A stretch of DNA of 64,000 bases. Origin: Runella rosea (GTDB taxonomy: Bacteria; Bacteroidota; Bacteroidia; Cytophagales; Spirosomataceae). Within the stretch, counting starts at the first letter, position 1. Each line of letters begins with the position of its first letter. Of the stretch, positions 1 through 64,000 are shown piece after piece. The translations under genes were made by a program, and so were the position numbers. Where the stretch lies: NCBI RefSeq assembly GCF_003325355.1, contig NZ_CP030850.1:4209501-4273500 (forward strand), in the 5' to 3' direction. The notes beneath the pieces were generated by a model that saw only the letters and a program-made list of their open reading frames with translations, was not told the DNA's origin and searched no databases.

Positions 1-293
1 GCCCTCCGTCGCAGGTAGAACATGAGCTTTATAACATCGCCATGGAATTGGTCAATAACGTGCTCAAACACGCCCAAGCCACAGAAGTGTGGATAAGTTT
101 GAGCCAAACCGAAACCCAACTCTCGTTGACTGTCAGCGACAACGGCGTTGGAATGCCCACCGAAAGTCAAACGGAAGGAATGGGGATGCAAAATTTACAA
201 AACAGAGTGGATGTTTTATCCGGAAAGCTAACGCTTGGCAGTTCACCCGAAACTGGCACCAAAGTGAGCGTTGAAATACCTATTCGATTATGA
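1..293 (+). CDS. Sensor histidine kinase, C-terminal fragment (cut by window edge)
   Basis: Only the C-terminal ATP-binding part is present; the reading frame is open from base 3, so the gene starts outside the window. The N-box (ELVNNVLKHA), the G1 box (DNGVGM) and a late glycine-rich GTKV segment mark a HATPase_c domain of the NarX/DesK type. The kinase would autophosphorylate a histidine that lies outside the window and pass the phosphate to a response regulator. Its stop codon overlaps the ATG of the next kinase gene by the ATGA arrangement, so the two are probably translationally coupled. The segment is strongly similar to the end of that neighbour, indicating tandem paralogues. Confidence 0.9.
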   Translation, partial: PPSQVEHELYNIAMELVNNVLKHAQATEVWISLSQTETQLSLTVSDNGVGMPTESQTEGMGMQNLQNRVDVLSGKLTLGSSPETGTKVSVEIPIRL

Positions 294-2107
294 AAAAAAC
301 CGTATGCTTCCTTCTTTTTTTTACCTTTTCCTTGGGTTTTATTCATGCTCAAAACCCACTGCTAGACAGTCTTATCCACCACATAAAAGACTTATCCACA
401 CAAAAAGCCTCTAGCCAACGAGATACTAATATTATTTTGAGTCTGAGCTTACTGACCGAGCGCTCACTTAATATGGGCGATTCCCGTAATCAGTTTTTTT
501 TGGATTCGTTACAACGTTTTACAAAAAAAACCAATTGGCCCAAAGGTTTAGGCTTACATGAGCGGGCTTTGGGAAAACAAAACGACGTGAAGGGAAACTA
601 TACCGAAGCGCTCAAGCATTACACCAACGCTATTCAACTCCTCAAAAAAGCAGGAGGGGATTCGTTTGAACTGGCTTATGCTTATGTATTGGCCGCTTTT
701 GTTTTAAACAATAATGGGTTGACGGACAAATGCATTGAGATGCTGAATGAAGCCCTTCCTTATGCCAAAGCCACTAAAAACAAGAACAATCTCTGCTGGA
801 TTTATGACTTTCTGGGCGACTACAATTACTATGATTCATTTGGTATCAGGAATTACAAAAAAGCCCTGTTTTACTACAAAGAAGTGGAAAAAAACATTCC
901 CTACACCACTAGCCCAACGCTAAAGGCCGATAATCCGCATTGTCTGGCCAATGTGTACATGAAACTCGGTGACGAAAAAAAAGCCAATGACTACCGCGAC
1001 AACGCCTTACGCATTGCCAAACATTACAACAACCGTGTTGTCATTTTTGCTACTTACGCCGATTTAGCCGACATTTATGAGCAACAAAAATCGTACGAAA
1101 AAGCCCTCGAATATCGCAAAGCTAGTCTTGAATATGCCCAAAAATCAGGTTGGAAAGAAATGGAATCGCGGGCCGAAAATTACATTTACCAAACATACAA
1201 GCGCACAGGCGACTACAAAAATGCCCTCAAATACTACGAACTTCATAAAACACACGAAGACAGTTTAGGCCGATTTTCGGTCCAAAAAGCCTACGCCGAA
1301 CTTCAAGCTAAGTACGAAGCCGAGAAACAGCAATTGCGTATCACCGATTTAGAAAATGAGCAATTAATTCAAACCCAAAATTTTCTAATCGGACTTTCTG
1401 TCTTAGGGGTATTGCTAACTTGTTTTATTTTCTGGTCCAACCGAAAGCTAAAGGCAAAAAATCAACAACTAAAAACCAAAAATCGCGAAATAGAAGATGC
1501 ACTTTTGAAAGGACAAACAATTGAGCGAAAGCGCGTTGCCTCAGAACTTCACGATAATCTTAACACAAAGATAGCTGCATTACGCTGGCGTTTGGAAGCC
1601 CTTGACACCTCAAAATACCCCGAAGCTGACCAAAAAATCCACGCAGGCCTTCTCCAAACCCTCGAAGATGTATATGCCGATGTACGGCTTATTTCGCATA
1701 ATTTGCTTCCGACCGAACTCGAAACGCAAGGGTTAGTAGCAGCCTTACAAAAGTTGACCGAAAAACTCAACGTCAATGCAAAGACTGTTTTTCACTTAAT
1801 AACCAACGGAATAACAGAGCGTCTTAACCCCAAAATTGAATATCAATTGTACAGCGTAGCCCTAGAATTGGTCAATAACGTACTCAAACACGCCCAAGCA
1901 CAACAAGTTTGGATAAGTATTTCCCAAAACCATGAAGTAGTCAGCCTGACTGTCAGCGACGACGGAGTGGGCATGTCTAACGTAGAAAAGGCCACGGGCG
2001 TTGGCCTGCGCAACATTAGCGCCCGCGTAGAAGCGTTGAACGGAACTTGGCTGATTGACAGTAAGCCAACGACAGGCACCAAAGTGACGATCGAAGTACC
2101 CGTTTAA
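290..2107 (+). CDS. TPR-containing sensor histidine kinase (HisKA_3/HATPase_c)
   Basis: A 605-residue kinase with an N-terminal signal peptide (about residues 1-20), a periplasmic region of tetratricopeptide repeats (about 60-340), one membrane segment near 362-385, a short coiled coil, then a HisKA_3 dimerisation domain with the phospho-acceptor in SELHDN (His421) and a HATPase_c domain with N-box at about 527-535 and DDGVGM. This is the usual build of Bacteroidota two-component kinases that sense through periplasmic TPRs. It starts in the stop codon of the upstream paralogue and ends 4 bases into the end of the convergent NarL-type regulator gene, its likely partner. The signal sensed is not evident. 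Confidence 0.92.
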   Translation: MKKTVCFLLFFTFSLGFIHAQNPLLDSLIHHIKDLSTQKASSQRDTNIILSLSLLTERSLNMGDSRNQFFLDSLQRFTKKTNWPKGLGLHERALGKQNDVKGNYTEALKHYTNAIQLLKKAGGDSFELAYAYVLAAFVLNNNGLTDKCIEMLNEALPYAKATKNKNNLCWIYDFLGDYNYYDSFGIRNYKKALFYYKEVEKNIPYTTSPTLKADNPHCLANVYMKLGDEKKANDYRDNALRIAKHYNNRVVIFATYADLADIYEQQKSYEKALEYRKASLEYAQKSGWKEMESRAENYIYQTYKRTGDYKNALKYYELHKTHEDSLGRFSVQKAYAELQAKYEAEKQQLRITDLENEQLIQTQNFLIGLSVLGVLLTCFIFWSNRKLKAKNQQLKTKNREIEDALLKGQTIERKRVASELHDNLNTKIAALRWRLEALDTSKYPEADQKIHAGLLQTLEDVYADVRLISHNLLPTELETQGLVAALQKLTEKLNVNAKTVFHLITNGITERLNPKIEYQLYSVALELVNNVLKHAQAQQVWISISQNHEVVSLTVSDDGVGMSNVEKATGVGLRNISARVEALNGTWLIDSKPTTGTKVTIEVPV

Positions 2108-2751
2108 ACCAATTTATGCCTGACGGCGTACTTAATGATTCCGATGGAGTTTTTGACGCCCAATTTGCGAAGAATATTATGGCGATGGGTTTCAACCGTA
2201 CCTACACTGATAAAAAGATGCTCGGCGATTTCGGAGGTGGAAAGTTCCTGCGCAATGAGCCGAATGATTTCCAACTCTCGCGCCGTAACCGCAATCGGCT
2301 CGCCGGGCAATTCATTCGAAGGAGTGGAAGCCACCGCTGCTGGGCTCAACAACTCTTTCATGACAGCTTCGCTAAAATACTTTTCGCCACGCGCTACGGT
2401 CTTCAGCGCTTTTTCCAACTCTGCTCGATTGGCTTTTTTCATGACATAGCCCGAAATACCCGCCTGAAACGCCTGACGAATGTTATCCGCGTCTTCCGAT
2501 ACGGTTAACATCAAAATTTTTAAATTGGGAAATTTATCCCGGACCTGTAACGTAAGCGCCACGCCAGTAAGGTAAGGCATACTTAAATCAGTCACTAAAA
2601 TATCTACCTCGTGGGTCTCCAAAAAGCCCATTACTTTGCGACTATCGTTGAGCGTACCAACTACCTCCATATCAGAAATGGTTGAAATAAGCAGCGAAAG
2701 ACTATCCAATACAATCTGGTGGTCGTCGGTGATGAGTACTCGAATAGACAT
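2104..2751 (-). CDS. NarL/FixJ-family response regulator
   Basis: A 215-residue two-component regulator. The receiver domain has the acidic pair Asp9-Asp10, the phospho-acceptor Asp55 in VTDLSMP and the conserved Lys in VMKKA. The C-terminal LuxR-type helix-turn-helix (about 150-213) contains the recognition helix region SVGTVETHRHNILRKLG. An upstream in-frame ATG at 2820 would add 23 residues unlike the family, whereas MSIRVLITDDHQ is a typical start, so 2751 is chosen. It converges on the two sensor kinase genes, overlapping the second by 4 bases, and is the obvious phosphotransfer partner. Target promoters are unknown. Confidence 0.93.
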   Translation of the reverse strand: MSIRVLITDDHQIVLDSLSLLISTISDMEVVGTLNDSRKVMGFLETHEVDILVTDLSMPYLTGVALTLQVRDKFPNLKILMLTVSEDADNIRQAFQAGISGYVMKKANRAELEKALKTVARGEKYFSEAVMKELLSPAAVASTPSNELPGEPIAVTARELEIIRLIAQELSTSEIAEHLFISVGTVETHRHNILRKLGVKNSIGIIKYAVRHKLV

Positions 2752-2833
2752 TTTCCATAAAACGTTAGGGTTATTCAAATGTAAAAGAAGATTTCGGTAA
2801 ACCCAAAACCTTGATTTCAAAATGGTTCCTTCT

Positions 2834-2863
2834 TTGCCGAACCACTTTAAAACCCTAATTTTG
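2834..2863 (+). promoter_or_regulatory. Bacteroidota-type promoter of asnS
   Basis: TTG at 2834-2836 is followed after 19 bases by TAATTTTG at 2856-2863, matching the -33 TTG / -7 TAnnTTTG consensus of Bacteroidota primary sigma factor promoters. Transcription would begin near 2869, giving a leader of about 90 bases before the GTG start of asnS. Confidence 0.6.
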
Positions 2864-2961
2864 CAGCCTTTAATTTATTTTGTCGTTCTGAAAGACCTAA
2901 AAAGAATGTTTTAGATGTTTACAGCACGGCAATTAAAGCAATCACTACTAAAATTATAAAC

Positions 2962-4413
2962 GTGGGTCCGATACAGATTAAACAGATTCTTTCAGAAGCC
3001 AACGTCGGCAGCGAAGTCGTTGTCAAAGGCTGGGTACGTACCAAACGCGAGAGCAAAAACGCCATTTTTATTGCACTCAACGACGGTTCTACCATTCATA
3101 ATATCCAAGCAGTAGCCGAGCCAGGCCAAATCAACGAAGAAACACTCAAGTTGATAACTACTGGCTCGTGTCTAAAAGTAACGGGAAATTTGGTTGAATC
3201 CGTCGGCTCAGGACAAGCCGTGGAGGTAAAACTCACCGACGTGCTCGTGTATGGTACAGCCGACCCAGACGTGTATCCATTGCAACCCAAAAAGCATTCG
3301 CTGGAATTTTTGCGGGAAATTGCACACCTGCGTCCCCGAACCAATACCTTCAGCGCTATTCTACGCATTCGTCACGCGTTGGCATTTGCCGTTCATAAAT
3401 ATTATAACGACAACGGTTTTTATTACCTGCATACGCCCATCATCACCGCATCTGATGCTGAAGGAGCGGGAGAAATGTTTCGTGTGACGACCTTAGACCT
3501 GAATAAATTGCCACGTACCGATGAAGGCAACATTGATTTCAAAGAAGATTTCTTCGGGCGCGAAACTAACCTAACTGTTTCGGGGCAATTGGAAGGAGAA
3601 TTGGGAGCCATGGCATTGTCTAAAATTTATACGTTTGGGCCCACCTTCCGCGCCGAAAACTCTAACACTACACGCCATTTGGCCGAGTTTTGGATGATTG
3701 AGCCCGAAATGGCTTTCTTCGAGCTAGAAGACAACATGAACTTGGCCGAAGATTTTGTAAAATACGTTATCCGCTACGCCCTTGAAAACTGCGCAGACGA
3801 TTTGAATTTCTTACAAAAGCGCCTCGAAGAAGAAGAAAAATCAAAACCTCAAAACGAGCGTTCACTGCCTTTGTTGGAAAAACTTCATTTCGTGGTTGAA
3901 AATGCGTTTGAGCGCATTACGTATACCGAAGCGATTGATATTTTGATGAAATCCAAGCCGTTTAAAGAGAAAAAATTCCAGTACGAAGTGGCATGGGGCG
4001 TTGATTTACAATCAGAGCATGAGCGGTTTTTGGTCGAAAAACACTTCAAGAAACCCGTCATTCTAACCAATTATCCACGGGCCATCAAGTCGTTTTACAT
4101 GAAACAAAATGAGCAAACGGCCAACGAACCCGGCCCAACTGTGCGCGCGATGGACGTGTTGTTTCCGGGCATCGGTGAAATCATCGGCGGCTCGCAGCGC
4201 GAAGAAAACTACGATAAGTTAATCACCCGTATGCATGAAGTGGGCATCGAGCCAGAATCAATGTGGTGGTTTTTGGAAACCCGTAAATTCGGAACCGCTC
4301 CACATTCAGGTTTTGGCCTTGGCTTCGAGCGTTTGATTCTGTTTGTGACGGGCATGACCAACATCCGCGACGTGATTCCGTTTCCTCGTACCCCAAAATC
4401 GGCGGAATTTTAG
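2962..4413 (+). CDS. asnS: Asparagine--tRNA ligase
   Basis: A class IIb aminoacyl-tRNA synthetase of 483 residues that charges tRNA-Asn. The N-terminal OB-fold anticodon-binding domain (GWVRTKRES near residue 25) is followed by the class II core: motif 2 around 228 ([16 protein letters not shown]) and motif 3 near 450 (GFGLGFERL). The length is close to the bacterial norm of about 465. The frame is open further upstream but holds no ATG, so the GTG at 2962 is the best start. A promoter lies upstream and a hairpin terminator follows, so it is probably monocistronic. Confidence 0.96.
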
Positions 4414-4442
4414 GCCCCACTTTCCAGAAGTTATTGATAAAC

Positions 4443-4475
4443 AAAAAGCACTTTCCTTAAGAGGGTGCTTTTTTA
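4443..4475 (+). terminator. Rho-independent terminator after asnS
   Basis: AAAAAGCAC at 4443-4451 pairs with GTGCTTTTT at 4465-4473, and the stem is extended by CCT/AGG around a TAAG loop. The right arm runs into a T tract. It lies 29 bases after the asnS stop. Confidence 0.8.
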
Positions 4476-4477
4476 GT

Positions 4478-4485
4478 TATTTTTG
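4478..4485 (+). promoter_or_regulatory. Putative -7 element for the DUF3467 gene
   Basis: TATTTTTG matches TAnnTTTG and lies directly after the asnS terminator, 23 bases before the DUF3467 start. No good TTG is seen at the -33 position, so support is moderate. Confidence 0.4.
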
Positions 4486-4508
4486 CCAACAATAAACCAA
4501 ATACCCTT

Positions 4509-4829
4509 ATGCTTGACAACAAAAACGAGCCCGAACAGCAAATTAACGTCGAAATTTCGGAAGAAATGGCCGAAGGTGTCTACTCAAACCTGGCTATGAT
4601 AGCCCATTCAAACAGTGAATTTATCTTGGATTTTATTCGCATGATGCCCGGTGTTCCTAAAGCCAAAGTAAAAGCCCGGGTTATTTTGACGCCCGAGCAC
4701 GCCAAGCGCTTATTGGCCGCCCTCAAAGATAACATCCGTAAGTACGAAGAGAACTACGGCGATATTCGTCATTCAGAAGACCCTGACATTCCTTTTATGA
4801 ACTTCGGAGGACCGATGGGCGAAGCTTAG
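4509..4829 (+). CDS. DUF3467 domain-containing protein
   Basis: A small acidic cytoplasmic protein of 106 residues. The pattern NVEISEEMAEGVYSNLAMI, followed by SEFILDFIRMMPG and ILTPEHAKRLLAAL, is typical of DUF3467, a family found widely in Bacteroidota and some other bacteria. No biochemical function is established. The gene sits alone between the asnS terminator and a bestrophin-like gene that starts 45 bases downstream on the same strand and may share its transcript. Confidence 0.88.
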   Translation: MLDNKNEPEQQINVEISEEMAEGVYSNLAMIAHSNSEFILDFIRMMPGVPKAKVKARVILTPEHAKRLLAALKDNIRKYEENYGDIRHSEDPDIPFMNFGGPMGEA

Positions 4830-4874
4830 CATCCACACCCACAGAATTTTTCCTGAATACAAATACGCTCAATT

Positions 4875-5738
4875 ATGATCGGGTACAATCCTAAAGATTG
4901 GTGGAAACTGATTTTTGCTTTTCACCGCAGTGATACATTTCGGTTTTTACTTCCAGGTATTGCTGGCGTAGCTGCTTACACGGGAGTGGTGGCTTATGTT
5001 GAAAACGATGTGTTTCATGCATCTTTCAAAAACACAACCGTTGTTCACTCTTTGGTGGGTTTTGTACTTTCGATGTTGCTCGTTTTTCGTACCAACACCG
5101 CCTACGAGCGTTGGTGGGAAGGGCGTAAATTATGGGGGAGCTTTGTTAATAATTCCCGCAATTTAGCCCTCAAATTACACGCGATTTTACCCAGGGACAG
5201 CGCCGAAAGGGAAACGTTCAGGGTGTTAATTATCAACTATATATTTGCCGCTAAGGAGCATTTACGTACGGGTGTTCATGTCAAAAAACTCGCCCAAACT
5301 GGCCCTTATGATACTGATTTCTATCAACAAAAAAAGCACGTTCCCAATCAAATCATGGGGGCTATTTATCAGGAAATCAATAACCTGTATCATAACCAAA
5401 ATATTACTGGTGACCAGCTCATTGTTTTGAATTCCGAACTTCAATCATTCACCGACAACCTAGGCGGCTGCGAGCGCATCAAACGGACTCCCATTCCTTA
5501 TGCTTACAGTCTATTTTTGAAAAAAGTGATTTTTCTGTACGTTTTTACCATGCCTATCGGCTTTGTGATTGAGTTTAAGTACTGGGCCATTCCTATCGTT
5601 GCCATTATTTTCTACGTTTTTGCCAGCATTGAGGTCATTGCCGAAGAAATCGAAGATCCTTTCGGAACGGATGCCAATGATTTACCGACAGATATTATTT
5701 ACGAAACCATCAAAGACAATCTTGAGGAGATTCTTTAA
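4875..5738 (+). CDS. Bestrophin-family anion channel
   Basis: A membrane protein of 287 residues. Hydrophobic segments lie near residues 20-45, 55-75 and 215-255, with the family signature FRTNTAYERWWEGRKLWG around 77-94 and the trailing IEVIAEEIEDPFG motif near 253-265 (the bestrophin EEIEDPFG element). Bacterial members form pentameric ion channels; substrate specificity differs between members and cannot be read from sequence. The neighbour pyrB has its own -7 element downstream, so the channel gene probably shares a transcript only with the DUF3467 gene. Confidence 0.9.
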   Translation: MIGYNPKDWWKLIFAFHRSDTFRFLLPGIAGVAAYTGVVAYVENDVFHASFKNTTVVHSLVGFVLSMLLVFRTNTAYERWWEGRKLWGSFVNNSRNLALKLHAILPRDSAERETFRVLIINYIFAAKEHLRTGVHVKKLAQTGPYDTDFYQQKKHVPNQIMGAIYQEINNLYHNQNITGDQLIVLNSELQSFTDNLGGCERIKRTPIPYAYSLFLKKVIFLYVFTMPIGFVIEFKYWAIPIVAIIFYVFASIEVIAEEIEDPFGTDANDLPTDIIYETIKDNLEEIL

Positions 5739-5792
5739 TTCCGTTTTTCAAGGTTTTTATGGCTTACTATTTCGCAAACTTGCAGGGTTTTG

Positions 5793-5800
5793 TACCTTTG
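5793..5800 (+). promoter_or_regulatory. Putative -7 element of pyrB
   Basis: TACCTTTG matches TAnnTTTG 25 bases before the pyrB ATG at 5826. It overlaps an upstream in-frame ATG at 5790, which argues against that longer start. A clear -33 TTG at the right spacing is not seen. Confidence 0.45.
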
Positions 5801-5825
5801 CAAAACTTTCTTAGTGCTTCTGACT

Positions 5826-6746
5826 ATGTCACAACTTTCTGTACGGCACCTTTTGGGCATCAAAAACCTCACCGAATCAGACATTTACAGTATTTTAGAT
5901 ACCGCTGCTCAGTTTAAAGATGTCATTAATCGTCCTATCAAAAAAGTACCCTCGCTACGAGATGTAACCATCGCCAACGTTTTTTTTGAAAATTCTACCC
6001 GAACACGATTATCGTTTGAGCTGGCCGAAAAAAGGCTTTCTGCCGATGTCGTCAACTTTTCTGCTTCGGGCAGTTCTGTCAAAAAAGGGGAGACGCTTTT
6101 AGATACCGTTAACAACATTTTGGCGATGAAGGTCGACATGATTGTCATGCGGCACAGCAGCCCTGGAGCGCCTCATTATTTGTCCCAACGGATTCCTGCC
6201 AACGTAGTCAATGCTGGCGACGGTACGCACGAACACCCTACGCAAGCATTGTTGGACGCATTTTCCATTCGAGAAAAAATTGGAGATTTGGCCGGCAAAA
6301 AAATCGCCATCATCGGTGATATTTTGCATTCACGCGTGGCATTGTCAAATATTTTTTGCCTTATAAAATTAGGCGCCGAGGTGCGGGTTTGTGGACCCAC
6401 AACGCTCATTCCTAAATACATATCTTCATTAGGAGTACAAGTAAGTCACAACGTTAAAGAAACCCTTCAGTGGTGTGACGTGGCAAACGTACTGCGTATT
6501 CAGCTGGAACGGTTACAAGTGAAATACTTCCCGAGCCTACGCGAATACTCGTTGTATTTTGGCATTAACAAAAAAATGCTGGATGAACTCGACCACGAGA
6601 TTCTACTAATGCACCCTGGACCTATCAATCGGGGGGTAGAACTTACTTCCGACGCGGCCGATTCCCGTCAAAGCATTATTTTAAATCAGGTTGAAAACGG
6701 AGTAGCTGTACGAATGGCGGTGCTTTATCTGTTGGCGCAACAATAG
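5826..6746 (+). CDS. pyrB: Aspartate carbamoyltransferase catalytic subunit
   Basis: Condenses carbamoyl phosphate with aspartate in pyrimidine synthesis. The 306-residue protein has the carbamoyl phosphate loop STRTR (57-61), the HEHPTQALLDAF segment and the late HPGPINRG motif, and the usual length of bacterial PyrB. An in-frame ATG at 5790 would add 12 residues, but it lies inside the putative promoter, so MSQLSVRHLLG at 5826 is chosen. No pyrI or pyrR is adjacent. A dihydroorotase-like gene lacking metal ligands occurs 34 kb away and may be a structural partner. Confidence 0.95.
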   Translation: MSQLSVRHLLGIKNLTESDIYSILDTAAQFKDVINRPIKKVPSLRDVTIANVFFENSTRTRLSFELAEKRLSADVVNFSASGSSVKKGETLLDTVNNILAMKVDMIVMRHSSPGAPHYLSQRIPANVVNAGDGTHEHPTQALLDAFSIREKIGDLAGKKIAIIGDILHSRVALSNIFCLIKLGAEVRVCGPTTLIPKYISSLGVQVSHNVKETLQWCDVANVLRIQLERLQVKYFPSLREYSLYFGINKKMLDELDHEILLMHPGPINRGVELTSDAADSRQSIILNQVENGVAVRMAVLYLLAQQ

Positions 6747-6769
6747 TTGTTGAAGCCCAGATAAAACCT

Positions 6770-8524
6770 ATGCGCATGAAAAAGTTCTTTTTCAGCTTTA
6801 TTTGCTGCATTCTTTGGGCAAATGGGAGCTTGGCTCAGTCCAAAACCTACTGCAATCCTATCAATTTGGATTATGGGTTTACCCCCATTCCCAACTTCTC
6901 CGAAGCGGGTCGTCACCGCGCGACTGCCGACCCGCTGATTGTCAATTTCAAAGGAAAATACTTTTTGTTCTCCACCAATCAATGGGGTTATTGGTGGAGT
7001 GATGATCTGTCAAAATGGAACTTTGTAAGTCGGAAATTCCTGTTGCCGCACAACAAAGTCTACGACGAACTTTGCGCGCCTGCCGCTTGGGTCATGGGCG
7101 ACACATTGTACGTGATTGGCTCAACGCACACCAAAGAGTTTGCTATTTGGAAAAGCACAAATCCCACCGTTGATGATTGGAAAATTGCCGTTCCAGCTTT
7201 TGAAGGTGCCGCATGGGATCCCGCATTTTTGTACGACGACGACAAGCGGCTCTATTTATACTATGGCTCCAGCAATACTTATCCGCTTTATGGGTGGGAA
7301 ATCAATCCTAAAACGTTGCAACCCATCGGCGAACGAAAAGAACTGGTTCGCCTCCATGATGACCAACACGGGTGGGAACGTTTTGGTGATTACAATGACA
7401 ATATTTTCCTAAAACCCTTCATCGAAGGCGCTTGGGTGGATAAACATAACGGTAAATACTATTTTCAATACGGCGCGCCAGGTACGGAATTCAACGGCTA
7501 TGCCGATGGGGTTTACGTTTCAGATAAACCTCTTGGGCCTTTTACGTATCAAAAACATAATCCATTTTGCTATAAACCAGGTGGATTCATCAGAGGGGCT
7601 GGCCACGGAGGGAGTTTCAAAGATAATTTTGAAAACTGGTGGCACATTACAACGGGTGTAGTGACGGTCAAAAATAATTTCGAACGACGTTTAGTCTTGT
7701 TTCCAACGGGTTTTGATAAAGAGGGTATCATGTATTCAAACACTACCTTTGGCGATTACCCGCACACATTGCCCAATGGAAAGGCCAACCACCTAAAAAG
7801 CCGTTTTACGGGCTGGATGTTACTCAATTACAATAAACCAGTGCAGGTTTCCTCCTCGTTGAGCGGTTTTGCGGCCAATTACGCCGTTGACGAAGATATC
7901 AAGACCTATTGGAGTGCTACTAGTGCAAACAAGGGAGAATGGATTCAGAGCGATTTGGGCGCGATTTCTACCGTCAATGCCATCCAGATTAACTACGCTG
8001 ATCAGGATGTAGATTCCATGTTTCTGGGAAAATTTACCAACATTTATCACCAATACCGACTTTGGCACTCTTTGGACGGCAAAAAATGGCAAATTTTGGT
8101 AGATAAAAGCCAAAACCGTACCGATGTTCCTCACGATTATATTGAATTACCCAAACCCGTTGAAACTCGTTTTATCAAACTGGAAAATATTCACATGGCC
8201 ACGGGCAAATTTGCCATCAGCGGGTTGCGAGTTTTTGGGAAAGGAAAAGGAAATGCACCAAAATCAGTAAAAGGATTTATTGTTTTGCGGCAGGAAGATG
8301 ACAAACGCAATGCATGGCTGAAATGGTATCCAGAAAGCGGCGCGCAGGGTTATCACATTCACTTTGGCATTGCACCCGATAAACTGTACAGCAGCATTAT
8401 GGTGTACGGCAAAAATGAACATTACTTAAAAGCCATGGATAAAAGTACTACGTACTACTTTTCAATCGAGCCTTTTAATGAAAATGGCGTAGGTCAGCGT
8501 ACGGATGTAATGAAGGTGGAATAA
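6770..8524 (+). CDS. Secreted GH43-type glycosidase with F5/8 (discoidin) and FN3 modules
   Basis: A 584-residue exported protein with a signal peptide ending near SLAQS. The five-bladed beta-propeller of the GH43/GH-F clan spans about 20-335, with candidate catalytic acids in TADPL (about 53), AAWDPAF (about 149) and EGAWV (about 219), the three-acid layout of GH43 arabinosidases and xylosidases. A discoidin-like carbohydrate-binding module follows (about 350-490) and a fibronectin type III-like domain ends the protein. A second ATG at 6776 (MKKFFFSF) is an alternative start. The exact glycosidic linkage cannot be stated. It follows pyrB by 23 bases and converges on ppc. Confidence 0.85.
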   Translation: MRMKKFFFSFICCILWANGSLAQSKTYCNPINLDYGFTPIPNFSEAGRHRATADPLIVNFKGKYFLFSTNQWGYWWSDDLSKWNFVSRKFLLPHNKVYDELCAPAAWVMGDTLYVIGSTHTKEFAIWKSTNPTVDDWKIAVPAFEGAAWDPAFLYDDDKRLYLYYGSSNTYPLYGWEINPKTLQPIGERKELVRLHDDQHGWERFGDYNDNIFLKPFIEGAWVDKHNGKYYFQYGAPGTEFNGYADGVYVSDKPLGPFTYQKHNPFCYKPGGFIRGAGHGGSFKDNFENWWHITTGVVTVKNNFERRLVLFPTGFDKEGIMYSNTTFGDYPHTLPNGKANHLKSRFTGWMLLNYNKPVQVSSSLSGFAANYAVDEDIKTYWSATSANKGEWIQSDLGAISTVNAIQINYADQDVDSMFLGKFTNIYHQYRLWHSLDGKKWQILVDKSQNRTDVPHDYIELPKPVETRFIKLENIHMATGKFAISGLRVFGKGKGNAPKSVKGFIVLRQEDDKRNAWLKWYPESGAQGYHIHFGIAPDKLYSSIMVYGKNEHYLKAMDKSTTYYFSIEPFNENGVGQRTDVMKVE

Positions 8525-8537
8525 TCTGTTTTTGGAA

Positions 8538-8570
8538 AGACTTGGAAAATTTTAAAAACTTTCCAAGTCT
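8538..8570. terminator. Hairpin 1 between convergent genes
   Basis: AGACTTGGAAA at 8538-8548 pairs perfectly with TTTCCAAGTCT at 8560-8570, an 11-bp stem with an 11-base A/T loop. It lies 14 bases after the glycosidase stop and may act as terminator for it. Confidence 0.6.
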
Positions 8571-8576
8571 GAAATA

Positions 8577-8612
8577 CACCTTCCCGAAAGTTTTGAAACT
8601 TTCGGGAAGGTG
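8577..8612. terminator. Hairpin 2 between convergent genes
   Basis: CACCTTCCCGAAAGTTT at 8577-8593 is followed by its exact reverse complement at 8596-8612, a near-perfect palindrome only 6 bases after hairpin 1. Its position, 12 bases beyond the ppc stop, suits a bidirectional terminator. Confidence 0.65.
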
Positions 8613-8624
8613 AGTAAGTACTAA

Positions 8625-11198
8625 CTACGCCGAATTCCGTGCGGCGTTGATGATACCAAACATGGCACGCATCACCAACTTACTGTAGACATCCACTTCA
8701 GCCGCAGGCAAATCTGCCGATTGAAGCTTTTGGAGGGCATATTGTTGAATTGTCATCAGCGGTAATACAATACGCTCCCGAACAATGATGGACTCTTTGG
8801 TTACAGGATTTTGATTCATCAATTCTTTTTCGCCCGAAAACTCTAGCATCAGATTGATGCTACGCTCGTATTCCTCAAACATCATATTCCAGAGCGTACT
8901 GAATTCAGGGTTTTCCTTGAGGTATTTCGTAGCTGGATAATACGCCTTCATCAATGACTGCATAGAGTTTTCGACGAGTGTACGTACAAAAAGTGAGCGC
9001 TTGTATAACTTCTTCAACGCATCCATTTTGCCGTTTTTCTTCAAGGTTTCGAGTGCCGAACCAAACCCGTAAAAACCAGGCACATTTTGCTTCATTTGCG
9101 CCCATGAACCCACGAATGGAATAGCCCGCAAATCCTCAAATTTGAGTCCGCCGCCGCTGCCGCGCTTGTCGGGGCGGCTTCCAATTTTGGTTTGTCCGTA
9201 AAAACGAAGCGGCGTTATTTTCTCCAAATACGGCACAAACGTCTTATGATTTTTTAGTCCTAAATAGGCATCATACGCTACGTTGGCCAATTCTTCCATC
9301 AGGGCTTTATCGGCATCAGAAAGCTGATCTTTGGTATTTTTAGCCATAAAAAGATGATTTTCAAGCCCCGCCGTAAACAATCTTTCCAGATTGTACATGG
9401 CCGTTGGAACAGTTCCATAATTTGAACTGATGGTTTGTCCCTGAACGGTTAGCTGAATTTCTTTGTCTTCGATGTCTTTACCCAACGACGCATAGAACGC
9501 GTGGTTGTTTCCACCCCCACGACCTGGAGGGCCTCCGCGACCGTCGAAGAACGTGACTTTGACATCATATTCGCGCGAGATTTTGGTTAATTGCTCTTTG
9601 GCCGTAAAAATTGACCAGTTAGCGCGAAGGTAACCGCCGTCTTTGGTTCCGTCCGAAAACCCAACCATAATGGTTTGCTGATTTCCGCGTCGAGCCAAGT
9701 GTTCACGGTAATATTTGTTCTCGAACAATTGCTTCATTACATCGGCCGCACCCGCCAAATCATCGACGGTTTCAAACAAAGGAACAATGTCAACGCCGAT
9801 TTCAGACGTTTTCCAGACGTTTTTCATCAACGCCAATACTTCAACAACGTTTAAGGCACTAGCGCAGTTACTGATTACGTAACGATGTGCCCCTGATTCT
9901 CCGTTGCGGCGTTGTATTTCACGAATCGCCAACATTGAGCCGTAAATATCCTGCGTGATAGGGTCATGGAAATCCGTCTCTGTCAACTCTACCTGCAATG
10001 AAAGTAAAAAGTCTATTTTGCGTTTTTCATCCCAACTTTGATAGTCGGTATACGTAAATACGGGTACCTGTTTCTCAATTTTGGTCAATACTTCCTCCCA
10101 AGCCAATGAATGTTTTGGGCTAACCTGGCGAATATCCAAACTGGCAAAGAAGAATCCAAAAAGCTTGATTTTTAGAATAGTATCATCTAAAGAATCTACA
10201 AAAAAGCTATCATGATGTTTTACCAAAACTTCTCTGGCCTGCTGTAAATCACTAAGCAATTCTTCGGCGGTAGCGTAATGTTCCTGCTCAGGATAATAGA
10301 TCGCATTATTAACTTTTCTTTCTGCGGTAGCAATAAAATCCTCCACACCATCAAACGTTAGCCGACGCTTTAGGTACTTTATATCACGCCAATAACATTT
10401 AAGCAGAATCTGGCGCAGGCGATCGGCCACTTGCAAGGTCACATCCGACGTTACGAAAGGATTACCGTCGCGGTCACCGCCCGGCCAAAAGCCCAAACGA
10501 AAGAGTTCGGTATGTTCCCATTTATCAATTGGGAAGTTGAGCCCACGAAGTAACTTTTTCATGATGGCCGGAATGGCTTCGTAGAATACATTTTCCAAAA
10601 ACCATCCCAACGTCAACGCTTCATCAAAAGGAGTCGGTTTATTCTTATTGATAAACCCTGTTTTCCCCAGTTGAAGGAGCAAATTATTGACCGTTACAAA
10701 ATCATTGTCTTTGATGGCTTCCTCCAAATCGGTGATGATACCCAACACTTTTCCCGGATAAAATTGGGTAGGGTGGGCCGTCAAAACGATTCGTACACAA
10801 AAATCATCCAATTTTTTGAGCAGCTTTTCACGTAGGTCGTCGCTGTCTATACGGTTCAGGAGTTGCGTAATGGATCCCGGACCATTTAAATCATGCGTTT
10901 GGTCAAAACCTGCATCTTCTACTGAATCAAACAAAACTACCTGACGCTCAATGAATTTAATAAAATTAAAAAGCATATCTCGCCTTTCATGCTCGGTAGC
11001 GTGTTCGGTGTATTCTTCAAAAAAAGACTCAATGATTTGTTGCGGGCTGTTTCCTGCTTCAAATCCCTCTTCGCTGGCCTGCACAAGCAGTGGTAAGAGT
11101 GTTCCTGTTCGAAAAATGTCATGAAACGGTAGACTCAGGAACAAGCTGTTGAAGATATTATACTTCGTTACAACAGCGTCTTGATAAACGTTTGGCAT
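8625..11198 (-). CDS. ppc: Phosphoenolpyruvate carboxylase
   Basis: Carboxylates PEP to oxaloacetate, refilling the citric acid cycle. The 857-residue protein has the N-terminal LTAHPTQ motif with the catalytic His near 139, the glycine-rich FFDGRGGPPGRGGG loop near 553, and KRGSGGG and RAIPFVGSW segments in the C-terminal part. The length is close to the roughly 880 residues of enterobacterial enzymes. The motifs deviate from the enterobacterial form (TAHPTE, GRGGTVGRGGGP, C-terminal QNTG; here the end is RNSA), which I take as a divergent Bacteroidota clade. It is monocistronic and converges on the glycosidase gene. Confidence 0.93.
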   Translation of the reverse strand: MPNVYQDAVVTKYNIFNSLFLSLPFHDIFRTGTLLPLLVQASEEGFEAGNSPQQIIESFFEEYTEHATEHERRDMLFNFIKFIERQVVLFDSVEDAGFDQTHDLNGPGSITQLLNRIDSDDLREKLLKKLDDFCVRIVLTAHPTQFYPGKVLGIITDLEEAIKDNDFVTVNNLLLQLGKTGFINKNKPTPFDEALTLGWFLENVFYEAIPAIMKKLLRGLNFPIDKWEHTELFRLGFWPGGDRDGNPFVTSDVTLQVADRLRQILLKCYWRDIKYLKRRLTFDGVEDFIATAERKVNNAIYYPEQEHYATAEELLSDLQQAREVLVKHHDSFFVDSLDDTILKIKLFGFFFASLDIRQVSPKHSLAWEEVLTKIEKQVPVFTYTDYQSWDEKRKIDFLLSLQVELTETDFHDPITQDIYGSMLAIREIQRRNGESGAHRYVISNCASALNVVEVLALMKNVWKTSEIGVDIVPLFETVDDLAGAADVMKQLFENKYYREHLARRGNQQTIMVGFSDGTKDGGYLRANWSIFTAKEQLTKISREYDVKVTFFDGRGGPPGRGGGNNHAFYASLGKDIEDKEIQLTVQGQTISSNYGTVPTAMYNLERLFTAGLENHLFMAKNTKDQLSDADKALMEELANVAYDAYLGLKNHKTFVPYLEKITPLRFYGQTKIGSRPDKRGSGGGLKFEDLRAIPFVGSWAQMKQNVPGFYGFGSALETLKKNGKMDALKKLYKRSLFVRTLVENSMQSLMKAYYPATKYLKENPEFSTLWNMMFEEYERSINLMLEFSGEKELMNQNPVTKESIIVRERIVLPLMTIQQYALQKLQSADLPAAEVDVYSKLVMRAMFGIINAARNSA

Positions 11199-11396
11199 TG
11201 TGGGTTATTTATTAAGGTGGGTAATGAGAAGCGAAGAAAGAAAAAAAATTGTACATTTTCAAGAAAACACCTTAAATATCGCTCACTTATTTATAATTAA
11301 CCAGTATTAGCGTGACTTTCAGACTAAAATAGCTTCCAAATAACAAATCTGGAGAATGTACAGGCATTGAGTCTATTCACTACAATTTGTTAGCTT

Positions 11397-13511
11397 ATGG
11401 ACCTATTTTTAACCAATAGATTGATTGTAAGCTATTTAAGTATGTCGATTGTTAGCATACTCTTTTTCACTTACTCAACCTCTCAAACACACGCCCAAGA
11501 ATTTCGTCGACGGGAAATTGACCCAAATTCGGTTGTACAAAATTTGCTTCCGATTCAGTCAGAAGACCTAAACTACAATGAAGTATACGAAAATCTGATT
11601 CAACTATATACCACTCCGCTTGACCTTAATACCTGCACTAGAGACGACTTAGCCTCGACTTACCTACTCAACGAACGTCAAATAAATAGCTTTTTTACAT
11701 ATCGTGAACAATTAGGAAAATTGGTCTCCATTTATGAGTTACAAGCCATTCCTACATTTGACTTGCCAACGATTTACAAAATACTACCCTTTGTCACGGT
11801 CATTCCTGACAGTAAATTGTTATGGAACGATTTGACGAACCCAACCGATCACTATTTATTAATTAGAACCGAACAATCACTGGAACAAAAACGCGGTTTT
11901 ACCAACGATGTACCAATATCTCGGGATGGTGTACCACAACGCTTTGAAGGAAGTTCTACACAATGGTACGCCCGGTATCGGTATAGTAAAAGTAGAAATT
12001 TTAGCCTTGGTTTTACCATTGAAAAAGATGAAGGTGAAGCCTTTAGGTGGCAACCTTCTCAACACCGTTACGGGCCAGATTTTATCTCTTTTCATGCACA
12101 AATACAAAATAGAGGACGTATCAAAAACCTCGTTATCGGTGATTATCAGCTCCAAATCGGGCAAGGACTGATTTACTCAGCGGGTTTTTCTTTGGGAAAA
12201 GGCATGGAAACCGTTTATACCATTCGGCGACCTACCACAGGTGCGCGGCCCTATTCTTCCGTTACAGAATCAGGCTTTTTTCGCGGTACTTCCTTCACAT
12301 ACTTGTTGACCAAAAGGCTTCAATTAACTGCTCTGTATTCAAGAGTTCGCCGAAGCGGCAGCGTTAGTATATCCAACGACTTGACGGGCGAGGAGGTAAT
12401 CAGTACCCTCCAAACAGATGGTTTACACCGAATTCCCAATGAGCTGGCCATTCGCGCCAACGTCGTTGAACAAAATGCGGGTGCCCATTTACTGTATCAA
12501 TTTGCACGCGGCGAAATTGGTGGCACGATGCTTTACACCCACTTCAGTCAACCGCTTCAACGTGCCGTGGCTGTTCGAAATGAGTACGAATTTAAAGGTA
12601 TAAATAATCTCTTGACGGGTATTCATGGCAATTACCTTTGGCATAATTATAATCTTTTTGCCGAGGTCGCACGTTCAAAAAGCGGCGGAGTAGGGGTAGT
12701 TGCGGGAATACTGGCTAGTATAAGCAAGCGTTGGGATGCGACTTTTTTATTTCGACATTTTGATAAAAACTTTCATAGTTTCTATTCAAATGCGTTTAGC
12801 GAAAGTAGTCGTAACAGCAACGAAACTGGCGTGTACATCGGCGGTAAGTATACGATTCATAAAAAACTGAAAGCAGGAGCTTATGTTGACGGTTATCGAT
12901 TTCCTTGGTTTCGTTATTTAGTAGATAAGAAACCCACCTACGGCTACGATTTTTTAGTGCAAGGCACGTGGACTCCCAACAAAAAATGGGCTTTTTACGC
13001 TATTTATCGACAAGAACAAAAGGAACACAATATTGCCTCTAAACTATCAAAGCAGAAATTCGTAACCAACACCAATCGACATCAGCTTATCTTGAATACA
13101 GAGTACAACGCCTCTAAAATTTGGTCCTTTCGAACGCGTGCCCAAGGAAGCACATTTGCCTACAAAAATTTCAAAATAGACAAAGGCTGGATGCTAATGC
13201 AGGAAATAAATGCTGATTTTGGCAAGATTTCGGCATTGCTTCGATTTTCAATTTATAATACCGACAGTTATGATTCTAGGCAATATGCCGTTGAACGTGA
13301 TGTACTTTATGCCGTTTCTATGCCCGCTTACTACGACTATGGTTTCCGAAATTTTCTTCTTATTCGATATACTCCTCACGCTCGCACCGATATTTGGGTT
13401 CGATTTGCACGTACCGATATGCCTAACCAAGAAACACTAAGTTCTTATGTTGATGAAATCGATGCTTCTCATCGTTCTGAACTAAAATTACAGGTCAGGC
13501 ATCGCTTCTAA
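11397..13511 (+). CDS. Outer-membrane barrel-like protein with N-terminal ComEA-type helix-hairpin-helix domain
   Basis: A 704-residue exported protein (signal peptide ending around THAQE). Residues about 74-135 (DLNTCTRDDLAS, then FTYREQLGKLVSIYELQAI) match the double HhH fold of ComEA, which binds DNA in natural transformation. The remaining 570 residues are alternating aromatic-rich strands ending in LKLQVRHRF, a terminal Phe typical of outer-membrane beta barrels. Similar HHH-plus-barrel proteins occur in Bacteroidota, to my knowledge without assigned function. A DNA-related outer-membrane role is inference only. No com genes are adjacent, and 198 bases separate it from divergent ppc. Confidence 0.75.
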   Translation: MDLFLTNRLIVSYLSMSIVSILFFTYSTSQTHAQEFRRREIDPNSVVQNLLPIQSEDLNYNEVYENLIQLYTTPLDLNTCTRDDLASTYLLNERQINSFFTYREQLGKLVSIYELQAIPTFDLPTIYKILPFVTVIPDSKLLWNDLTNPTDHYLLIRTEQSLEQKRGFTNDVPISRDGVPQRFEGSSTQWYARYRYSKSRNFSLGFTIEKDEGEAFRWQPSQHRYGPDFISFHAQIQNRGRIKNLVIGDYQLQIGQGLIYSAGFSLGKGMETVYTIRRPTTGARPYSSVTESGFFRGTSFTYLLTKRLQLTALYSRVRRSGSVSISNDLTGEEVISTLQTDGLHRIPNELAIRANVVEQNAGAHLLYQFARGEIGGTMLYTHFSQPLQRAVAVRNEYEFKGINNLLTGIHGNYLWHNYNLFAEVARSKSGGVGVVAGILASISKRWDATFLFRHFDKNFHSFYSNAFSESSRNSNETGVYIGGKYTIHKKLKAGAYVDGYRFPWFRYLVDKKPTYGYDFLVQGTWTPNKKWAFYAIYRQEQKEHNIASKLSKQKFVTNTNRHQLILNTEYNASKIWSFRTRAQGSTFAYKNFKIDKGWMLMQEINADFGKISALLRFSIYNTDSYDSRQYAVERDVLYAVSMPAYYDYGFRNFLLIRYTPHARTDIWVRFARTDMPNQETLSSYVDEIDASHRSELKLQVRHRF

Positions 13512-13617
13512 AAAGCAGCAGGCTTGTATATACTTCAAGATTGGCATAACTTTTGATAGTTCCTGTTCACTAAGGTTATAAACCTAAGTACTTGTTTGTC
13601 ATCAGTTTCCCACTCGT

Positions 13618-14133
13618 ATGAAGCATATATATAAATTAGGAGTTTTAACATTAACCATTTCTGTTTCTTTAGCATGGGTTCTTAATTGTACCAGCTTTAA
13701 TAAAGTACAGCCACCCCCTCAACTCGCCAATTTCGATAACTTCAATATTATTACCTCTGAGTGGGTTGCCGCAGACCAATGGGTTGCCACTAGTGTTTTT
13801 GGCCTTCCAGCAAGAGCCTGTGAAATGAATCAATACAGACTTACAAATGATTTATTAGAGAAAAGTCAGTTATATGTCTATTCAAAAATTGGTGATAATA
13901 TCCGCCCTTTACCATTTACAACAAATACTTCAACGGCCGAAATACGCTATGATTACACCGTTCCTAAATCCTCCCAACTGCGTATAGTAACGATTGGGCT
14001 GAAAGGTAAATTTACACCTGCAGAAGAACAAAAATATCGTTATGTTCTGATTCCTAATTCATTAGCAAAGAAAATACCCGTAAATATGGGTAACTACGAT
14101 GAAGTAAAGTGGGCTTTTCATTTAAATGATTAA
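13618..14133 (+). CDS. Hypothetical lipoprotein
   Basis: A 171-residue protein with an N-terminal hydrophobic segment ending in VLNC (Cys24), a plausible lipobox, so probably a lipid-anchored envelope protein. The rest is a compact soluble domain without motifs I recognise (EWVAADQWVAT near 44-54). The gene is A+T-rich relative to neighbours. It stands alone between the HHH/barrel gene and mraY, with a strong hairpin after it. Function unknown. Confidence 0.7.
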   Translation: MKHIYKLGVLTLTISVSLAWVLNCTSFNKVQPPPQLANFDNFNIITSEWVAADQWVATSVFGLPARACEMNQYRLTNDLLEKSQLYVYSKIGDNIRPLPFTTNTSTAEIRYDYTVPKSSQLRIVTIGLKGKFTPAEEQKYRYVLIPNSLAKKIPVNMGNYDEVKWAFHLND

Positions 14134-14161
14134 TTCCACATTCTTTTTTTAGAATTTTAGT

Positions 14162-14207
14162 AAAATTGCCTATACTTGCCACCAACGTGCCAAGTATAGG
14201 CAATTTT
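14162..14207 (+). terminator. Strong inverted repeat between the lipoprotein gene and mraY
   Basis: AAAATTGCCTATACTTG at 14162-14178 pairs perfectly with CAAGTATAGGCAATTTT at 14191-14207 (17-bp stem, 12-base loop). It is 28 bases after the lipoprotein stop and 26 before the mraY ATG, so it probably terminates the first gene; a role in the mraY leader is possible. Confidence 0.7.
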
Positions 14208-14233
14208 GGCTTTACGCCTAAACAAATTCTAAC

Positions 14234-15448
14234 ATGCTTTACTACCTATTTTCTTATTTAGACAAAGAATTCAACTTCCCAGGTGCTGGAGTTTTCCAAT
14301 ATATTTCTTTCAGGGCCCTTGGTGCCACCATCACCTCCTTATTGATTGCGGCGATTTTTGGTGGGCGTATCATTAATTTTCTTCGCAACCAACAAATTGG
14401 GGAAACAATCCGCGATTTGGGCCTTCAAGGTCAGATGGAAAAAAAAGGGACTCCTACCATGGGCGGGTTTATTATCTTGGCTTCCTTGCTTATTCCTGCC
14501 TTATTGTTTGCCAAATTGTCCAACGTATACATTGTTCTCCTGCTAATTACGGCCGTTTGGACAGGCCTTATTGGTTTTTTGGACGATTACATAAAGAAGT
14601 TTAAAAACAATAAAGAAGGGCTACAGGGCAAATTTAAAGTTGTGGGTCAGGTAGGATTGGGGCTAATTGTCGGGATAACCTTGTCTTTCAATCAACATGT
14701 CAAAATCAGGCAATACGATAAGCCACTTATTAGTTCGGCTATTGGTGAAGTACAACGTTATACAGATGTTATCAATCCAACAATCACTACTTTGCCCTTT
14801 ATAAAAAACAACGAGTTTGATTATTCTTCATTATTATTCGGCTTATTACCAGATAGTTATACATGGATTATTTATACCATTGTAGCTGTTTTTATCATTA
14901 CAGCGGTATCAAACGGGGCAAATATTACGGATGGAATTGATGGTTTAGCAGCAGGAACATCCATCATTATTGCCCTAACACTTGGAGTTTTAGCCTACAT
15001 CTCTGGAAACGCCAAATTCTCGCAGTACCTCAATATTATGTACATTCCTAACTCTGGTGAGCTGGTTATATTTATTGCCGCTTTTGTGGGGGCTTGCGTG
15101 GGCTTTTTGTGGTATAATTCTTACCCTGCGCAGGTTTTTATGGGAGATACGGGAAGTTTGATGCTTGGTGGCGTTATTGCGGTTATATCGCTGGCTGTGC
15201 GCAAGGAATTATTGATTCCCATCATGTGTGGCATCTTTCTGGTTGAACTTGTTTCCGTTATTTTACAGGTCAGTTATTTTAAGTATACCAAGAAGAAATT
15301 CGGAGAAGGCAAGCGTATTTTTCTAATGTCACCTTTGCACCATCATTTCCAGAAGAAAGGCTATCATGAAGCCAAAATTGTGGCCCGTTTCTGGATTGTG
15401 GGTATTATTCTGGCGATTGCAACATTAGTCACCTTGAAATTAAGATAA
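14234..15448 (+). CDS. mraY: Phospho-N-acetylmuramoyl-pentapeptide transferase
   Basis: Integral membrane enzyme that transfers phospho-MurNAc-pentapeptide to undecaprenyl phosphate, forming lipid I. The 404-residue protein shows FLDDY (about 115), [17 protein letters not shown] (about 229), [12 protein letters not shown] and the [11 protein letters not shown] loop near 370, all MraY hallmarks, with about ten membrane segments. It is longer than the E. coli enzyme (360) because of an insertion around residues 155-200. It is encoded alone, about 18 kb from and opposite to the murD-ftsZ cluster where it is normally found. Confidence 0.96.
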
Positions 15449-15480
15449 CAATCTCATTATTAAATATTTACGGCCAAAAT

Positions 15481-16002
15481 TTACGGAAGTGTTTTTTGGC
15501 CGTACGTTTTTTCTTCCAAAATAACTTTCTTTCCAAACACTCCTTTATTGACTGTCACCACCAACAAATTATCATAATCTTCATGTACAATTTTTGGAAT
15601 GGACGGCTTGGTTCCCAACCCTTGTGCTATTTCTAAAATTGTGTCGCTGTGGCCGACAACCAATGCATTTTTTCCTTTTATTTTTTTCAACCGTTCTACA
15701 ATGACACTCACTGGTTTGGGTTCATAAATCTCATATTGTTTCCCCAAGCGTTCCGTTAGAGGTTGCGCTGTATGACGATTTCGTTGGTATTTACTGACAA
15801 AAATATGGTCAATTTTTTTGTTGTAGAGACTATCAGATAAGGCCCTTGCGCGCTGATGGCCCCCTTCCGACAACGGTGTATCTGCGCTATCATCTAATCG
15901 CTCAGCATGACGTACGATATAAATTTGTGAGGTATAGCATGAATTCAGACTGGCTATTAAACCAATTGCCAACAATACTTCTTTTAATGCTACTTTTACC
16001 AT
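15481..16002 (-). CDS. Histidine phosphatase family lipoprotein (SixA-like)
   Basis: A 173-residue phosphoglycerate mutase-like phosphatase. The catalytic RHAE motif lies just after the membrane anchor (YIVRHAERLDD), with the second His in VGHSDTI; both catalytic histidines are present. The N-terminus has a hydrophobic stretch ending in LNSC, a lipobox, so it probably acts in the envelope. The substrate is unknown. It lies 36 bases downstream of the large TPR gene on the same strand and may be co-transcribed with it. Confidence 0.85.
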   Translation of the reverse strand: MVKVALKEVLLAIGLIASLNSCYTSQIYIVRHAERLDDSADTPLSEGGHQRARALSDSLYNKKIDHIFVSKYQRNRHTAQPLTERLGKQYEIYEPKPVSVIVERLKKIKGKNALVVGHSDTILEIAQGLGTKPSIPKIVHEDYDNLLVVTVNKGVFGKKVILEEKTYGQKTLP

Positions 16003-16038
16003 TTCACCCTATATTGATTACTCTCTTTATATTGATTT

Positions 16039-17877
16039 TTAAAGCGTATCGCCACGCAGTTGTCTGAAACGCTTTCTTGCATCGGCAGCATAGATACTTG
16101 CTGGATATTTTTCAAGCATTCTCTGGTACAATTCCATTGATTTGTCTTTGTCCTTAAAGCGATTTTGGTACAATTCTGCCATCATAAAAAGTGCATCATC
16201 ACCCAAGATATCAGTCGAGAACTTATCCACAATTATCTGCAAGTTATCCACTGCTTTTTGATTTTCTCCCATTTTTGCGTAGGTCCGGGCTTTTAGCCAC
16301 AGAATCTCATCAGCAAGTGGGTGATCTTTGTACCTTACAAACATCCCGTCTAAGCGGTCTAGCGCTATCTGTGTTTGATTTTGATAAAGAAGCAAGTCGA
16401 TGGCTGCATATTCCTTCATCGCGTCTTCAGAGGTATCTAAACCCGTGTTATCCTGAATCAATAAGCTCAATGCTCCGGCATCGTTGGCAATTTCTCGGGT
16501 TGTGGCCATTTTCAGGATGTCCAACAAGGCTTTTGATAACTCAAAATCACCTGTATAATAAAATTGTCGGGCATTGCGCAGTTTGGCTTCATAGCCAAGC
16601 GGGGTTTCTTTTTGCGATTTTTCAACTTGTGAATACAACAGTGTTGATTCCCACGGTTCATTTTTTAAGAGAAAAATATCTCCCAAGTCGAGTTTGCACT
16701 TATCCACAAAATCGCTTTCTGCTCGGCCTATTTTTACGGCATTCTGTAAAATGACGGTTGCGCTGTCCTTTTCATTCAGATAAAAAGCGTACAAACTAGC
16801 CATACTCCGCATCGCTTCAAGCGTGCGATTGTTTTGGCCAAGTTCTCCCAACAACTTTTTATAATCTTCAATCAAGCGTCGCACCGACGTTATTTCCACG
16901 GGGAATGTATTTTTCACCTGCTCTTCTCGCGCCACAATCATCATACGCCGGGCATATGGGTAGAGTTGTCCTTGTGGGTAATCTTTTACGACATATTCAA
17001 AAGACTGAATAGCTGCTGGGAAATCTTTGTTTTGTAGCGCCAGATTTCCTAAATCAAAAACTTTCGTACCGTTATATTTAAACCGTCTATCCAACGCCCT
17101 TTCCTGAATGAACGCTTTACTGAACTGTTTCTTTTGGGTCAAAAACCAAATGAGCATTTCGGCAAAGAAGGGCTCGTTGGGCTGACGTTGGATTTTTTCG
17201 TACAGAATCTTTTCAAATTTTGCCTGGTCTTTTTCTTCCCGCAGAAAATCTTGAAAATAGTTTTGAATCACTTCCTTGCTTTGAATTGCTACGCCCAAGC
17301 TCAACAATTCTTCAATCATCTGCTCTGTTTTTCCAGTTTGAGCGTACAAGGCCGCCAATTCCATTTTAAATAAATTATCATTTTTTGCCACATCTCTAGC
17401 CTTCAATAAAGTGCCAATGGCCGCATCCGTATTATCTATCTCTCTAAACTCATCGGCTAATTCTTTAAAGGCATTCAAATCTTTTGCAGGAATTTGGGCA
17501 ATACTCTCTTGGTATTTTTGAGCGGCGGGCGCTGCTTGCCCCATTTGCTCCAACATTCGCCCCCAGTACAGTGTATAGAGGTAACCCACATTTTCATCAG
17601 ATTTCTGCTGACGTTTAAAGAATTTTTCAGCTTCGTCAAAACTCTTGAGTTTGATCATACAGCCCACATACCTCCTCAAATAGATTTTGTTAAAATCTTT
17701 TCGCAAGACTTTCTGATAGAGAGTCACTACTTTTTCACACTCACCCTTTTGAAAGTATGCATCTGCTAAGTCGGCATCACTTTGGGCGTGGCTTTCTGTA
17801 GACACCAAAAGTAAAATGACACCAATGAACAGTATCCACAAACGATACGGAGTTGTACACATTTTTCCTGCACCCAT
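16039..17877 (-). CDS. TPR-repeat protein, exported
   Basis: About 612 residues of tetratricopeptide helices after an N-terminal signal sequence (RLWILFIGVILLLVSTESHAQ). Repeats are visible from about residue 35 to the end, the last with the YPASIYAADARKR pattern seen in outer-membrane-associated TPR proteins. The frame is open to an ATG at 17925, but the start at 17877 (MGAGKMCTT) or 17862 places the signal sequence better. The coding sequence itself carries DnaA-box matches at 16223-16231 and 16700-16708. It borders the putative replication origin. Function unknown; a scaffold role is likely. Confidence 0.8.
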   Translation of the reverse strand: MGAGKMCTTPYRLWILFIGVILLLVSTESHAQSDADLADAYFQKGECEKVVTLYQKVLRKDFNKIYLRRYVGCMIKLKSFDEAEKFFKRQQKSDENVGYLYTLYWGRMLEQMGQAAPAAQKYQESIAQIPAKDLNAFKELADEFREIDNTDAAIGTLLKARDVAKNDNLFKMELAALYAQTGKTEQMIEELLSLGVAIQSKEVIQNYFQDFLREEKDQAKFEKILYEKIQRQPNEPFFAEMLIWFLTQKKQFSKAFIQERALDRRFKYNGTKVFDLGNLALQNKDFPAAIQSFEYVVKDYPQGQLYPYARRMMIVAREEQVKNTFPVEITSVRRLIEDYKKLLGELGQNNRTLEAMRSMASLYAFYLNEKDSATVILQNAVKIGRAESDFVDKCKLDLGDIFLLKNEPWESTLLYSQVEKSQKETPLGYEAKLRNARQFYYTGDFELSKALLDILKMATTREIANDAGALSLLIQDNTGLDTSEDAMKEYAAIDLLLYQNQTQIALDRLDGMFVRYKDHPLADEILWLKARTYAKMGENQKAVDNLQIIVDKFSTDILGDDALFMMAELYQNRFKDKDKSMELYQRMLEKYPASIYAADARKRFRQLRGDTL

Positions 17878-17933
17878 TTTAATAATAATATATTTAATTT
17901 TTAAACTATTATAATCCATTAGCACCGGGGATA

Positions 17934-18450
17934 AGTGGATAAGAAAGTTATCCCCGCGTTATCCACTTTTTATTAAAACGTAAATGTGTATAAGTAGTAG
18001 GTTTATCCACGTTGTTTTATTTTTATCCACAACTGAAATTACTGTTTTTCAGGCATATCTGCAACTATTCACAATTGGACGTGGATTGTGGATAATTTTG
18101 TTCACGTTGGGGATGATTATTTTTCCACATTTTAACATGTTTAAAACGGCTTGAAATGATGTGGGAAATCGGGGTACATTCCCACATTTGTATTGTTGAT
18201 AAATAGTTCTCCACATTATTCAAATGTTATCTACACGTTTTCCCACCACTTATCCACTTACCTATAAACATCTGTATCTGTTATCCACATACTTATTCAC
18301 ATCTTTTCCTCACAATTGTGTTTTTTGTGAAATAGGTGTTTCACAACCTAAAACTTACCTAGCTACTTTTTATACTATCTCAAAAAGTGAACCAAACTGC
18401 ATAATAGCTTATCCACAGAGTGTGAATGATGTGGATTATTTTGTGGATAA
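17934..18450. other. oriC: Candidate chromosomal replication origin (oriC), DnaA-box cluster
   Basis: About 500 bases of A+T-rich non-coding DNA packed with DnaA boxes. Exact TTATCCACA matches, either strand: 18023-18031, 18087-18095, 18281-18289, 18409-18417, 18442-18450. One-mismatch boxes: 17934-17942, 17959-17967, 17985-17993, 18003-18011, 18227-18235, 18250-18258, 18293-18301, 18430-18438. The last exact box lies inside the end of the Ig-like lipoprotein gene. mnmG (gidA), a frequent oriC neighbour, is 2 kb away. Sampled GC skew on the plus strand is negative to the left and positive to the right. dnaA is not in the window. Confidence 0.8.
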
Positions 18451-20061
18451 GTCTATATCTATACCACTCATCACAAAGTTTTTCTTCACTTTTACCGCTT
18501 CGGTGTGGAAAAACACGGGTTCTGCTAGTTTGTTGGCTTTTACATCGCCCGTATCCCATTGTCCGTTTCCATTTTCATCCACAATTATGCGCAGTGTGTA
18601 CGTAGCGGGTTTTAGATAGGAAAAAACATAAGGTGTTTTGTTACTGATTGATTTAACTACTTCAAACTTATCATCGAGCAGTTCAACGATAAATTTACTT
18701 TTAGCACCCTTTATTTCACCTTCCAATGTGCCGTAGTTTTCCTCATCCATGATGGGGAGCTTATAGATTTTAGCCGGGATTGTGTCGTTTTCTACGCTAA
18801 AGAAAGTGGCTTTGGGAATGACTACTTTGAGTTCACGACGTGCTAAAATAGGTCTCGAAAGTGAAAGAATGGCGTGATTATTGGCCCACGTAAAATCGGA
18901 AATTTTGATAACTTCGGCTTTTGTACTATCGCTAAATATCTGTATTTGATTAAGCCTTGCTTCGGCTACAGGTTTATTAAAGGTTAGTTTTAGGGCAAAA
19001 TTTCTAGGCTCTATTTCGCCATTATCGGGAAAATTTGTCTTCATATCAAAGGGCTCACGGTTGGTGTCGGCGGTCTTCCCTCCTCCCCTAGCTTCCCTGA
19101 ATTTTATCTTCTGGTTATGTTCAAAGGTCAATCCTACCGAGTCAACTATCGTTATTTTGGCCACAAGGGTATCCTTTCGATTTTTAGTGTTATAGAACTT
19201 CAGCTCGTTGGTTCCCGCTTGAAAGTGCGGAATTGAGTCTTCTGGATTGTTAAATTTTACTTTGTATTCGAGGAATCCTTTATCATAATTTATGGAGTAA
19301 TAATTGGCCCTAGGCTGCGTATTTCGCACTTTTGCGGGGGTATTATTGGCCATAAATAGCCTCAACGAAACGCCTGAGATTTGCGTAGAATCAACAATAG
19401 TGATGCTATCCCTTAAATACGCGATTTTTTCGGCCCTTGGATTATAGCTCAAAGAGCGGTTTTTATCGTCAAAAGCATATAGGCGATACTTGTTTGGACG
19501 AATATTTTCAATGCTGTATCGACCCGCGCTATCCGAACGCGTGAAGTAGCTTGGCTTCATTTTTTCAATATTGAGGGTGTCAGAATTTGGGTACAGGCCT
19601 ACCAAGACATCCAACAATGGCTTATCCGAGAGTAAATCTTTTACCTGCCCACCCACAGAGGCAGAGTCAATCCCTACACCAGTACTGAATACAACGCGAA
19701 GATTTCGGGCTGGATTTTTTTCGCTAAAATCTTTGATGGCGTCGCCAAAGGAAAGGGAATAAGTGGTGGCGCTGTCAAGCGATTTTTTAAATTTAATTTG
19801 CAGTCCCGTTGGCCGGGCCTTAAAATCATACTCCCCAGCATCTGGAGTAATCAGGAGTTTTTGCTGTAAATTTTCTGCAACTATGTACTCATCAAACTCT
19901 AGGTCAACGGTTCGTCCTTGATAATTTGTTTGCTTATTGTTAGGGATGCTTGATATAAGATTTGGTGGTACGGTGTCCCTCTTTCCTCCCGTAGGCGAAA
20001 TGGGCTGAGCGCAGGATGTAACCAAAATATACAGTATAATGTAGAATGAAAAATTTCTCAT
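18436..20061 (-). CDS. Ig-like domain lipoprotein
   Basis: A 541-residue lipoprotein. The frame opens at 20190, but MRNFSFYIILYILVTSC at 20061 gives a proper signal peptide with lipobox (VTSC), so this start is chosen. The motif SPTGGKRDTVPPNLISSIP after the anchor, followed by a bacterial Ig-like fold (Big_5 type, about 40-130, FDEYI, FGDAIKDFSEKN), is characteristic of a conserved Bacteroidota lipoprotein family. Further beta domains follow, one resembling a carboxypeptidase regulatory fold near 150-210. Role unknown, presumably at the cell surface. Its 3' end overlaps the DnaA-box cluster. Confidence 0.8.
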   Translation of the reverse strand: MRNFSFYIILYILVTSCAQPISPTGGKRDTVPPNLISSIPNNKQTNYQGRTVDLEFDEYIVAENLQQKLLITPDAGEYDFKARPTGLQIKFKKSLDSATTYSLSFGDAIKDFSEKNPARNLRVVFSTGVGIDSASVGGQVKDLLSDKPLLDVLVGLYPNSDTLNIEKMKPSYFTRSDSAGRYSIENIRPNKYRLYAFDDKNRSLSYNPRAEKIAYLRDSITIVDSTQISGVSLRLFMANNTPAKVRNTQPRANYYSINYDKGFLEYKVKFNNPEDSIPHFQAGTNELKFYNTKNRKDTLVAKITIVDSVGLTFEHNQKIKFREARGGGKTADTNREPFDMKTNFPDNGEIEPRNFALKLTFNKPVAEARLNQIQIFSDSTKAEVIKISDFTWANNHAILSLSRPILARRELKVVIPKATFFSVENDTIPAKIYKLPIMDEENYGTLEGEIKGAKSKFIVELLDDKFEVVKSISNKTPYVFSYLKPATYTLRIIVDENGNGQWDTGDVKANKLAEPVFFHTEAVKVKKNFVMSGIDIDLSTK

Positions 20062-20241
20062 TAGGTGATTGTGAGAATGAAAAACTGGTTTGTAAGTTAT
20101 CTTTATCATGCTTTTAGCAGACAGTTTTTTTATGTTATACAAGTGTGATTGTTTTGATACAACGAACAAATGGTTTGAAAGCCTTTGCAAATTAACATCT
20201 TTTAAATCCTCAAGTTGAATTTAGGGGTGTATTGCAAAAAT

Positions 20242-20268
20242 AAAAGGTGACCATCAAGGCCACCTTTT
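20242..20268 (-). terminator. Terminator of mnmG
   Basis: AAAAGGTGACC at 20242-20252 pairs with GGCCACCTTTT at 20258-20268 with one mismatch. On the minus strand the hairpin is followed by a run rich in T. It lies 29 bases after the mnmG stop. Confidence 0.75.
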
Positions 20269-20297
20269 ATTAACATCTTTTAACGACTTATCTGTAT

Positions 20298-22160
20298 TTA
20301 TCTTCCCAAGTAAATCATCAATACAGATACATCAGATGGACTGACGCCACTTATTCTGGAAGCTTGCCCAAGTGTACCTGGACGGAGGCTTTTGAGTTTT
20401 TGACGCCCTTCAAATGACAGAGCGGATACGCGGTCGTAGTCGAAATTTGGGATGATTTCAAGGTCCTCTAATCTATTCATCTTTTCTACCATGAGGTATT
20501 CTTTCTCAATGTAGCTTTCGTATTTTACCGTAATCATTGCTTGCTCTAAAGCTTCTTCATCGAATTGATTCAGAAAACCTGCGAAGGAACCCTTTAGGTT
20601 CTTGATGTCATCTATTTCAATATCGGGTCGTTTTAGCAACTGATATAAAGGCTGTTTTTCCCGAATTGTTGCGGTGCCCAATTGAACAAGTTGTTCATTT
20701 ATTTCTTCAGGTTGAGCTTTGATGGTTTTGAGTTCTTTTAAAATTAACTCGGTATTAGCCACTTTTTCACGAACGCGTTGAAGTCGAGATTCAGCAGCGA
20801 GCCCGAGTTTGTAACCTTTTTCTGTAAGACGAATGTCTGCGTTATCTTGTCGTAAAAGAGTACGGTATTCTGCCCTTGACGTAAACATTCGGTAAGGTTC
20901 GTCTGTGCCTTTATTGACGAGGTCATCTACTAATACGCCAATGTAGGCTTCTGAACGCTTTAAAACGAAGGGCTCCAATTCGTGTGTGTTTTGATGAGCG
21001 TTAATACCCGCGATTAATCCCTGACATGCGGCTTCTTCATAACCCGTTGTCCCGTTGATTTGTCCTGCAAAAAATAGGTTCTTGATAAGGTGGGTTTCGA
21101 GGGTTAACTTTAACTGAGTAGGTGGGAAATAATCGTATTCTATGGCGTAGCCAGGACGAAACATTTTTGCGTTTTCAAACCCAGGTATTAGGCGTAGTGC
21201 CTTGTATTGAACATCTTCTGGAAGTGATGTAGAAAAACCGTTTACGTAAATTTCAACGGTGTTCCATCCTTCTGGCTCTACAAAAATCTGATGTCTGTCT
21301 TTGTCGGCAAATCGGTTGATTTTATCTTCAACCGAAGGACAGTAACGAGGCCCTAACCCTTTGATGCGTCCTGAAAACATCGGTGATTTATCAAACCCTG
21401 TGCGCAAAGCAGCATGAACTTCTTCGTTTGTGTACGTAATCCAACAGCTTCTTTGGTGTTCAAGCTTAGGGGTTGATGTGTACGAAAATTTAGCGGGATT
21501 CTCATCGCCAGGCTGTTCTTCCATACGTGTGTAATCCAGCGAACGCCCATCTATGCGCGGTGGTGTTCCTGTTTTCATTCGCCCCGATTCAAAGCCTAAT
21601 TCAATCAATTGCTCAGTTATTCCTGTTGCTGACTTCTCTCCTACTCTTCCTCCGCCAAAGTTTTTTTCTCCAATGTGTATTAATCCATTCAAAAAAGTAC
21701 CATTAGTCAAGACTACTGATTTGCTTTGTATTTCGATTCCGAGGCTTGTTTTTATTCCTGCCACCGCTCCATTTTTGACAATAAGCTCACGAACTGTGTC
21801 TTGCCAAAAATCCACATTGGGTGTTTGTTCAAGGGTTAAACGCCATTCTTCTGCAAAACGCATACGGTCGCTTTGGCATCTTGGCGACCACATGGCGGGT
21901 CCCTTTGAGCGGTTGAGCATTCTGAATTGAATCATTGTTTTGTCGCTGATAATTCCAGACTGTCCACCAAGTGCATCTATTTCTCTTACTATTTGTCCCT
22001 TAGCTACACCTCCCATTGCGGGGTTACAAGACATCTGTGCTATGGTGTGCATGTTCATCGTAACGAGCAAAACTTTGGACCCCATGTTTGCCGCTGCCGC
22101 TGCCGCTTCACATCCTGCATGGCCTGCCCCAACCACAATTACATCGTATTTTGGAAACAT
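20298..22160 (-). CDS. mnmG: tRNA uridine-5-carboxymethylaminomethyl modification enzyme MnmG (GidA)
   Basis: FAD-dependent enzyme that, with MnmE, installs the carboxymethylaminomethyl group on U34 of certain tRNAs. The 620-residue length is typical. The FAD site GAGHAG is at residues 11-16, followed by MSCNPAMGG and GTPPRIDGR, both strongly conserved, and the C-terminal helical domain ends with LRPGTLGQASRISGVSP. mnmE is not in the window. Its position next to the DnaA-box cluster reflects the classical gidA-oriC linkage. A terminator follows and parS-like sites lie just upstream. Confidence 0.97.
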   Translation of the reverse strand: MFPKYDVIVVGAGHAGCEAAAAAANMGSKVLLVTMNMHTIAQMSCNPAMGGVAKGQIVREIDALGGQSGIISDKTMIQFRMLNRSKGPAMWSPRCQSDRMRFAEEWRLTLEQTPNVDFWQDTVRELIVKNGAVAGIKTSLGIEIQSKSVVLTNGTFLNGLIHIGEKNFGGGRVGEKSATGITEQLIELGFESGRMKTGTPPRIDGRSLDYTRMEEQPGDENPAKFSYTSTPKLEHQRSCWITYTNEEVHAALRTGFDKSPMFSGRIKGLGPRYCPSVEDKINRFADKDRHQIFVEPEGWNTVEIYVNGFSTSLPEDVQYKALRLIPGFENAKMFRPGYAIEYDYFPPTQLKLTLETHLIKNLFFAGQINGTTGYEEAACQGLIAGINAHQNTHELEPFVLKRSEAYIGVLVDDLVNKGTDEPYRMFTSRAEYRTLLRQDNADIRLTEKGYKLGLAAESRLQRVREKVANTELILKELKTIKAQPEEINEQLVQLGTATIREKQPLYQLLKRPDIEIDDIKNLKGSFAGFLNQFDEEALEQAMITVKYESYIEKEYLMVEKMNRLEDLEIIPNFDYDRVSALSFEGRQKLKSLRPGTLGQASRISGVSPSDVSVLMIYLGR

Positions 22161-22193
22161 CTGTTATTCGTTTTAAATGTTGTTATTTTTGCC

Positions 22194-22209
22194 TGTTTCA
22201 CGTGTTTTT
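22194..22209. promoter_or_regulatory. parS-like site 1 (half-conserved)
   Basis: TGTTTCACGTGTTTTT agrees with the parS consensus TGTTNCACGTGNAACA over the left half and centre but not the right half. It lies between mnmG and ybeY, about 3.9 kb from the DnaA-box cluster. Confidence 0.4.
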
Positions 22210-22225
22210 GTAAAAATCGCCAAAA

Positions 22226-22241
22226 CGTTCCACGTGAAGCA
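22226..22241. promoter_or_regulatory. parS-like site 2
   Basis: CGTTCCACGTGAAGCA matches TGTTNCACGTGNAACA at 14 of 16 positions, counting the two N positions. It starts 32 bases after site 1, close to three helical turns. ParB binding near the origin is the inferred role; parA and parB are not in the window. Confidence 0.55.
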
Positions 22242-22268
22242 TTTGTTATTGTATTGATATATAGCGAG

Positions 22269-22682
22269 TTATGAGGTTACTAGGTAGAAGTCCTCTTTTG
22301 CCCTCATTTCATGTTCCTGTTCATCTTCGTGGTCGTCATAACCAACTAAATGTAAAATGCCATGAGCTAAAACACGAAGAAGCTCTTCTTCGAAAGGTTT
22401 GTTTAGTTCTTGGGCGTTGTCTTTTACTCTGTCGATGCTAATGAAAATATCACCTTCGACTACAGCCTCTTCTTCGCTATTATCAAAAGTGATAATATCG
22501 GTATAAAAGTCATGTTCAAGGTATTGTCGATTTACATTAAGAAGGTATTCATCAGAACAAAAAATATAGTTGAGTTGGTTCAGCGTAAAGCCCTCTGCTT
22601 TGATGATGCTCTGAAGCCAAGATTTGGTTTTGCGGGGTTGCGGAACTTTAAAGTCCACATCTTCAATAAAAAACTGAATCAT
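22269..22682 (-). CDS. ybeY: Endoribonuclease YbeY (rRNA maturation)
   Basis: A 137-residue zinc-dependent ribonuclease of the YbeY/UPF0054 family, involved in 16S rRNA 3'-end maturation and ribosome quality control. The metal site is HGILHLVGYDDHED near residues 111-124. The third His is one residue later than in the usual HGxLHLxGYDH pattern because of an extra Asp. LNYIFCSDEYLLNVNRQYL and TDIITFD are also typical. The gene has a convincing promoter overlapping the end of the radical SAM gene and a stem-loop in its leader. Confidence 0.92.
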   Translation of the reverse strand: MIQFFIEDVDFKVPQPRKTKSWLQSIIKAEGFTLNQLNYIFCSDEYLLNVNRQYLEHDFYTDIITFDNSEEEAVVEGDIFISIDRVKDNAQELNKPFEEELLRVLAHGILHLVGYDDHEDEQEHEMRAKEDFYLVTS

Positions 22683-22710
22683 TTTATGTAGGTAAAATAG
22701 AAGAAATGAC

Positions 22711-22741
22711 TTTCAGATATTTATTCAATAACTATCTGAAA
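22711..22741 (-). terminator. Stem-loop upstream of ybeY
   Basis: TTTCAGATA at 22711-22719 pairs perfectly with TATCTGAAA at 22733-22741 around a 13-base loop. It may end the radical SAM transcript or sit in the ybeY leader; no T run follows, so the role is unclear. Confidence 0.4.
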
Positions 22742-22756
22742 ACCAATAAAGATTTG

Positions 22757-22788
22757 CAAAATTAGGTAACTGAGCGGTAAGATTCAAA
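22757..22788 (-). promoter_or_regulatory. Bacteroidota-type promoter of ybeY
   Basis: On the minus strand, TTTG (22785-22788) is followed after 20 bases by TAATTTTG (22757-22764), a full match to the -33/-7 consensus. Transcription would start near 22751, giving a leader of about 70 bases. Confidence 0.6.
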
Positions 22789-23755
22789 ATAACTGTTTCC
22801 AGGTACCTTTGATGAAGTTGTATTTAAGCGTACTCGGAAGGGCTTTCCACCAGTATTTGTTGATTTCTACGGCAAAGGAAGGCTGCATATAGCAGTTGAT
22901 GGCACAACCTTCACAGGCAGGTAGGCGGCCTTCAAGGGCAATTAATTTTTGAACTTCATCTGACTGGTACAGTTCTTCTAAGTGATTTTCAATGGGAAAT
23001 TCTTTTAACCCCAAATGATAACATGGAAGCACCAGCTTATTTTCGGGAGAAATGACAATGGTTGTACTTCCAGCTAAACAGACTGGATTGTCCACGTGGT
23101 TACCGCCGTCAATTCTAAGTTGTACAAAAGCGTCATTTAAATAAATATTGCGCTTTTTACCCCAATTTCGTAATTCTTGTAGCGCCGAAGAGGATAATTG
23201 AGAACCTACGTTGTTATATTCAAAAACAGGGTTCAATATCAATACCAAATCATTGGGCAGGCAAATGTCTTTCCATAATTGTTCAATTTGGTGGATATTA
23301 TTTTCAAAAACGGTGAATAAAATATCAGGACGTTCATTCAATGATTTTGCAATTTGAATAGACTCCATCACTTTGTCAAAACACTTCACCCCACGCGATG
23401 TATCATGCTCCTCTTTATTAGGTGAGTCGAGTGAGAAATGGAGCATGTCAATCAATCCGCGCAGTTTAGAGGCGTATTTGGGATAAAGCAACCCGTTAGA
23501 TGTGACGGTAGTTAATAATCCTGCATTTTTTGCGGCTCGGAGAAGCTCATCCAATTGACGATGGAGAAGAGGCTCTCCCCCCGTAAAATCAACAACTTTT
23601 ACCCCAAGTTTTTTGAGTGCCTCAAAATTGGCTTTGGCATTTTCTAACGTAACATAAGGCGACGGCCTTTCCCATATATCACAAAAGCTACAGGTGGCGT
23701 TACAACGGTACGTCACGTAGTAATTGCATAAAACAGGATGGGAAACAAGGCGCAT
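22784..23755 (-). CDS. Radical SAM protein with C-terminal SPASM-like cysteines
   Basis: A 323-residue radical SAM protein. The [4Fe-4S]-binding CNATCSFC motif lies at Cys18-Cys22-Cys25, then DFTGGEPLL, the SAM-binding GGE. The C-terminal part has CLAG, LPCYH and CEGCAINC cysteines resembling a SPASM auxiliary cluster domain. The frame extends to an ATG at 23803, but MRLVSHPVLCNYYVTYRC at 23755 matches the family N-terminus better. Related proteins act in peptide or cofactor maturation, but no substrate peptide gene is visible here. It lies downstream of accD, beyond a terminator. Confidence 0.88.
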   Translation of the reverse strand: MRLVSHPVLCNYYVTYRCNATCSFCDIWERPSPYVTLENAKANFEALKKLGVKVVDFTGGEPLLHRQLDELLRAAKNAGLLTTVTSNGLLYPKYASKLRGLIDMLHFSLDSPNKEEHDTSRGVKCFDKVMESIQIAKSLNERPDILFTVFENNIHQIEQLWKDICLPNDLVLILNPVFEYNNVGSQLSSSALQELRNWGKKRNIYLNDAFVQLRIDGGNHVDNPVCLAGSTTIVISPENKLVLPCYHLGLKEFPIENHLEELYQSDEVQKLIALEGRLPACEGCAINCYMQPSFAVEINKYWWKALPSTLKYNFIKGTWKQLF

Positions 23756-23781
23756 AGTTTCAAATGAAAAAGTGCATAAAA

Positions 23782-23827
23782 AGCAAAAAGACCGCAAATA
23801 CATCTTCTGTTATTGCGGCCTTTTGCT
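23782..23827 (-). terminator. Terminator of accD
   Basis: AGCAAAAAGACCGCAA at 23782-23797 pairs with TTGCGGCCTTTTGCT at 23813-23827 almost fully. It lies 10 bases beyond the accD stop and just upstream of the radical SAM start. Confidence 0.7.
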
Positions 23828-23837
23828 TAAAAACCAA

Positions 23838-24680
23838 TTATTGCAGCATTCGCAACAGGCTTGCCAATTTATCTTTTAAATCTTTTCGATCGACAATAAA
23901 GTCTAAAAAGCCGTGTTCCAATACAAATTCAGCACTTTGAAATCCTTTAGGGAGATCTTTACCGATGGTTTCACGAATAACTCTCGGACCCGCAAAACCG
24001 ATAAGGGCGCCTGGTTCTGCGATATTAAAATCGCCCAACATGGCGTAAGATGCCGTTACGCCCCCCGTTGTGGGGTCGGTCAAAAGAGAGATATACGGCA
24101 GTTTGGCTTCTGACAACAGCGCCAATTTAGCGGATGTTTTGGCCATTTGCATCAATGAATATCCTGCTTCCATCATCCGCGCACCTCCCGACCGGGAAAT
24201 CATTAGAAATGGCTTTCTGTTTTGTAATGCATGGTCGATTCCGCGCGCAATCTTCTCCCCTACAACCGAGCCCATTGAGCCGCCTATAAAGTTGAAATCC
24301 ATACAGCTTACCACAATGTCAATATCGTCCATTTTGCCGTAAGCGGTACGTACTGCATCTTTCAGGCCCGTTTTTTTGACGGTATCACGAATACGGTCTG
24401 GGTATTTCTTAGTGTCTTCAAATTCAAGAGGATCTCCTGAAATCATATCGGCATCGAGTTCAGTGTATTCGGCCTCGTCAAATAAGACACTGAAGTAGGC
24501 TTCTGACCCGATTTTTTCGTGATAATTGCATTTTACACAGGTGTATGCATTGAGTTTATGCTCTCGCGTATGCATCACATGCTTGCAACTAGGACACTGG
24601 TACCAAAGCCCGTCGGGGGCTTCGCGTTTCATTTCTGTGGGCGTTTGAATGCCTCTCTCTTTTCTGGTAAACCAAGACAT
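23838..24680 (-). CDS. accD: Acetyl-CoA carboxylase carboxyltransferase subunit beta
   Basis: One half of the carboxyltransferase that makes malonyl-CoA for fatty acid synthesis. The 280-residue protein starts with the AccD zinc ribbon, Cys29, Cys32, Cys48 and Cys51, then the crotonase-like core with [29 protein letters not shown] and [12 protein letters not shown], which form the CoA and oxyanion site. The partner accA is not in the window. A terminator follows directly. Confidence 0.96.
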
Positions 24681-24821
24681 AAAAAGTCAGCAGTTAACAG
24701 TTTAAAATATACAGTCCAGCGTTAGAGGTGTTAAATGCCTCACTTACAGCAAAATAATAACGAGTAACGCAGAAACTGCCGCAAAAGCGGCCTCAAAGAT
24801 ACTAAGAAATTTATCTATGCA

Positions 24822-25523
24822 TCAAAGAGTTAAATAATACTTGCGTTTGGATTCTGGAAAACGCTCAATTGCGTAACGCAAAGCGGTACGTGGCATTTGT
24901 TTTACATGGGTATCCAAAAACTCTTCCAGCACTAAATCATCACGTTTACCCACTTCTCGAAGCATCCAGCCTACTGCCTTGTGAATAAGGTCATGGGTAT
25001 GCGTAAGAAGAATTTCTGCAATTCGAATCGTATCGGAAAATTGATTTCGTGAAATAAAATACCAGGTTGACACAATCGCGACGCGTTGGGCCCAAAGGTG
25101 GGACCGCTGAGCTAAATCGTATAAAATGCTCCTGTCTTTATTTAACAGATAAGCTCCAACAATATCACGACAAGTGACATCAACCAAATCCCAATTATTG
25201 ATGTAATCGAGGTTTGATAAATAGATTTCAAAAATAATATGTTGGGTGGTTTCGTCCTTTTTTGATTTTTGAAACCGTTTCATCAGCCCAATCAATGCAG
25301 CCATCCGAAATTCATGGTAAGGACTGTGAAGGAGTTCGGTCCATTCTTCGATTGTTAGGGTGGGATATTTTTTTACAATTTCTCTGATTTCGGGCATTGT
25401 AATACCCAGAAATACATCCCCTTCACCGTATTGGCCTTTTCCTGTTTTGAAAAAGCGACAAAGAAAGGCAGCCTTTTCGGGGCTGCCTAGTTGTTGTAAA
25501 TCTTTTTTTATTTGTGATAGCAT
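24822..25523 (-). CDS. DNA alkylation repair protein (AlkD-like HEAT repeat)
   Basis: A 233-residue all-helical protein of the DNA_alkylation family (AlkD/AlkC type), DNA glycosylases that excise positively charged alkylated bases. Typical segments are GDVFLGITMPEIREIVKKY near the N-terminus, YHEFRMAALIGL, NNWDLVDVTCRDI (the Trp-Asp region that in AlkD contacts the lesion) and HKAVGWMLREVGKRD. The frame is open well upstream through the end of ftsZ, but MLSQIKKDLQQLG at 25523 is the sensible start. It begins 7 bases after the ftsZ stop, so it is probably the last gene of the division operon. Confidence 0.87.
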   Translation of the reverse strand: MLSQIKKDLQQLGSPEKAAFLCRFFKTGKGQYGEGDVFLGITMPEIREIVKKYPTLTIEEWTELLHSPYHEFRMAALIGLMKRFQKSKKDETTQHIIFEIYLSNLDYINNWDLVDVTCRDIVGAYLLNKDRSILYDLAQRSHLWAQRVAIVSTWYFISRNQFSDTIRIAEILLTHTHDLIHKAVGWMLREVGKRDDLVLEEFLDTHVKQMPRTALRYAIERFPESKRKYYLTL

Positions 25524-25530
25524 CCTATTC

Positions 25531-27033
25531 TTAACGCTTATGCTTGTCCAATTTAATGGGAATAAAAGCTTCTTCAGGAATCGCGGGTTTTTGATGTAAA
25601 ACCACATTTTGACGCAAATAAGCAGGCCGTTCGAGTTCGCTTGCGGAATACTTGCCTTTAGTAATGTCTTGAACAAGTTGCCGCAAAATAGAAGGGTCTT
25701 CCTGTGGTTCTGGATTATCAATAAAAGGCTGTTTACTAACGACTTGATTTGTCTCTTGGTATTCAGGTTTGATTGGTTCTCGTACCACGGGCAAATCAAC
25801 CGTTTGTGTAACAGTTGGTTTTACCTCAACCTTAATTTCTTGTTTAGGTGGTGAGGGCGGATTAAAGGCCGTTGTTGGGGTGGAAGCCTCCAATTTCCCT
25901 TCTTGGGGGCGGTCTATTACAACTCCAGGAACGGGTGGTTTGGGAGACTCAACAACTGTTGGTGTATCTTTTTTTATGGATTTAAAACCAGTAGAATCGT
26001 AGTTGAAAGGCAAATGTGAATCTTCAAAGCCTGCGGCTATGACCGTAACAAGGAGTTGTTCTTTGAGGGTGTCATCAAAAATAACCCCCACTTTACACAT
26101 ATCAGCTTCATCACCAATGAGGCTTTCTATGTAATTTGTGATGGCCATTTGCTCGTCAAGGGTAGCCATGTATTCTTCATCCGTACTTGAAGCAAGGGTG
26201 ATAAGAATTTTTTGAGCGCCCCGAATATCTCGGTTGTTGAGCAAAGGAGAGTTTAAAGCCGCTTCAATCGCCAACTCAGCCCGGTTTTCACCAGAGGCCG
26301 AAGCAGAACTCATTACCGAAGTACCTGCATTTTCAAGCACTTTTTTCACGTCCATGAAGTCGGAGTTTACACTCCCATGAACCGTGATAATCTCAGCAAT
26401 ACTTTTTACGGCATTGGATAAAATATTATCAGCGTGTTCATAAGCCCGTAAAATGGGTAATTTTCCGTATAACTTAGCTAATTCATCATTCAGAATGACC
26501 AAAACTGTGTCACAGTGCTCTTTCAGGGCATTAATTCCTTCAAGTGCTTGGTTTTTCTTACTGCGCCCTTCGTGGCTATAAGGAGCCGTGACAACTGCCA
26601 CGGTAAGCATACCCATTTCTTTGGCTACCTGCGCAATAACAGGGGCTGCTCCTGTACCAGTACCACCGCCCATCCCTGCGGTAATAAATACCATCTGAGT
26701 GGGTGGTTGCATCAGTTGTCGGATGTATTCAATGCTTTCTTCGGCCGCTTTTCGTCCTGTAGCTGAATCAGTTCCCGCTCCGAGTCCCTTAAGCAAATCA
26801 GCGCCCAATTGAATTTTATTTTCAATGGTGCTGCGCATAAGAGCCTGTTTATCGGTATTGCATACCACAAAGCCCACATCCTTAATACCCTTCACATGCA
26901 TGTGGTTGACGGCGTTGCTACCTCCCCCACCTACCCCAATTACTTTGATAATCGGTGCGTCTTCTGAATATTTTGAATTTTCCATGACGTACTCGTAGCC
27001 GTGGTCAAAAACGTTTTTTCTTGCAAAAACCAT
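25531..27033 (-). CDS. ftsZ: Cell division protein FtsZ
   Basis: Tubulin-like GTPase that polymerises into the division ring. The 500-residue protein has IKVIGVGGGGSNAVNHM near 28-44, the tubulin signature GGGTGTGAAP near 120-130, and synergy loop residues. The conserved core ends near 340. A Pro-rich variable linker follows, then a conserved-looking tail (ERPAYLRQNVV) and an extra basic end (KLDKHKR). ATG 27033 has an A/T-rich leader; ATG 26985 (MENSKYSED) is an alternative. It follows ftsA by 49 bases and precedes the AlkD-like gene by 7. Confidence 0.97.
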   Translation of the reverse strand: MVFARKNVFDHGYEYVMENSKYSEDAPIIKVIGVGGGGSNAVNHMHVKGIKDVGFVVCNTDKQALMRSTIENKIQLGADLLKGLGAGTDSATGRKAAEESIEYIRQLMQPPTQMVFITAGMGGGTGTGAAPVIAQVAKEMGMLTVAVVTAPYSHEGRSKKNQALEGINALKEHCDTVLVILNDELAKLYGKLPILRAYEHADNILSNAVKSIAEIITVHGSVNSDFMDVKKVLENAGTSVMSSASASGENRAELAIEAALNSPLLNNRDIRGAQKILITLASSTDEEYMATLDEQMAITNYIESLIGDEADMCKVGVIFDDTLKEQLLVTVIAAGFEDSHLPFNYDSTGFKSIKKDTPTVVESPKPPVPGVVIDRPQEGKLEASTPTTAFNPPSPPKQEIKVEVKPTVTQTVDLPVVREPIKPEYQETNQVVSKQPFIDNPEPQEDPSILRQLVQDITKGKYSASELERPAYLRQNVVLHQKPAIPEEAFIPIKLDKHKR

Positions 27034-27082
27034 AATTTTTTAATGAGAAACAATTGGTGAGGTCGAATTTAAATTTTTGGTG

Positions 27083-28438
27083 TTAGTAAGAATCTTTCCC
27101 CGCCATATCATCTTGCATTAGACCTTTCCATATAAATGTGCCTACATCCTTGATTTTCAGGTCTTTAATTCCAAAGCTACCCCAAAGCCCTCCTGTTTTC
27201 TTTTTTTCTTGTTCTTTTTCTGTCTTACTTCTTTTTATTACTCTTTTATCTAACGGTTTGATGCTCGACCAAGCCAATCCAAGGGCGGTGGCAAAAGCAG
27301 GATCATTCATTAGGGAATCATGTAAGGGTCCGTTGATTCGCTCTAAATTCTGAGGTTTCCCAATTTGGACGTACATTCCCGTTACATCCCTGAAAATAGA
27401 ATCAATACCGTTGATTTTTGCGGTACCGCCAGTCAATACAACGCCTGCTCTCAACTTGTGTTCGTAGCCAGCTTTTTTTACTTCAGCAAACACCAAAGCA
27501 GCGATTTCACGAAGACGAGCCCGGGCAATAAGCACAATGTTTCGCGCTACAATCTCAATGGGCGGAATACCGTCGGCAGTTGGAACCACTAAGAGGGTAT
27601 TCAGGCTACAGGCGTTGGGGTTTGTTTCGCTCAACGTTGTTTTTGCTTCTTCGGCACTTTCCTGCGTTAGATGGCAACCTTCCCGAATATCATTCGTGAT
27701 GTGGTTTCCGCCAAAAGGAAGAACAACCGTGTGGCGCAATAAACCTTCGTGATAAATGGCAATATCTGTCGTACCACCGCCAATATCAACCAACACTACC
27801 CCTAAATTTTTATGGTCTTCTGTCAGAACAGCCAGACCAGATGCAAGGGGCGATGCCGCAAACCCGTCTTCATTGTCAACTTGAATGTTGGCTTTCTGAA
27901 GGGAGTCCTTGATTTGATACAGCGCCGTTTTTTTGGCAGTAATAATCTTAAAGTCGCCGCTGAGTTTCAGACCGATATGACCTACTGGGTCGTCGATTTC
28001 GTGTTGTTCTCCAACGGCAAATTTAAGCGGTAAGAGGTGGATAATTTGGTTGGAATCAGAGTCGTAGGTTTGCTGCATATCCTCAAATAGCACCGCTACA
28101 TCTTCCCCTTTGACTGATGCCGATTTGCAGGTTACTGAGCCTGTTTCCGACATTGTTTCCAAATGTGTCCCGCTTACGTTGACCGTGGCCGTCAAGGGAT
28201 AATTAAGTAAATCAGGCCTTTCTGCCTTTCTCGCCGCTATTTCCAACGCTTGCCTGATTGCCTCTTTTGTCTTCACGGGGTTGTTGATAATCCCCCTATA
28301 GACCCCTTCATTACGTGCCGAACCTAGCCCTACTACTTCGAGCATGGTATGGTTGTTGTGGGTCTTTGGCTTCGCCAAAATCGCAGCAACTTTGGTACTG
28401 CCGATGTCAATTCCTAAAAAAATAACATTATCTGACAT
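27083..28438 (-). CDS. ftsA: Cell division protein FtsA
   Basis: Actin-like ATPase that tethers FtsZ to the membrane. The 451-residue protein starts with FLGIDIGSTKVAAI (phosphate 1 loop), has VVLVDIGGGTTDIAIY (phosphate 2) and VVLTGGTAKINGI (adenosine motif), plus the FtsA-specific 1C subdomain (TVNVSGTHLETM region). The C-terminus ends in an amphipathic-looking segment (VGTFIWKGLMQDD), consistent with membrane targeting. It is 14 bases after ftsQ and 49 before ftsZ. Confidence 0.96.
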   Translation of the reverse strand: MSDNVIFLGIDIGSTKVAAILAKPKTHNNHTMLEVVGLGSARNEGVYRGIINNPVKTKEAIRQALEIAARKAERPDLLNYPLTATVNVSGTHLETMSETGSVTCKSASVKGEDVAVLFEDMQQTYDSDSNQIIHLLPLKFAVGEQHEIDDPVGHIGLKLSGDFKIITAKKTALYQIKDSLQKANIQVDNEDGFAASPLASGLAVLTEDHKNLGVVLVDIGGGTTDIAIYHEGLLRHTVVLPFGGNHITNDIREGCHLTQESAEEAKTTLSETNPNACSLNTLLVVPTADGIPPIEIVARNIVLIARARLREIAALVFAEVKKAGYEHKLRAGVVLTGGTAKINGIDSIFRDVTGMYVQIGKPQNLERINGPLHDSLMNDPAFATALGLAWSSIKPLDKRVIKRSKTEKEQEKKKTGGLWGSFGIKDLKIKDVGTFIWKGLMQDDMAGKDSY

Positions 28439-28452
28439 ACTGAGTTAGGGTT

Positions 28453-29214
28453 TTACTCACACACAATTTGATTTCGAAACTTAACACTAACGCGCTTATA
28501 TTTTTCCCATCCTTTCAGGGGTAAAATATTTTTATAAAATATTTTTAACTTCTCAAATTTTACCTCAAAATCATCGGGTAAGCCAAAATCAATTTGGTGT
28601 TGACCTACCTGAGGCATAAGGGTTAATTCACTGTCATTTGACACAATTACTTCGGCTACTTGGGCTTTCCAAAATGGATTTTGCTGAAGGGCTTTCAAAA
28701 AGTCAATCAGTTGCTTTCCCTTTTGGGAAGTTAAATTTTGTTTTTTAGCAAAAAACTCACCCGATACTAACACAGTTCTTGCAGCAAAACGTCCTGATAA
28801 TGGAACGATTTCGCCCGTCTCGGTTAGGTATCCGCCCTGTGAGGCATTTAGTTGTTGCTCGGTGTCTGATGTTGAAATAAGACGCCCGACGGGTCGTTGC
28901 TGCACTATAGATACGACCAAATTTCCAGATAAATCTCGAAACACCTGACAATTATTTATCAAGCGGTTCTTCATAACCCTTTTTTCTAAACCTTTTAGGT
29001 TTATTTCTGAAAAATTCATCCCTTCAATGACATCAACCCCTTTGAGCGTAATCAAATCTTTAATGTCCTGTTCATTAAAAAATGGATACTCTGCTTTTTC
29101 GTCTAATTTCACAATAATTCCCTTGCAGCGCTTACTTTTTTGTTGAAACTCAACAAAAAAAACAATCAGCCCAATAATAAATACCCCAAGAACAACCCAA
29201 ATCAAGCGTTTCAT
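28453..29214 (-). CDS. ftsQ: Cell division protein FtsQ/DivIB
   Basis: A 253-residue bitopic protein with one N-terminal membrane segment (residues about 5-23), a POTRA-like domain (KGIIVKLDEKAEYPFFNEQDI onward, with the LEKRVMKN and VSIVQQRPVGRL elements) and a periplasmic beta domain. FtsQ links the early and late divisome proteins. Sequence conservation is low as usual for the family; position between murC and ftsA supports the assignment strongly. Confidence 0.9.
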   Translation of the reverse strand: MKRLIWVVLGVFIIGLIVFFVEFQQKSKRCKGIIVKLDEKAEYPFFNEQDIKDLITLKGVDVIEGMNFSEINLKGLEKRVMKNRLINNCQVFRDLSGNLVVSIVQQRPVGRLISTSDTEQQLNASQGGYLTETGEIVPLSGRFAARTVLVSGEFFAKKQNLTSQKGKQLIDFLKALQQNPFWKAQVAEVIVSNDSELTLMPQVGQHQIDFGLPDDFEVKFEKLKIFYKNILPLKGWEKYKRVSVKFRNQIVCE

Positions 29215-29271
29215 ACAAGTGTCGATTTAGTAGTTTTTAATTTTAAATTACTAAAAATCAGTTTTTTAAAA

Positions 29272-30660
29272 TTAATCGGATGTTCCTTCTAAAACTTTTT
29301 TTATGGATTCAATGTAAGAATCAATATCGCCAGCACCAATCGTAGCCACTACGTCTAAAGGACGATTTTTTAGGACGTCTATTAGACTTGACTTCAAACA
29401 TTGAATTTTGTCACTTGTTATTTTATCAAAAATTAAATCAGAACTTACCCCTTCAATCGGTAATTCCCGGGCTGGATAAATATCCAAAAGAATCACATTG
29501 TCGGCTAGGGATAAACTTTCTGCAAATTCGACCGCAAAATCACGCGTACGGCTGTATAAGTGCGGTTGAAAAATTGCCGTTACCTGCCGATTGGGATAAA
29601 GGGCTTTCAAAGAGGATAAAAATGCATACACCTCGGCGGGGTGATGTGCGTAGTCATCTATCAGTACGTGCTGGTCTGTTTTTAGATAATATTCAAAACG
29701 CCTTTTTACACCGCCAAAGGTTTCGATGGCGGCACGGATTTGCTCACCTGACAGGCCGAGGGCGAGTCCAACTGCCGAGGCCGCCACGGCATTTTCTACG
29801 TTGTGAAAACCGGGTACTTGTAGAATAATATCGTTGATTACTCCTTGTGGGTGGACTAAGTCAAATACAAAACAGGCATTTTCGATTCGAATATTTTGGG
29901 TGTGATAGGCACCTTCATTTAGACTGTATTCTTCGACTTTTGCCTTCGTTTTATTGGCCAATGTCAACCCTTTTTTCATGAACAGGCGGCCGTTGGGTTT
30001 GATTTGACTTACATAGGCTGAAAAGGATTCCAGAACAGAATCGTGGCTTCCGTAAATATCTAAGTGATCAGCATCGGTGGAGGTCACAATGGCGATATCT
30101 GGAAACAAAGTCAAAAAAGAACGGTCAAACTCATCTGCTTCTACTACACAAGGTACTTGGCTAAGCTGCGCGGTAGGCGCGTTGAGCAGCATATTGGTAC
30201 CATAATTTTGCGTTATTCCCCCTAAAAATGCCGCACAGTTTACCCCTGAATGACGAAGTAAATGCGCAGTCATCGAGGAGGTTGTGGTTTTGCCGTGTGT
30301 TCCTGCTACCCCAATCGTAAACATTCCGCCAGCTATCAGGCCCAGTACCTGCGATCGTTTCTGTAGGGTGAATCCATTGTCTTTCAGGTAGTTGTATTCT
30401 GAATGGTTTTTTGGAATAGCGGGCGTATAAACAACAAGTGTTTGGTCAGGATTTTGTAAAAAAGCAGCAGGTATTAAATCCACTGAATCTTCAAAATGTA
30501 CAGAAATACCCTCTGCATGGAGTGTGTCGGTCAAGGGCGTTTGTGTACGGTCGTAGCCAGCCACCTCAAATCCATTCACGCCGAACCAACGCGCCAAGGC
30601 ACTCATTCCAATACCTCCAATACCGAGGAAATAAATGTATTTATAGTCTGTAATTTGCAT
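29272..30660 (-). CDS. murC: UDP-N-acetylmuramate--L-alanine ligase
   Basis: ATP-dependent ligase adding L-Ala to UDP-MurNAc. The 462-residue protein begins with the Rossmann motif GIGGIGMSALARWF, has the P-loop GTHGKTTTSS (about 115), EADEFDRSF, the UDP-sugar region and DYAHHPAEV near 325, all diagnostic of MurC. It sits between murG and ftsQ in the conserved order. Confidence 0.97.
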   Translation of the reverse strand: MQITDYKYIYFLGIGGIGMSALARWFGVNGFEVAGYDRTQTPLTDTLHAEGISVHFEDSVDLIPAAFLQNPDQTLVVYTPAIPKNHSEYNYLKDNGFTLQKRSQVLGLIAGGMFTIGVAGTHGKTTTSSMTAHLLRHSGVNCAAFLGGITQNYGTNMLLNAPTAQLSQVPCVVEADEFDRSFLTLFPDIAIVTSTDADHLDIYGSHDSVLESFSAYVSQIKPNGRLFMKKGLTLANKTKAKVEEYSLNEGAYHTQNIRIENACFVFDLVHPQGVINDIILQVPGFHNVENAVAASAVGLALGLSGEQIRAAIETFGGVKRRFEYYLKTDQHVLIDDYAHHPAEVYAFLSSLKALYPNRQVTAIFQPHLYSRTRDFAVEFAESLSLADNVILLDIYPARELPIEGVSSDLIFDKITSDKIQCLKSSLIDVLKNRPLDVVATIGAGDIDSYIESIKKVLEGTSD

Positions 30661-30706
30661 CCTTTTTTTAATTCTTATTTGGAATAAACGACCAACTAGT
30701 TACGTG

Positions 30707-31801
30707 TTAAATAAGTCCTAATACCGTTTCCGCAATTTCTTTCGCGGCGTTGGGCTTGCCCAGTTTTTTGATGTTTTGACTCAAAGTCTGTTGTTTTTCA
30801 ACGTCTTGCAATAATCTCAGTGCCGTCTGGACAAGTTCTTCGGGGGCATCTTTATCTTTAATTAAAAGGGCAGCATTTTGCTCTACCAAACTCATCGCAT
30901 TTTTGGTCTGGTGATCTTCGGAAGCGTACGGGAAAGGAACCAAAATAGCAGGCTTTGCCACCAAGCACAGCTCTGATACGGACAAAGCGCCTGCTCTTGA
31001 AACCACAACATCGGCCAACGCGTAGGCTAAATCCATTTCATAAATAAAATCAAAGGACTTAGCATAAGGTGTTTTGAGTGAATTTATTGCATTTGCGGCC
31101 TTTTCAGCATAGGGTTTGCCTGTTTGCCAAAGAATCTGGTATCCTGAATTAATCAGTAATTTCAATCCCGCTTCAATACTTTCATTGATTGTCTTGGCGC
31201 CTAGACTTCCCCCAATCACAAGGAGCGTTTTGTGGTTGGGTTGCAACCCAAAATGGGCGTAAGCTTGTGTGCGCTTGTGGGTTACCTCCAAAATGTCGCT
31301 TCTAACGGGGTTTCCCGTCATTTTGAGCTTATTTTTTGGAAAAAACGAATCCATGTTTGGATAAGCTACACAAATGGCTTTAGCGCGTTTTGCGAGCATT
31401 TTGTTGGTAATGCCGGCATACGAGTTCTGTTCTTGAATTAAGGTTGGGATTCCCAACAATGACGCCACCATCAACAGTGGTCCACTGGCAAATCCTCCTA
31501 CACCAATGGCTACATCTGGTTTAAAACTTTTAATAATACTACGCGCTTTTAACAAACTGCGCGTGAGTTTGAGTGGAAATGATAAATTATCAACTGAAAG
31601 CTCTCGTTTGATTCCTGCAATCGGCAAACCAATGATTTCGTAGCCTGCTTTGGGGACTTTTTCCATTTCCATTTTCCCCAAAGCCCCCACAAACAAAATT
31701 TGAATGGTAGGATCAATGGCTTTGAGTGCATTGGCAATAGCAATGGCTGGGTAGATGTGTCCACCAGTGCCGCCGCCGCTAATGATTACTTTCTTTATCA
31801 T
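30707..31801 (-). CDS. murG: UDP-N-acetylglucosamine--MurNAc-(pentapeptide)-PP-undecaprenol GlcNAc transferase
   Basis: Membrane-associated GT28 glycosyltransferase that converts lipid I to lipid II. The 364-residue protein has GGGTGGHIYPAIA (9-21), GVGGFASGP, LIQEQNSYAGITNKML, the GGSLGAKTIN motif starting the second domain, and SRAGALSVSEL with PFPYASEDHQTKNA for UDP-GlcNAc binding. It follows ftsW by 68 bases. Confidence 0.97.
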   Translation of the reverse strand: MIKKVIISGGGTGGHIYPAIAIANALKAIDPTIQILFVGALGKMEMEKVPKAGYEIIGLPIAGIKRELSVDNLSFPLKLTRSLLKARSIIKSFKPDVAIGVGGFASGPLLMVASLLGIPTLIQEQNSYAGITNKMLAKRAKAICVAYPNMDSFFPKNKLKMTGNPVRSDILEVTHKRTQAYAHFGLQPNHKTLLVIGGSLGAKTINESIEAGLKLLINSGYQILWQTGKPYAEKAANAINSLKTPYAKSFDFIYEMDLAYALADVVVSRAGALSVSELCLVAKPAILVPFPYASEDHQTKNAMSLVEQNAALLIKDKDAPEELVQTALRLLQDVEKQQTLSQNIKKLGKPNAAKEIAETVLGLI

Positions 31802-31869
31802 ACGTTTTTATGACCAGAAGGATGAAAATTTGATAAATTTGGGGACATCCCGTTATCACTTCTCAAGCC

Positions 31870-33045
31870 TTATAAATTTGTTTCTTCAATATCACCTCTG
31901 CTAACACTGAGTACAATTCCGAGTGAGATACAGGTAAATAAAACGGAGGTTCCTCCCATGCTTAATAAAGGCAAAGGTTGGCCAGTGACGGGAAAAATCC
32001 CTACGGCTACGGCCATGTTTGTAAATGCTTGTAAGCCAATGCTTAACATAAGTCCTGCGGAGAGTAGTCCGCCAAATGCTCGATTGGTTTCATTGATGTT
32101 TTGGACTCCTCGCACCAACAAAATAGCATATAAAATCATGATAATAATTCCTCCGATAATGCCGTATTCTTCAATAATTATGGCATATATAAAATCCGAA
32201 TAGGCTTGGGTAAGGTAATTTCGTTGGTGACTTTTGCCGAGTCCTTGTCCAAGCGTTCCGCCGTTGGCGATGGCAATAAAACCTTGCTTAGCCTGATACT
32301 CATCTCGTTTAAGAAATCGCTCAATACGTCCTTGGGCGGTGTCAAGGCGTTGGCCAACCACAAGGCCCGTCGCCCCTGCAATGCCAATAGAAACGACCAT
32401 TACTGCTAAATATTTGCCTGGCACACGGCCAATGTATAGCATTAAAAAGCACGAGAATCCCAACAAAACGGCGGTAGAGGTACTGGTAAGGGCAATGAAA
32501 AAACAGATAATTCCGACCCATAAAATCATTTTCCCAAAAATCTGCCAGTCATATTGTACCCGCTGACGTTTGGCAAGCATTGCTGCCAGATTGGCAATCA
32601 GCGCCAAACGAGCAAAGTCGGCGGGTTGGAAGGTTAAGCCAGTGCCCGGAATCGCTAACCAACGAGTGGCTCCGTTGATTGTAACCCCCGCAACTTTTAC
32701 CAGAATCAACAAAGGAATAGAGATCAGGAGAGCGGCCCGCGATAAACGCGAGAAATAGGTGTAGTTGATACGATGAACGGCCCACATAACCAATAAGCCG
32801 ATTCCCGTAAAAAAAGCGTGTTTAAACAGAAAAGATTCTGGGTAACCACCGCCCCGCTGATAGGCCAGCGTTCCTGTTGCGCTATATACAATAAGCATAC
32901 TTGTAAAAGACAGCAGAGCCACAATAATCCAAATGACAATATCACCTTTCAGATTTTGACGGAGCCATTCTTTAGCGTTTTGCCAACCGCCAAATAGGGA
33001 GCGGCCAGTTGGTTCAGGTTGGGGCGCATTCATCTCGTTATTCAT
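31870..33045 (-). CDS. ftsW: Probable lipid II polymerase/division protein FtsW
   Basis: A 391-residue SEDS-family membrane protein, about ten helices. Diagnostic segments are GATRWLAIPGTGLTFQPAD and ARLALIANLAAML in the middle, DFIYAIIIEEYGIIGG, and PVTGQPLPLLSMGGTS near the C-terminus. SEDS proteins polymerise glycan strands with a class B PBP. The frame is open to 33159, inside murD; MNNEMNAPQPEP at 33045 is chosen, overlapping the murD end by 8 bases and implying translational coupling. Location in the division cluster favours FtsW over RodA. Confidence 0.93.
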   Translation of the reverse strand: MNNEMNAPQPEPTGRSLFGGWQNAKEWLRQNLKGDIVIWIIVALLSFTSMLIVYSATGTLAYQRGGGYPESFLFKHAFFTGIGLLVMWAVHRINYTYFSRLSRAALLISIPLLILVKVAGVTINGATRWLAIPGTGLTFQPADFARLALIANLAAMLAKRQRVQYDWQIFGKMILWVGIICFFIALTSTSTAVLLGFSCFLMLYIGRVPGKYLAVMVVSIGIAGATGLVVGQRLDTAQGRIERFLKRDEYQAKQGFIAIANGGTLGQGLGKSHQRNYLTQAYSDFIYAIIIEEYGIIGGIIIMILYAILLVRGVQNINETNRAFGGLLSAGLMLSIGLQAFTNMAVAVGIFPVTGQPLPLLSMGGTSVLFTCISLGIVLSVSRGDIEETNL

Positions 33046-34414
33046 CGTTTTTTTGGGAATTAAGTGCAAAATCCAGAACAGCCGCTTTGAATAAATCGCC
33101 ACGGTCTTCGTAATTTTTGAACAAATCGAAACTGGCGCAAGCGGGCGACAACAAAGCAATGTCGTCAGGATGACCTAACGAAACAGCATGAGCTACAGCT
33201 TTACTTACGTCCTGTGTCTCGATGATTACAGGAACGATAGGGGTAAAAAACGAGAGAAGTTTGCTATTATCTTTGCCCAGACAGATAAGGGCTTTTACTT
33301 TCTGGCGAACTAAGTCTTCGATTTGGGTATAATCGTTGCCTTTATCCACTCCGCCAGCAATCCAAATAATTGGGGTATTAAAACTGTTAAGTGCGTAATA
33401 AACCGAGTCTACATTGGTGGCTTTTGAATCATTGATGAACTTGATGCCATTGATTTCTGCCACGGGCTCAAGCCGATGAGCCGCGTTTTGAAATGTCAAT
33501 AAACCTTGCCGAATTTGCTCATCACTTACCCCAGCCGCCATAGCCGCCAACGTTGCCGCCATGGCATTGATGGCATTATGTGGACCCTTGATCGGTAATT
33601 TATCCGCACTTATCTCAAAAGTACGGGGATGGCGCGTCAGTTGCAATTTTCCTTCATGAAAAAAACCGCCATTGCTATCCTTTTTTACGAAAGAAATAGG
33701 TAAGTGATTCACCATGAACGGTTTTTTATCTAATTCGGAAGCGATGGCTTCATTATCTACAAAATAGATAAAATCGTCGCCGGGTTGCATATTTTGAAGT
33801 AATCGAAACTTAGAATCGACGTATTTCTGAAAAGTATACTCGTACCGATCCAAGTGGTCAGGGGTAATGTTTAATAATATACCAATGTCAGCTTTGAATT
33901 GGTACATATTATCCAATTGAAAGCTGCTTAACTCTAGTACAAACCAATCAAATCTATCTTCAATTACCTGTTTAGCAAAGCTTTCGCCGATATTGCCCGC
34001 CAAACCTACATTAAAGCCTGCAGATTTGAGTAAATGATACGTGAGTAAGGTTGTGGTTGTTTTTCCATTACTGCCCGTTATCGCGATTTTTCTTGCTTTT
34101 GTGTACCGCGCAGCGAATTCTATTTCTGAAATAACGGGTGTTCCCTGAGCATATAGCTTTTTGACCAACGGAGCCGTATCGGGAATTCCCGGGCTTTTAA
34201 TGACCTCATCGGCAGCCAAGATTCGTTCCTCGGTGTGTTTCCCTTCTTCAAAGTCAATGCCATGAACATTCAGGACATTACGAAATTCATCAGATAAAGT
34301 GCCTTTATCTGATAAAAATACATTAAATCCTTTGGCTTGGGCGAGCAATGCTGCACCTACACCACTTTCACCTCCGCCTAAAACAACGGTTTTAAAGGTA
34401 TTTCGGGAAATCAT
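33038..34414 (-). CDS. murD: UDP-N-acetylmuramoyl-L-alanine--D-glutamate ligase
   Basis: Adds D-Glu to UDP-MurNAc-L-Ala. The 458-residue protein has the N-terminal Rossmann motif VLGGGESGVGAALLA, the P-loop GSNGKTTTTLLTYHLL (about 112), LELSSFQLDNM, NITPDHLDRY and NDSKATNVDS, all MurD-specific. It is the first gene of the cluster here; murE, ftsI and mraY, which usually precede it, are absent from the upstream DNA. Confidence 0.97.
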   Translation of the reverse strand: MISRNTFKTVVLGGGESGVGAALLAQAKGFNVFLSDKGTLSDEFRNVLNVHGIDFEEGKHTEERILAADEVIKSPGIPDTAPLVKKLYAQGTPVISEIEFAARYTKARKIAITGSNGKTTTTLLTYHLLKSAGFNVGLAGNIGESFAKQVIEDRFDWFVLELSSFQLDNMYQFKADIGILLNITPDHLDRYEYTFQKYVDSKFRLLQNMQPGDDFIYFVDNEAIASELDKKPFMVNHLPISFVKKDSNGGFFHEGKLQLTRHPRTFEISADKLPIKGPHNAINAMAATLAAMAAGVSDEQIRQGLLTFQNAAHRLEPVAEINGIKFINDSKATNVDSVYYALNSFNTPIIWIAGGVDKGNDYTQIEDLVRQKVKALICLGKDNSKLLSFFTPIVPVIIETQDVSKAVAHAVSLGHPDDIALLSPACASFDLFKNYEDRGDLFKAAVLDFALNSQKNDE

Positions 34415-34850
34415 TAATAAATAATAGAGTAAAGAAAGAAAACGAAACTTTAAGCCAAATTAAGGCTTTTTTGCAAGAAATAGCAAGGGTAAAGAAATGA
34501 CAAAAATCCTTAAATGACCCAAATTATGTCGTATAAAGTACTTGTAATTAACTTTCTACATACTCTTATTGAGGCATTTTTAAAATTGTAAAAATACTTT
34601 GTCGGTACTAAAAAAAGAAGAGATAATTTTATGTGTTGATAAATTTTTGAATGAACAAAGATAGTGCACAAAATATACTTAAAAGGTAAATATTGAGAGT
34701 GTTTGCCCTATTGGGTATTGATAGCCACGGCTACATCGGTATCATCTCAGCTAGTTAGGAGGCATTTCTGACCAAATGCTGCGCATAAACAACATGCTTT
34801 TGCCCATACCTTAGTAGTAGGTAGGTATGGGCACTATTTTAAAATGCAGA
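34415..34850. other. Intergenic region upstream of murD, A+T-rich
   Basis: 436 bases without a credible gene. It should hold the promoter of the murD-ftsZ cluster. The only exact -7 candidate on the minus strand is TATCTTTG at 34656-34663, about 240 bases from the murD start and lacking a good -33 TTG. The right end holds the hairpin after the cytochrome/LRR gene. Confidence 0.5.
34801..34833 (-). terminator. Hairpin after the cytochrome/LRR gene
   Basis: TGCCCATACCT at 34801-34811 pairs perfectly with AGGTATGGGCA at 34823-34833, 18 bases beyond the stop of the minus-strand gene. No long T run follows on that strand. Confidence 0.6.
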
Positions 34851-36359
34851 TTATTTTTTCTTTGCTTCGTCTGGTTTAGGGGCTGTTTCACCAGCTTTAA
34901 TAAACTCCGCGATTTGTTGTTCGTTGATGCCAATCGTCACTTCTAAATTAGGTTTTGCCTGCTTTAAGGCGGCTACCCCGCCCTCTGTTACTTTTGATTG
35001 CCAAACGTGAAGGCTCAACAAACTTTTTGCGGAAACAAGCTCTTTTATCCCTGCATCAGTCACTTGGGTATTGACCAAATTGAGGTATTCCAAATACGGT
35101 AGAGCTTTGATTTGACGAATGGTAGCATCCGTAACCTCCGTATTTTCTAAATGTAATTTTTGAAGATTTTTTAACTTAGCAATTATTGTGGCGGCCTGGT
35201 CCGAAATCTTTGTATCACCCAATTTTAACCAAATGATTTGTTCTTTAAGTGGTTCTAGAAGGGCCACTTGAGCGTCGGTTAAAGTATTGATATTCACCGC
35301 ATTTATTTCTAATAAGTTGCTTTCGTTAGCAATTGGCATGACCAATAGGCCCGCTTTTTTCAGTGCTTCTACGGCTTTTGCATCGGGTGCGGGTACTTTT
35401 AAGCTTAATACAGGAGATTCTTTGGAGGCTGTGGTAGGCTGAGAACTGCTAACCGACGTTGATGAGCCGCTCAACGCAGCCAATGCCGGCTTGATGGCAT
35501 CGGTAGCTTTAAGTTCAGCCACTTTTTTGTCAAATGGAGCACCTTGGTCAATCCACCACGAAAGTATCGCAACCTGATTGTCCGTAAGTTGCGTTTTGCC
35601 TTTTGGAGGCATATGGTTTTCATCTTCAAGGGGCAACAAACAACGCTTGATCAATTCGCTTTCGCTGCCTTGACCTGCCACGAAAATCGGTCCATTTTCA
35701 CCGCCTTTTTTCAGCAATTCAATCTGGTCCATGCGCAAATCCCCTTTTGATTTATTGGCATTGTGGCATTGAACACAACGGGCTTTCAGGATAGGATTTA
35801 CGACTTCCTGGAAAACCATGGCATTGTTGACATCAGCAATGGGTTTGATTTCATCCGAGCCTTTTTCGGCTTTGGGCTCCATGCCCAACCAGCCGCGAAA
35901 AGGCTCAGGCGTTTCTTGGGTCAAATATCCTTCTCCGTGGGTCAAAGAGCCACCATGATGACCTGCAACCATGGTTAATATAGCCCCAACGGTCAACGCT
36001 GGTAAATAAAGTAAGCTACCGAAAGGAATTTTATTGACCAATAACTCCGATTTGGTCATCCAGGCTACCCAAGCGGCTACAGCCACCCATATTCCCTGCC
36101 ATTTGTGTTCATCCAATAACTCCACTTCATAACCACCTCCTAATGACAACAGGTATCCAGCTACGCAGGAAACCGTGGCGCCGATAGCTGACCAGAAAAG
36201 TACAAAGGTGATGGTTGATTCTTTGACTTCAATTTTGTTGATCAATCGGCCGATTTCGAGCAACCCCGCCAAAATCAAAAAACCGATGGGTAAGTGAACC
36301 AATACAGGGTGAAAACGACCAATAAACGCGGCCCAATCAGAGGCTTGTAACAGAATCAT
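34851..36359 (-). CDS. Membrane protein with DUF2231-like helices, planctomycete-type cytochrome c domain and LRR tail
   Basis: A 502-residue protein with four N-terminal membrane helices starting at HPVLVHLPIGFLILAG (DUF2231-like), a periplasmic domain with one c-type haem site CVQCH (about 194-198) followed by SKGDLRMDQIELLKKGG and NHMPPKGK, matching the PSCyt1 domain, and a C-terminal leucine-rich repeat region (about 355-480: LQKLHLENTEVTDATI, LEYLNLVNTQVTDAGI). The tail is Lys-rich. Such fusions occur in Bacteroidota and Planctomycetes without known function; a redox or sensing role is inference. Its start overlaps the end of the glycosidase-like gene by 4 bases. Confidence 0.82.
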   Translation of the reverse strand: MILLQASDWAAFIGRFHPVLVHLPIGFLILAGLLEIGRLINKIEVKESTITFVLFWSAIGATVSCVAGYLLSLGGGYEVELLDEHKWQGIWVAVAAWVAWMTKSELLVNKIPFGSLLYLPALTVGAILTMVAGHHGGSLTHGEGYLTQETPEPFRGWLGMEPKAEKGSDEIKPIADVNNAMVFQEVVNPILKARCVQCHNANKSKGDLRMDQIELLKKGGENGPIFVAGQGSESELIKRCLLPLEDENHMPPKGKTQLTDNQVAILSWWIDQGAPFDKKVAELKATDAIKPALAALSGSSTSVSSSQPTTASKESPVLSLKVPAPDAKAVEALKKAGLLVMPIANESNLLEINAVNINTLTDAQVALLEPLKEQIIWLKLGDTKISDQAATIIAKLKNLQKLHLENTEVTDATIRQIKALPYLEYLNLVNTQVTDAGIKELVSAKSLLSLHVWQSKVTEGGVAALKQAKPNLEVTIGINEQQIAEFIKAGETAPKPDEAKKK

Positions 36360-38344
36360 AGTTTGATTTCAGCAATCGAATGAATAGCTAATTTACTTAT
36401 TATAAAGACTGCTCTACCATTTTTATACGCAAATGGCAGGGGTTTATTTTCGGGTTGAAGCATCACCTGACGAGGGCGACGGGGTGTTTTTATCGATACT
36501 TGAAGGTTATAGAGCGGCGGAATTTCGTCGTTTGCGTGGATGGATTTGTTTGCGTGGTTGCCCGCCATATTGATAAGGTTTACGTAAGTTGTGCCATTTT
36601 TTTGATTCAAAGCCACGTTTACCAGCTTTGAGCCATTGACCTCCACGTTGGGTTGAAAAAGTTCTTTTACCAGTTTTCCTAAGAAATCTCGGCCCACGTA
36701 GGTTTCGCGCTTGTAATGCTGTTCGCCAAAGTTGAAATAAACGCCCGCAATTTTTCCTTTCCCCAGCGAAGCAATGGTAGCCAAGGGCCCTTGGGCAAAA
36801 CGAGTATCTTCTTGACTGTACCATTGGCCGAATGGCTGTGTACCAGACAATAATTGAAACGGTCGATAGGTTGCTTTGGTGCCAGTGATTAAGTTGTCAA
36901 AGCCCCAAAAAGGAATAGCCTGCGTGGTTGAATTTAATATCACGCCCAGTTCTTTTTCAAAAATTTTCACGGTTTCGCTACCGACTACAACTAAATTTCC
37001 GCCTTGTCGGGCGTATTCTACCAATTCATTTTTTAGCTGTTCGTTTATCTTTTTCCATTCTGGAATGACAATCACTGGATATTCCTTTGTGTGTCCAAGA
37101 AGATGGTGCTCTTGTAATATTTCTGTCGGTAATTGGCTGTATAATAAAGCATTGAGTGTACCAATCATGGAGTTTTGCCTGCCATCTCCCGTATTGTAAA
37201 CGGTCGTGATTTCGCTTTTATACCCCGTATTTGAATACAGCAGACCCACCTGAGGAATGGGTTTGGTATTTTGGCAAAAAGGTTGACGTTCGCGGCAAAA
37301 TTTAGCCAAATCGGCCATTGTTCCGTAGGCGTAGGTTTTGAGGCTGCCATCTCTGTGTTGGGTCCAATAGGCTTGATAACCACCGCCCATCGAAATCACC
37401 TGCGCCGCCTCTTGAGAAAGTTGGGTGGCACTTTTGGCCGAAAACACCTGGTCGTCCCAGCCATATCCAAAACTCCACGACATCAAATCCCAGGGTTTTC
37501 CCTGCGGTGCCAAACACCGTGCCTGAAACGCCGACTGATTGGCTCCGTTGAGCGGCTCGGTGTCGCCCGAAAGGAAATCGACGTTGATATCCACGGGTTC
37601 GGGCATCATAGCCGAGAACGACCAATTGCTGGCTACCTGAAAACGAGGATTGTATAAATGCAAGGCATCTGTGTATTTGCGCACGTATCGACGAAAGACC
37701 GTTCGGTGAAATTCCAGCCATTGAGAATAATTCGGATCTGTTTTCTTTTTAGGAATCTCCTGAATTCCCGTGCTCTTCCGAAACTCCTCCACTGCGGCTG
37801 CGCAATAATCGGGCTCGGTGGCCCAGCAATCGCCATCTATCCAAACGCCATCCACGCCGTAGTCGCTCATTTCTTTTAGTTGTGGAATGAGCAAGCTGTC
37901 AGAATACGCACTCCAAAGCGATGTTTTCTTATCGTCGCGTTTGCCTTCGGCATTGATTCTTGCCCAATGGGGGTGATGCTTCACCGCTTCATTGTCCCAC
38001 ACACCCGAATAATGCAAATAAAGCGCGACGCCGTGGCGCTTTGTCACGTCCCGAAACAAACGAAGTATGTCTTTTTCGAAGCGCTTGGGCGTATGGCCCA
38101 CCTTTGTAGGATAACTCGTTACGCCAGAATGTCCTTTACAATCTACTTGAATAAAATCGGGTTTTACCTTTTGTAGCAGCGAATCTATCATTCTGTCGGT
38201 AAGGGTTTTACCGATAAGTGTATCTTCCAACACTGCATGAAAATCAAAATGCAGCCCAAAAAAACTTTCGGAACGCCGTAACGGCGTTTGGGCAAAAAGA
38301 AAAACAGGAAAGTGAAGAACAAGCAGAATACGCAGGAGTTTCAT
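36356..38344 (-). CDS. Exported glycoside hydrolase-like protein (TIM barrel plus glutamine amidotransferase-like fold)
   Basis: A 662-residue protein with a signal peptide (ending LFAQTP). Residues about 25-330 form a TIM-barrel hydrolase (FIQVDCKGHSG, ALYLHYSGVWDNEA, GVDGVWIDGDCW near 167), resembling the hypothetical glycosyl hydrolase GHL6/GH29-like group. A domain around 370-480 (VIVIPEWKKINEQL, GGNLVVVGSE) looks like the beta-galactosidase trimerisation fold. A C-terminal beta domain follows. Asp167-169 is a candidate nucleophile, unproven. The specificity is unknown. Its stop overlaps the next start (ATGA), so it is translationally coupled to the cytochrome/LRR protein. Confidence 0.75.
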   Translation of the reverse strand: MKLLRILLVLHFPVFLFAQTPLRRSESFFGLHFDFHAVLEDTLIGKTLTDRMIDSLLQKVKPDFIQVDCKGHSGVTSYPTKVGHTPKRFEKDILRLFRDVTKRHGVALYLHYSGVWDNEAVKHHPHWARINAEGKRDDKKTSLWSAYSDSLLIPQLKEMSDYGVDGVWIDGDCWATEPDYCAAAVEEFRKSTGIQEIPKKKTDPNYSQWLEFHRTVFRRYVRKYTDALHLYNPRFQVASNWSFSAMMPEPVDINVDFLSGDTEPLNGANQSAFQARCLAPQGKPWDLMSWSFGYGWDDQVFSAKSATQLSQEAAQVISMGGGYQAYWTQHRDGSLKTYAYGTMADLAKFCRERQPFCQNTKPIPQVGLLYSNTGYKSEITTVYNTGDGRQNSMIGTLNALLYSQLPTEILQEHHLLGHTKEYPVIVIPEWKKINEQLKNELVEYARQGGNLVVVGSETVKIFEKELGVILNSTTQAIPFWGFDNLITGTKATYRPFQLLSGTQPFGQWYSQEDTRFAQGPLATIASLGKGKIAGVYFNFGEQHYKRETYVGRDFLGKLVKELFQPNVEVNGSKLVNVALNQKNGTTYVNLINMAGNHANKSIHANDEIPPLYNLQVSIKTPRRPRQVMLQPENKPLPFAYKNGRAVFIISKLAIHSIAEIKL

Positions 38345-38453
38345 AGTGGTGAAGGGCTTAACGGTTATTTATAAAGCAAATTCAGTGTGTTTTATTACGT
38401 ACTAATTTTTTCATTCTGAACGTTTTGATATGATAAATACCAGTAAAACACTC

Positions 38454-39500
38454 ATGAAGGCCATTATACTATTCATTGCGTCTTTTTCATATACGGTACT
38501 CGCTGCCCAAAATCTCGTAGGAAAGTGTTCCTCCATCAAATCAGGTACGCTTTATTTGGTCAATCAATCCAACGAAACCACCGATTCCGTTGCCATCAAA
38601 AACGGACGATTTTCCTTTACCCATAAACTTAGAGAGCCGAGCCTATTCAAGTTGCGCTCGCCAGCATTGAAGGATGACTTATATTTAGTGTTGGATAACA
38701 AGCAGTTGGCCATCGAAATTGATTCAGCTGGAAAGGTGAAATACCGCTCTAATAACGTACTGAATGTAGATTTTCAAAAAATCTATAAAGACCTTTTAGC
38801 TTTTCAGCAGGAAATCATAAAGCGTTCACCGGCGGTTGATTCGTTGGATAATGATTCTCTCCTAGCGGTGAGGAGGAGAATTTATGATGGATACATTCAG
38901 AAAATTACCGATTTTGTGATCCAGAAGTCATCTGAGTTATCGTCAGCACTGGTTCTTTTTGAGATTATTCAGCTCAGCAAATTACTTCCGCCAGATGAAC
39001 TGAAAAAGCGGTTTGAATTGCTTTCAGGTAAGGTAAAAGATTCACAATACGGGCAAAAAATTGGCGCTTACCTAAAAAAGGAATTGAGCTTACGCGCAGG
39101 CAACCTCGCTCCTGATTTTGAATTTGTTGACTTAGAAAACAAAGAGCATATCTTGTCGGAATATAAGGGTAAGTATGTTCTTCTGCATTTTTGGGCATCG
39201 TGGTGCGGGCCGTGTCGTGGAGAAAATAAAAAATTACCTGCCTTATTGCCATCTCTTGCTTCATTACCCCTTACCATTATCCATATTTCCTGGGACTCAG
39301 ACAAAGAGGCGTGGCTAAAGGCTATTAAAGCTGATAATTTGGAGGGATGTAAACATGTTTTAAATGTAAAAGGCCCCAAAAGCGATGTGTTTCGCAATTA
39401 TCAAATTTCAGGAATCCCCGACACTGTATTGATTGGGCCAGATGGACACATTGTACAAAATGATATTAAGTGGGAGGAATTAGAAAAACACGTAAAGTGA
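38454..39500 (+). CDS. TlpA-family thioredoxin-like protein with DUF4369-type N-terminal domain
   Basis: An exported thioredoxin of about 348 residues. Following a signal peptide ([19 protein letters not shown]), an N-terminal beta domain (about 20-110) resembles DUF4369, a helical linker follows, and the thioredoxin fold has the active site WASWCGPC with Cys251 and Cys254 and the cis-proline in SGIPDT. Such proteins reduce periplasmic disulfides or serve cytochrome maturation. An in-frame ATG at 38430 would add 8 residues before the signal peptide. gcvH follows on the same strand. Confidence 0.88.
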
Positions 39501-39568
39501 CCCAAGGATTTCGCATAATTTATGTTTTCGTATTATCTTGCACGCCCAAACAAAAGCCTCAACAAACC

Positions 39569-39946
39569 ATGACTTTCCCCGAAGAGCTTAAATACACCAA
39601 AGATCACGAATGGATTCGTTTTGAAGACGATGATACCGCAGTAGTTGGAGTGACGGATTTTGCCCAACAAGAACTGGGTGACATTGTTTATGTAGACATC
39701 ACTACGGTGGGCCAGACCGTTGAAGAAGGTGAGATTTTTGGCAGCGTAGAAGCGGTTAAAACCGTTTCTGACCTTTTTATTCCCGTATCAGGTGAAGTCC
39801 TTGAATTTAACGATGAATTAGAAGCCGCGCCTGAGTTGGTCAACGAAGACCCTTATGGTAAAGGCTGGATGGTTCGTATCAAAATTACGGGTTCAACAGA
39901 TAGTTTACTTTCGGTAGAAGAATACAAAGAATTGATTGGCGAATAA
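39569..39946 (+). CDS. gcvH: Glycine cleavage system H protein
   Basis: Lipoyl carrier of the glycine cleavage system, 125 residues. The lipoylation site is Lys64 in [11 protein letters not shown], with [10 protein letters not shown] at the N-terminus and the [13 protein letters not shown] segment, all typical. The frame extends to 39470 inside the previous gene, but [15 protein letters not shown] at 39569 is the family start. gcvT and gcvP are not here. A small terminator follows. Confidence 0.96.
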
Positions 39947-39951
39947 ATAGA

Positions 39952-39975
39952 AGCTCCGAAAGGGGCTTTTTTTTT
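39952..39975 (+). terminator. Terminator of gcvH
   Basis: AGCTCC at 39952-39957 pairs with GGGGCT at 39962-39967 around GAAA, followed by nine T residues. It lies 6 bases after the gcvH stop. Confidence 0.8.
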
Positions 39976-40018
39976 AGCCTTTCACCCGCAATGTGAATAA
40001 GTGAAAGTTTTTAAATAT

Positions 40019-41290
40019 ATGCTACTGATTCGTTCTGTTAAGATTATTGATAGTCGCTCGCCTTACAACGGGCAAACGAAAGATATTTTGGTCGAAAATG
40101 GAAAAATTGCCCAAATTGGCGACCAACTTGACGCCCCAGATGCTAAAATTCTGACGGGCGACAATTGGCATATTTCTTCTGGTTGGGTAGATATGCGGGT
40201 ATCTTCTCACGACCCAGGCCATGAGCATAAAGAGGATTTGACCACTGCCTGTGAAGCCGCCGCTGCGGGCGGTTTTACCGAAATCGCCGTGTTGCCCAAC
40301 AGCCAACCAGCGTTGGATTCAAAAAATACGTTGGTTTATGTAAAGCAAAAAGCCGCCGACCAACTCGTGGCGGTACACCCGATTGGTGCGGTGACCAAAG
40401 GATGCGAAGGCAAGGATTTTACCGAGATGATTGACTTAACGCACGCTGGTGCCGTGGCTTTTTCGGACGGTGTTCATGCCATTCAAAATACCCACATTTT
40501 CCTCAAATCGCTTCAGTATTTGCAGCAAGTCAACCGGGTACTGATGAATCGCCCCGAAGATTTTGACCTGACGGTGTTTGGACAAATGCACGAAGGGGAA
40601 GTCAGTACGTTGCTGGGAATGCGCGGTATACCGTCGATTGCCGAAGAATTGATGATTATGCGAGATTTGAAATTGTTGGAATACGTGGGCATAAAAAGCC
40701 CAACTCCCCTACTCCATTTCTCAACCATTTCTACCGCCAATGCCGTGGCGTTGATTCGTCAGGCCAAAGCGCAGGGGTTGCCCGTTTCCTGCGATATTGC
40801 GGCGCACCAAATTGCGTTTGAAGATTCGCTTTTGACAGATTTTGATACGAATTATAAAGTCAATCCACCGTTTAGGCAGCAAAAAGACATTGATGCCCTG
40901 TGGGAAGGCATGGCTGATGGCACCATTGATGCCGTGGTTTCTGACCATAACCCTCAGGATGAAGAAGCGAAAAACCTAGAATTTGACTTGGCTGAATTTG
41001 GAATTATTGGGCTGGAAACGGCTTTTGGCGTGTTGAATACGTACAACAAAACGCTAAGTATTGAGCAAATTGTGGATAAGTTTACGCACCATCCGCGCAC
41101 TATTTTACGGCTACCAACGCATACAATTTCAGAGGGAAGTTTGGCCAACTTAACGCTCTTTAATCCTGACCTAGAATGGGTATTCTCCAACACGCGTTCT
41201 AAGTCAAGAAACTCTCCTTTTTTTGGGCAGACCCTGAAAGGGAGGGCTTTATACGTAATAAATCGAAATAAAGTGGAGAAATGTGGATAA
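40019..41290 (+). CDS. Dihydroorotase-like protein, probably catalytically inactive (PyrC' type)
   Basis: A 423-residue amidohydrolase that aligns along its length with type I dihydroorotases (AAAAGGFTEIAVLPN, GIPSIAEELMI, KVNPPFR, GIIGLETAFG). The metal site is degraded: the family HxH (HVHLREPG) reads RVSSHDPG, the second His region is MNRPED in place of AHCE, and FTDDG reads FSDGV; His in LHFST and Asp in SDHNP remain. Inactive homologues (PyrC') support aspartate carbamoyltransferase in Pseudomonas, a possible role here with pyrB. A GTG at 40001 is an alternative start. Its stop codon lies in a DnaA-box-like sequence. Confidence 0.85.
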   Translation: MLLIRSVKIIDSRSPYNGQTKDILVENGKIAQIGDQLDAPDAKILTGDNWHISSGWVDMRVSSHDPGHEHKEDLTTACEAAAAGGFTEIAVLPNSQPALDSKNTLVYVKQKAADQLVAVHPIGAVTKGCEGKDFTEMIDLTHAGAVAFSDGVHAIQNTHIFLKSLQYLQQVNRVLMNRPEDFDLTVFGQMHEGEVSTLLGMRGIPSIAEELMIMRDLKLLEYVGIKSPTPLLHFSTISTANAVALIRQAKAQGLPVSCDIAAHQIAFEDSLLTDFDTNYKVNPPFRQQKDIDALWEGMADGTIDAVVSDHNPQDEEAKNLEFDLAEFGIIGLETAFGVLNTYNKTLSIEQIVDKFTHHPRTILRLPTHTISEGSLANLTLFNPDLEWVFSNTRSKSRNSPFFGQTLKGRALYVINRNKVEKCG

Positions 41291-41302
41291 CTCTGTGGAT
41301 AA
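41071..41302. other. Secondary DnaA-box cluster
   Basis: Three exact TGTGGATAA sequences at 41071-41079, 41282-41290 and 41294-41302. The first is in the dihydroorotase-like gene, the second contains its stop codon, the third is in the 15-base gap before the DUF4199 gene. The last two are spaced 12 bases start to start in the same orientation. Confidence 0.5.
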
Positions 41303-41305
41303 GTC

Positions 41306-41845
41306 ATGGGAAATGTGATTAACTTTTTTAATAAGCCTATTTTAAAAATCCCGCTTGCTTTTGGCGTATTGGCGGGATTTGTGTGTTTTTTGTTCTTTTT
41401 GGTGGTTCAAAACCTAGAGAAATTCTCGGGAACTGGCCGGGCGCTGGACGTGGGGTTTTTCGCCATTATTATTGCGGCTGCCTGCTGGTATTACCGCAAA
41501 AATATCGGGAAAGGATACATGCACGCCTGGGAAGGAATTTCAATCGGATATGTCGTTTGGCTGACGGGGGCATTGCTGTGCGGGTATCTAACTTCTATGT
41601 TTTTTTACTTCTCACCCAGTGCCCTTGATAGATACAAACAAACGCTGCGCACTTCGTTGGTCACCAATCAGGCTGAGGCCATGAAAGTCTGGGGAAAAGA
41701 GATTTATCAACAAAAACTGGCGGATATTTCACAGCTTACCCCTTCAAGTTTCATTTTTGATGAATTTCGGTTTACGTTGTTGCTGGTTATCATTGCTATC
41801 TTGTTGATTGCGTTGATTTTCCGTAAAAAGCAACCTGAGGCATAA
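41306..41845 (+). CDS. DUF4199 domain-containing membrane protein
   Basis: A 179-residue protein with four membrane helices (about 12-35, 45-62, 75-100 and 150-170) and a periplasmic or cytoplasmic loop between the third and fourth. The arrangement and the GYMHAWEGISIGYVVWLTGALLC region fit DUF4199, common in Bacteroidota, function unknown. It begins 15 bases after the dihydroorotase-like gene and is followed by the J-domain-like gene 4 bases later, so the three are probably one transcript. Confidence 0.82.
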   Translation: MGNVINFFNKPILKIPLAFGVLAGFVCFLFFLVVQNLEKFSGTGRALDVGFFAIIIAAACWYYRKNIGKGYMHAWEGISIGYVVWLTGALLCGYLTSMFFYFSPSALDRYKQTLRTSLVTNQAEAMKVWGKEIYQQKLADISQLTPSSFIFDEFRFTLLLVIIAILLIALIFRKKQPEA

Positions 41846-41849
41846 GCTG

Positions 41850-42941
41850 ATGGCCGATAAAATTGTTCAAATAACGAAGGCAAAAGCCGAGCAGACCAAG
41901 ACGCAGAAGGAATTTAATCGCTTGGTACAAAAAATTGAGACGCTCGAAAAAAGTATTGTAGAGTATCGAGAAACCATGACCAAAATCCAACAACGTGCTC
42001 TGACGGAGTTGGAACCTTTACGTAAACAATATTTCGAGGAACGCGCTCAACTTGTGTACCGTTTTGACCGGGCCTATGAATCGTCGTTTTTCAAAAAGAA
42101 TGAAAGGGAAAAGTTAACCTATCTCATTCAGGACATTGCGTTTGAATTGATTGATGCGGCTGGAATGGAGGAGTTTAAGCCGATTTACGATAAATATAGC
42201 CCAGAAGGTGGCTATGATGCCGTCGTTGAAGAAGCCGAGCGCATCAACAATATGTTTTCAGCACTTGGCGCTGATTTTGGCGAAGACTTTGGGAAACATG
42301 CCCCCCCAAAAAAGTCAGAAAATTGGGATACGACAGAACACCAAGCAGCCTTTGAAGAGGAATATCAATCGAAAAAACAACGTACCCAACGTTCAAAGAC
42401 GCAAAAACAGCTAAACCGGGAAGCAAAAAAGGAACTGGAAACCCGCACGGGTACCAAAGCGGTAAGAACGATATACCTTGATTTGGTAAAAGCGTTTCAT
42501 CCCGACCGGGAAACGGACGAGACTGAAAAAGACCGCAAAACAGAAATTATGCAACGGGTGACCCAAGCCTACGAAAAAAATGATGTCTTAGCTTTGCTGC
42601 GGTTACAATTGGAGCTTGAGCGCATTGACCAATCACATATTGAAACGCTGGCAGAAACCCATCTCAAATACTACAACAAAATCTTGCGTGAGCAGACCAA
42701 AGAACTGGAAGAAGAATATGAGCAATTGCAGTTTCAGGCGCTTGCATTGGGGGGGCAGTCGGCCTATTTGATTTCAAACCCTTTTGGCTTAGAATTTGCT
42801 TTCAATGAGCAGGTGAATGAGTTTAAAAAGACCGTAAAAAACCTTAAAAAAGACCTCAAAGATTTGCAACATGATGAGGTTGTTCGGGCTTTTCTCAAAG
42901 TTTTCAAAATCCCAAAACACAATGATGGTGATGGGTTTTAA
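41850..42941 (+). CDS. Coiled-coil protein with internal J-domain-like segment
   Basis: A 363-residue, strongly charged cytoplasmic protein. Coiled coils cover about 10-60 and 260-350. Around 205-260 a J-domain-like helical hairpin is visible: IYLDLVKAFHPDRETDE, with the HPD tripeptide, then EIMQRVTQAYEKND, as in DnaJ helices II and III. The J segment is central rather than N-terminal, and no G/F or zinc domains follow, so it may recruit DnaK to a specific client. The gene follows the DUF4199 gene by 4 bases. Confidence 0.72.
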   Translation: MADKIVQITKAKAEQTKTQKEFNRLVQKIETLEKSIVEYRETMTKIQQRALTELEPLRKQYFEERAQLVYRFDRAYESSFFKKNEREKLTYLIQDIAFELIDAAGMEEFKPIYDKYSPEGGYDAVVEEAERINNMFSALGADFGEDFGKHAPPKKSENWDTTEHQAAFEEEYQSKKQRTQRSKTQKQLNREAKKELETRTGTKAVRTIYLDLVKAFHPDRETDETEKDRKTEIMQRVTQAYEKNDVLALLRLQLELERIDQSHIETLAETHLKYYNKILREQTKELEEEYEQLQFQALALGGQSAYLISNPFGLEFAFNEQVNEFKKTVKNLKKDLKDLQHDEVVRAFLKVFKIPKHNDGDGF

Positions 42942-43292
42942 GATGGCTGATGAAAAAGTGCATACAAAGGCACTGTCTTCTAATTAAATGTTTTTTACTT
43001 CTTCAAATACTGATACTTCCATACTTCGGATAAGCCAATCCACTTCTTTGCTAATTAAAAATGCCTCACTATTTTTTTGCGCGCTACTTCAGAGGCAAAT
43101 TCATCAATTGCTATTTGGCATACAATAAATAGATTTAATAAGCCTATTTAAGAATAATTTATCGATTGTAAATCGGCCCAAAATTGTCCGTCACCTCTAT
43201 TTTTTCAGCGCTTAATTTTTAGAAGAGGCCTTCGTGGTAAATTAAAATATGTAAATATTTATAATTATTATTCATTGGTTTCTATGTGTAGG

Positions 43293-43306
43293 TGTCCACT
43301 TGGACA
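43293..43306. promoter_or_regulatory. Operator-like palindrome
   Basis: TGTCCACTTGGACA is a perfect inverted repeat with 6-base arms and a 2-base centre. It covers the TTG at the -33 position of the promoter below, a typical position for a repressor site. The regulator is not encoded next to it. Confidence 0.45.
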
Positions 43307-43328
43307 TTTTAATTCTATTTTAATTTTG
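43300..43328 (+). promoter_or_regulatory. Putative promoter upstream of the efflux locus
   Basis: TTG at 43300-43302 is followed after 18 bases by TAATTTTG at 43321-43328, matching the Bacteroidota consensus. It would read toward the small ORF at 43569 with a leader of about 240 bases. Confidence 0.45.
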
Positions 43329-43568
43329 CTTTAATCATATTCTAACCGCGGGTAGTGCTATTTGTACACAGGGTTATAATGATAACAATATATAATAGCT
43401 TAATAGATATAAGTAATTATCCAAAAAGCAATCATGATCGCTGATTATTTAGACCGTTCTTGAAAAAAAACAGCTTATTCTGTTATAGATTAAATTGTTA
43501 ATACACAATGTGTTATAAAAGACAATGCCAAATAATTTTACACACTTGCTTCTAAAATTATTTACACC

Positions 43569-43973
43569 ATGATAAAATTATTTAAATCTCTATTTCCGTT
43601 GTGTGTGCTACTGGTGGGTGGATATATTCAACATCATGGAGGTACATTTTATGAATCTATCAATTCTTCTACTGTAAAAAATAAACAATATCTTATCGTT
43701 GAAAAAAAACAATATTCAGTTAGCAAACCTGTCTTATTTAATCAAGGGAAAAATAAACAGAATCGGATAACTGATATTGAAGAAAAGGAAAATGAAATAG
43801 TTTCTTTCAAAAAGTATTCATTATTCAGTAATAATGTGAATACTCCTTTTTACACTCAAACAGCTGAATACTCCTTCCAATATACCCAACTGCATTTTTT
43901 CTTTTTTAAGCTTTTTTCATATTATCCATCTTGTAAATCGCTCTACCTGATATTTGAGGTAATGCGAATTTGA
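43569..43973 (+). CDS. Hypothetical small exported or membrane protein
   Basis: A 134-residue A+T-rich reading frame with an N-terminal hydrophobic segment (LFPLCVLLVGGYIQ), a polar Lys/Asn/Gln-rich middle and an aromatic C-terminal part (LHFFFFKLFSYYP). I recognise no family. It precedes the RND efflux operon by 172 bases on the same strand and could be an accessory or leader protein of it. The codon bias is A/T-rich compared with the efflux genes. It may also be a fortuitous frame, though the signal-peptide-like start argues against that. Confidence 0.5.
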   Translation: MIKLFKSLFPLCVLLVGGYIQHHGGTFYESINSSTVKNKQYLIVEKKQYSVSKPVLFNQGKNKQNRITDIEEKENEIVSFKKYSLFSNNVNTPFYTQTAEYSFQYTQLHFFFFKLFSYYPSCKSLYLIFEVMRI

Positions 43974-44145
43974 TATTAATAATTCAGCATAAAAACAAAA
44001 GTGCCCATCTTGCTATTTTACAGTAATTTACTGCTCGATTTGCTGTAAAAATGGCCTAACCAAGGCATAAACGTATGTAATAATAAGCATACCATTTCGG
44101 ACGAATAAATATCAACAACCCATTTTTTATTTAATAAATACTATC

Positions 44146-45228
44146 ATGAAGAAGGTTCTCATGCTCATGAGTCTGTGTGCGTTGGTGTACCAAACAGGCT
44201 GCGAATCTAAGCACGAAGAAAAAGAAGAAGAAACCCATTTTTTGGTTACGGCCCCTCTGAAAAAAGATACGACCATTACCAAAGAGTATGTAAGCCAAAT
44301 CCATGCCATAAGTCACATTGAATTGAGGGCTTTGGAGAAAGGGTATTTACAGAAAATCTTCGTAGATGAGGGGCAATTTGTAAGAAAAGGGCAACCTATG
44401 TTTCAAATCATGCCCATGCTTTATGAGGCAGAACAACAAAAAGCACAGGCGGAAGCCAACTTTGCTGAGATAGAGTACCGCAACACCAAGGCATTGGCTG
44501 ACAGCAATATCGTATCCAAAAATGAATTGGCCTTGGCAAAAGCCAAATGGGACAAAGCAAAAGCTGAATTGTCACTGGCTCAGGTTCACTTAGGTTTTAC
44601 CGACATCAGAGCTCCTTTTGATGGCATCATGGATCATTTTCAGGTCAGGTTGGGAAGCCTCGTTGGCGAGGGTGATTTGCTGACAACGCTATCGGACAAC
44701 AGTAAAATGTGGGTTTACTTTAACGTACCAGAAGCGGAATACCTGGATTACAAAACCCGATCAGAAAAAGAAGGCATGCTGAAAGTCGGATTACTCATGG
44801 CCAACAATAAGTTGTTTGAATATCCCGGTGTGGTTGAAACCATTGAAGCCGACTTTAACAACGAAACAGGGAATATTGCGTTCAGAGCGACATTCCCTAA
44901 CCCTAAAAAACTGCTGAGACACGGAGAAACGGGTAATATTCAGGTGGTACAATCCCTTAAAAATGCGCTGATTATCCCTCAAAAAGCCACCTTTGAAGTG
45001 TTGGAAAAGAAATATGTTTATGTGGTAGACAAAAACAACGTGATTCGCTCAAGAGAAATCACCATAGCAGCTGAGTTACCGCACATTTTTGTTGTTCAAT
45101 CTGGGCTGAAAATGGATGACAAAATCCTGCTAGAAGGCTTACGGCAAGTCCACGAAAACGAAAAGATACACTACAAGTTCTTACAGCCCGATTCTGTTAT
45201 CTCCAATTTAAGCCTCTATGCCGAATAG
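44146..45228 (+). CDS. RND efflux periplasmic adaptor (membrane fusion protein)
   Basis: A 360-residue lipoprotein of the AcrA/MexA type. The signal peptide ends at the lipobox QTGC (Cys19). A barrel-sandwich lipoyl-like domain (KIFVDEGQFVRKGQPMFQI and DIRAPFDGIMDHFQVRLGS) flanks an alpha-hairpin, followed by beta-barrel and membrane-proximal domains (NALIIPQKATFEV). It bridges the inner-membrane pump and the outer-membrane channel, both encoded next. The pump gene starts 25 bases downstream. Confidence 0.95.
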   Translation: MKKVLMLMSLCALVYQTGCESKHEEKEEETHFLVTAPLKKDTTITKEYVSQIHAISHIELRALEKGYLQKIFVDEGQFVRKGQPMFQIMPMLYEAEQQKAQAEANFAEIEYRNTKALADSNIVSKNELALAKAKWDKAKAELSLAQVHLGFTDIRAPFDGIMDHFQVRLGSLVGEGDLLTTLSDNSKMWVYFNVPEAEYLDYKTRSEKEGMLKVGLLMANNKLFEYPGVVETIEADFNNETGNIAFRATFPNPKKLLRHGETGNIQVVQSLKNALIIPQKATFEVLEKKYVYVVDKNNVIRSREITIAAELPHIFVVQSGLKMDDKILLEGLRQVHENEKIHYKFLQPDSVISNLSLYAE

Positions 45229-45253
45229 GCTAGGTATTACAAAACAATAAGAC

Positions 45254-48200
45254 ATGTTCAATCAATTCATACGCAGGCCCGTATTCGCTATTGTAATATC
45301 GGTCATGATCGTCTTTATCGGGATATTAGCGATTGAGAAATTACCTATTTCTCAATTCCCGGATATCGCCCCCACCACGGTAAATATATTTATAGCCTAT
45401 CCTGGTGCCAGTGCCGATGTATTGGTGAAATCTACGCTGATTACCTTGGAACAGGCCATTAACGGAGTTCAGGATATGCGGTACATTGCCACCGATGCTA
45501 CCAGTGCCGGTGAGGCTACCCTTCGGATTATTTTTGAGCCGGGCACGGACCCAAATGATGCCGTGATTAGGGTGAAAACAAGGGTGGATCAGGTGATGCC
45601 CCTCCTACCCGAATTGGTTCAGCGCGAAGGGGTAATTATCACGCCTATTCAGCCCAGCATGTTGATGTACGTCAACCTTTATTCCAAGGAAAAAAGTATT
45701 GACGAAAAATTCCTGTTCAACTACGCTACCGTTAAAATGATTCCTGAGCTACAACGGACGAAAGGAGTAGCCAGGGCTCAAATATTGGGTAGTCGGAGAT
45801 ACGCAATGCGCGTTTGGTTAAATCCTGACCGTATGAGGGCTTATAATATTTCTACAGAAGAAGTAATGAAGGCAATTGGGGAACAAAGTATTATCGGCCG
45901 GCCTGGCCGGATCGGCCAAAGCTCCGGTATAGCTGCTCAGTCGCTGGAATATGTGCTTACGTATAAAGGAAGATACAGCGACCCGAAAGAGTATGAAGAT
46001 ATTATTGTTCGGGCCAATGCACAAGGGGAAAGCATCCATCTAAAGGACATCGCCCACGTTGAATTGGGAAGTGAATTTTTTGATATCTATTCCAATCTGG
46101 ATGGCAAAGCATCGGCTGCAATTGTGATGCGGCAAAACTACGGCAGTAATGCCAGTGAGGTTATTGAACAGGTAAAAGCAAAATTGGAAGTAATGAAGGC
46201 TTCCTTTCCTCCGGGAGTAGATTACAAAATCAGTTATGATGTGTCTCAATTTTTGGATGCCTCTATTGAGCAAGTGATTGATACGCTGCGAGATGCGTTT
46301 ATTCTGGTTGCCTTGGTTGTATTCATTTTCTTGGGCGATTGGCGTTCTACCCTGATACCGATTTTGGCGGTTCCGGTCTCCTTGATTGGGGCGTTTTTTG
46401 TGATTCAGGCTTTTGGACTTTCCATCAATTTAATTACACTTTTTGCACTGGTATTGGCCATTGGTATTGTGGTGGATGATGCCATTGTGGTGGTGGAGGC
46501 GGTCCACGCCAAAATGGAAGAAGAGCCGCATCTTTCCCCCTATGCTGCGGTAAAAAAAGTGCTTGGTGAGATTAGTGGAGCCATTATCGCCATTACGGCA
46601 GTTATGGTGTCGGTATTCCTGCCTATTTCATTTATGTCAGGCCCAGTCGGTACTTTTTATCGCCAATTCTCCATTACCATGGCCAGCTCTATCGTGATTT
46701 CGGCCTTGATCGCTCTGACGCTTACCCCGGTGTTGTGTGCGATGTTGCTGAAAAATCATCTGGGCGGCACTCCGCATGGACATGTCAAAAAGAAAACCCT
46801 GCTGAGCCGAGCGCTCGACGGTTTCAACCGAGGGTTTGATAAATTGACCGGAAGATACGTGGGCCTGTTAAAAATAATCGTGAGCCGAAGAGTTCTTACG
46901 TTTGTTATCTTATTGGCTTTCTGTGCAGGAATAGCTTATGAAAATAAAATTCTGCCGGCAGGTTTTATTCCAAACGAAGACCAAAGTACTATTTATGCGA
47001 TTATTCAGACACCCCCGGGTTCTACGCTAGAAAAAACCAACGAAGTTTCCCGACGACTTCAGAAAATTTGTGAAGAAGTGGAGGGAATAGAGTCAGTGTC
47101 TTCGTTGGCGGGCTATGAGATCATGACGGAAGGACGCGGTTCCAATGCAGGTACCTGTCTTATTAACTTGAAACCGTGGTCGGAGCGCGAACACAACGTG
47201 AAGGAAATCATGGAAGAATTGGAAGTGGCATCCAAGGGACTTGGGGCTACGGTTGAATTCTTTGAACCGCCGGCCATCCCCGGTTTTGGTACGTCCGGCG
47301 GTTTTTCCATGCGCTTACTGGATAAAACAACAGATACCGATTACCGTGAGTTTGACAAGATCAACAAGGAATTCATGGAAAATCTGGGAAAACGCAAAGA
47401 ACTCACGGGCTTATTTACCTTTTTTGCCGCGAATTATCCTCAATACGAACTGGAAATAGACAATAAATTGGCCATGCAAAAAGGCGTATCGATCGGGAAA
47501 GCGATGGATAACCTCAATATAATGATCGGCAGTACCTACGAACAGGGGTTTATTAAGTTTAACCAGTTTTTCAAAGTGTACGTACAGTCTGATCCCGCTT
47601 TCAGAAGGCTTCCAACGGATCTTTTAAAGCTTTTTGTCAAAAACGAAACGGGAGAAATGGTCCCTTACTCTGCCTTCATGAACCTTAAAAAAGGTCAAGG
47701 GCCCAATGAAATCACCCGTTTTAACTTATACAATTCCGCTGCTATTCAGGGCCTTCCTGCTAAGGGATATACAACGGCGGATGCCATACAGGCCATTCGC
47801 GAGGTGGCGGCTAAGACGTTGCCAAAAGGGTACGATATTGCTTTCGAAGGTCTTTCCTATGACGAAGCCGGCCGAGGCAATGAAGCCCTGTACGTGTTCC
47901 TAATTGTATTGGCTTTTGTCTACTTCGTGTTAGCAGCCCAGTACGAAAGTTTCATTATTCCTTTCGCCGTTGTGCTCTCACTGCCGGTCGGGGTATTTGG
48001 TTCCTTTTTGTTACTAAAGCTCATGGGACTGGAAAACAACATTTATGCCCAAATAGGACTCATCATGTTGGTGGGTCTGTTGGGTAAAAATGCAGTACTT
48101 ATCGTTGAATTCGCCGTTCAGAAGCGCCATGAAGGAGAAACCATTCTGAACGCAGCCATTGAAGGAGCCAGGGTTCGTTTCCGTCCTATTTTAATGACTT

Positions 48201-48475
48201 CCTTTGCTTTTGTGGCAGGATTGATACCACTGATTACGGCAAATGGGGCAGGGGCTATCGGTAACCGTACCATTGGTGCTTCTGCCCTTGGCGGGATGTT
48301 GTTTGGAACCATTTTCGGAGTCATTATCATCCCTGGATTATATTACATATTCGGTAAACTAGCCGACGGTAAAAAGCTGATCAAAGATGAGGATGACGGC
48401 TCCTTGACCGAAGAGTTTGTCCACGCAATAGATCATTTTTCCTACAAAGATGAATCCACTGACCATGCTAAATAA
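45254..48475 (+). CDS. RND-family inner-membrane multidrug efflux pump (HAE1 type)
   Basis: A 1073-residue proton-driven transporter with the twelve-helix RND build: helix 1 after FIRRPVFAIVISVMIV, two large periplasmic loops, and GIVVDDAIVVVEAVH in helix 4 with the adjacent Asp pair needed for proton relay. The PGSTL and GFGTSGGFSMRL motifs belong to the porter domain of the HAE1 (AcrB/MexB) group, which exports hydrophobic drugs and detergents, so heavy-metal export is less likely. The outer-membrane factor gene overlaps its 3' end. Confidence 0.96.
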   Translation: MFNQFIRRPVFAIVISVMIVFIGILAIEKLPISQFPDIAPTTVNIFIAYPGASADVLVKSTLITLEQAINGVQDMRYIATDATSAGEATLRIIFEPGTDPNDAVIRVKTRVDQVMPLLPELVQREGVIITPIQPSMLMYVNLYSKEKSIDEKFLFNYATVKMIPELQRTKGVARAQILGSRRYAMRVWLNPDRMRAYNISTEEVMKAIGEQSIIGRPGRIGQSSGIAAQSLEYVLTYKGRYSDPKEYEDIIVRANAQGESIHLKDIAHVELGSEFFDIYSNLDGKASAAIVMRQNYGSNASEVIEQVKAKLEVMKASFPPGVDYKISYDVSQFLDASIEQVIDTLRDAFILVALVVFIFLGDWRSTLIPILAVPVSLIGAFFVIQAFGLSINLITLFALVLAIGIVVDDAIVVVEAVHAKMEEEPHLSPYAAVKKVLGEISGAIIAITAVMVSVFLPISFMSGPVGTFYRQFSITMASSIVISALIALTLTPVLCAMLLKNHLGGTPHGHVKKKTLLSRALDGFNRGFDKLTGRYVGLLKIIVSRRVLTFVILLAFCAGIAYENKILPAGFIPNEDQSTIYAIIQTPPGSTLEKTNEVSRRLQKICEEVEGIESVSSLAGYEIMTEGRGSNAGTCLINLKPWSEREHNVKEIMEELEVASKGLGATVEFFEPPAIPGFGTSGGFSMRLLDKTTDTDYREFDKINKEFMENLGKRKELTGLFTFFAANYPQYELEIDNKLAMQKGVSIGKAMDNLNIMIGSTYEQGFIKFNQFFKVYVQSDPAFRRLPTDLLKLFVKNETGEMVPYSAFMNLKKGQGPNEITRFNLYNSAAIQGLPAKGYTTADAIQAIREVAAKTLPKGYDIAFEGLSYDEAGRGNEALYVFLIVLAFVYFVLAAQYESFIIPFAVVLSLPVGVFGSFLLLKLMGLENNIYAQIGLIMLVGLLGKNAVLIVEFAVQKRHEGETILNAAIEGARVRFRPILMTSFAFVAGLIPLITANGAGAIGNRTIGASALGGMLFGTIFGVIIIPGLYYIFGKLADGKKLIKDEDDGSLTEEFVHAIDHFSYKDESTDHAK

Positions 48476-49904
48476 AAGAATAGTAAATTATGTTGGGGTA
48501 GCAATCATTGCCCTAACGTATACTTCCTGTACTGTGCCGACTTTGGTTCAGAAAACAGAGCATAAACTGACAGCCATGAGTTATGGTAACTCTCCGGGCG
48601 CTGATTCTATCAATACCGCAAAGGTGTTGTGGAAGAATTATTTTACCGATCCCTACCTGATCGCGCTGATTGATACCGCTTTTAAAAACAATCAGGAATT
48701 GAATATTACCTTACAGGAAATAGAGATTGCCCGAAACGAAGTAATGGCCCGAAGGGGAGAATATCTGCCTTTTGTGGGGTATGGCGGTACGGCCGGAGTT
48801 GAAAAGGCGGCCAGATACACCCAAGTGGGAGCCAGCGAAGCAAACATTGATATAAAACCGGAGAAAGAAACGCCAGAGCCCCTGCCCAATTTTGGAGGGG
48901 GACTTTACGCACGATGGGAAGTTGATATTTGGCACAAACTGCGCAATGCGAGAAAGGCGGCCGCAACTCGATATTTAGCCACTGTGGAAGGAAAAAACTT
49001 CATGTTAACCAATCTCGTTGCCGAAATTGCCCGTTCTTATTATGAATTACGAGCACTTGACAGTCAACTGGATATTGTGCGACAAAACATTGAAATTCAA
49101 AACAATGCACTCAAAATAGTAAGACTGGAGAAAGAATCCACGCGGGTGACTGAATTGGCCGTGCGGAGGTTTCAGGCTCAGGTACTCAATACGCAAAGTC
49201 TGCAATATGGTATTCGGCAAAGAATTATCGAAACCGAAAACAGAATCAACTTTTTACTGGGTAGATACCCGCAACCCATTCCCAGAGATAACGGAAATTT
49301 TGAAACGTTGACACCAAACATTACTCATGCAGGTATACCGTCACAGTTGTTGGAAAACCGACCTGACATTAAGCAAGCCGAGTTATTGTTGGAGGCAAGC
49401 AAAATAGATGTACAAGTGGCTAAGGCGAATTTCTACCCGTCTTTAGGTATTTCCGGTAGTTTGGGTCTTCAGGCGTTTAACCCTGTTTACTTGGCAAAAC
49501 TGCCTCAATCGTTAATGGCCTCTCTGGTAGGAGATTTGGCGGGACCGTTAATCAATAAAAATGCGATAATCGCTACGTATTATAATGCCAATGCCAAGCA
49601 GATACAGGCCATTTATAATTACGAAAAAACGGTTTTGAACGCCTATATTGAGGTGGCTAATCAATTGTCAAACATTGATAATCTGGGGAAAACCTATGAG
49701 TTAAAAGCGAGTGAGGTACAGGCACTTACCCAGTCTATCACGATCTCCAATAACCTTTTCAGGTCTGCAAGGGCCGATTACATGGAAGTGTTGTTGACGC
49801 AACGGGATGCCCTTGAATCAAGATTTGACTTGGTTGAAACCAAAATGCAGCAAATGAATGCCACAGTCAACATTTACCGCGCCTTGGGTGGTGGATGGTA
49901 TTAA
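48465..49904 (+). CDS. Outer-membrane efflux channel (TolC/NodT family) lipoprotein
   Basis: A 479-residue outer-membrane factor. The signal peptide ends in a lipobox-like TSC. Two homologous halves each hold a long alpha hairpin (EIEIARNEVMARRGEYLPFVGYGG and the LLEASKIDVQVAKANFYPSLG repeat), as in TolC-type trimers. The PDI and ADYMEVLLTQRDALESRFDLV segments are typical of the NodT family. Start 48465 (MLNKRIVN) overlaps the pump stop by 11 bases; ATG 48450 is an alternative. It completes the tripartite pump. Confidence 0.94.
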   Translation: MLNKRIVNYVGVAIIALTYTSCTVPTLVQKTEHKLTAMSYGNSPGADSINTAKVLWKNYFTDPYLIALIDTAFKNNQELNITLQEIEIARNEVMARRGEYLPFVGYGGTAGVEKAARYTQVGASEANIDIKPEKETPEPLPNFGGGLYARWEVDIWHKLRNARKAAATRYLATVEGKNFMLTNLVAEIARSYYELRALDSQLDIVRQNIEIQNNALKIVRLEKESTRVTELAVRRFQAQVLNTQSLQYGIRQRIIETENRINFLLGRYPQPIPRDNGNFETLTPNITHAGIPSQLLENRPDIKQAELLLEASKIDVQVAKANFYPSLGISGSLGLQAFNPVYLAKLPQSLMASLVGDLAGPLINKNAIIATYYNANAKQIQAIYNYEKTVLNAYIEVANQLSNIDNLGKTYELKASEVQALTQSITISNNLFRSARADYMEVLLTQRDALESRFDLVETKMQQMNATVNIYRALGGGWY

Positions 49905-49959
49905 TGTAATGCTCGTTTTTATTTACACCATCAAAAGTCACCAAAATAACAAAATTGAT

Positions 49960-49967
49960 TATTTTTG
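49960..49967 (+). promoter_or_regulatory. Putative -7 element of the DUF4920 gene
   Basis: TATTTTTG matches TAnnTTTG 21 bases before the ATG at 49989. It overlaps an alternative in-frame start at 49965, disfavouring that start. No clear -33 TTG. Confidence 0.4.
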
Positions 49968-49988
49968 TTGCAGAAAAACGATAAAACC

Positions 49989-50438
49989 ATGAAAAAGCTA
50001 ATCATTGCCGCACTTTTAACTGTTTTTTTAGCAAGTGCTTACGCTCAGGAAAGTTATTTTGGCGAAAAAATTAACGATAAAGGCGCTGTAGCTGCTGCTG
50101 AGTTGCCAAAAAAAATAGGCAATAAAGAAAAAATGACGGCTAAAGTAACGGGCACCGTTGAATCGGTATGTCAAGCGAAAGGCTGTTGGATGAAAGTAAA
50201 AACGACCGATGGGCAAACCATGCGGGTTTCTTTCAAAGATTACGGCTTTTTTGTACCGAAAGACATTGCCGGTAAAACCGTTGTGATTGAAGGAGAAGCC
50301 AAAATGAAAACCACACCCGTGGCTGAATTGCAACATTATGCCGAAGATGCCGGTAAAAGCAAAGCTGAAATCGCTAAGATTACGGAGCCTAAACACGAAC
50401 TTACCTTTGTGGCCGATGGCGTAATTGTAAAGAAGTAA
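49989..50438 (+). CDS. DUF4920 domain-containing exported protein
   Basis: A 149-residue exported protein with signal peptide MKKLIIAALLTVFLASAYAQ. The mature part has the OB-fold-like DUF4920 pattern: KVTGTVESVCQAKGCWMKVK, with two cysteines, then VSFKDYGFFVPKDIAGK and VIEGEA. Function is unestablished; the Cys pair (CQAKGC) could bind metal. It follows the efflux channel gene by 84 bases with its own -7 element, so it need not belong to that operon. Confidence 0.88.
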   Translation: MKKLIIAALLTVFLASAYAQESYFGEKINDKGAVAAAELPKKIGNKEKMTAKVTGTVESVCQAKGCWMKVKTTDGQTMRVSFKDYGFFVPKDIAGKTVVIEGEAKMKTTPVAELQHYAEDAGKSKAEIAKITEPKHELTFVADGVIVKK

Positions 50439-50454
50439 TATGCTCATTAAATGA

Positions 50455-50490
50455 AGCGGTCAGTCGGTTTGAACCGACCGACCGCTTTTT
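50455..50490 (+). terminator. Terminator after the DUF4920 gene
   Basis: AGCGGTCAGTCGGTT at 50455-50469 pairs with AACCGACCGACCGCT at 50472-50486 with one mismatch, followed by T residues. Confidence 0.85.
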
Positions 50491-50495
50491 ATTTG

Positions 50496-50503
50496 TACCT
50501 TTG
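50496..50503 (+). promoter_or_regulatory. Putative -7 element of prfB
   Basis: TACCTTTG matches TAnnTTTG directly after the terminator, 69 bases before the prfB start. The -33 position is not convincing. Confidence 0.4.
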
Positions 50504-50572
50504 CCGTTCTAAAAAAGAGTGAATACCTTGTTTTTGCTCGATTGTACAGTTTATAAATTTATCATTGACACT

Positions 50573-51650
50573 ATGACAACAGAACAGTTGAAAGACTTGA
50601 AAGCCCGTGTTTCGGCTTTGAGGGGGTATCTTTGACTACGATACCAAGAAAGAACGATTGACCGAACTACAACAGATTCAAAGTCAGCCCGAGTTTTGGA
50701 ATGACAACACCAAGGCCGAACAAACCATGAAAGAAGTACGTGGTTTGAAAAGTTGGACCGAAAGCTACGAGTCCGTCGACGGGCGTCTCGGTGATTTGGA
50801 AACTTTGCAGGAATTTCTGGAATTGGGTGAAGCCACGGAAGCCGAAGTAGAAGCCGAATACCAAGCCATGCTGAAAGCGTTGGAAGAAGTCGAACTGAAA
50901 AAGATGCTTTCCAACGAAGAAGACCAGCTTAACGCCGTACTCGAAATCAATTCGGGGGCGGGAGGTACAGAAAGTCAGGATTGGGCCGAAATGCTTTATC
51001 GAATGTACGTTCGGTGGGCCGAAAAACACAATTATAAAGTCACGCAGATTGATTATCAGGATGGCGACGGTGCAGGTATAAAGTCGGCTTCTATTCAGAT
51101 TGAAGGGCCGCAAGCTTATGGATATTTGCAATCCGAAAACGGTGTGCATCGTTTGGTGCGAATCTCTCCGTTTGATTCTAATGCGCGCCGACATACATCA
51201 TTTGCGTCGGTATATGCTTATCCCTTAATTGATGATACGATTGATATTGAAGTCAATCCCGCTGATATTGAATGGGATACGTACCGTTCGGGCGGTGCGG
51301 GTGGCCAAAACGTGAACAAAGTGGAAACTGCCGTTCGCGTTCGTCACAAGCCTTCTGGACTCGTTATAGAATGTCAACAAGAGCGCAGTCAGCACCTAAA
51401 CCGTGATTTAGCCCTGCGTTTGTTGAAATCAAAACTGTACCAAATTGAAGTAGAAAAGCGCAACGCCGCCCGGGCAGAAGTAGAAGCTTCCAAGAAAAAA
51501 ATCGAATGGGGCTCGCAGATTCGCAACTACGTGATGCATCCTTACAAACTCGTAAAAGACGTACGCACTGGTGTTGAAACCTCTGACGTACAGGGCGTAA
51601 TGGATGGCGACTTAGATGAGTTTATCAAAGCCTATTTGATGTTGCAGTAA
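50573..51650 (+). CDS. prfB: Peptide chain release factor 2 with programmed +1 frameshift
   Basis: Class I release factor for UGA and UAA stops. The first 20 codons from ATG 50573 run into an in-frame TGA at 50633-50635. The sequence AGGGGG (50621-50626), TAT, CTT, TGA, C is the classical autoregulatory frameshift site: when RF2 is scarce the ribosome slips forward one base at CTT and continues from GAC at 50634. The product is about 358 residues with the GGQ catalytic motif in [10 protein letters not shown] near 243. This is not a pseudogene. A strong terminator follows. Confidence 0.96.
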
Positions 51651-51681
51651 TTATGTATGACATCGCTGACGGTTTATTAAC

Positions 51682-51713
51682 AAAAAATCCCTGTCGTGAG
51701 GCAGGGATTTTTT
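51682..51713 (+). terminator. Terminator between prfB and susD-like gene
   Basis: AAAAAATCCCTG at 51682-51693 pairs with CAGGGATTTTTT at 51702-51713, a 12-bp perfect stem with A and T tails, so it can act for both convergent transcripts. Confidence 0.9.
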
Positions 51714-51742
51714 GTATAGTTATGCATGAACAAATTCAGCAC

Positions 51743-53068
51743 TTAAATCGCGGGATCGGCAGGGGTATTGGCTCCGTTGTTATCTCGTTCAACCAATGGA
51801 TAAGGGTAGAAAGTACGATTTCGCTCGATTTGAGAAGCGGTATTGCCAGCAACTGGGGCCAGACGATTGAAACGTCGGCTGTCTTCTAATCTCAATCCCG
51901 ACAGGTACAGTTCAATACTACGCTGACGATAAATTTCGGTCAAAATAGCATCGGCCGTGTTGGCACCTGCGTACTCAGGCAATGCTGCCCCAATTCCCCA
52001 CGCATCAGTGGTTTTGGTTAGGACTGCGTTCAGAGCGGTTGTGGCAGCCGCTAAATCATTTAGACGGGCACTCGCCTCGGCACGAATCAACAACATTTCT
52101 CCTGGCAAATACACTGGAATGCCAGCGTTGTTGGCGGTAAAGAAGCTGGCGCGTCCTAGATTTACCCCACCTACTGGTACCCCAGCGGGATTAGACAAAT
52201 AAAATGCCAATCGTTTGTCGGTAGCTATTGGACGTAATGCTTCAGGCAAGCCCAATGTAGCATTCAGTGGTTCGGTCACGTTACGGTTTCCGAAGGTGTT
52301 GAAAAACAGCGGGTTTTGAACAGCATCGTCAAAATTAAACAATGACTTTTTAGTCAAATCAACTTTGTTGGCGGCCGCCAAGGCTTTGGCATTGTCGCCA
52401 GTCATAATGCTGAAACGGGCAATCAATGCTTGAAGGGTATTTGCCAAATCAATTCCTGGAACGATACGGCCTGTAAACGTAGTTGAAACGGGCGTGGCAG
52501 CGAGGGTTGTTGCCGCCGATTCAAGCGTACGAACCGCTTCCTTTAATGCTTCTTCGCGGGTTACAAATTTGGCATTGTCGGCGGTTTCTACGGGTAACTG
52601 CTGCCAAAATTGGGCCTGAGTACCAAGCGCCAAGGCTCTGAATATGGAAGCATAAACCGTAATACCGCTCTTGGTCCCTGCATCGCCAGCTACACTGCCT
52701 ACGCTTTTCAAGATTAAATCGGCATTGGCTTTCACCAATTGATTTTGTGACCATAAATTACGCAAAACGCCATTGCTAGGCGTTACGTTAGCACCGCCGA
52801 TCCTGAGTTGATCTTCATCGGTGTTTCCTGCGTTCAAAACGGTCAACTCACGAGTGGTAAGGCCGCTGGCCGTAATGGCATTGTAAAGAATTCCCGCGCG
52901 GGTACTGGTATAACGATATTGTAATCCGTTACAAAGCGTAATTAAGCCGTTGAGGTCGGTCGTTACCTGCGTTTCACTCGCAGCGCTCGGGTTGAGGTAC
53001 TCTTGGTCACAGGACGTAGCCGTGAGCATAAGTCCTGATAAAATGGAATATAGGATTATCTTTTTCAT
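51743..53068 (-). CDS. SusD/RagB-family nutrient-binding outer-membrane lipoprotein
   Basis: A 441-residue surface lipoprotein. The signal peptide ends with the lipobox TATSC, followed by DQEYLNPSAASETQ, a usual SusD beginning. TPR-like helices form the core, and the C-terminal QRSIELYLSGLRLEDSRRF motif is diagnostic (SusD/RagB family, cf. RxxELxxEGxRxxDxxR). It caps the TonB-dependent channel encoded 22 bases upstream, holding ligand for import. An ATG at 53080 would add four residues. Ligand unknown. Confidence 0.92.
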   Translation of the reverse strand: MKKIILYSILSGLMLTATSCDQEYLNPSAASETQVTTDLNGLITLCNGLQYRYTSTRAGILYNAITASGLTTRELTVLNAGNTDEDQLRIGGANVTPSNGVLRNLWSQNQLVKANADLILKSVGSVAGDAGTKSGITVYASIFRALALGTQAQFWQQLPVETADNAKFVTREEALKEAVRTLESAATTLAATPVSTTFTGRIVPGIDLANTLQALIARFSIMTGDNAKALAAANKVDLTKKSLFNFDDAVQNPLFFNTFGNRNVTEPLNATLGLPEALRPIATDKRLAFYLSNPAGVPVGGVNLGRASFFTANNAGIPVYLPGEMLLIRAEASARLNDLAAATTALNAVLTKTTDAWGIGAALPEYAGANTADAILTEIYRQRSIELYLSGLRLEDSRRFNRLAPVAGNTASQIERNRTFYPYPLVERDNNGANTPADPAI

Positions 53069-53089
53069 AGAAAAATTCACGGTTTCAAA

Positions 53090-56000
53090 TTAAAACGATA
53101 GGTTCAACTGCACTTGATAGGTACGAGGAATGGGCACGTTACCGAAGTCAACTCCGCGCAAAATATCGCTGTTGTTTCCAGCGTTGGTTTCAGGGTCAAA
53201 ACCGTTGTATTTATCCCAAGAAATCAGGTTACGTCCAATCAAAGAAACGTTCCAAGTCGTGATTCCCTTTACTTTAGGCAATTGGTAAGTAAGAGCCAAC
53301 TCACGTAATTTGGTAAATGAGCCATCATCCACGCGATATTCTTCGATGTTGGCTAGTGAAAATACGTAACCACGTGCCATGGTTCCGAGCATTTCCGCTT
53401 CCGCGATGTCACCAATACCCACGTTGTTACGTGTGCGTTTGTCGGCGTTGAACACCTGTACACCCTGAACAGCATCCAATAAGAAGCGAAGACCCACTTT
53501 TTTATAAGTAAAATTTCCACTGAACGAACCTGTCCATTTTGGGTTGGGGTTTCCGATAACCGTCCGTACAAAAGCACCTGTAGGTTGCCCATCAGCAGCG
53601 CGACTCACGGTAAATTTAGTAGGATCATTGGGGTCTTGGGTTCCGCGCTCGCGCTGGGGAAGATTTTGAGGCGTCAAGAGTAGTGAGCCGTCGGGATTGT
53701 AAGCATATGGCCATCCATAAAATACACTTGCAGGTTGACCTTCAATCAAGAACACTGGCGCGCCTGCTGAGTTGCCGATGGTAAGGGTTGAAGTTTTGGG
53801 ATTGCCTTGGTCAATGTCCAAAATTTTGTTACGATTTTGGTTATAAATCACCGTAAAGTCGGCTGAGAAATCGTTTTTCTTTACGGCCAATGCGTTCAGA
53901 CTGATTTCAAACCCTTTGTTTTCCATCGTTCCTACGTTGTTTACTATACCAGTACCACCCGTTGAAGGAGCTAATTCACGGTTAACAACGAGGTCTTTGA
54001 TTTGCTGGTTATAGACCGAAACACCGATGTTCACTCTACTTTTCAAGAACGAAAGGTCAGCTCCCACTTCAACTTCTTCCATCCGCTCTGGACGTACACG
54101 AGGGTTGGCCAAGGTACTGCCTGGTATAATGGTGTTTTTGCCTAAGAACGGAACGGGTGAGAATTGCCAAAAACGGCTATAACTTCCAATTCCAGTCAAG
54201 TTCCCCGCCTGTCCGTACGAAGCGCGAAGTTTGAAACCATCCCAAATGCCAGTCAGGCCGCTGTTTTCCCAAAAACCTAAGTCAGATACGACGAAGCTAC
54301 CGCTTATTTTAGGATAGGTTTGGTTGGTTTCGGCGGGCGAGAATTTAGAAGAACGGTCGCGACGAATAGCCCCAGTAAGGAAGGCTAAGTTTTTGTAACC
54401 AATGGTTGCCTGCGCAAAGAAACCGCTCAAATTATAACGGTCGAGGCCATAACCTGCCGTTACGGTGGTGCTGGCGGCTCCGCTTACCGTTTCGATGAAT
54501 GGTGCGGTATTCAGACCGCTTGCCCGGGTAAAATCAGCTTGGTAAAACTGATAGTTGAAACCGGCCGCCGCATTGATTTTAAGGTCTTTGCTTAGGTCGA
54601 TTTCGTAAGTAGCGTTAATATCACTGTTGAATTGTGTTACGTTATTGGTGGCATTCGCGGCAAACCCATCAGGATAGCGCTCGGCGGGTAGTCCAGCTAC
54701 CGCTTGGTAAGGATACGGAGGAATATAATTTTTCCCTAATTGAGAATAGGTGTCAACTCCTACAATCCAGTCAATTCCTAATCCTTTGATAGGCGTAAGG
54801 TTTAGTTGTGCGTCGGCAATCGTGCGGTTTACGGCTTGTGTAAACTGCATGGCTTCTACCGTAGTCAATGGGTTGACCCGGGTTGGTTCCACCGCCAACA
54901 AGTTACCGGCGGCATCGCGTTGTGTGATGTCGTAAATGTTATTGGTAATTGTTACGGAGTTAATGGGGCTATAAAACACGTTTCCGTTGGGTTTTTCATT
55001 CGAGAAGCTGTTGGAATAATTTAACCCTGCCGATAGTTTAGCCCAATTGGTAAGTCGTTGGTCAACGCGTGCGCGCAAGCCAACCCGCCGAAAATCAACT
55101 CCTTTCACAATTCCTTCGTTTTTCATGTAAGAAGCTGAAACAAAGTACTGTGTGCGGTCTGTTCCTCCTGAAATGGAGACGGTGTTGTCGTTGCCGAGTC
55201 CTGTGCGGAAAATTTGGTCGAAATAATTATAGCGGGTTACGTCCACGAGGTTGGAAGCTAATTGCGAAGTAGCACCATCGCGTACAATTCCTACGGTCGT
55301 TGTGCCAGGGTTGGCTGCGATTTGGGCAGGTGAAATGACACCAATGGTGTGTAAGCGCAAATCTCGGAAACCGAATTGTTTGCCAAGCGTTGAAATAAAC
55401 ACGCCTTTTCGAAGCTCATTGGAAGAAAAACTTGTCGAAAAGTTGATTTTAGGAGCACCTGATTTACCGCGTTTGGTCGTGATAATCACTACTCCATTGG
55501 CGGCCCGTGAACCATATTGGGCTGCGGCCGCAGCCCCGTTAATGACGTTTAGGCTTTCAATATCATTGGGGTTGATGTCGGCCAAACGGTTGGTGCCCAG
55601 AGATGTATTGGGGGCTTGGCTTCCCAAAGAAAGGGCTAGTTGTGACACAGAAGAAGTTTCGTTGTTGACGATTACCCCGTCAATAACGTACAAAGGATCA
55701 GAGCTTCCTTGAATGGATTTCACCCCGCGTAGACGAATCGTAATTCCACCCGCTGGGTCACCAGAGTTTTGCGTGATTTGCGCTCCTGGTACTTTGCCTT
55801 GGAGGGCGCTTACTAAGTTCGGCGTTCCTGATTTTTCAAGATTATCGGCCTTAATGGTCGTAATGGCATTTCCCAACTGACGGCGCTCAGCGCGTAAGGT
55901 AGAACCTGTTACGACCACTTCGTCCAGATTGAGTTGGTCTTCCCGCAGAGATACATTGATGATAGATTGGCTGGAATTAACGTCGCGGCTAACCGAACTG

Positions 56001-56275
56001 TAACCCACGGCGCTGAAAGTTAGTTTTACATTTCCTGTCAAAGGCAGGGTAAACTCGCCGTCTATATTTGCGGCGGTTCCTGTCGCAGTTCCTGGTACCT
56101 GTACCGTAGCTCCAGGTATTGGCTGCCCGTTGGTGTCGGTTACTTTTCCTTTTACGGTATAAGATTGGGCCCAAACGCTAAGCGAAAATAAAATCGCCAG
56201 GGTTGTTCCAACCGTTCGCCGCCCTACCAAACGCAGTCTTTCTGCATTGTTTTTAACGTAATTGTTTTGGCTCAT
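53090..56275 (-). CDS. SusC/RagA-family TonB-dependent outer-membrane receptor
   Basis: A 1061-residue TonB-dependent transporter. After a signal peptide (LAILFSLSVWAQSY) comes the carboxypeptidase regulatory-like domain (VKGKVTDTNGQPIPGATV), the plug with LDEVVVTGST and VIDGVIVNNE, and a 22-strand barrel ending in YQVQLNLSF with terminal Phe. The frame is open to 56563, but MSQNNYVKNNAERLRL at 56275 gives the signal peptide directly. It partners the SusD-like lipoprotein 22 bases downstream, and a DeoR-type regulator gene is divergent. Confidence 0.95.
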   Translation of the reverse strand: MSQNNYVKNNAERLRLVGRRTVGTTLAILFSLSVWAQSYTVKGKVTDTNGQPIPGATVQVPGTATGTAANIDGEFTLPLTGNVKLTFSAVGYSSVSRDVNSSQSIINVSLREDQLNLDEVVVTGSTLRAERRQLGNAITTIKADNLEKSGTPNLVSALQGKVPGAQITQNSGDPAGGITIRLRGVKSIQGSSDPLYVIDGVIVNNETSSVSQLALSLGSQAPNTSLGTNRLADINPNDIESLNVINGAAAAAQYGSRAANGVVIITTKRGKSGAPKINFSTSFSSNELRKGVFISTLGKQFGFRDLRLHTIGVISPAQIAANPGTTTVGIVRDGATSQLASNLVDVTRYNYFDQIFRTGLGNDNTVSISGGTDRTQYFVSASYMKNEGIVKGVDFRRVGLRARVDQRLTNWAKLSAGLNYSNSFSNEKPNGNVFYSPINSVTITNNIYDITQRDAAGNLLAVEPTRVNPLTTVEAMQFTQAVNRTIADAQLNLTPIKGLGIDWIVGVDTYSQLGKNYIPPYPYQAVAGLPAERYPDGFAANATNNVTQFNSDINATYEIDLSKDLKINAAAGFNYQFYQADFTRASGLNTAPFIETVSGAASTTVTAGYGLDRYNLSGFFAQATIGYKNLAFLTGAIRRDRSSKFSPAETNQTYPKISGSFVVSDLGFWENSGLTGIWDGFKLRASYGQAGNLTGIGSYSRFWQFSPVPFLGKNTIIPGSTLANPRVRPERMEEVEVGADLSFLKSRVNIGVSVYNQQIKDLVVNRELAPSTGGTGIVNNVGTMENKGFEISLNALAVKKNDFSADFTVIYNQNRNKILDIDQGNPKTSTLTIGNSAGAPVFLIEGQPASVFYGWPYAYNPDGSLLLTPQNLPQRERGTQDPNDPTKFTVSRAADGQPTGAFVRTVIGNPNPKWTGSFSGNFTYKKVGLRFLLDAVQGVQVFNADKRTRNNVGIGDIAEAEMLGTMARGYVFSLANIEEYRVDDGSFTKLRELALTYQLPKVKGITTWNVSLIGRNLISWDKYNGFDPETNAGNNSDILRGVDFGNVPIPRTYQVQLNLSF

Positions 56276-56491
56276 AGTGGTTGAAAAAAGATTGTTTATT
56301 GAAATCGGCAAAAAGCCGCAATAAATATGCAAAAAAACTGCACATCTCGACACAAAAATTTGTTTTTTTTCACTAATTATAAGTTTTTTGATAAATAAAC
56401 CATAGATTTTTACTGGATTTTGCTTTTTTAGATAAAAGTAGTTGTTATAATTGCATTTTTTTGCAGGTTTACATAAAAGTGAAGTATTAAT

Positions 56492-57256
56492 ATGCACCAA
56501 GTCCAAGCGCACATGCTGAAACGAGAACGTCAGGCATTCATAATGAAACAAGTGAACCTGCATAACCGGGCTTTGTCGGCTGATTTAGGAGCAATGCTAA
56601 ATGTATCTGAAGATACAATTCGTCGGGATTTGAATGAATTAGCAGAGGCGGGTGAATTGATAAAAGTACATGGAGGTGCATTGTCAAAATCATATCATTA
56701 TGATTATGTTCCGAGTAGTACTTATGCCTTTTCTGAGAAAACAATTATTGCCCAAAAAGCGGCTTCATTGATTGAAAATGGCATGTTTGTGATGATTGGC
56801 GGGGGGACCACCGTGCGAGAATTGGTAAGGGCGTTGCCGCAGAATTTACACGCTACTTTTTTTACGGTAAGCTTAACTACCGCGTTGCAACTCTGTGACC
56901 ACCCTAATGTAGAAGTTATTTTTTTGGGGGGTAAATTGGTAAAAAACTCTCAAATAAGCGTGGGCGGTGAAGTAATCAGTCGAATGAATGACATCAATGC
57001 AGATTTGTGTATTCTAGGTACCAATTCTATTGATAACGAGGGGATTACGGATTCTGATTTGGAGGCAGTTCAGGTAAAAAAAGCGATGATAAAGGCCTGT
57101 AAAAGAACGGCTATTGTAACCATTAGTGAAAAACTTGGGAGCACTCAACGCCTTCGCGTTTGCGAACTAAATGATATTGATTTCTTAATCACTGAGCTCT
57201 CTCCCGACTCTCCTCGATTTAGTAACTACACCCAAAGCGGAATGATTATTTTGTAG
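56492..57256 (+). CDS. DeoR/GlpR-family transcriptional regulator
   Basis: A 254-residue repressor-like protein. The N-terminal winged helix (about 8-65) has the family motif MLNVSEDTIRRDLNELAEAGEL followed by KVHGGAL. The C-terminal sugar-phosphate-binding domain (SPxxR isomerase fold) shows MIGGGTTVRELVRALP, FLGGKL and DIDFLITE. DeoR-type proteins respond to phosphorylated sugars or sugar alcohols. ATG 56513 (MLKRERQAF) is an alternative start. It is divergent from the SusC gene and separated from it by 216 bases, so it may regulate SusCD. Confidence 0.9.
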   Translation: MHQVQAHMLKRERQAFIMKQVNLHNRALSADLGAMLNVSEDTIRRDLNELAEAGELIKVHGGALSKSYHYDYVPSSTYAFSEKTIIAQKAASLIENGMFVMIGGGTTVRELVRALPQNLHATFFTVSLTTALQLCDHPNVEVIFLGGKLVKNSQISVGGEVISRMNDINADLCILGTNSIDNEGITDSDLEAVQVKKAMIKACKRTAIVTISEKLGSTQRLRVCELNDIDFLITELSPDSPRFSNYTQSGMIIL

Positions 57257-57271
57257 ATAAATCATCCATAA

Positions 57272-57316
57272 AAAACGCGAAAGAAACCAAATAATTCGAA
57301 TCCTTTCGCGCTTTTA
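57272..57316. terminator. Bidirectional terminator between regulator and TPR gene
   Basis: AAAACGCGAAAG ending at 57283 pairs with CTTTCGCGCTTTT at 57303-57315 around a 19-base loop. It separates the convergent regulator and TPR genes. Confidence 0.75.
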
Positions 57317-57329
57317 TGATTTAAAAAAA

Positions 57330-58568
57330 TTAATTTCGTTGTTTGCGGCGTTCCTCGCGCCGTACTTTATTGAGATTTGAGAGTGCGTCTTTTGCTTCCT
57401 TCACTTGGGTAGATTTTTTCTCGCCTCTGTCTACCGCTGTTTTGTAGTATTCACGGGCAGCATCATAATTCTTTTCTTTCTCGGCAATTCGTCCCAATCC
57501 TACCAAAGACGCTAAGTAATAGCCTGAGGTAAAGGCTTTTGCCTGCGTGGAGTAATCAAGCGTTTTCTGATAGTACAGTTTGGCTTTAGAAAGATCGCGG
57601 TGGTAGTTGTTGGCATAATAGGCCAACACGTACGCGGCATTTCGGCCGCTTACGGCCTCATAACCCGTTTTTCCCGCGTCAATTTTCCCCAAAATGCTGT
57701 TTGCTATTTTCTCGGCTTCGTCGGAGTTCCCGCGTACAAAAGCTGAGCGTAAATAATAGCGCTCAAAATACGGATTGTCGGGGTAGGTTTCCCAAGAATA
57801 CTTGGCCAAATCATACGATTTTGCGTATTGATTTTCATAGCCATAAATCTGCAACAGAAAATAGCGGGCTTCGGTCCTTGTATAAAACGCGTTGTTACCG
57901 ACTTTTTCCAGTTGTTGGATACCGGTTTGTTTATTCCCTTTCGGAAAAAGCCATAAAACAGGCTTCAATAGCGGATAATTGTCGGGAATCCATTCGGCAA
58001 AATAATTGAATAAACCGTCTCCAAACAGCAACTCAGGGCTAATTTCGCTCTGTCCCTTGCAACGTTCTAAATATTTAAGGGCATTTTTTCCCGCAAAAGT
58101 AGCCCGTGACCAGTGTTTGCGCTCGGAGTGAATACGTCCTTTAAAGGCATAGGCCGCCGCCAAAAAGAAAGAAGGTTCAATTTTATTTTCCCGAATATCG
58201 TACAGTTTTTCGGCCAACGTAATGCAAGTATCCATGAGGGCAATGCAACGGTCGTCGTAGCGAGTGTCGTCGGTGTTAGGAACGATTTTCCACCATTCGG
58301 CCAGTCCCATTAAAAAATAGGGCATCGGATGGTTAGGGTAGCGATAACGTAACCAGCGGAATTCGGCATCGGCCTCGGCAAATTTGAAGTTGTACAATTT
58401 GTTGATGGCTTCCGTGGCCTCAATTTGTACGCCAGGATTGGAGAGAAGCATTTCGTATTTGCTGTCAAAATCGGCAGATGCGTACAATTGTGCTTGCGCG
58501 GGCTTCATGACCACTATAAAGATGCATGTAAAGCCGAATATCCAATATTTTAAACTGTTCTTTTTCAT
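57330..58568 (-). CDS. Exported TPR-repeat protein
   Basis: A 412-residue protein with a signal peptide (WIFGFTCIFIVVMKPAQAQ) and helical TPR-like repeats through most of the length (KAKLYYQKTLDYSTQAKAF, KNYDAAREYYKTAVDRGEK), ending in a basic tail (RREERRKQRN). The segments KFAEADAEFRWLRYRYPNHPM and GLFNYFAEWIPDNYPLL suggest a conserved Bacteroidota family, but I cannot name a function. It is monocistronic and divergent from hpt. Confidence 0.82.
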   Translation of the reverse strand: MKKNSLKYWIFGFTCIFIVVMKPAQAQLYASADFDSKYEMLLSNPGVQIEATEAINKLYNFKFAEADAEFRWLRYRYPNHPMPYFLMGLAEWWKIVPNTDDTRYDDRCIALMDTCITLAEKLYDIRENKIEPSFFLAAAYAFKGRIHSERKHWSRATFAGKNALKYLERCKGQSEISPELLFGDGLFNYFAEWIPDNYPLLKPVLWLFPKGNKQTGIQQLEKVGNNAFYTRTEARYFLLQIYGYENQYAKSYDLAKYSWETYPDNPYFERYYLRSAFVRGNSDEAEKIANSILGKIDAGKTGYEAVSGRNAAYVLAYYANNYHRDLSKAKLYYQKTLDYSTQAKAFTSGYYLASLVGLGRIAEKEKNYDAAREYYKTAVDRGEKKSTQVKEAKDALSNLNKVRREERRKQRN

Positions 58569-58575
58569 GGTCTAT

Positions 58576-58583
58576 TATCTTTG
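58576..58583 (+). promoter_or_regulatory. Putative -7 element of hpt
   Basis: TATCTTTG matches TAnnTTTG 81 bases before the hpt start, in the gap between divergent genes. The -33 TTG is not clear. Confidence 0.4.
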
Positions 58584-58664
58584 CTGTACCGTATTAACGT
58601 AGTTTTCTTTCGGACAGTTTATAAATTTAAGTTTTTTTTAATAATTTTTTAATATTTCTCAAAC

Positions 58665-59195
58665 ATGCAGGTCGTCAAAGACAAACAGTTTGTGCCATTC
58701 ATTGACAAACAAACGCTGGAAGAACGTATTGCTGAAGTGGGCCGCAAAATTAGCGAAGATTACCGAGACAAAACCCCCCTTTTTGTGGTCGTACTCAATG
58801 GAGCATTCCTCTTTGCAGCGGAGCTTATAAAAAACGTTCCTATCCCCTGCGAAATTACATTTGTTCGGGTTTCTTCGTATTCAAAAACCGAATCCACTGG
58901 ACAATTGAAGGAAATTTTGGGTTTGAAAGAGTCGATTGAAGGCCGACACGTGATTATTGTGGAAGATATTGTGGATACAGGCCTGACGATGAACAAACTG
59001 CTTTTTCAGCTTTCGGTTCAAAAACCAGACTCTATTCAGGTTGCGTCGATGCTCTTTAAGCCAGCAGCTCTCAAAACTCCGCTAACGGTAAAATACGTGG
59101 GTTTTGAAATAGAAAATCGGTTTGTAGTTGGATATGGTCTTGATTATGACGAGCAGGGACGAAACCTGGATGCGATATACGTACTGGCTGATTAA
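58665..59195 (+). CDS. hpt: Hypoxanthine phosphoribosyltransferase
   Basis: Purine salvage enzyme converting hypoxanthine or guanine with PRPP to IMP or GMP. The 176-residue protein has VVVLNGAFLFAAEL, RVSSYS (cf. the conserved SYG region) and the PRPP-binding loop VEDIVDTGLT near 99-108, and the late VGYGLDYDEQGRNL motif is strongly diagnostic of bacterial HPRTs. The gene is followed by a HupE-like gene 56 bases later. Confidence 0.95.
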   Translation: MQVVKDKQFVPFIDKQTLEERIAEVGRKISEDYRDKTPLFVVVLNGAFLFAAELIKNVPIPCEITFVRVSSYSKTESTGQLKEILGLKESIEGRHVIIVEDIVDTGLTMNKLLFQLSVQKPDSIQVASMLFKPAALKTPLTVKYVGFEIENRFVVGYGLDYDEQGRNLDAIYVLAD

Positions 59196-59251
59196 TTTTT
59201 CGATATTTTTTATTTGATAAGTAACTTTTTACCCACATCTCTCTACAGTTT

Positions 59252-59860
59252 ATGTCTGAATTTCAAGCCTATCTTCAACTCGGATTTTCCCACATTACCG
59301 ACCCCAACGGCTACGACCATATATTGTTTGTCATTGCCCTTTGCGCCATTTATGCTTTCAGAGAATGGAAGAAAGTATTGGTTTTGGTTACCGCTTTTAC
59401 ACTGGGTCATTCGGTGACCCTCGCCCTGGCTACGCTTAAAATGATTACTTATAGTTCGGCCTTCATTGAATTATTGATTCCGATTACGATTTTCATTACG
59501 GCCGTATCAAATTTTTCAGAAAAGAGTACGGGCGAGCCAAAATCCCCCAAACTGAGGTATGTATTGGCGGCCTGTTTTGGCTTAATTCACGGCATGGGTT
59601 TTTCCAACTACCTGCGCAGTTTGCTGGGCGACCAAGATAGCATTGTGATGCCGCTGTTTGCGTTCAATGTTGGGTTGGAATTGGGTCAACTTGTGATAGT
59701 GGCCATTGCCTTAGCCATTGCCTCTCTTTTTGTTGATGTCATAAAGGTCAAACGCCTCACTTGGAACCATTTGATTTCGGGAATTGTGGCTGGTATGGCG
59801 CTTTCTTTGATTTTGGAAAATGAAGTTTTTCGAACTTTTGTAGGCCTATCCGTAGAATAA
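59252..59860 (+). CDS. HupE/UreJ-type membrane protein
   Basis: A 202-residue protein with six to seven membrane segments. The N-terminal LQLGFSHITDPNGYDHILFVIALC and the later TAFTLGHSVTLALA and CFGLIHGMGFSNYL segments, with conserved His residues, fit the HupE/UreJ family, whose studied members are linked to hydrogenase or urease and nickel or cobalt. No nickel enzyme genes are near, so metal transport here is uncertain. It begins 56 bases after hpt. Confidence 0.82.
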   Translation: MSEFQAYLQLGFSHITDPNGYDHILFVIALCAIYAFREWKKVLVLVTAFTLGHSVTLALATLKMITYSSAFIELLIPITIFITAVSNFSEKSTGEPKSPKLRYVLAACFGLIHGMGFSNYLRSLLGDQDSIVMPLFAFNVGLELGQLVIVAIALAIASLFVDVIKVKRLTWNHLISGIVAGMALSLILENEVFRTFVGLSVE

Positions 59861-59952
59861 TGTCGCTGAAAAAAGGGTAAGTGTCTACCTATGAGGGCGA
59901 TTTTTGCTATTTTCTTTTATTTTTACAACCAACAAACTAATACCAACTTCCG

Positions 59953-62325
59953 ATGAGAAAACAGTTTATTTTTTACTGGCTAATGCTCACAGCCAGCGGT
60001 TTGCTAGCCCAACCTCCAGCGGGCAATTACAACGCCAACTCACGTTTTGAACAATTGGGGGCATCGCTTCCTACCCCAAACACGACACGCACCGCGTCGG
60101 GTGCGCCAGGTAAGGACTTTTGGCAGCAACGTGCTGACTACGACATCAAAGCCGAATTGGACGATGAAAAACGCAAAATCACGGGAACCGAAACCATTAC
60201 GTACTTTAATAATTCACCCGATGAGCTGAAGTACGTTTGGTTGCAATTGGACCAAAATTTATTTGAAAAAAACTCAATTAATGCTACTTCCCAAAATAAT
60301 AGCATACAAAACCAAATGTCATCCAATGCCGTAACGGGGTTAAATGCCCCCAGTTCGGTTAGAGGAAGTGTTGCTGGTGATTTTAGCTTTAAAATTACTT
60401 CAGTCAAAGACCCCAAAACGGGTCAACCGCTCAAACACACCATCAACGGTACGATGATGCGTATAGAGCTACCTATGGGTATTAAGACGGGCCAATCGTA
60501 TGCTTTTTCGGTGGATTGGAACTACTTTATTAATGAATACTATGGACGGGCGGGTTATGAGTTTTTTCCGAAAGACGGTAACACCAATTATTTTATTGCT
60601 CACTGGTTTCCGAGAATGTGCGTTTATGACGACGTGAACGGTTGGCAGCACAAACAATTCTTGGGTCAAGGAGAGTTTACATTGACTTTTGGTAATTATA
60701 AAGTAGCATTAACTGTGCCCAATGATCACATCGTAGGAGCAACGGGTGAATTACAGAATGCCAATCAGGTGCTCTCTGCAGAGCAACTTAAGCGGATGGA
60801 AAAAGCCAAAACGGCTACGCGCCCTGTGTTGATTGTGAGCCAGGAAGAGGCTGAAAAAGCCGAAAAAGGCAAACCAACGGGCAAGAAGACGTGGGTTTAT
60901 AAAGCCGAAAACGTGCGTGACTTTGCCTTTGCCACAAGCCGTAAGTTTATCTGGGATGCTATGCAGATAGACCAAGCAGGCAAGAAAGTGATGTGTATGT
61001 CGCTGTATTCAAAAGAAGGAAATCCGCTTTGGGGACAGTACTCTACGATGGTGGTAGCGCATACTATACGCTCTTATTCAAAGTATTCGGTAGATTACCC
61101 TTATCCAGTGGCTTATTCGTGCCATGCCAGCGGTGGTGGAATGGAATACCCGATGATTTCGTTCAACGGTGGGCGACCAGAACCAGACGGCACCTATTCA
61201 GAAGGAACCAAATACGGGATGATTGGGGTGATTATTCACGAAGTGGGGCATAATTTCTTCCCTATGATTATCAATTCAGATGAGCGCCAGTGGGGATGGA
61301 TGGACGAGGGCTTGAACACCTTTGTACAGTACCTTGCCGAAAAAGAATGGGATAAAGATTTTCCAACCCGAAGAGGAGAACCGCAGTTTATCGTAGATTA
61401 CATGAAACAGGACGCCAAAAACCTGGTGCCTATCATGACCAGCTCCGACAATATCATGCTTTATGGTCCCAATGCTTATGCAAAGCCAGCCACAGCCCTC
61501 AACATTTTGCGCGAGACTGTCATGGGACGCGAGTTGTTTGACTACGCCTTTAAAGAGTATGCACGTCGTTGGGCGTTTAAAAATCCGACCCCTGCTGATT
61601 TCTTCCGCACTATGGAAGATGCCTCAGGAGTGGATTTGGATTGGTTTTGGAAAGGTTGGTTTTATGGCACAGAGGCAGTTGACCAAGACTTAGTCGAAGT
61701 GGAATGGTTTGCGTTGGATACCCAAAATCCCGAAATCAACAAAGCAGAAGCAAAAAAACAAGCTGAAGCCAAACGCAACACCGTGGCCCGCCAGCGCGAC
61801 AAAGACTACATCAAAGAGTCAGTTGTTGATAAAAATCCCGATATGAAAGATTTTTACAACACGTATGACCCTTACAAAGTGACGGAAGCCGACAAGAAAA
61901 AATACGACACCTATTTGGCAAGTTTAACGCCAGATGAGCGTAAGTTGGTCGAATCGGGAGTGAATTTTTACACTTTGAAAGTAAAAAATAAAGGAGGATT
62001 GCCCATGCCTGTGATTGTGAAGATGCAATTTGAGGACGGAACCGATTCTGTAGCAAGATTCCCAGCTGAAATCTGGAGATTGAACGACCAAAATGTTTCT
62101 AAAGTTATTACCAGCAAAAAGAAAGTCGTTCAATGGACATTGGATCCGTATCGTGAGATTGCCGATATTGACGAAGAAAGCAACAGTTTTCCGCGTCAGC
62201 CGGCTCAACCGACCAAATTCCAATTGTTTAAATCACAGGGATTCCAGCGCGGACCCAACCCGATGCGCGAAGCTCAGCAAAGCCAGCAACCGAAAACAGG
62301 TCAACAAGGCGGCGCTAAGAATTAA
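59953..62325 (+). CDS. Exported M1-family metallopeptidase
   Basis: A 790-residue aminopeptidase-like zinc protease with a signal peptide (ASGLLAQ). The M1 N-terminal beta saddle is at about 45-290. The catalytic motif HEVGH places zinc ligands at His429 and His433 and the third at Glu452 in DEGLN; Glu430 is the general base. The exopeptidase GAMEN-type segment reads SGGGMEYP at about 393-400. The C-terminal tail is rich in Gln and Pro and probably flexible. The gene follows the HupE-like gene by 92 bases and ends at a strong hairpin. Confidence 0.93.
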   Translation: MRKQFIFYWLMLTASGLLAQPPAGNYNANSRFEQLGASLPTPNTTRTASGAPGKDFWQQRADYDIKAELDDEKRKITGTETITYFNNSPDELKYVWLQLDQNLFEKNSINATSQNNSIQNQMSSNAVTGLNAPSSVRGSVAGDFSFKITSVKDPKTGQPLKHTINGTMMRIELPMGIKTGQSYAFSVDWNYFINEYYGRAGYEFFPKDGNTNYFIAHWFPRMCVYDDVNGWQHKQFLGQGEFTLTFGNYKVALTVPNDHIVGATGELQNANQVLSAEQLKRMEKAKTATRPVLIVSQEEAEKAEKGKPTGKKTWVYKAENVRDFAFATSRKFIWDAMQIDQAGKKVMCMSLYSKEGNPLWGQYSTMVVAHTIRSYSKYSVDYPYPVAYSCHASGGGMEYPMISFNGGRPEPDGTYSEGTKYGMIGVIIHEVGHNFFPMIINSDERQWGWMDEGLNTFVQYLAEKEWDKDFPTRRGEPQFIVDYMKQDAKNLVPIMTSSDNIMLYGPNAYAKPATALNILRETVMGRELFDYAFKEYARRWAFKNPTPADFFRTMEDASGVDLDWFWKGWFYGTEAVDQDLVEVEWFALDTQNPEINKAEAKKQAEAKRNTVARQRDKDYIKESVVDKNPDMKDFYNTYDPYKVTEADKKKYDTYLASLTPDERKLVESGVNFYTLKVKNKGGLPMPVIVKMQFEDGTDSVARFPAEIWRLNDQNVSKVITSKKKVVQWTLDPYREIADIDEESNSFPRQPAQPTKFQLFKSQGFQRGPNPMREAQQSQQPKTGQQGGAKN

Positions 62326-62392
62326 CAAACGTAGGGGTTAGGTTATTCCCTAGGCATAAAAAAGGGCGAAAGTTACCCTCCGCCCTATAGCG

Positions 62393-62425
62393 AGCCATTC
62401 TGATGTAATGTCAGGATGGCTTTTT
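62393..62425 (+). terminator. Terminator of the M1 peptidase gene
   Basis: AGCCATTCTGA at 62393-62403 pairs, with one G-T wobble, with TCAGGATGGCT at 62411-62421, followed by TTTT. A second small hairpin AGGGCG/CGCCCT lies at 62363-62386. Confidence 0.8.
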
Positions 62426-62434
62426 ATTGTCCAA

Positions 62435-63118
62435 TTATTTACTTAGTCGATAAGAAATCGCTAACTGTAACGACCCGAAATTTTGTTGAAATAGACTCTC
62501 GCGTAATTGTGGATCGCTGCCTGCCGTTGTGTATGAAATATACATATCACTAACGGGCTGAATGCTGGCTAAATAACGAAGATTGACTCCAAGTTTGTTG
62601 AAGTGAGCTCCGATGCCTGCATGATAACCAAATGCGTACGATTTGTACGGAGAAAAGGAAAGCGGCGTATTTGAATATTGGGATAAAAACTCTTTCAGTG
62701 TCCCGTTTTCAAACAGCTGAACAGATAACAGAGGGCCTCCGCTAATTTCAAATTGATTGTGTTTGTAACCAATCGAAAACGGAATGTCCAACTGCCCGTA
62801 TTGCACACTCGTTTTGGTCGATGTACTCAGCCGTTCCAATTGAGCTCCTTTGACAGAAACTAGTAATTCTCCTTGTAAAAATACATTTTCAGTAGAACGA
62901 ACATAGCCTCCCAAGGTATAACCAAAGGTTGAGCCTCCTTTTGAGGAAATTTTTTCGGGTGTTCGTGAACTTGACGTAGCTAATACCCCTTCAAAATCAC
63001 TGCCCATAAATTGGGTCATTTGTACGCCCGCTTTTAATCCCCACTCTACGCTCTGAGCATATACCGAAGAAACCGCCGCGAGAAGGAGAATAAACAATGA
63101 AGTTGAAAACTTTTTCAT
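62435..63118 (-). CDS. Outer-membrane beta-barrel protein (PorT/OmpW-like fold)
   Basis: A 227-residue exported protein with signal peptide (LLAAVSSVYAQS) and alternating short strands, beginning WGLKAGVQMTQFMGSDF, a common start of the small PorT-type barrels (outer membrane protein beta-barrel domain) in Bacteroidota, and ending near FGSLQLAISYRLSK. Its individual function is unknown. The gene converges on the M1 peptidase and is divergent from the oxidoreductase that follows. Confidence 0.82.
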   Translation of the reverse strand: MKKFSTSLFILLLAAVSSVYAQSVEWGLKAGVQMTQFMGSDFEGVLATSSSRTPEKISSKGGSTFGYTLGGYVRSTENVFLQGELLVSVKGAQLERLSTSTKTSVQYGQLDIPFSIGYKHNQFEISGGPLLSVQLFENGTLKEFLSQYSNTPLSFSPYKSYAFGYHAGIGAHFNKLGVNLRYLASIQPVSDMYISYTTAGSDPQLRESLFQQNFGSLQLAISYRLSK

Positions 63119-63266
63119 ATACTATATTTATGGTGTAACCAAGGTTGTTTATCTTTCTAACGAAAGAGTCAAAGAAAATAGTGCCGTTTCGCCGAAGGAT
63201 TTGGCCACTTTATGCATCAAAGTAAGTTTCAAAGGTCTGTATCTTTTGCTTATAAATCCAACATCT

Positions 63267-64000
63267 ATGAAAAAACGTATTGCTCTTCTGTTCATTTTAA
63301 CTGTTTCAATTCTCTCGTCAGCAGTTGCCCAAACCTATGATATTTGTGTGTATGGAGGTTCTTCGGCGGGAGTCATTGCCGCTTATACGGCCAAAAAAGC
63401 GGGCAAAACAGTGTTGCTTATTGAGCCGGGAAAGCATTTAGGTGGATTAAGTTCGGGAGGCTTAGGGCAAACCGATATCGGCAATAAATATGCGATTACG
63501 GGCATTGCAAGGGATTTTTACCGCCAGATAGGACAACACTATGGGAAATTTGAACAATGGACTTTTGAGCCGCATGTGGCAGAAAACCTGTTCAAAGAAT
63601 ATGTAAAAAAAGGTGATTTTCCAGTTTGGTTTGAGTATAGGTTGGTGTCTGCCTCCAAAAAAGAAGGAAAGATTCAGGAAATCACGCTTGAGCCATCTAA
63701 TCAGCCAGGTCAGGGACTGCGAAGGGTAAAAGCAAAAATGTTTATTGATTGCACTTACGAAGGAGATTTGATGGCCAAAGCAGGCGTGAGTTACATCGTG
63801 GGGCGTGAGGCAAACAGCCAATACAACGAAACGTGGAATGGAGTACAGCTATTGGACAAACACCAATTTCCCGAGGGCGTGGACCCTTATAAAATCCCAG
63901 GAGACCCTTCTAGCGGCTTGTTGTGGGGAATATCGACGGCGGTATTGGCTCCCAATGGTTCGGGCGATAAGCTTTTACAAACCTATAATTTTCGATTGTG
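63267..64000 (+). CDS. FAD-dependent oxidoreductase, exported (3' end outside window)
   Basis: The first 244 residues of a FAD-binding protein (FAD_oxidored family) with a signal peptide (LFILTVSILSSAVAQTY). The Rossmann motif is DICVYGGSSAGVIAAYTAKK, then EPGKHLGGLSSGGLGQTD, typical of secreted FAD-dependent oxidoreductases near Bacteroidota glycan-utilisation genes. The conserved FIDCTYEGDLMAKAGVSY segment is at about 163-180. The frame runs past base 64000. Substrate unknown. Confidence 0.88.
   Translation, partial: MKKRIALLFILTVSILSSAVAQTYDICVYGGSSAGVIAAYTAKKAGKTVLLIEPGKHLGGLSSGGLGQTDIGNKYAITGIARDFYRQIGQHYGKFEQWTFEPHVAENLFKEYVKKGDFPVWFEYRLVSASKKEGKIQEITLEPSNQPGQGLRRVKAKMFIDCTYEGDLMAKAGVSYIVGREANSQYNETWNGVQLLDKHQFPEGVDPYKIPGDPSSGLLWGISTAVLAPNGSGDKLLQTYNFRL

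Follow-up and report, generated by a model that had tools for sequence, protein, structure and literature searches.

In Escherichia coli, the chromosomal replication origin (oriC) lies next to gidA (mnmG). Within the Bacteroidetes, oriC is commonly located far from dnaA (PMC4755523). For Bacillus subtilis, a basal unwinding system (BUS) composed of tandem DnaA boxes, a short spacer and A-centred triplets beside A+T-rich DNA has been described (PMC8287927). A partial literature search yielded no published origin for Runella or the Cytophagales; a predicted DoriC entry may exist. The locus considered here belongs to a Runella genome of 7.16 Mb in 7 contigs, and the window, i.e. the whole 64-kb stretch of DNA that was analysed, corresponds to C1:4209501-4273500 of the chromosome C1 (6,810,953 bases). 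A preliminary description of this stretch had proposed a candidate chromosomal origin within it. That proposal is upheld by one dominant cluster of DnaA boxes, the least stable DNA of the window adjoining it, a place and register conserved among relatives and a strand-composition switch on the opposite side of the chromosome at 0.70-0.85 Mb. Judged from these sequence properties, positions 17872-18450 very probably represent the oriC of Runella, which places the probable origin within about 600 bp.

The DnaA-box array

The DnaA-box array of the predicted oriC extends from 17934 to 18450 and comprises 16 boxes in 517 bp. Exact copies of TTATCCACA are found at 18023 (+), 18087 (-), 18281 (+), 18409 (+) and 18442 (-), and boxes with one mismatch at 17934 (-), 17959 (+), 17985 (-), 18003 (+), 18121 (+), 18194 (-), 18207 (+), 18227 (+), 18250 (+), 18293 (+) and 18430 (-). 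Thirteen boxes had been described initially: the cluster itself is real and all five exact boxes were recovered, but the one-mismatch boxes amount to 11 rather than eight. The region is indeed A+T-rich, with a G+C content of 0.333 compared to 0.426 for the window, and the two further exact boxes mentioned for the adjacent TPR protein gene are present at 16223-16231 and 16700-16708. In 2000 simulations using a first-order Markov model based on the dinucleotides of 17934-18450 itself, boxes with at most one mismatch occurred 0.3 times on average and three times at most. Hence, a mere chance build-up of A+T-rich words resembling TTATCCACA is vanishingly improbable, all the more since the boxes are conserved in register among relatives, and the dense box cluster expected of a bacterial oriC is present far above simulation.

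Box scores were determined for the window and 60 other sampled stretches (1.264 Mb in total), while the other ~5.5 Mb of the chromosome were searched for exact boxes only. The best 600-bp score, 27, belongs to the cluster at 17934-18450, each of the 60 other stretches reaches 5 or less, and the next-best clusters all lie inside the window, scoring 9 (41 kb), 8 (inside the TPR gene) and 7 (close to the start of the window). Exact TTATCCACA boxes occur 97 times in the whole genome as opposed to 53 occurrences of the reversed control word, an excess also seen in 7 of 12 relatives, and the cluster is the largest group formed by any of these 97 within 500 bp. Around it, 13 exact boxes fall within 45 kb, an interval picked post hoc, compared to 0.6 expected for even spacing.

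Clusters of this type do not necessarily mark an origin. B. subtilis has oriC-proximal DnaA-box clusters, and datA and similar sites are known in E. coli. A DnaA-titrating or regulatory function of this kind, with the origin elsewhere on the chromosome, is nevertheless very unlikely for the Runella cluster: nowhere else are exact boxes grouped in a comparable way, the 60 other sampled stretches stay far below its score, it is adjoined by the least stable DNA of the window, and the sign of the skew changes both in this chromosomal region and roughly opposite to it.

A candidate unwinding element and DnaA-trio module

Between the start of the TPR gene and the first DnaA boxes lies an A+T-rich stretch at 17872-17922, which is a candidate DNA-unwinding element. 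By nearest-neighbour energy, no other 50 bp of the 64-kb window are less stable (rank 1 of 63,950), so that the helically unstable, A+T-rich neighbour of the boxes that characterizes an oriC is present as a sequence property. An A+T-rich stretch is found at the corresponding place in the aligned Runella genomes, and in nine of ten loci of other genera the 50 bp of lowest G+C content are likewise located on the TPR side of the array (L165 being the exception).

A candidate basal unwinding module is located on the minus strand at 17904-17942. It consists of box TTATCCACT (17934) and the weaker box TTATCCCCG (17926, two mismatches), followed by a 10-bp spacer and four A-centred triplets resembling DnaA-trios, which run into the A+T-rich stretch. 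The BUS rule as tested, drawn from PMC8287927, allowed boxes with up to two mismatches and spacers of 0-16 bases and required at least three A-centred triplets. Under this rule, three trios occur beside a box in 46% of simulations and four trios in 20%, and the plus strand of the same region offers eight other four-trio fits, one of them at the exact box preceding the 26-bp element described below. DnaA-trios are present here but do not discriminate, and the module is weak evidence.

Conserved elements other than DnaA boxes

The intergenic region is nearly constant in length, as 558-563 bp separate the corresponding gene ends in nine relatives, and many of the boxes stand in register across ten aligned Runella genomes. 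In addition, a 26-bp element at 18026-18051 (+) is invariant in all ten of them. It is made up of the last six bases of the exact box at 18023 and of ACTGAAATTACTGTTTTTCA, which is not a DnaA box. Its 20-bp part found only matches with 4-7 mismatches, i.e. at background level, in 24 loci of other genera. A possible diverged form with 6 mismatches was seen in Telluribacter, judged by eye from its position.

A second element is the palindrome TTGTGAAA-N6-TTTCACAA at 18325-18346, which has conserved arms and a variable centre. Its core arms TGTGAAA/TTTCACA are intact in nine of the ten aligned Runella genomes, with one change in G050, while the outermost A varies. No second exact copy exists in the genome, where two places match with one mismatch, and the palindrome is absent from all 24 loci of other genera searched. 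From its sequence, it may be regarded as a candidate binding site of a regulator. The invariant element and the genome-unique palindrome can serve as specific starting points in the search for other proteins that bind the origin in this group. At gathering score, the window has no Rfam match. A search for canonical parS with up to two mismatches, using the 16-mer consensus, gave a single palindromic site with two mismatches at C1:1845076 and fewer matches than the reversed control; with no canonical site, parS was dropped as corroboration of the origin.

Flanking genes and the position of dnaA

On its left, the array is bordered by the TPR protein gene (16039-17925, minus strand), the true start of which is probably near 17877 as judged by eye. 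On its right follows a minus-strand gene for an Ig-like (Big_5) protein of 584 amino acids (18436-20190), whose 3' end overlaps the last DnaA box and whose product has no NCBIfam match at E 0.001. Beyond it lies mnmG (20298-22160, minus strand), identified by TIGR00136 with 829 bits, above the cut-off. The region had been described as adjoining mnmG/gidA, which is correct as regards the identity of the gene but not its direct adjacency, since the Big_5 gene intervenes. The same succession of TPR gene, cluster, Ig-like gene and mnmG is kept in G095, G063, G108 and G048. A Big_5 protein flanks the origin in other genera, too, with 39-43% identity in G108 and G048.

The Ig-like gene and mnmG open a block of 14 minus-strand genes at 18.4-38.3 kb among the retained open reading frames, with one more, overlapping minus-strand frame at 24822-25799. 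The block continues with ybeY, a radical SAM gene, a carboxyl transferase gene, ftsZ, ftsA, a gene in the position of ftsQ, murC, murG, ftsW (below cut-off), a MurD-like ligase gene and two more. The division and cell-wall (dcw) gene cluster is split, with mraY on the plus strand to the left of the origin (14234-15448) and ftsZ to the MurD-like ligase gene on the minus strand to its right (25531-34414). The gene mraY is found on the other side of the origin in this genome (G000) and in G095, and is absent within ~110 kb in G063. Division genes adjoin mnmG in the three Runella genomes tested but not in G108 and G048, where dcw is absent within ~110 kb; the division-gene block has likely moved next to mnmG in Runella.

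The absence of dnaA from the neighbourhood, remarked on earlier, was borne out. The genome's single DnaA match is located at C1:6197819-6199201, 1.97 Mb from the cluster, and dnaA therefore does not lie beside the boxes as in a dnaA-linked oriC. The encoded protein matches the solved DnaA chain 1j1v with an E value of 2.6e-20; 1j1v is the complex of E. coli DnaA domain IV with a DnaA box.

Conservation among relatives

The closest named match of MnmG is that of Runella aurantiaca (98% identity), and genomes marked as belonging to the same genus are called Runella here on this basis. From 117 genomes with an mnmG match among 121 searched, 20 relatives were picked, nine of the same genus and 11 others with few contigs. 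In 18 of these 20, the top box window within the 20-kb surroundings of mnmG is located 1.3-3.0 kb downstream of this gene; G021 and G073 have no cluster there, and that of G034 is weak. Named genomes were represented by the best 80 of 587 confirmed loci, presumably mostly Cytophagales as judged from their names, of which 76 have at least 3.5 kb downstream of mnmG. Among these 76 usable loci of the best 80, the top window is found 0.9-4.0 kb downstream of mnmG in 71, although 28 of them score only 4-9, and elsewhere in five (L161, L185, L187, L224 and L229). A score of at least 10 is reached by 43 of the best 80, all of them downstream of mnmG within 6 kb. The conserved position expected of an oriC is thus seen in both sets. 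A simple rule emerges that applied to most related loci studied: the probable origin lies 2-3 kb downstream of mnmG and, in the five genomes checked for neighbours, between the TPR and Ig-like genes.

A further regularity concerns the draft genomes themselves: in 17 of the 23 loci L158-L180 (Telluribacter, Dyadobacter, Larkinella and others) the contig ends 8.2-8.6 kb downstream of mnmG. Such fixed ends suggest that a repeated sequence, possibly an rRNA operon, follows at a set distance beyond oriC.

Strand skew and terminus

On the scale of the whole chromosome, the strand composition agrees with an origin in this region. Among 40 samples of 20 kb, those between 0.85 and 4.1 Mb have a negative skew and those from 4.59 Mb around the circle to 0.70 Mb a positive one; the four samples at 1, 2,380,001, 4,420,001 and 6,780,001 depart from this, being close to zero or of opposite sign. 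In the stretch C1:4129501-4149500 (L058), 10,000 bases read N. Therefore, the genome-wide minimum is in or near the window, and the other switch lies at 0.70-0.85 Mb. The latter interval includes 822 kb, the position opposite the cluster, as expected of a terminus opposite the origin.

Locally, the situation is more complex. The preliminary description had inferred from hand counts that the sign of the skew changes around 18 kb independently of gene direction, and had proposed to check whether the cumulative minimum falls at 17.9-18.5 kb. Over the contiguous 464 kb, however, the cumulative raw GC-skew minimum was found at window position 38,662, ~20 kb from the cluster and thus from the predicted origin, beside the head-on gene block. 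It is situated there because raw skew is weakly negative on average across 18-38 kb. Coding strands of this genome carry a G excess of about +0.06 to +0.10 at codon positions 1 and 2 (large gene classes), by which raw skew is pulled down in the block at 18.4-38.3 kb. The distance between the raw minimum and the mnmG 3' end amounts to 13-23 kb in all five genomes measured, always on the right side, away from the cluster. Raw GC skew was accordingly dropped as origin locator after codon-position analysis. An inversion carrying the origin was rejected as cause of the shifted minimum, as by reasoning it would keep the switch at the origin and as G108 and G048 have no dcw genes within ~110 kb.

Third codon positions give a different picture. 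The top-strand skew of the TPR gene (16039-17925) is -0.15 and that of the Ig-like gene (18436-20190) +0.16, turning across the cluster. Without correction, negative values are seen in all 14 listed genes left of the cluster and positive values in every block gene but one (13 of 14), the exception being 28453-29214. Part of this contrast is gene-strand bias; after its subtraction, nine of the 14 block genes remain positive and eight of nine listed genes on the left negative. The proposed change of sign at ~18 kb thus stands for third positions but not for raw skew, and its independence from gene direction persists in weaker form. In a regression on gene strand and replichore, the change point falls -3.0 to -1.0 kb from the mnmG 3' end, with the cluster at -2.1 kb. 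Gene bootstraps of the window's genome put it within 3 kb of the cluster in 59% of cases and at least 15 kb to the right in 21%; for fourfold sites the figures are 69% and 9%.

Relatives agree in part. For G063, the best change point is at -3.0 kb with a range to +7.5 kb, whereas in G095, G108 and G048 it lies at +9, +19 and +16.5 kb relative to the mnmG 3' end, i.e. 11, 22 and 19 kb to the right of the respective cluster, which fits worse than the best position by 5.6, 7.6 and 4.6 log-likelihood units. A secondary cluster fits better than the main one in G095 and G108 (3.5 and 4.6 units below the best fit), and neither of the two coincides with the best fit. With fourfold sites, the estimate for G048 jumps to -26 kb. 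A corrected skew switch at the cluster is hence found in only two of five genomes (G000 and G063), and the hand-count argument, unsound as originally written, holds only there and only after coding-strand correction. Skew alone places the origin no better than ~20 kb; boxes, weak DNA and conservation settle the site.

The satellite boxes at 41 kb

A pair of exact DnaA boxes 12 bp apart (41282-41302, minus strand) is situated where an amidohydrolase gene, probably pyrC, stops and a DUF4199 gene starts. Together with a third exact box at 41071-41079, three exact boxes lie within 232 bp (41071-41302). The pair occurs once per genome in 11 of 13 Runella genomes, including that of the window, and is missing in G111 and G122. 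The gene context was found in five of these eleven, namely in G000, G095 and G063 and, beside DUF4199, in G031 and G050. Outside Runella, DUF4199 matches on the same contig lie far from mnmG in the genomes compared by eye (G004, G026 and G048, out of 61 genomes). G108 carries four exact boxes in 110 bp (C1:2010135-2010244). They are intergenic, ~29 kb away from the mnmG 3' end, and their surroundings do not resemble those of the Runella satellite.

Both the raw minimum and the satellite could be taken to mean that replication starts at ~38.7 kb or at 41.07-41.30 kb and that the 18-kb cluster is a regulatory DnaA-binding region. The raw minimum at 38,662, the recurrence of the satellite pair in Runella, the change points of G095, G108 and G048, which are shifted rightward from the main cluster, the better fit of secondary clusters in two of these, and weak DNA at 43124-43424 (ranks 2, 4 and 7 in the window), ~2 kb from the satellite, are all in keeping with this possibility. 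Opposed to them is the third-position skew of the intervening block, which has the sign of the right replichore in most genes even after correction. Moreover, the satellite is worse than the best change point by 8.0 log-likelihood units in the window's genome, as is the equivalent site in G063 by 22.7 units. It sits at the end of a reading frame with three boxes as compared to 16. Nothing corresponds to it in G048, and its counterpart in G108 differs and is otherwise surrounded, while the main cluster is conserved in both. An origin at 38-41 kb is thus quite unlikely, and the satellite was rejected as origin of the window's genome on the change-point fit and the comparison of the relatives' surroundings, even though in G095 these boxes fit better than the main cluster. 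A skew minimum elsewhere accompanied by a stronger box cluster, which would have spoken against the 18-kb site, was not encountered, as the cluster nearest to the minimum is far weaker. From its sequence, the satellite may act either as a promoter under DnaA control or as an accessory site of small size.

Proposed initiation at the 18-kb site

With the origin at 17872-18450, DnaA supplied from the distant dnaA gene would bind the 16-box array and oligomerise towards the A+T-rich stretch, which would melt first, probably from the tandem boxes at 17926-17942; binding of the array and melting of 17872-17922 are expected because of established knowledge on oriC. Helicases would then be loaded for two forks, the rightward of which would at once meet the mnmG-ftsZ-murD block head-on. 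As suggested by the codon-position skew, this head-on encounter is the likely reason for the displacement of the raw GC-skew minimum by 20 kb. A two-part control might further be imagined, in which the 18-kb oriC and the 41.3-kb satellite flank this block and DnaA at either end, along with another protein on the palindrome and the 26-bp element, couples initiation to the copy number or expression of the division genes; at present, such an arrangement appears unlikely.

Comparison with known origins

Compared to origins of the type predicted by Ori-Finder and DoriC, the Runella site shares the box cluster, the A+T-rich weak DNA at one end, the mostly intergenic location and the proximity to a strand-composition switch. 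It differs in lacking an adjacent dnaA and in the 20-kb distance to the raw GC-skew minimum. Searches that score the distance to the skew minimum would count this offset against the site (PMC10225481). With the predicted oriC of Prevotella intermedia, it has in common the affiliation to the Bacteroidetes, multiple DnaA boxes, a skew transition and a location far from dnaA; P. intermedia belongs to a different lineage (PMC4755523). The BUS of B. subtilis (PMC8287927) finds a possible parallel in the tandem boxes, short spacer and A-centred triplets by A+T-rich DNA, even though one in five simulations yields such a fit by chance and the region contains further ones. Relative to the gidA-linked oriC of E. 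coli type, finally, mnmG is a near neighbour in both, whereas in Runella the Ig-like gene intervenes, the other neighbour is the TPR gene and oriC lies downstream of mnmG. By its sequence, the site is a typical oriC, and only details of the lineage look new.
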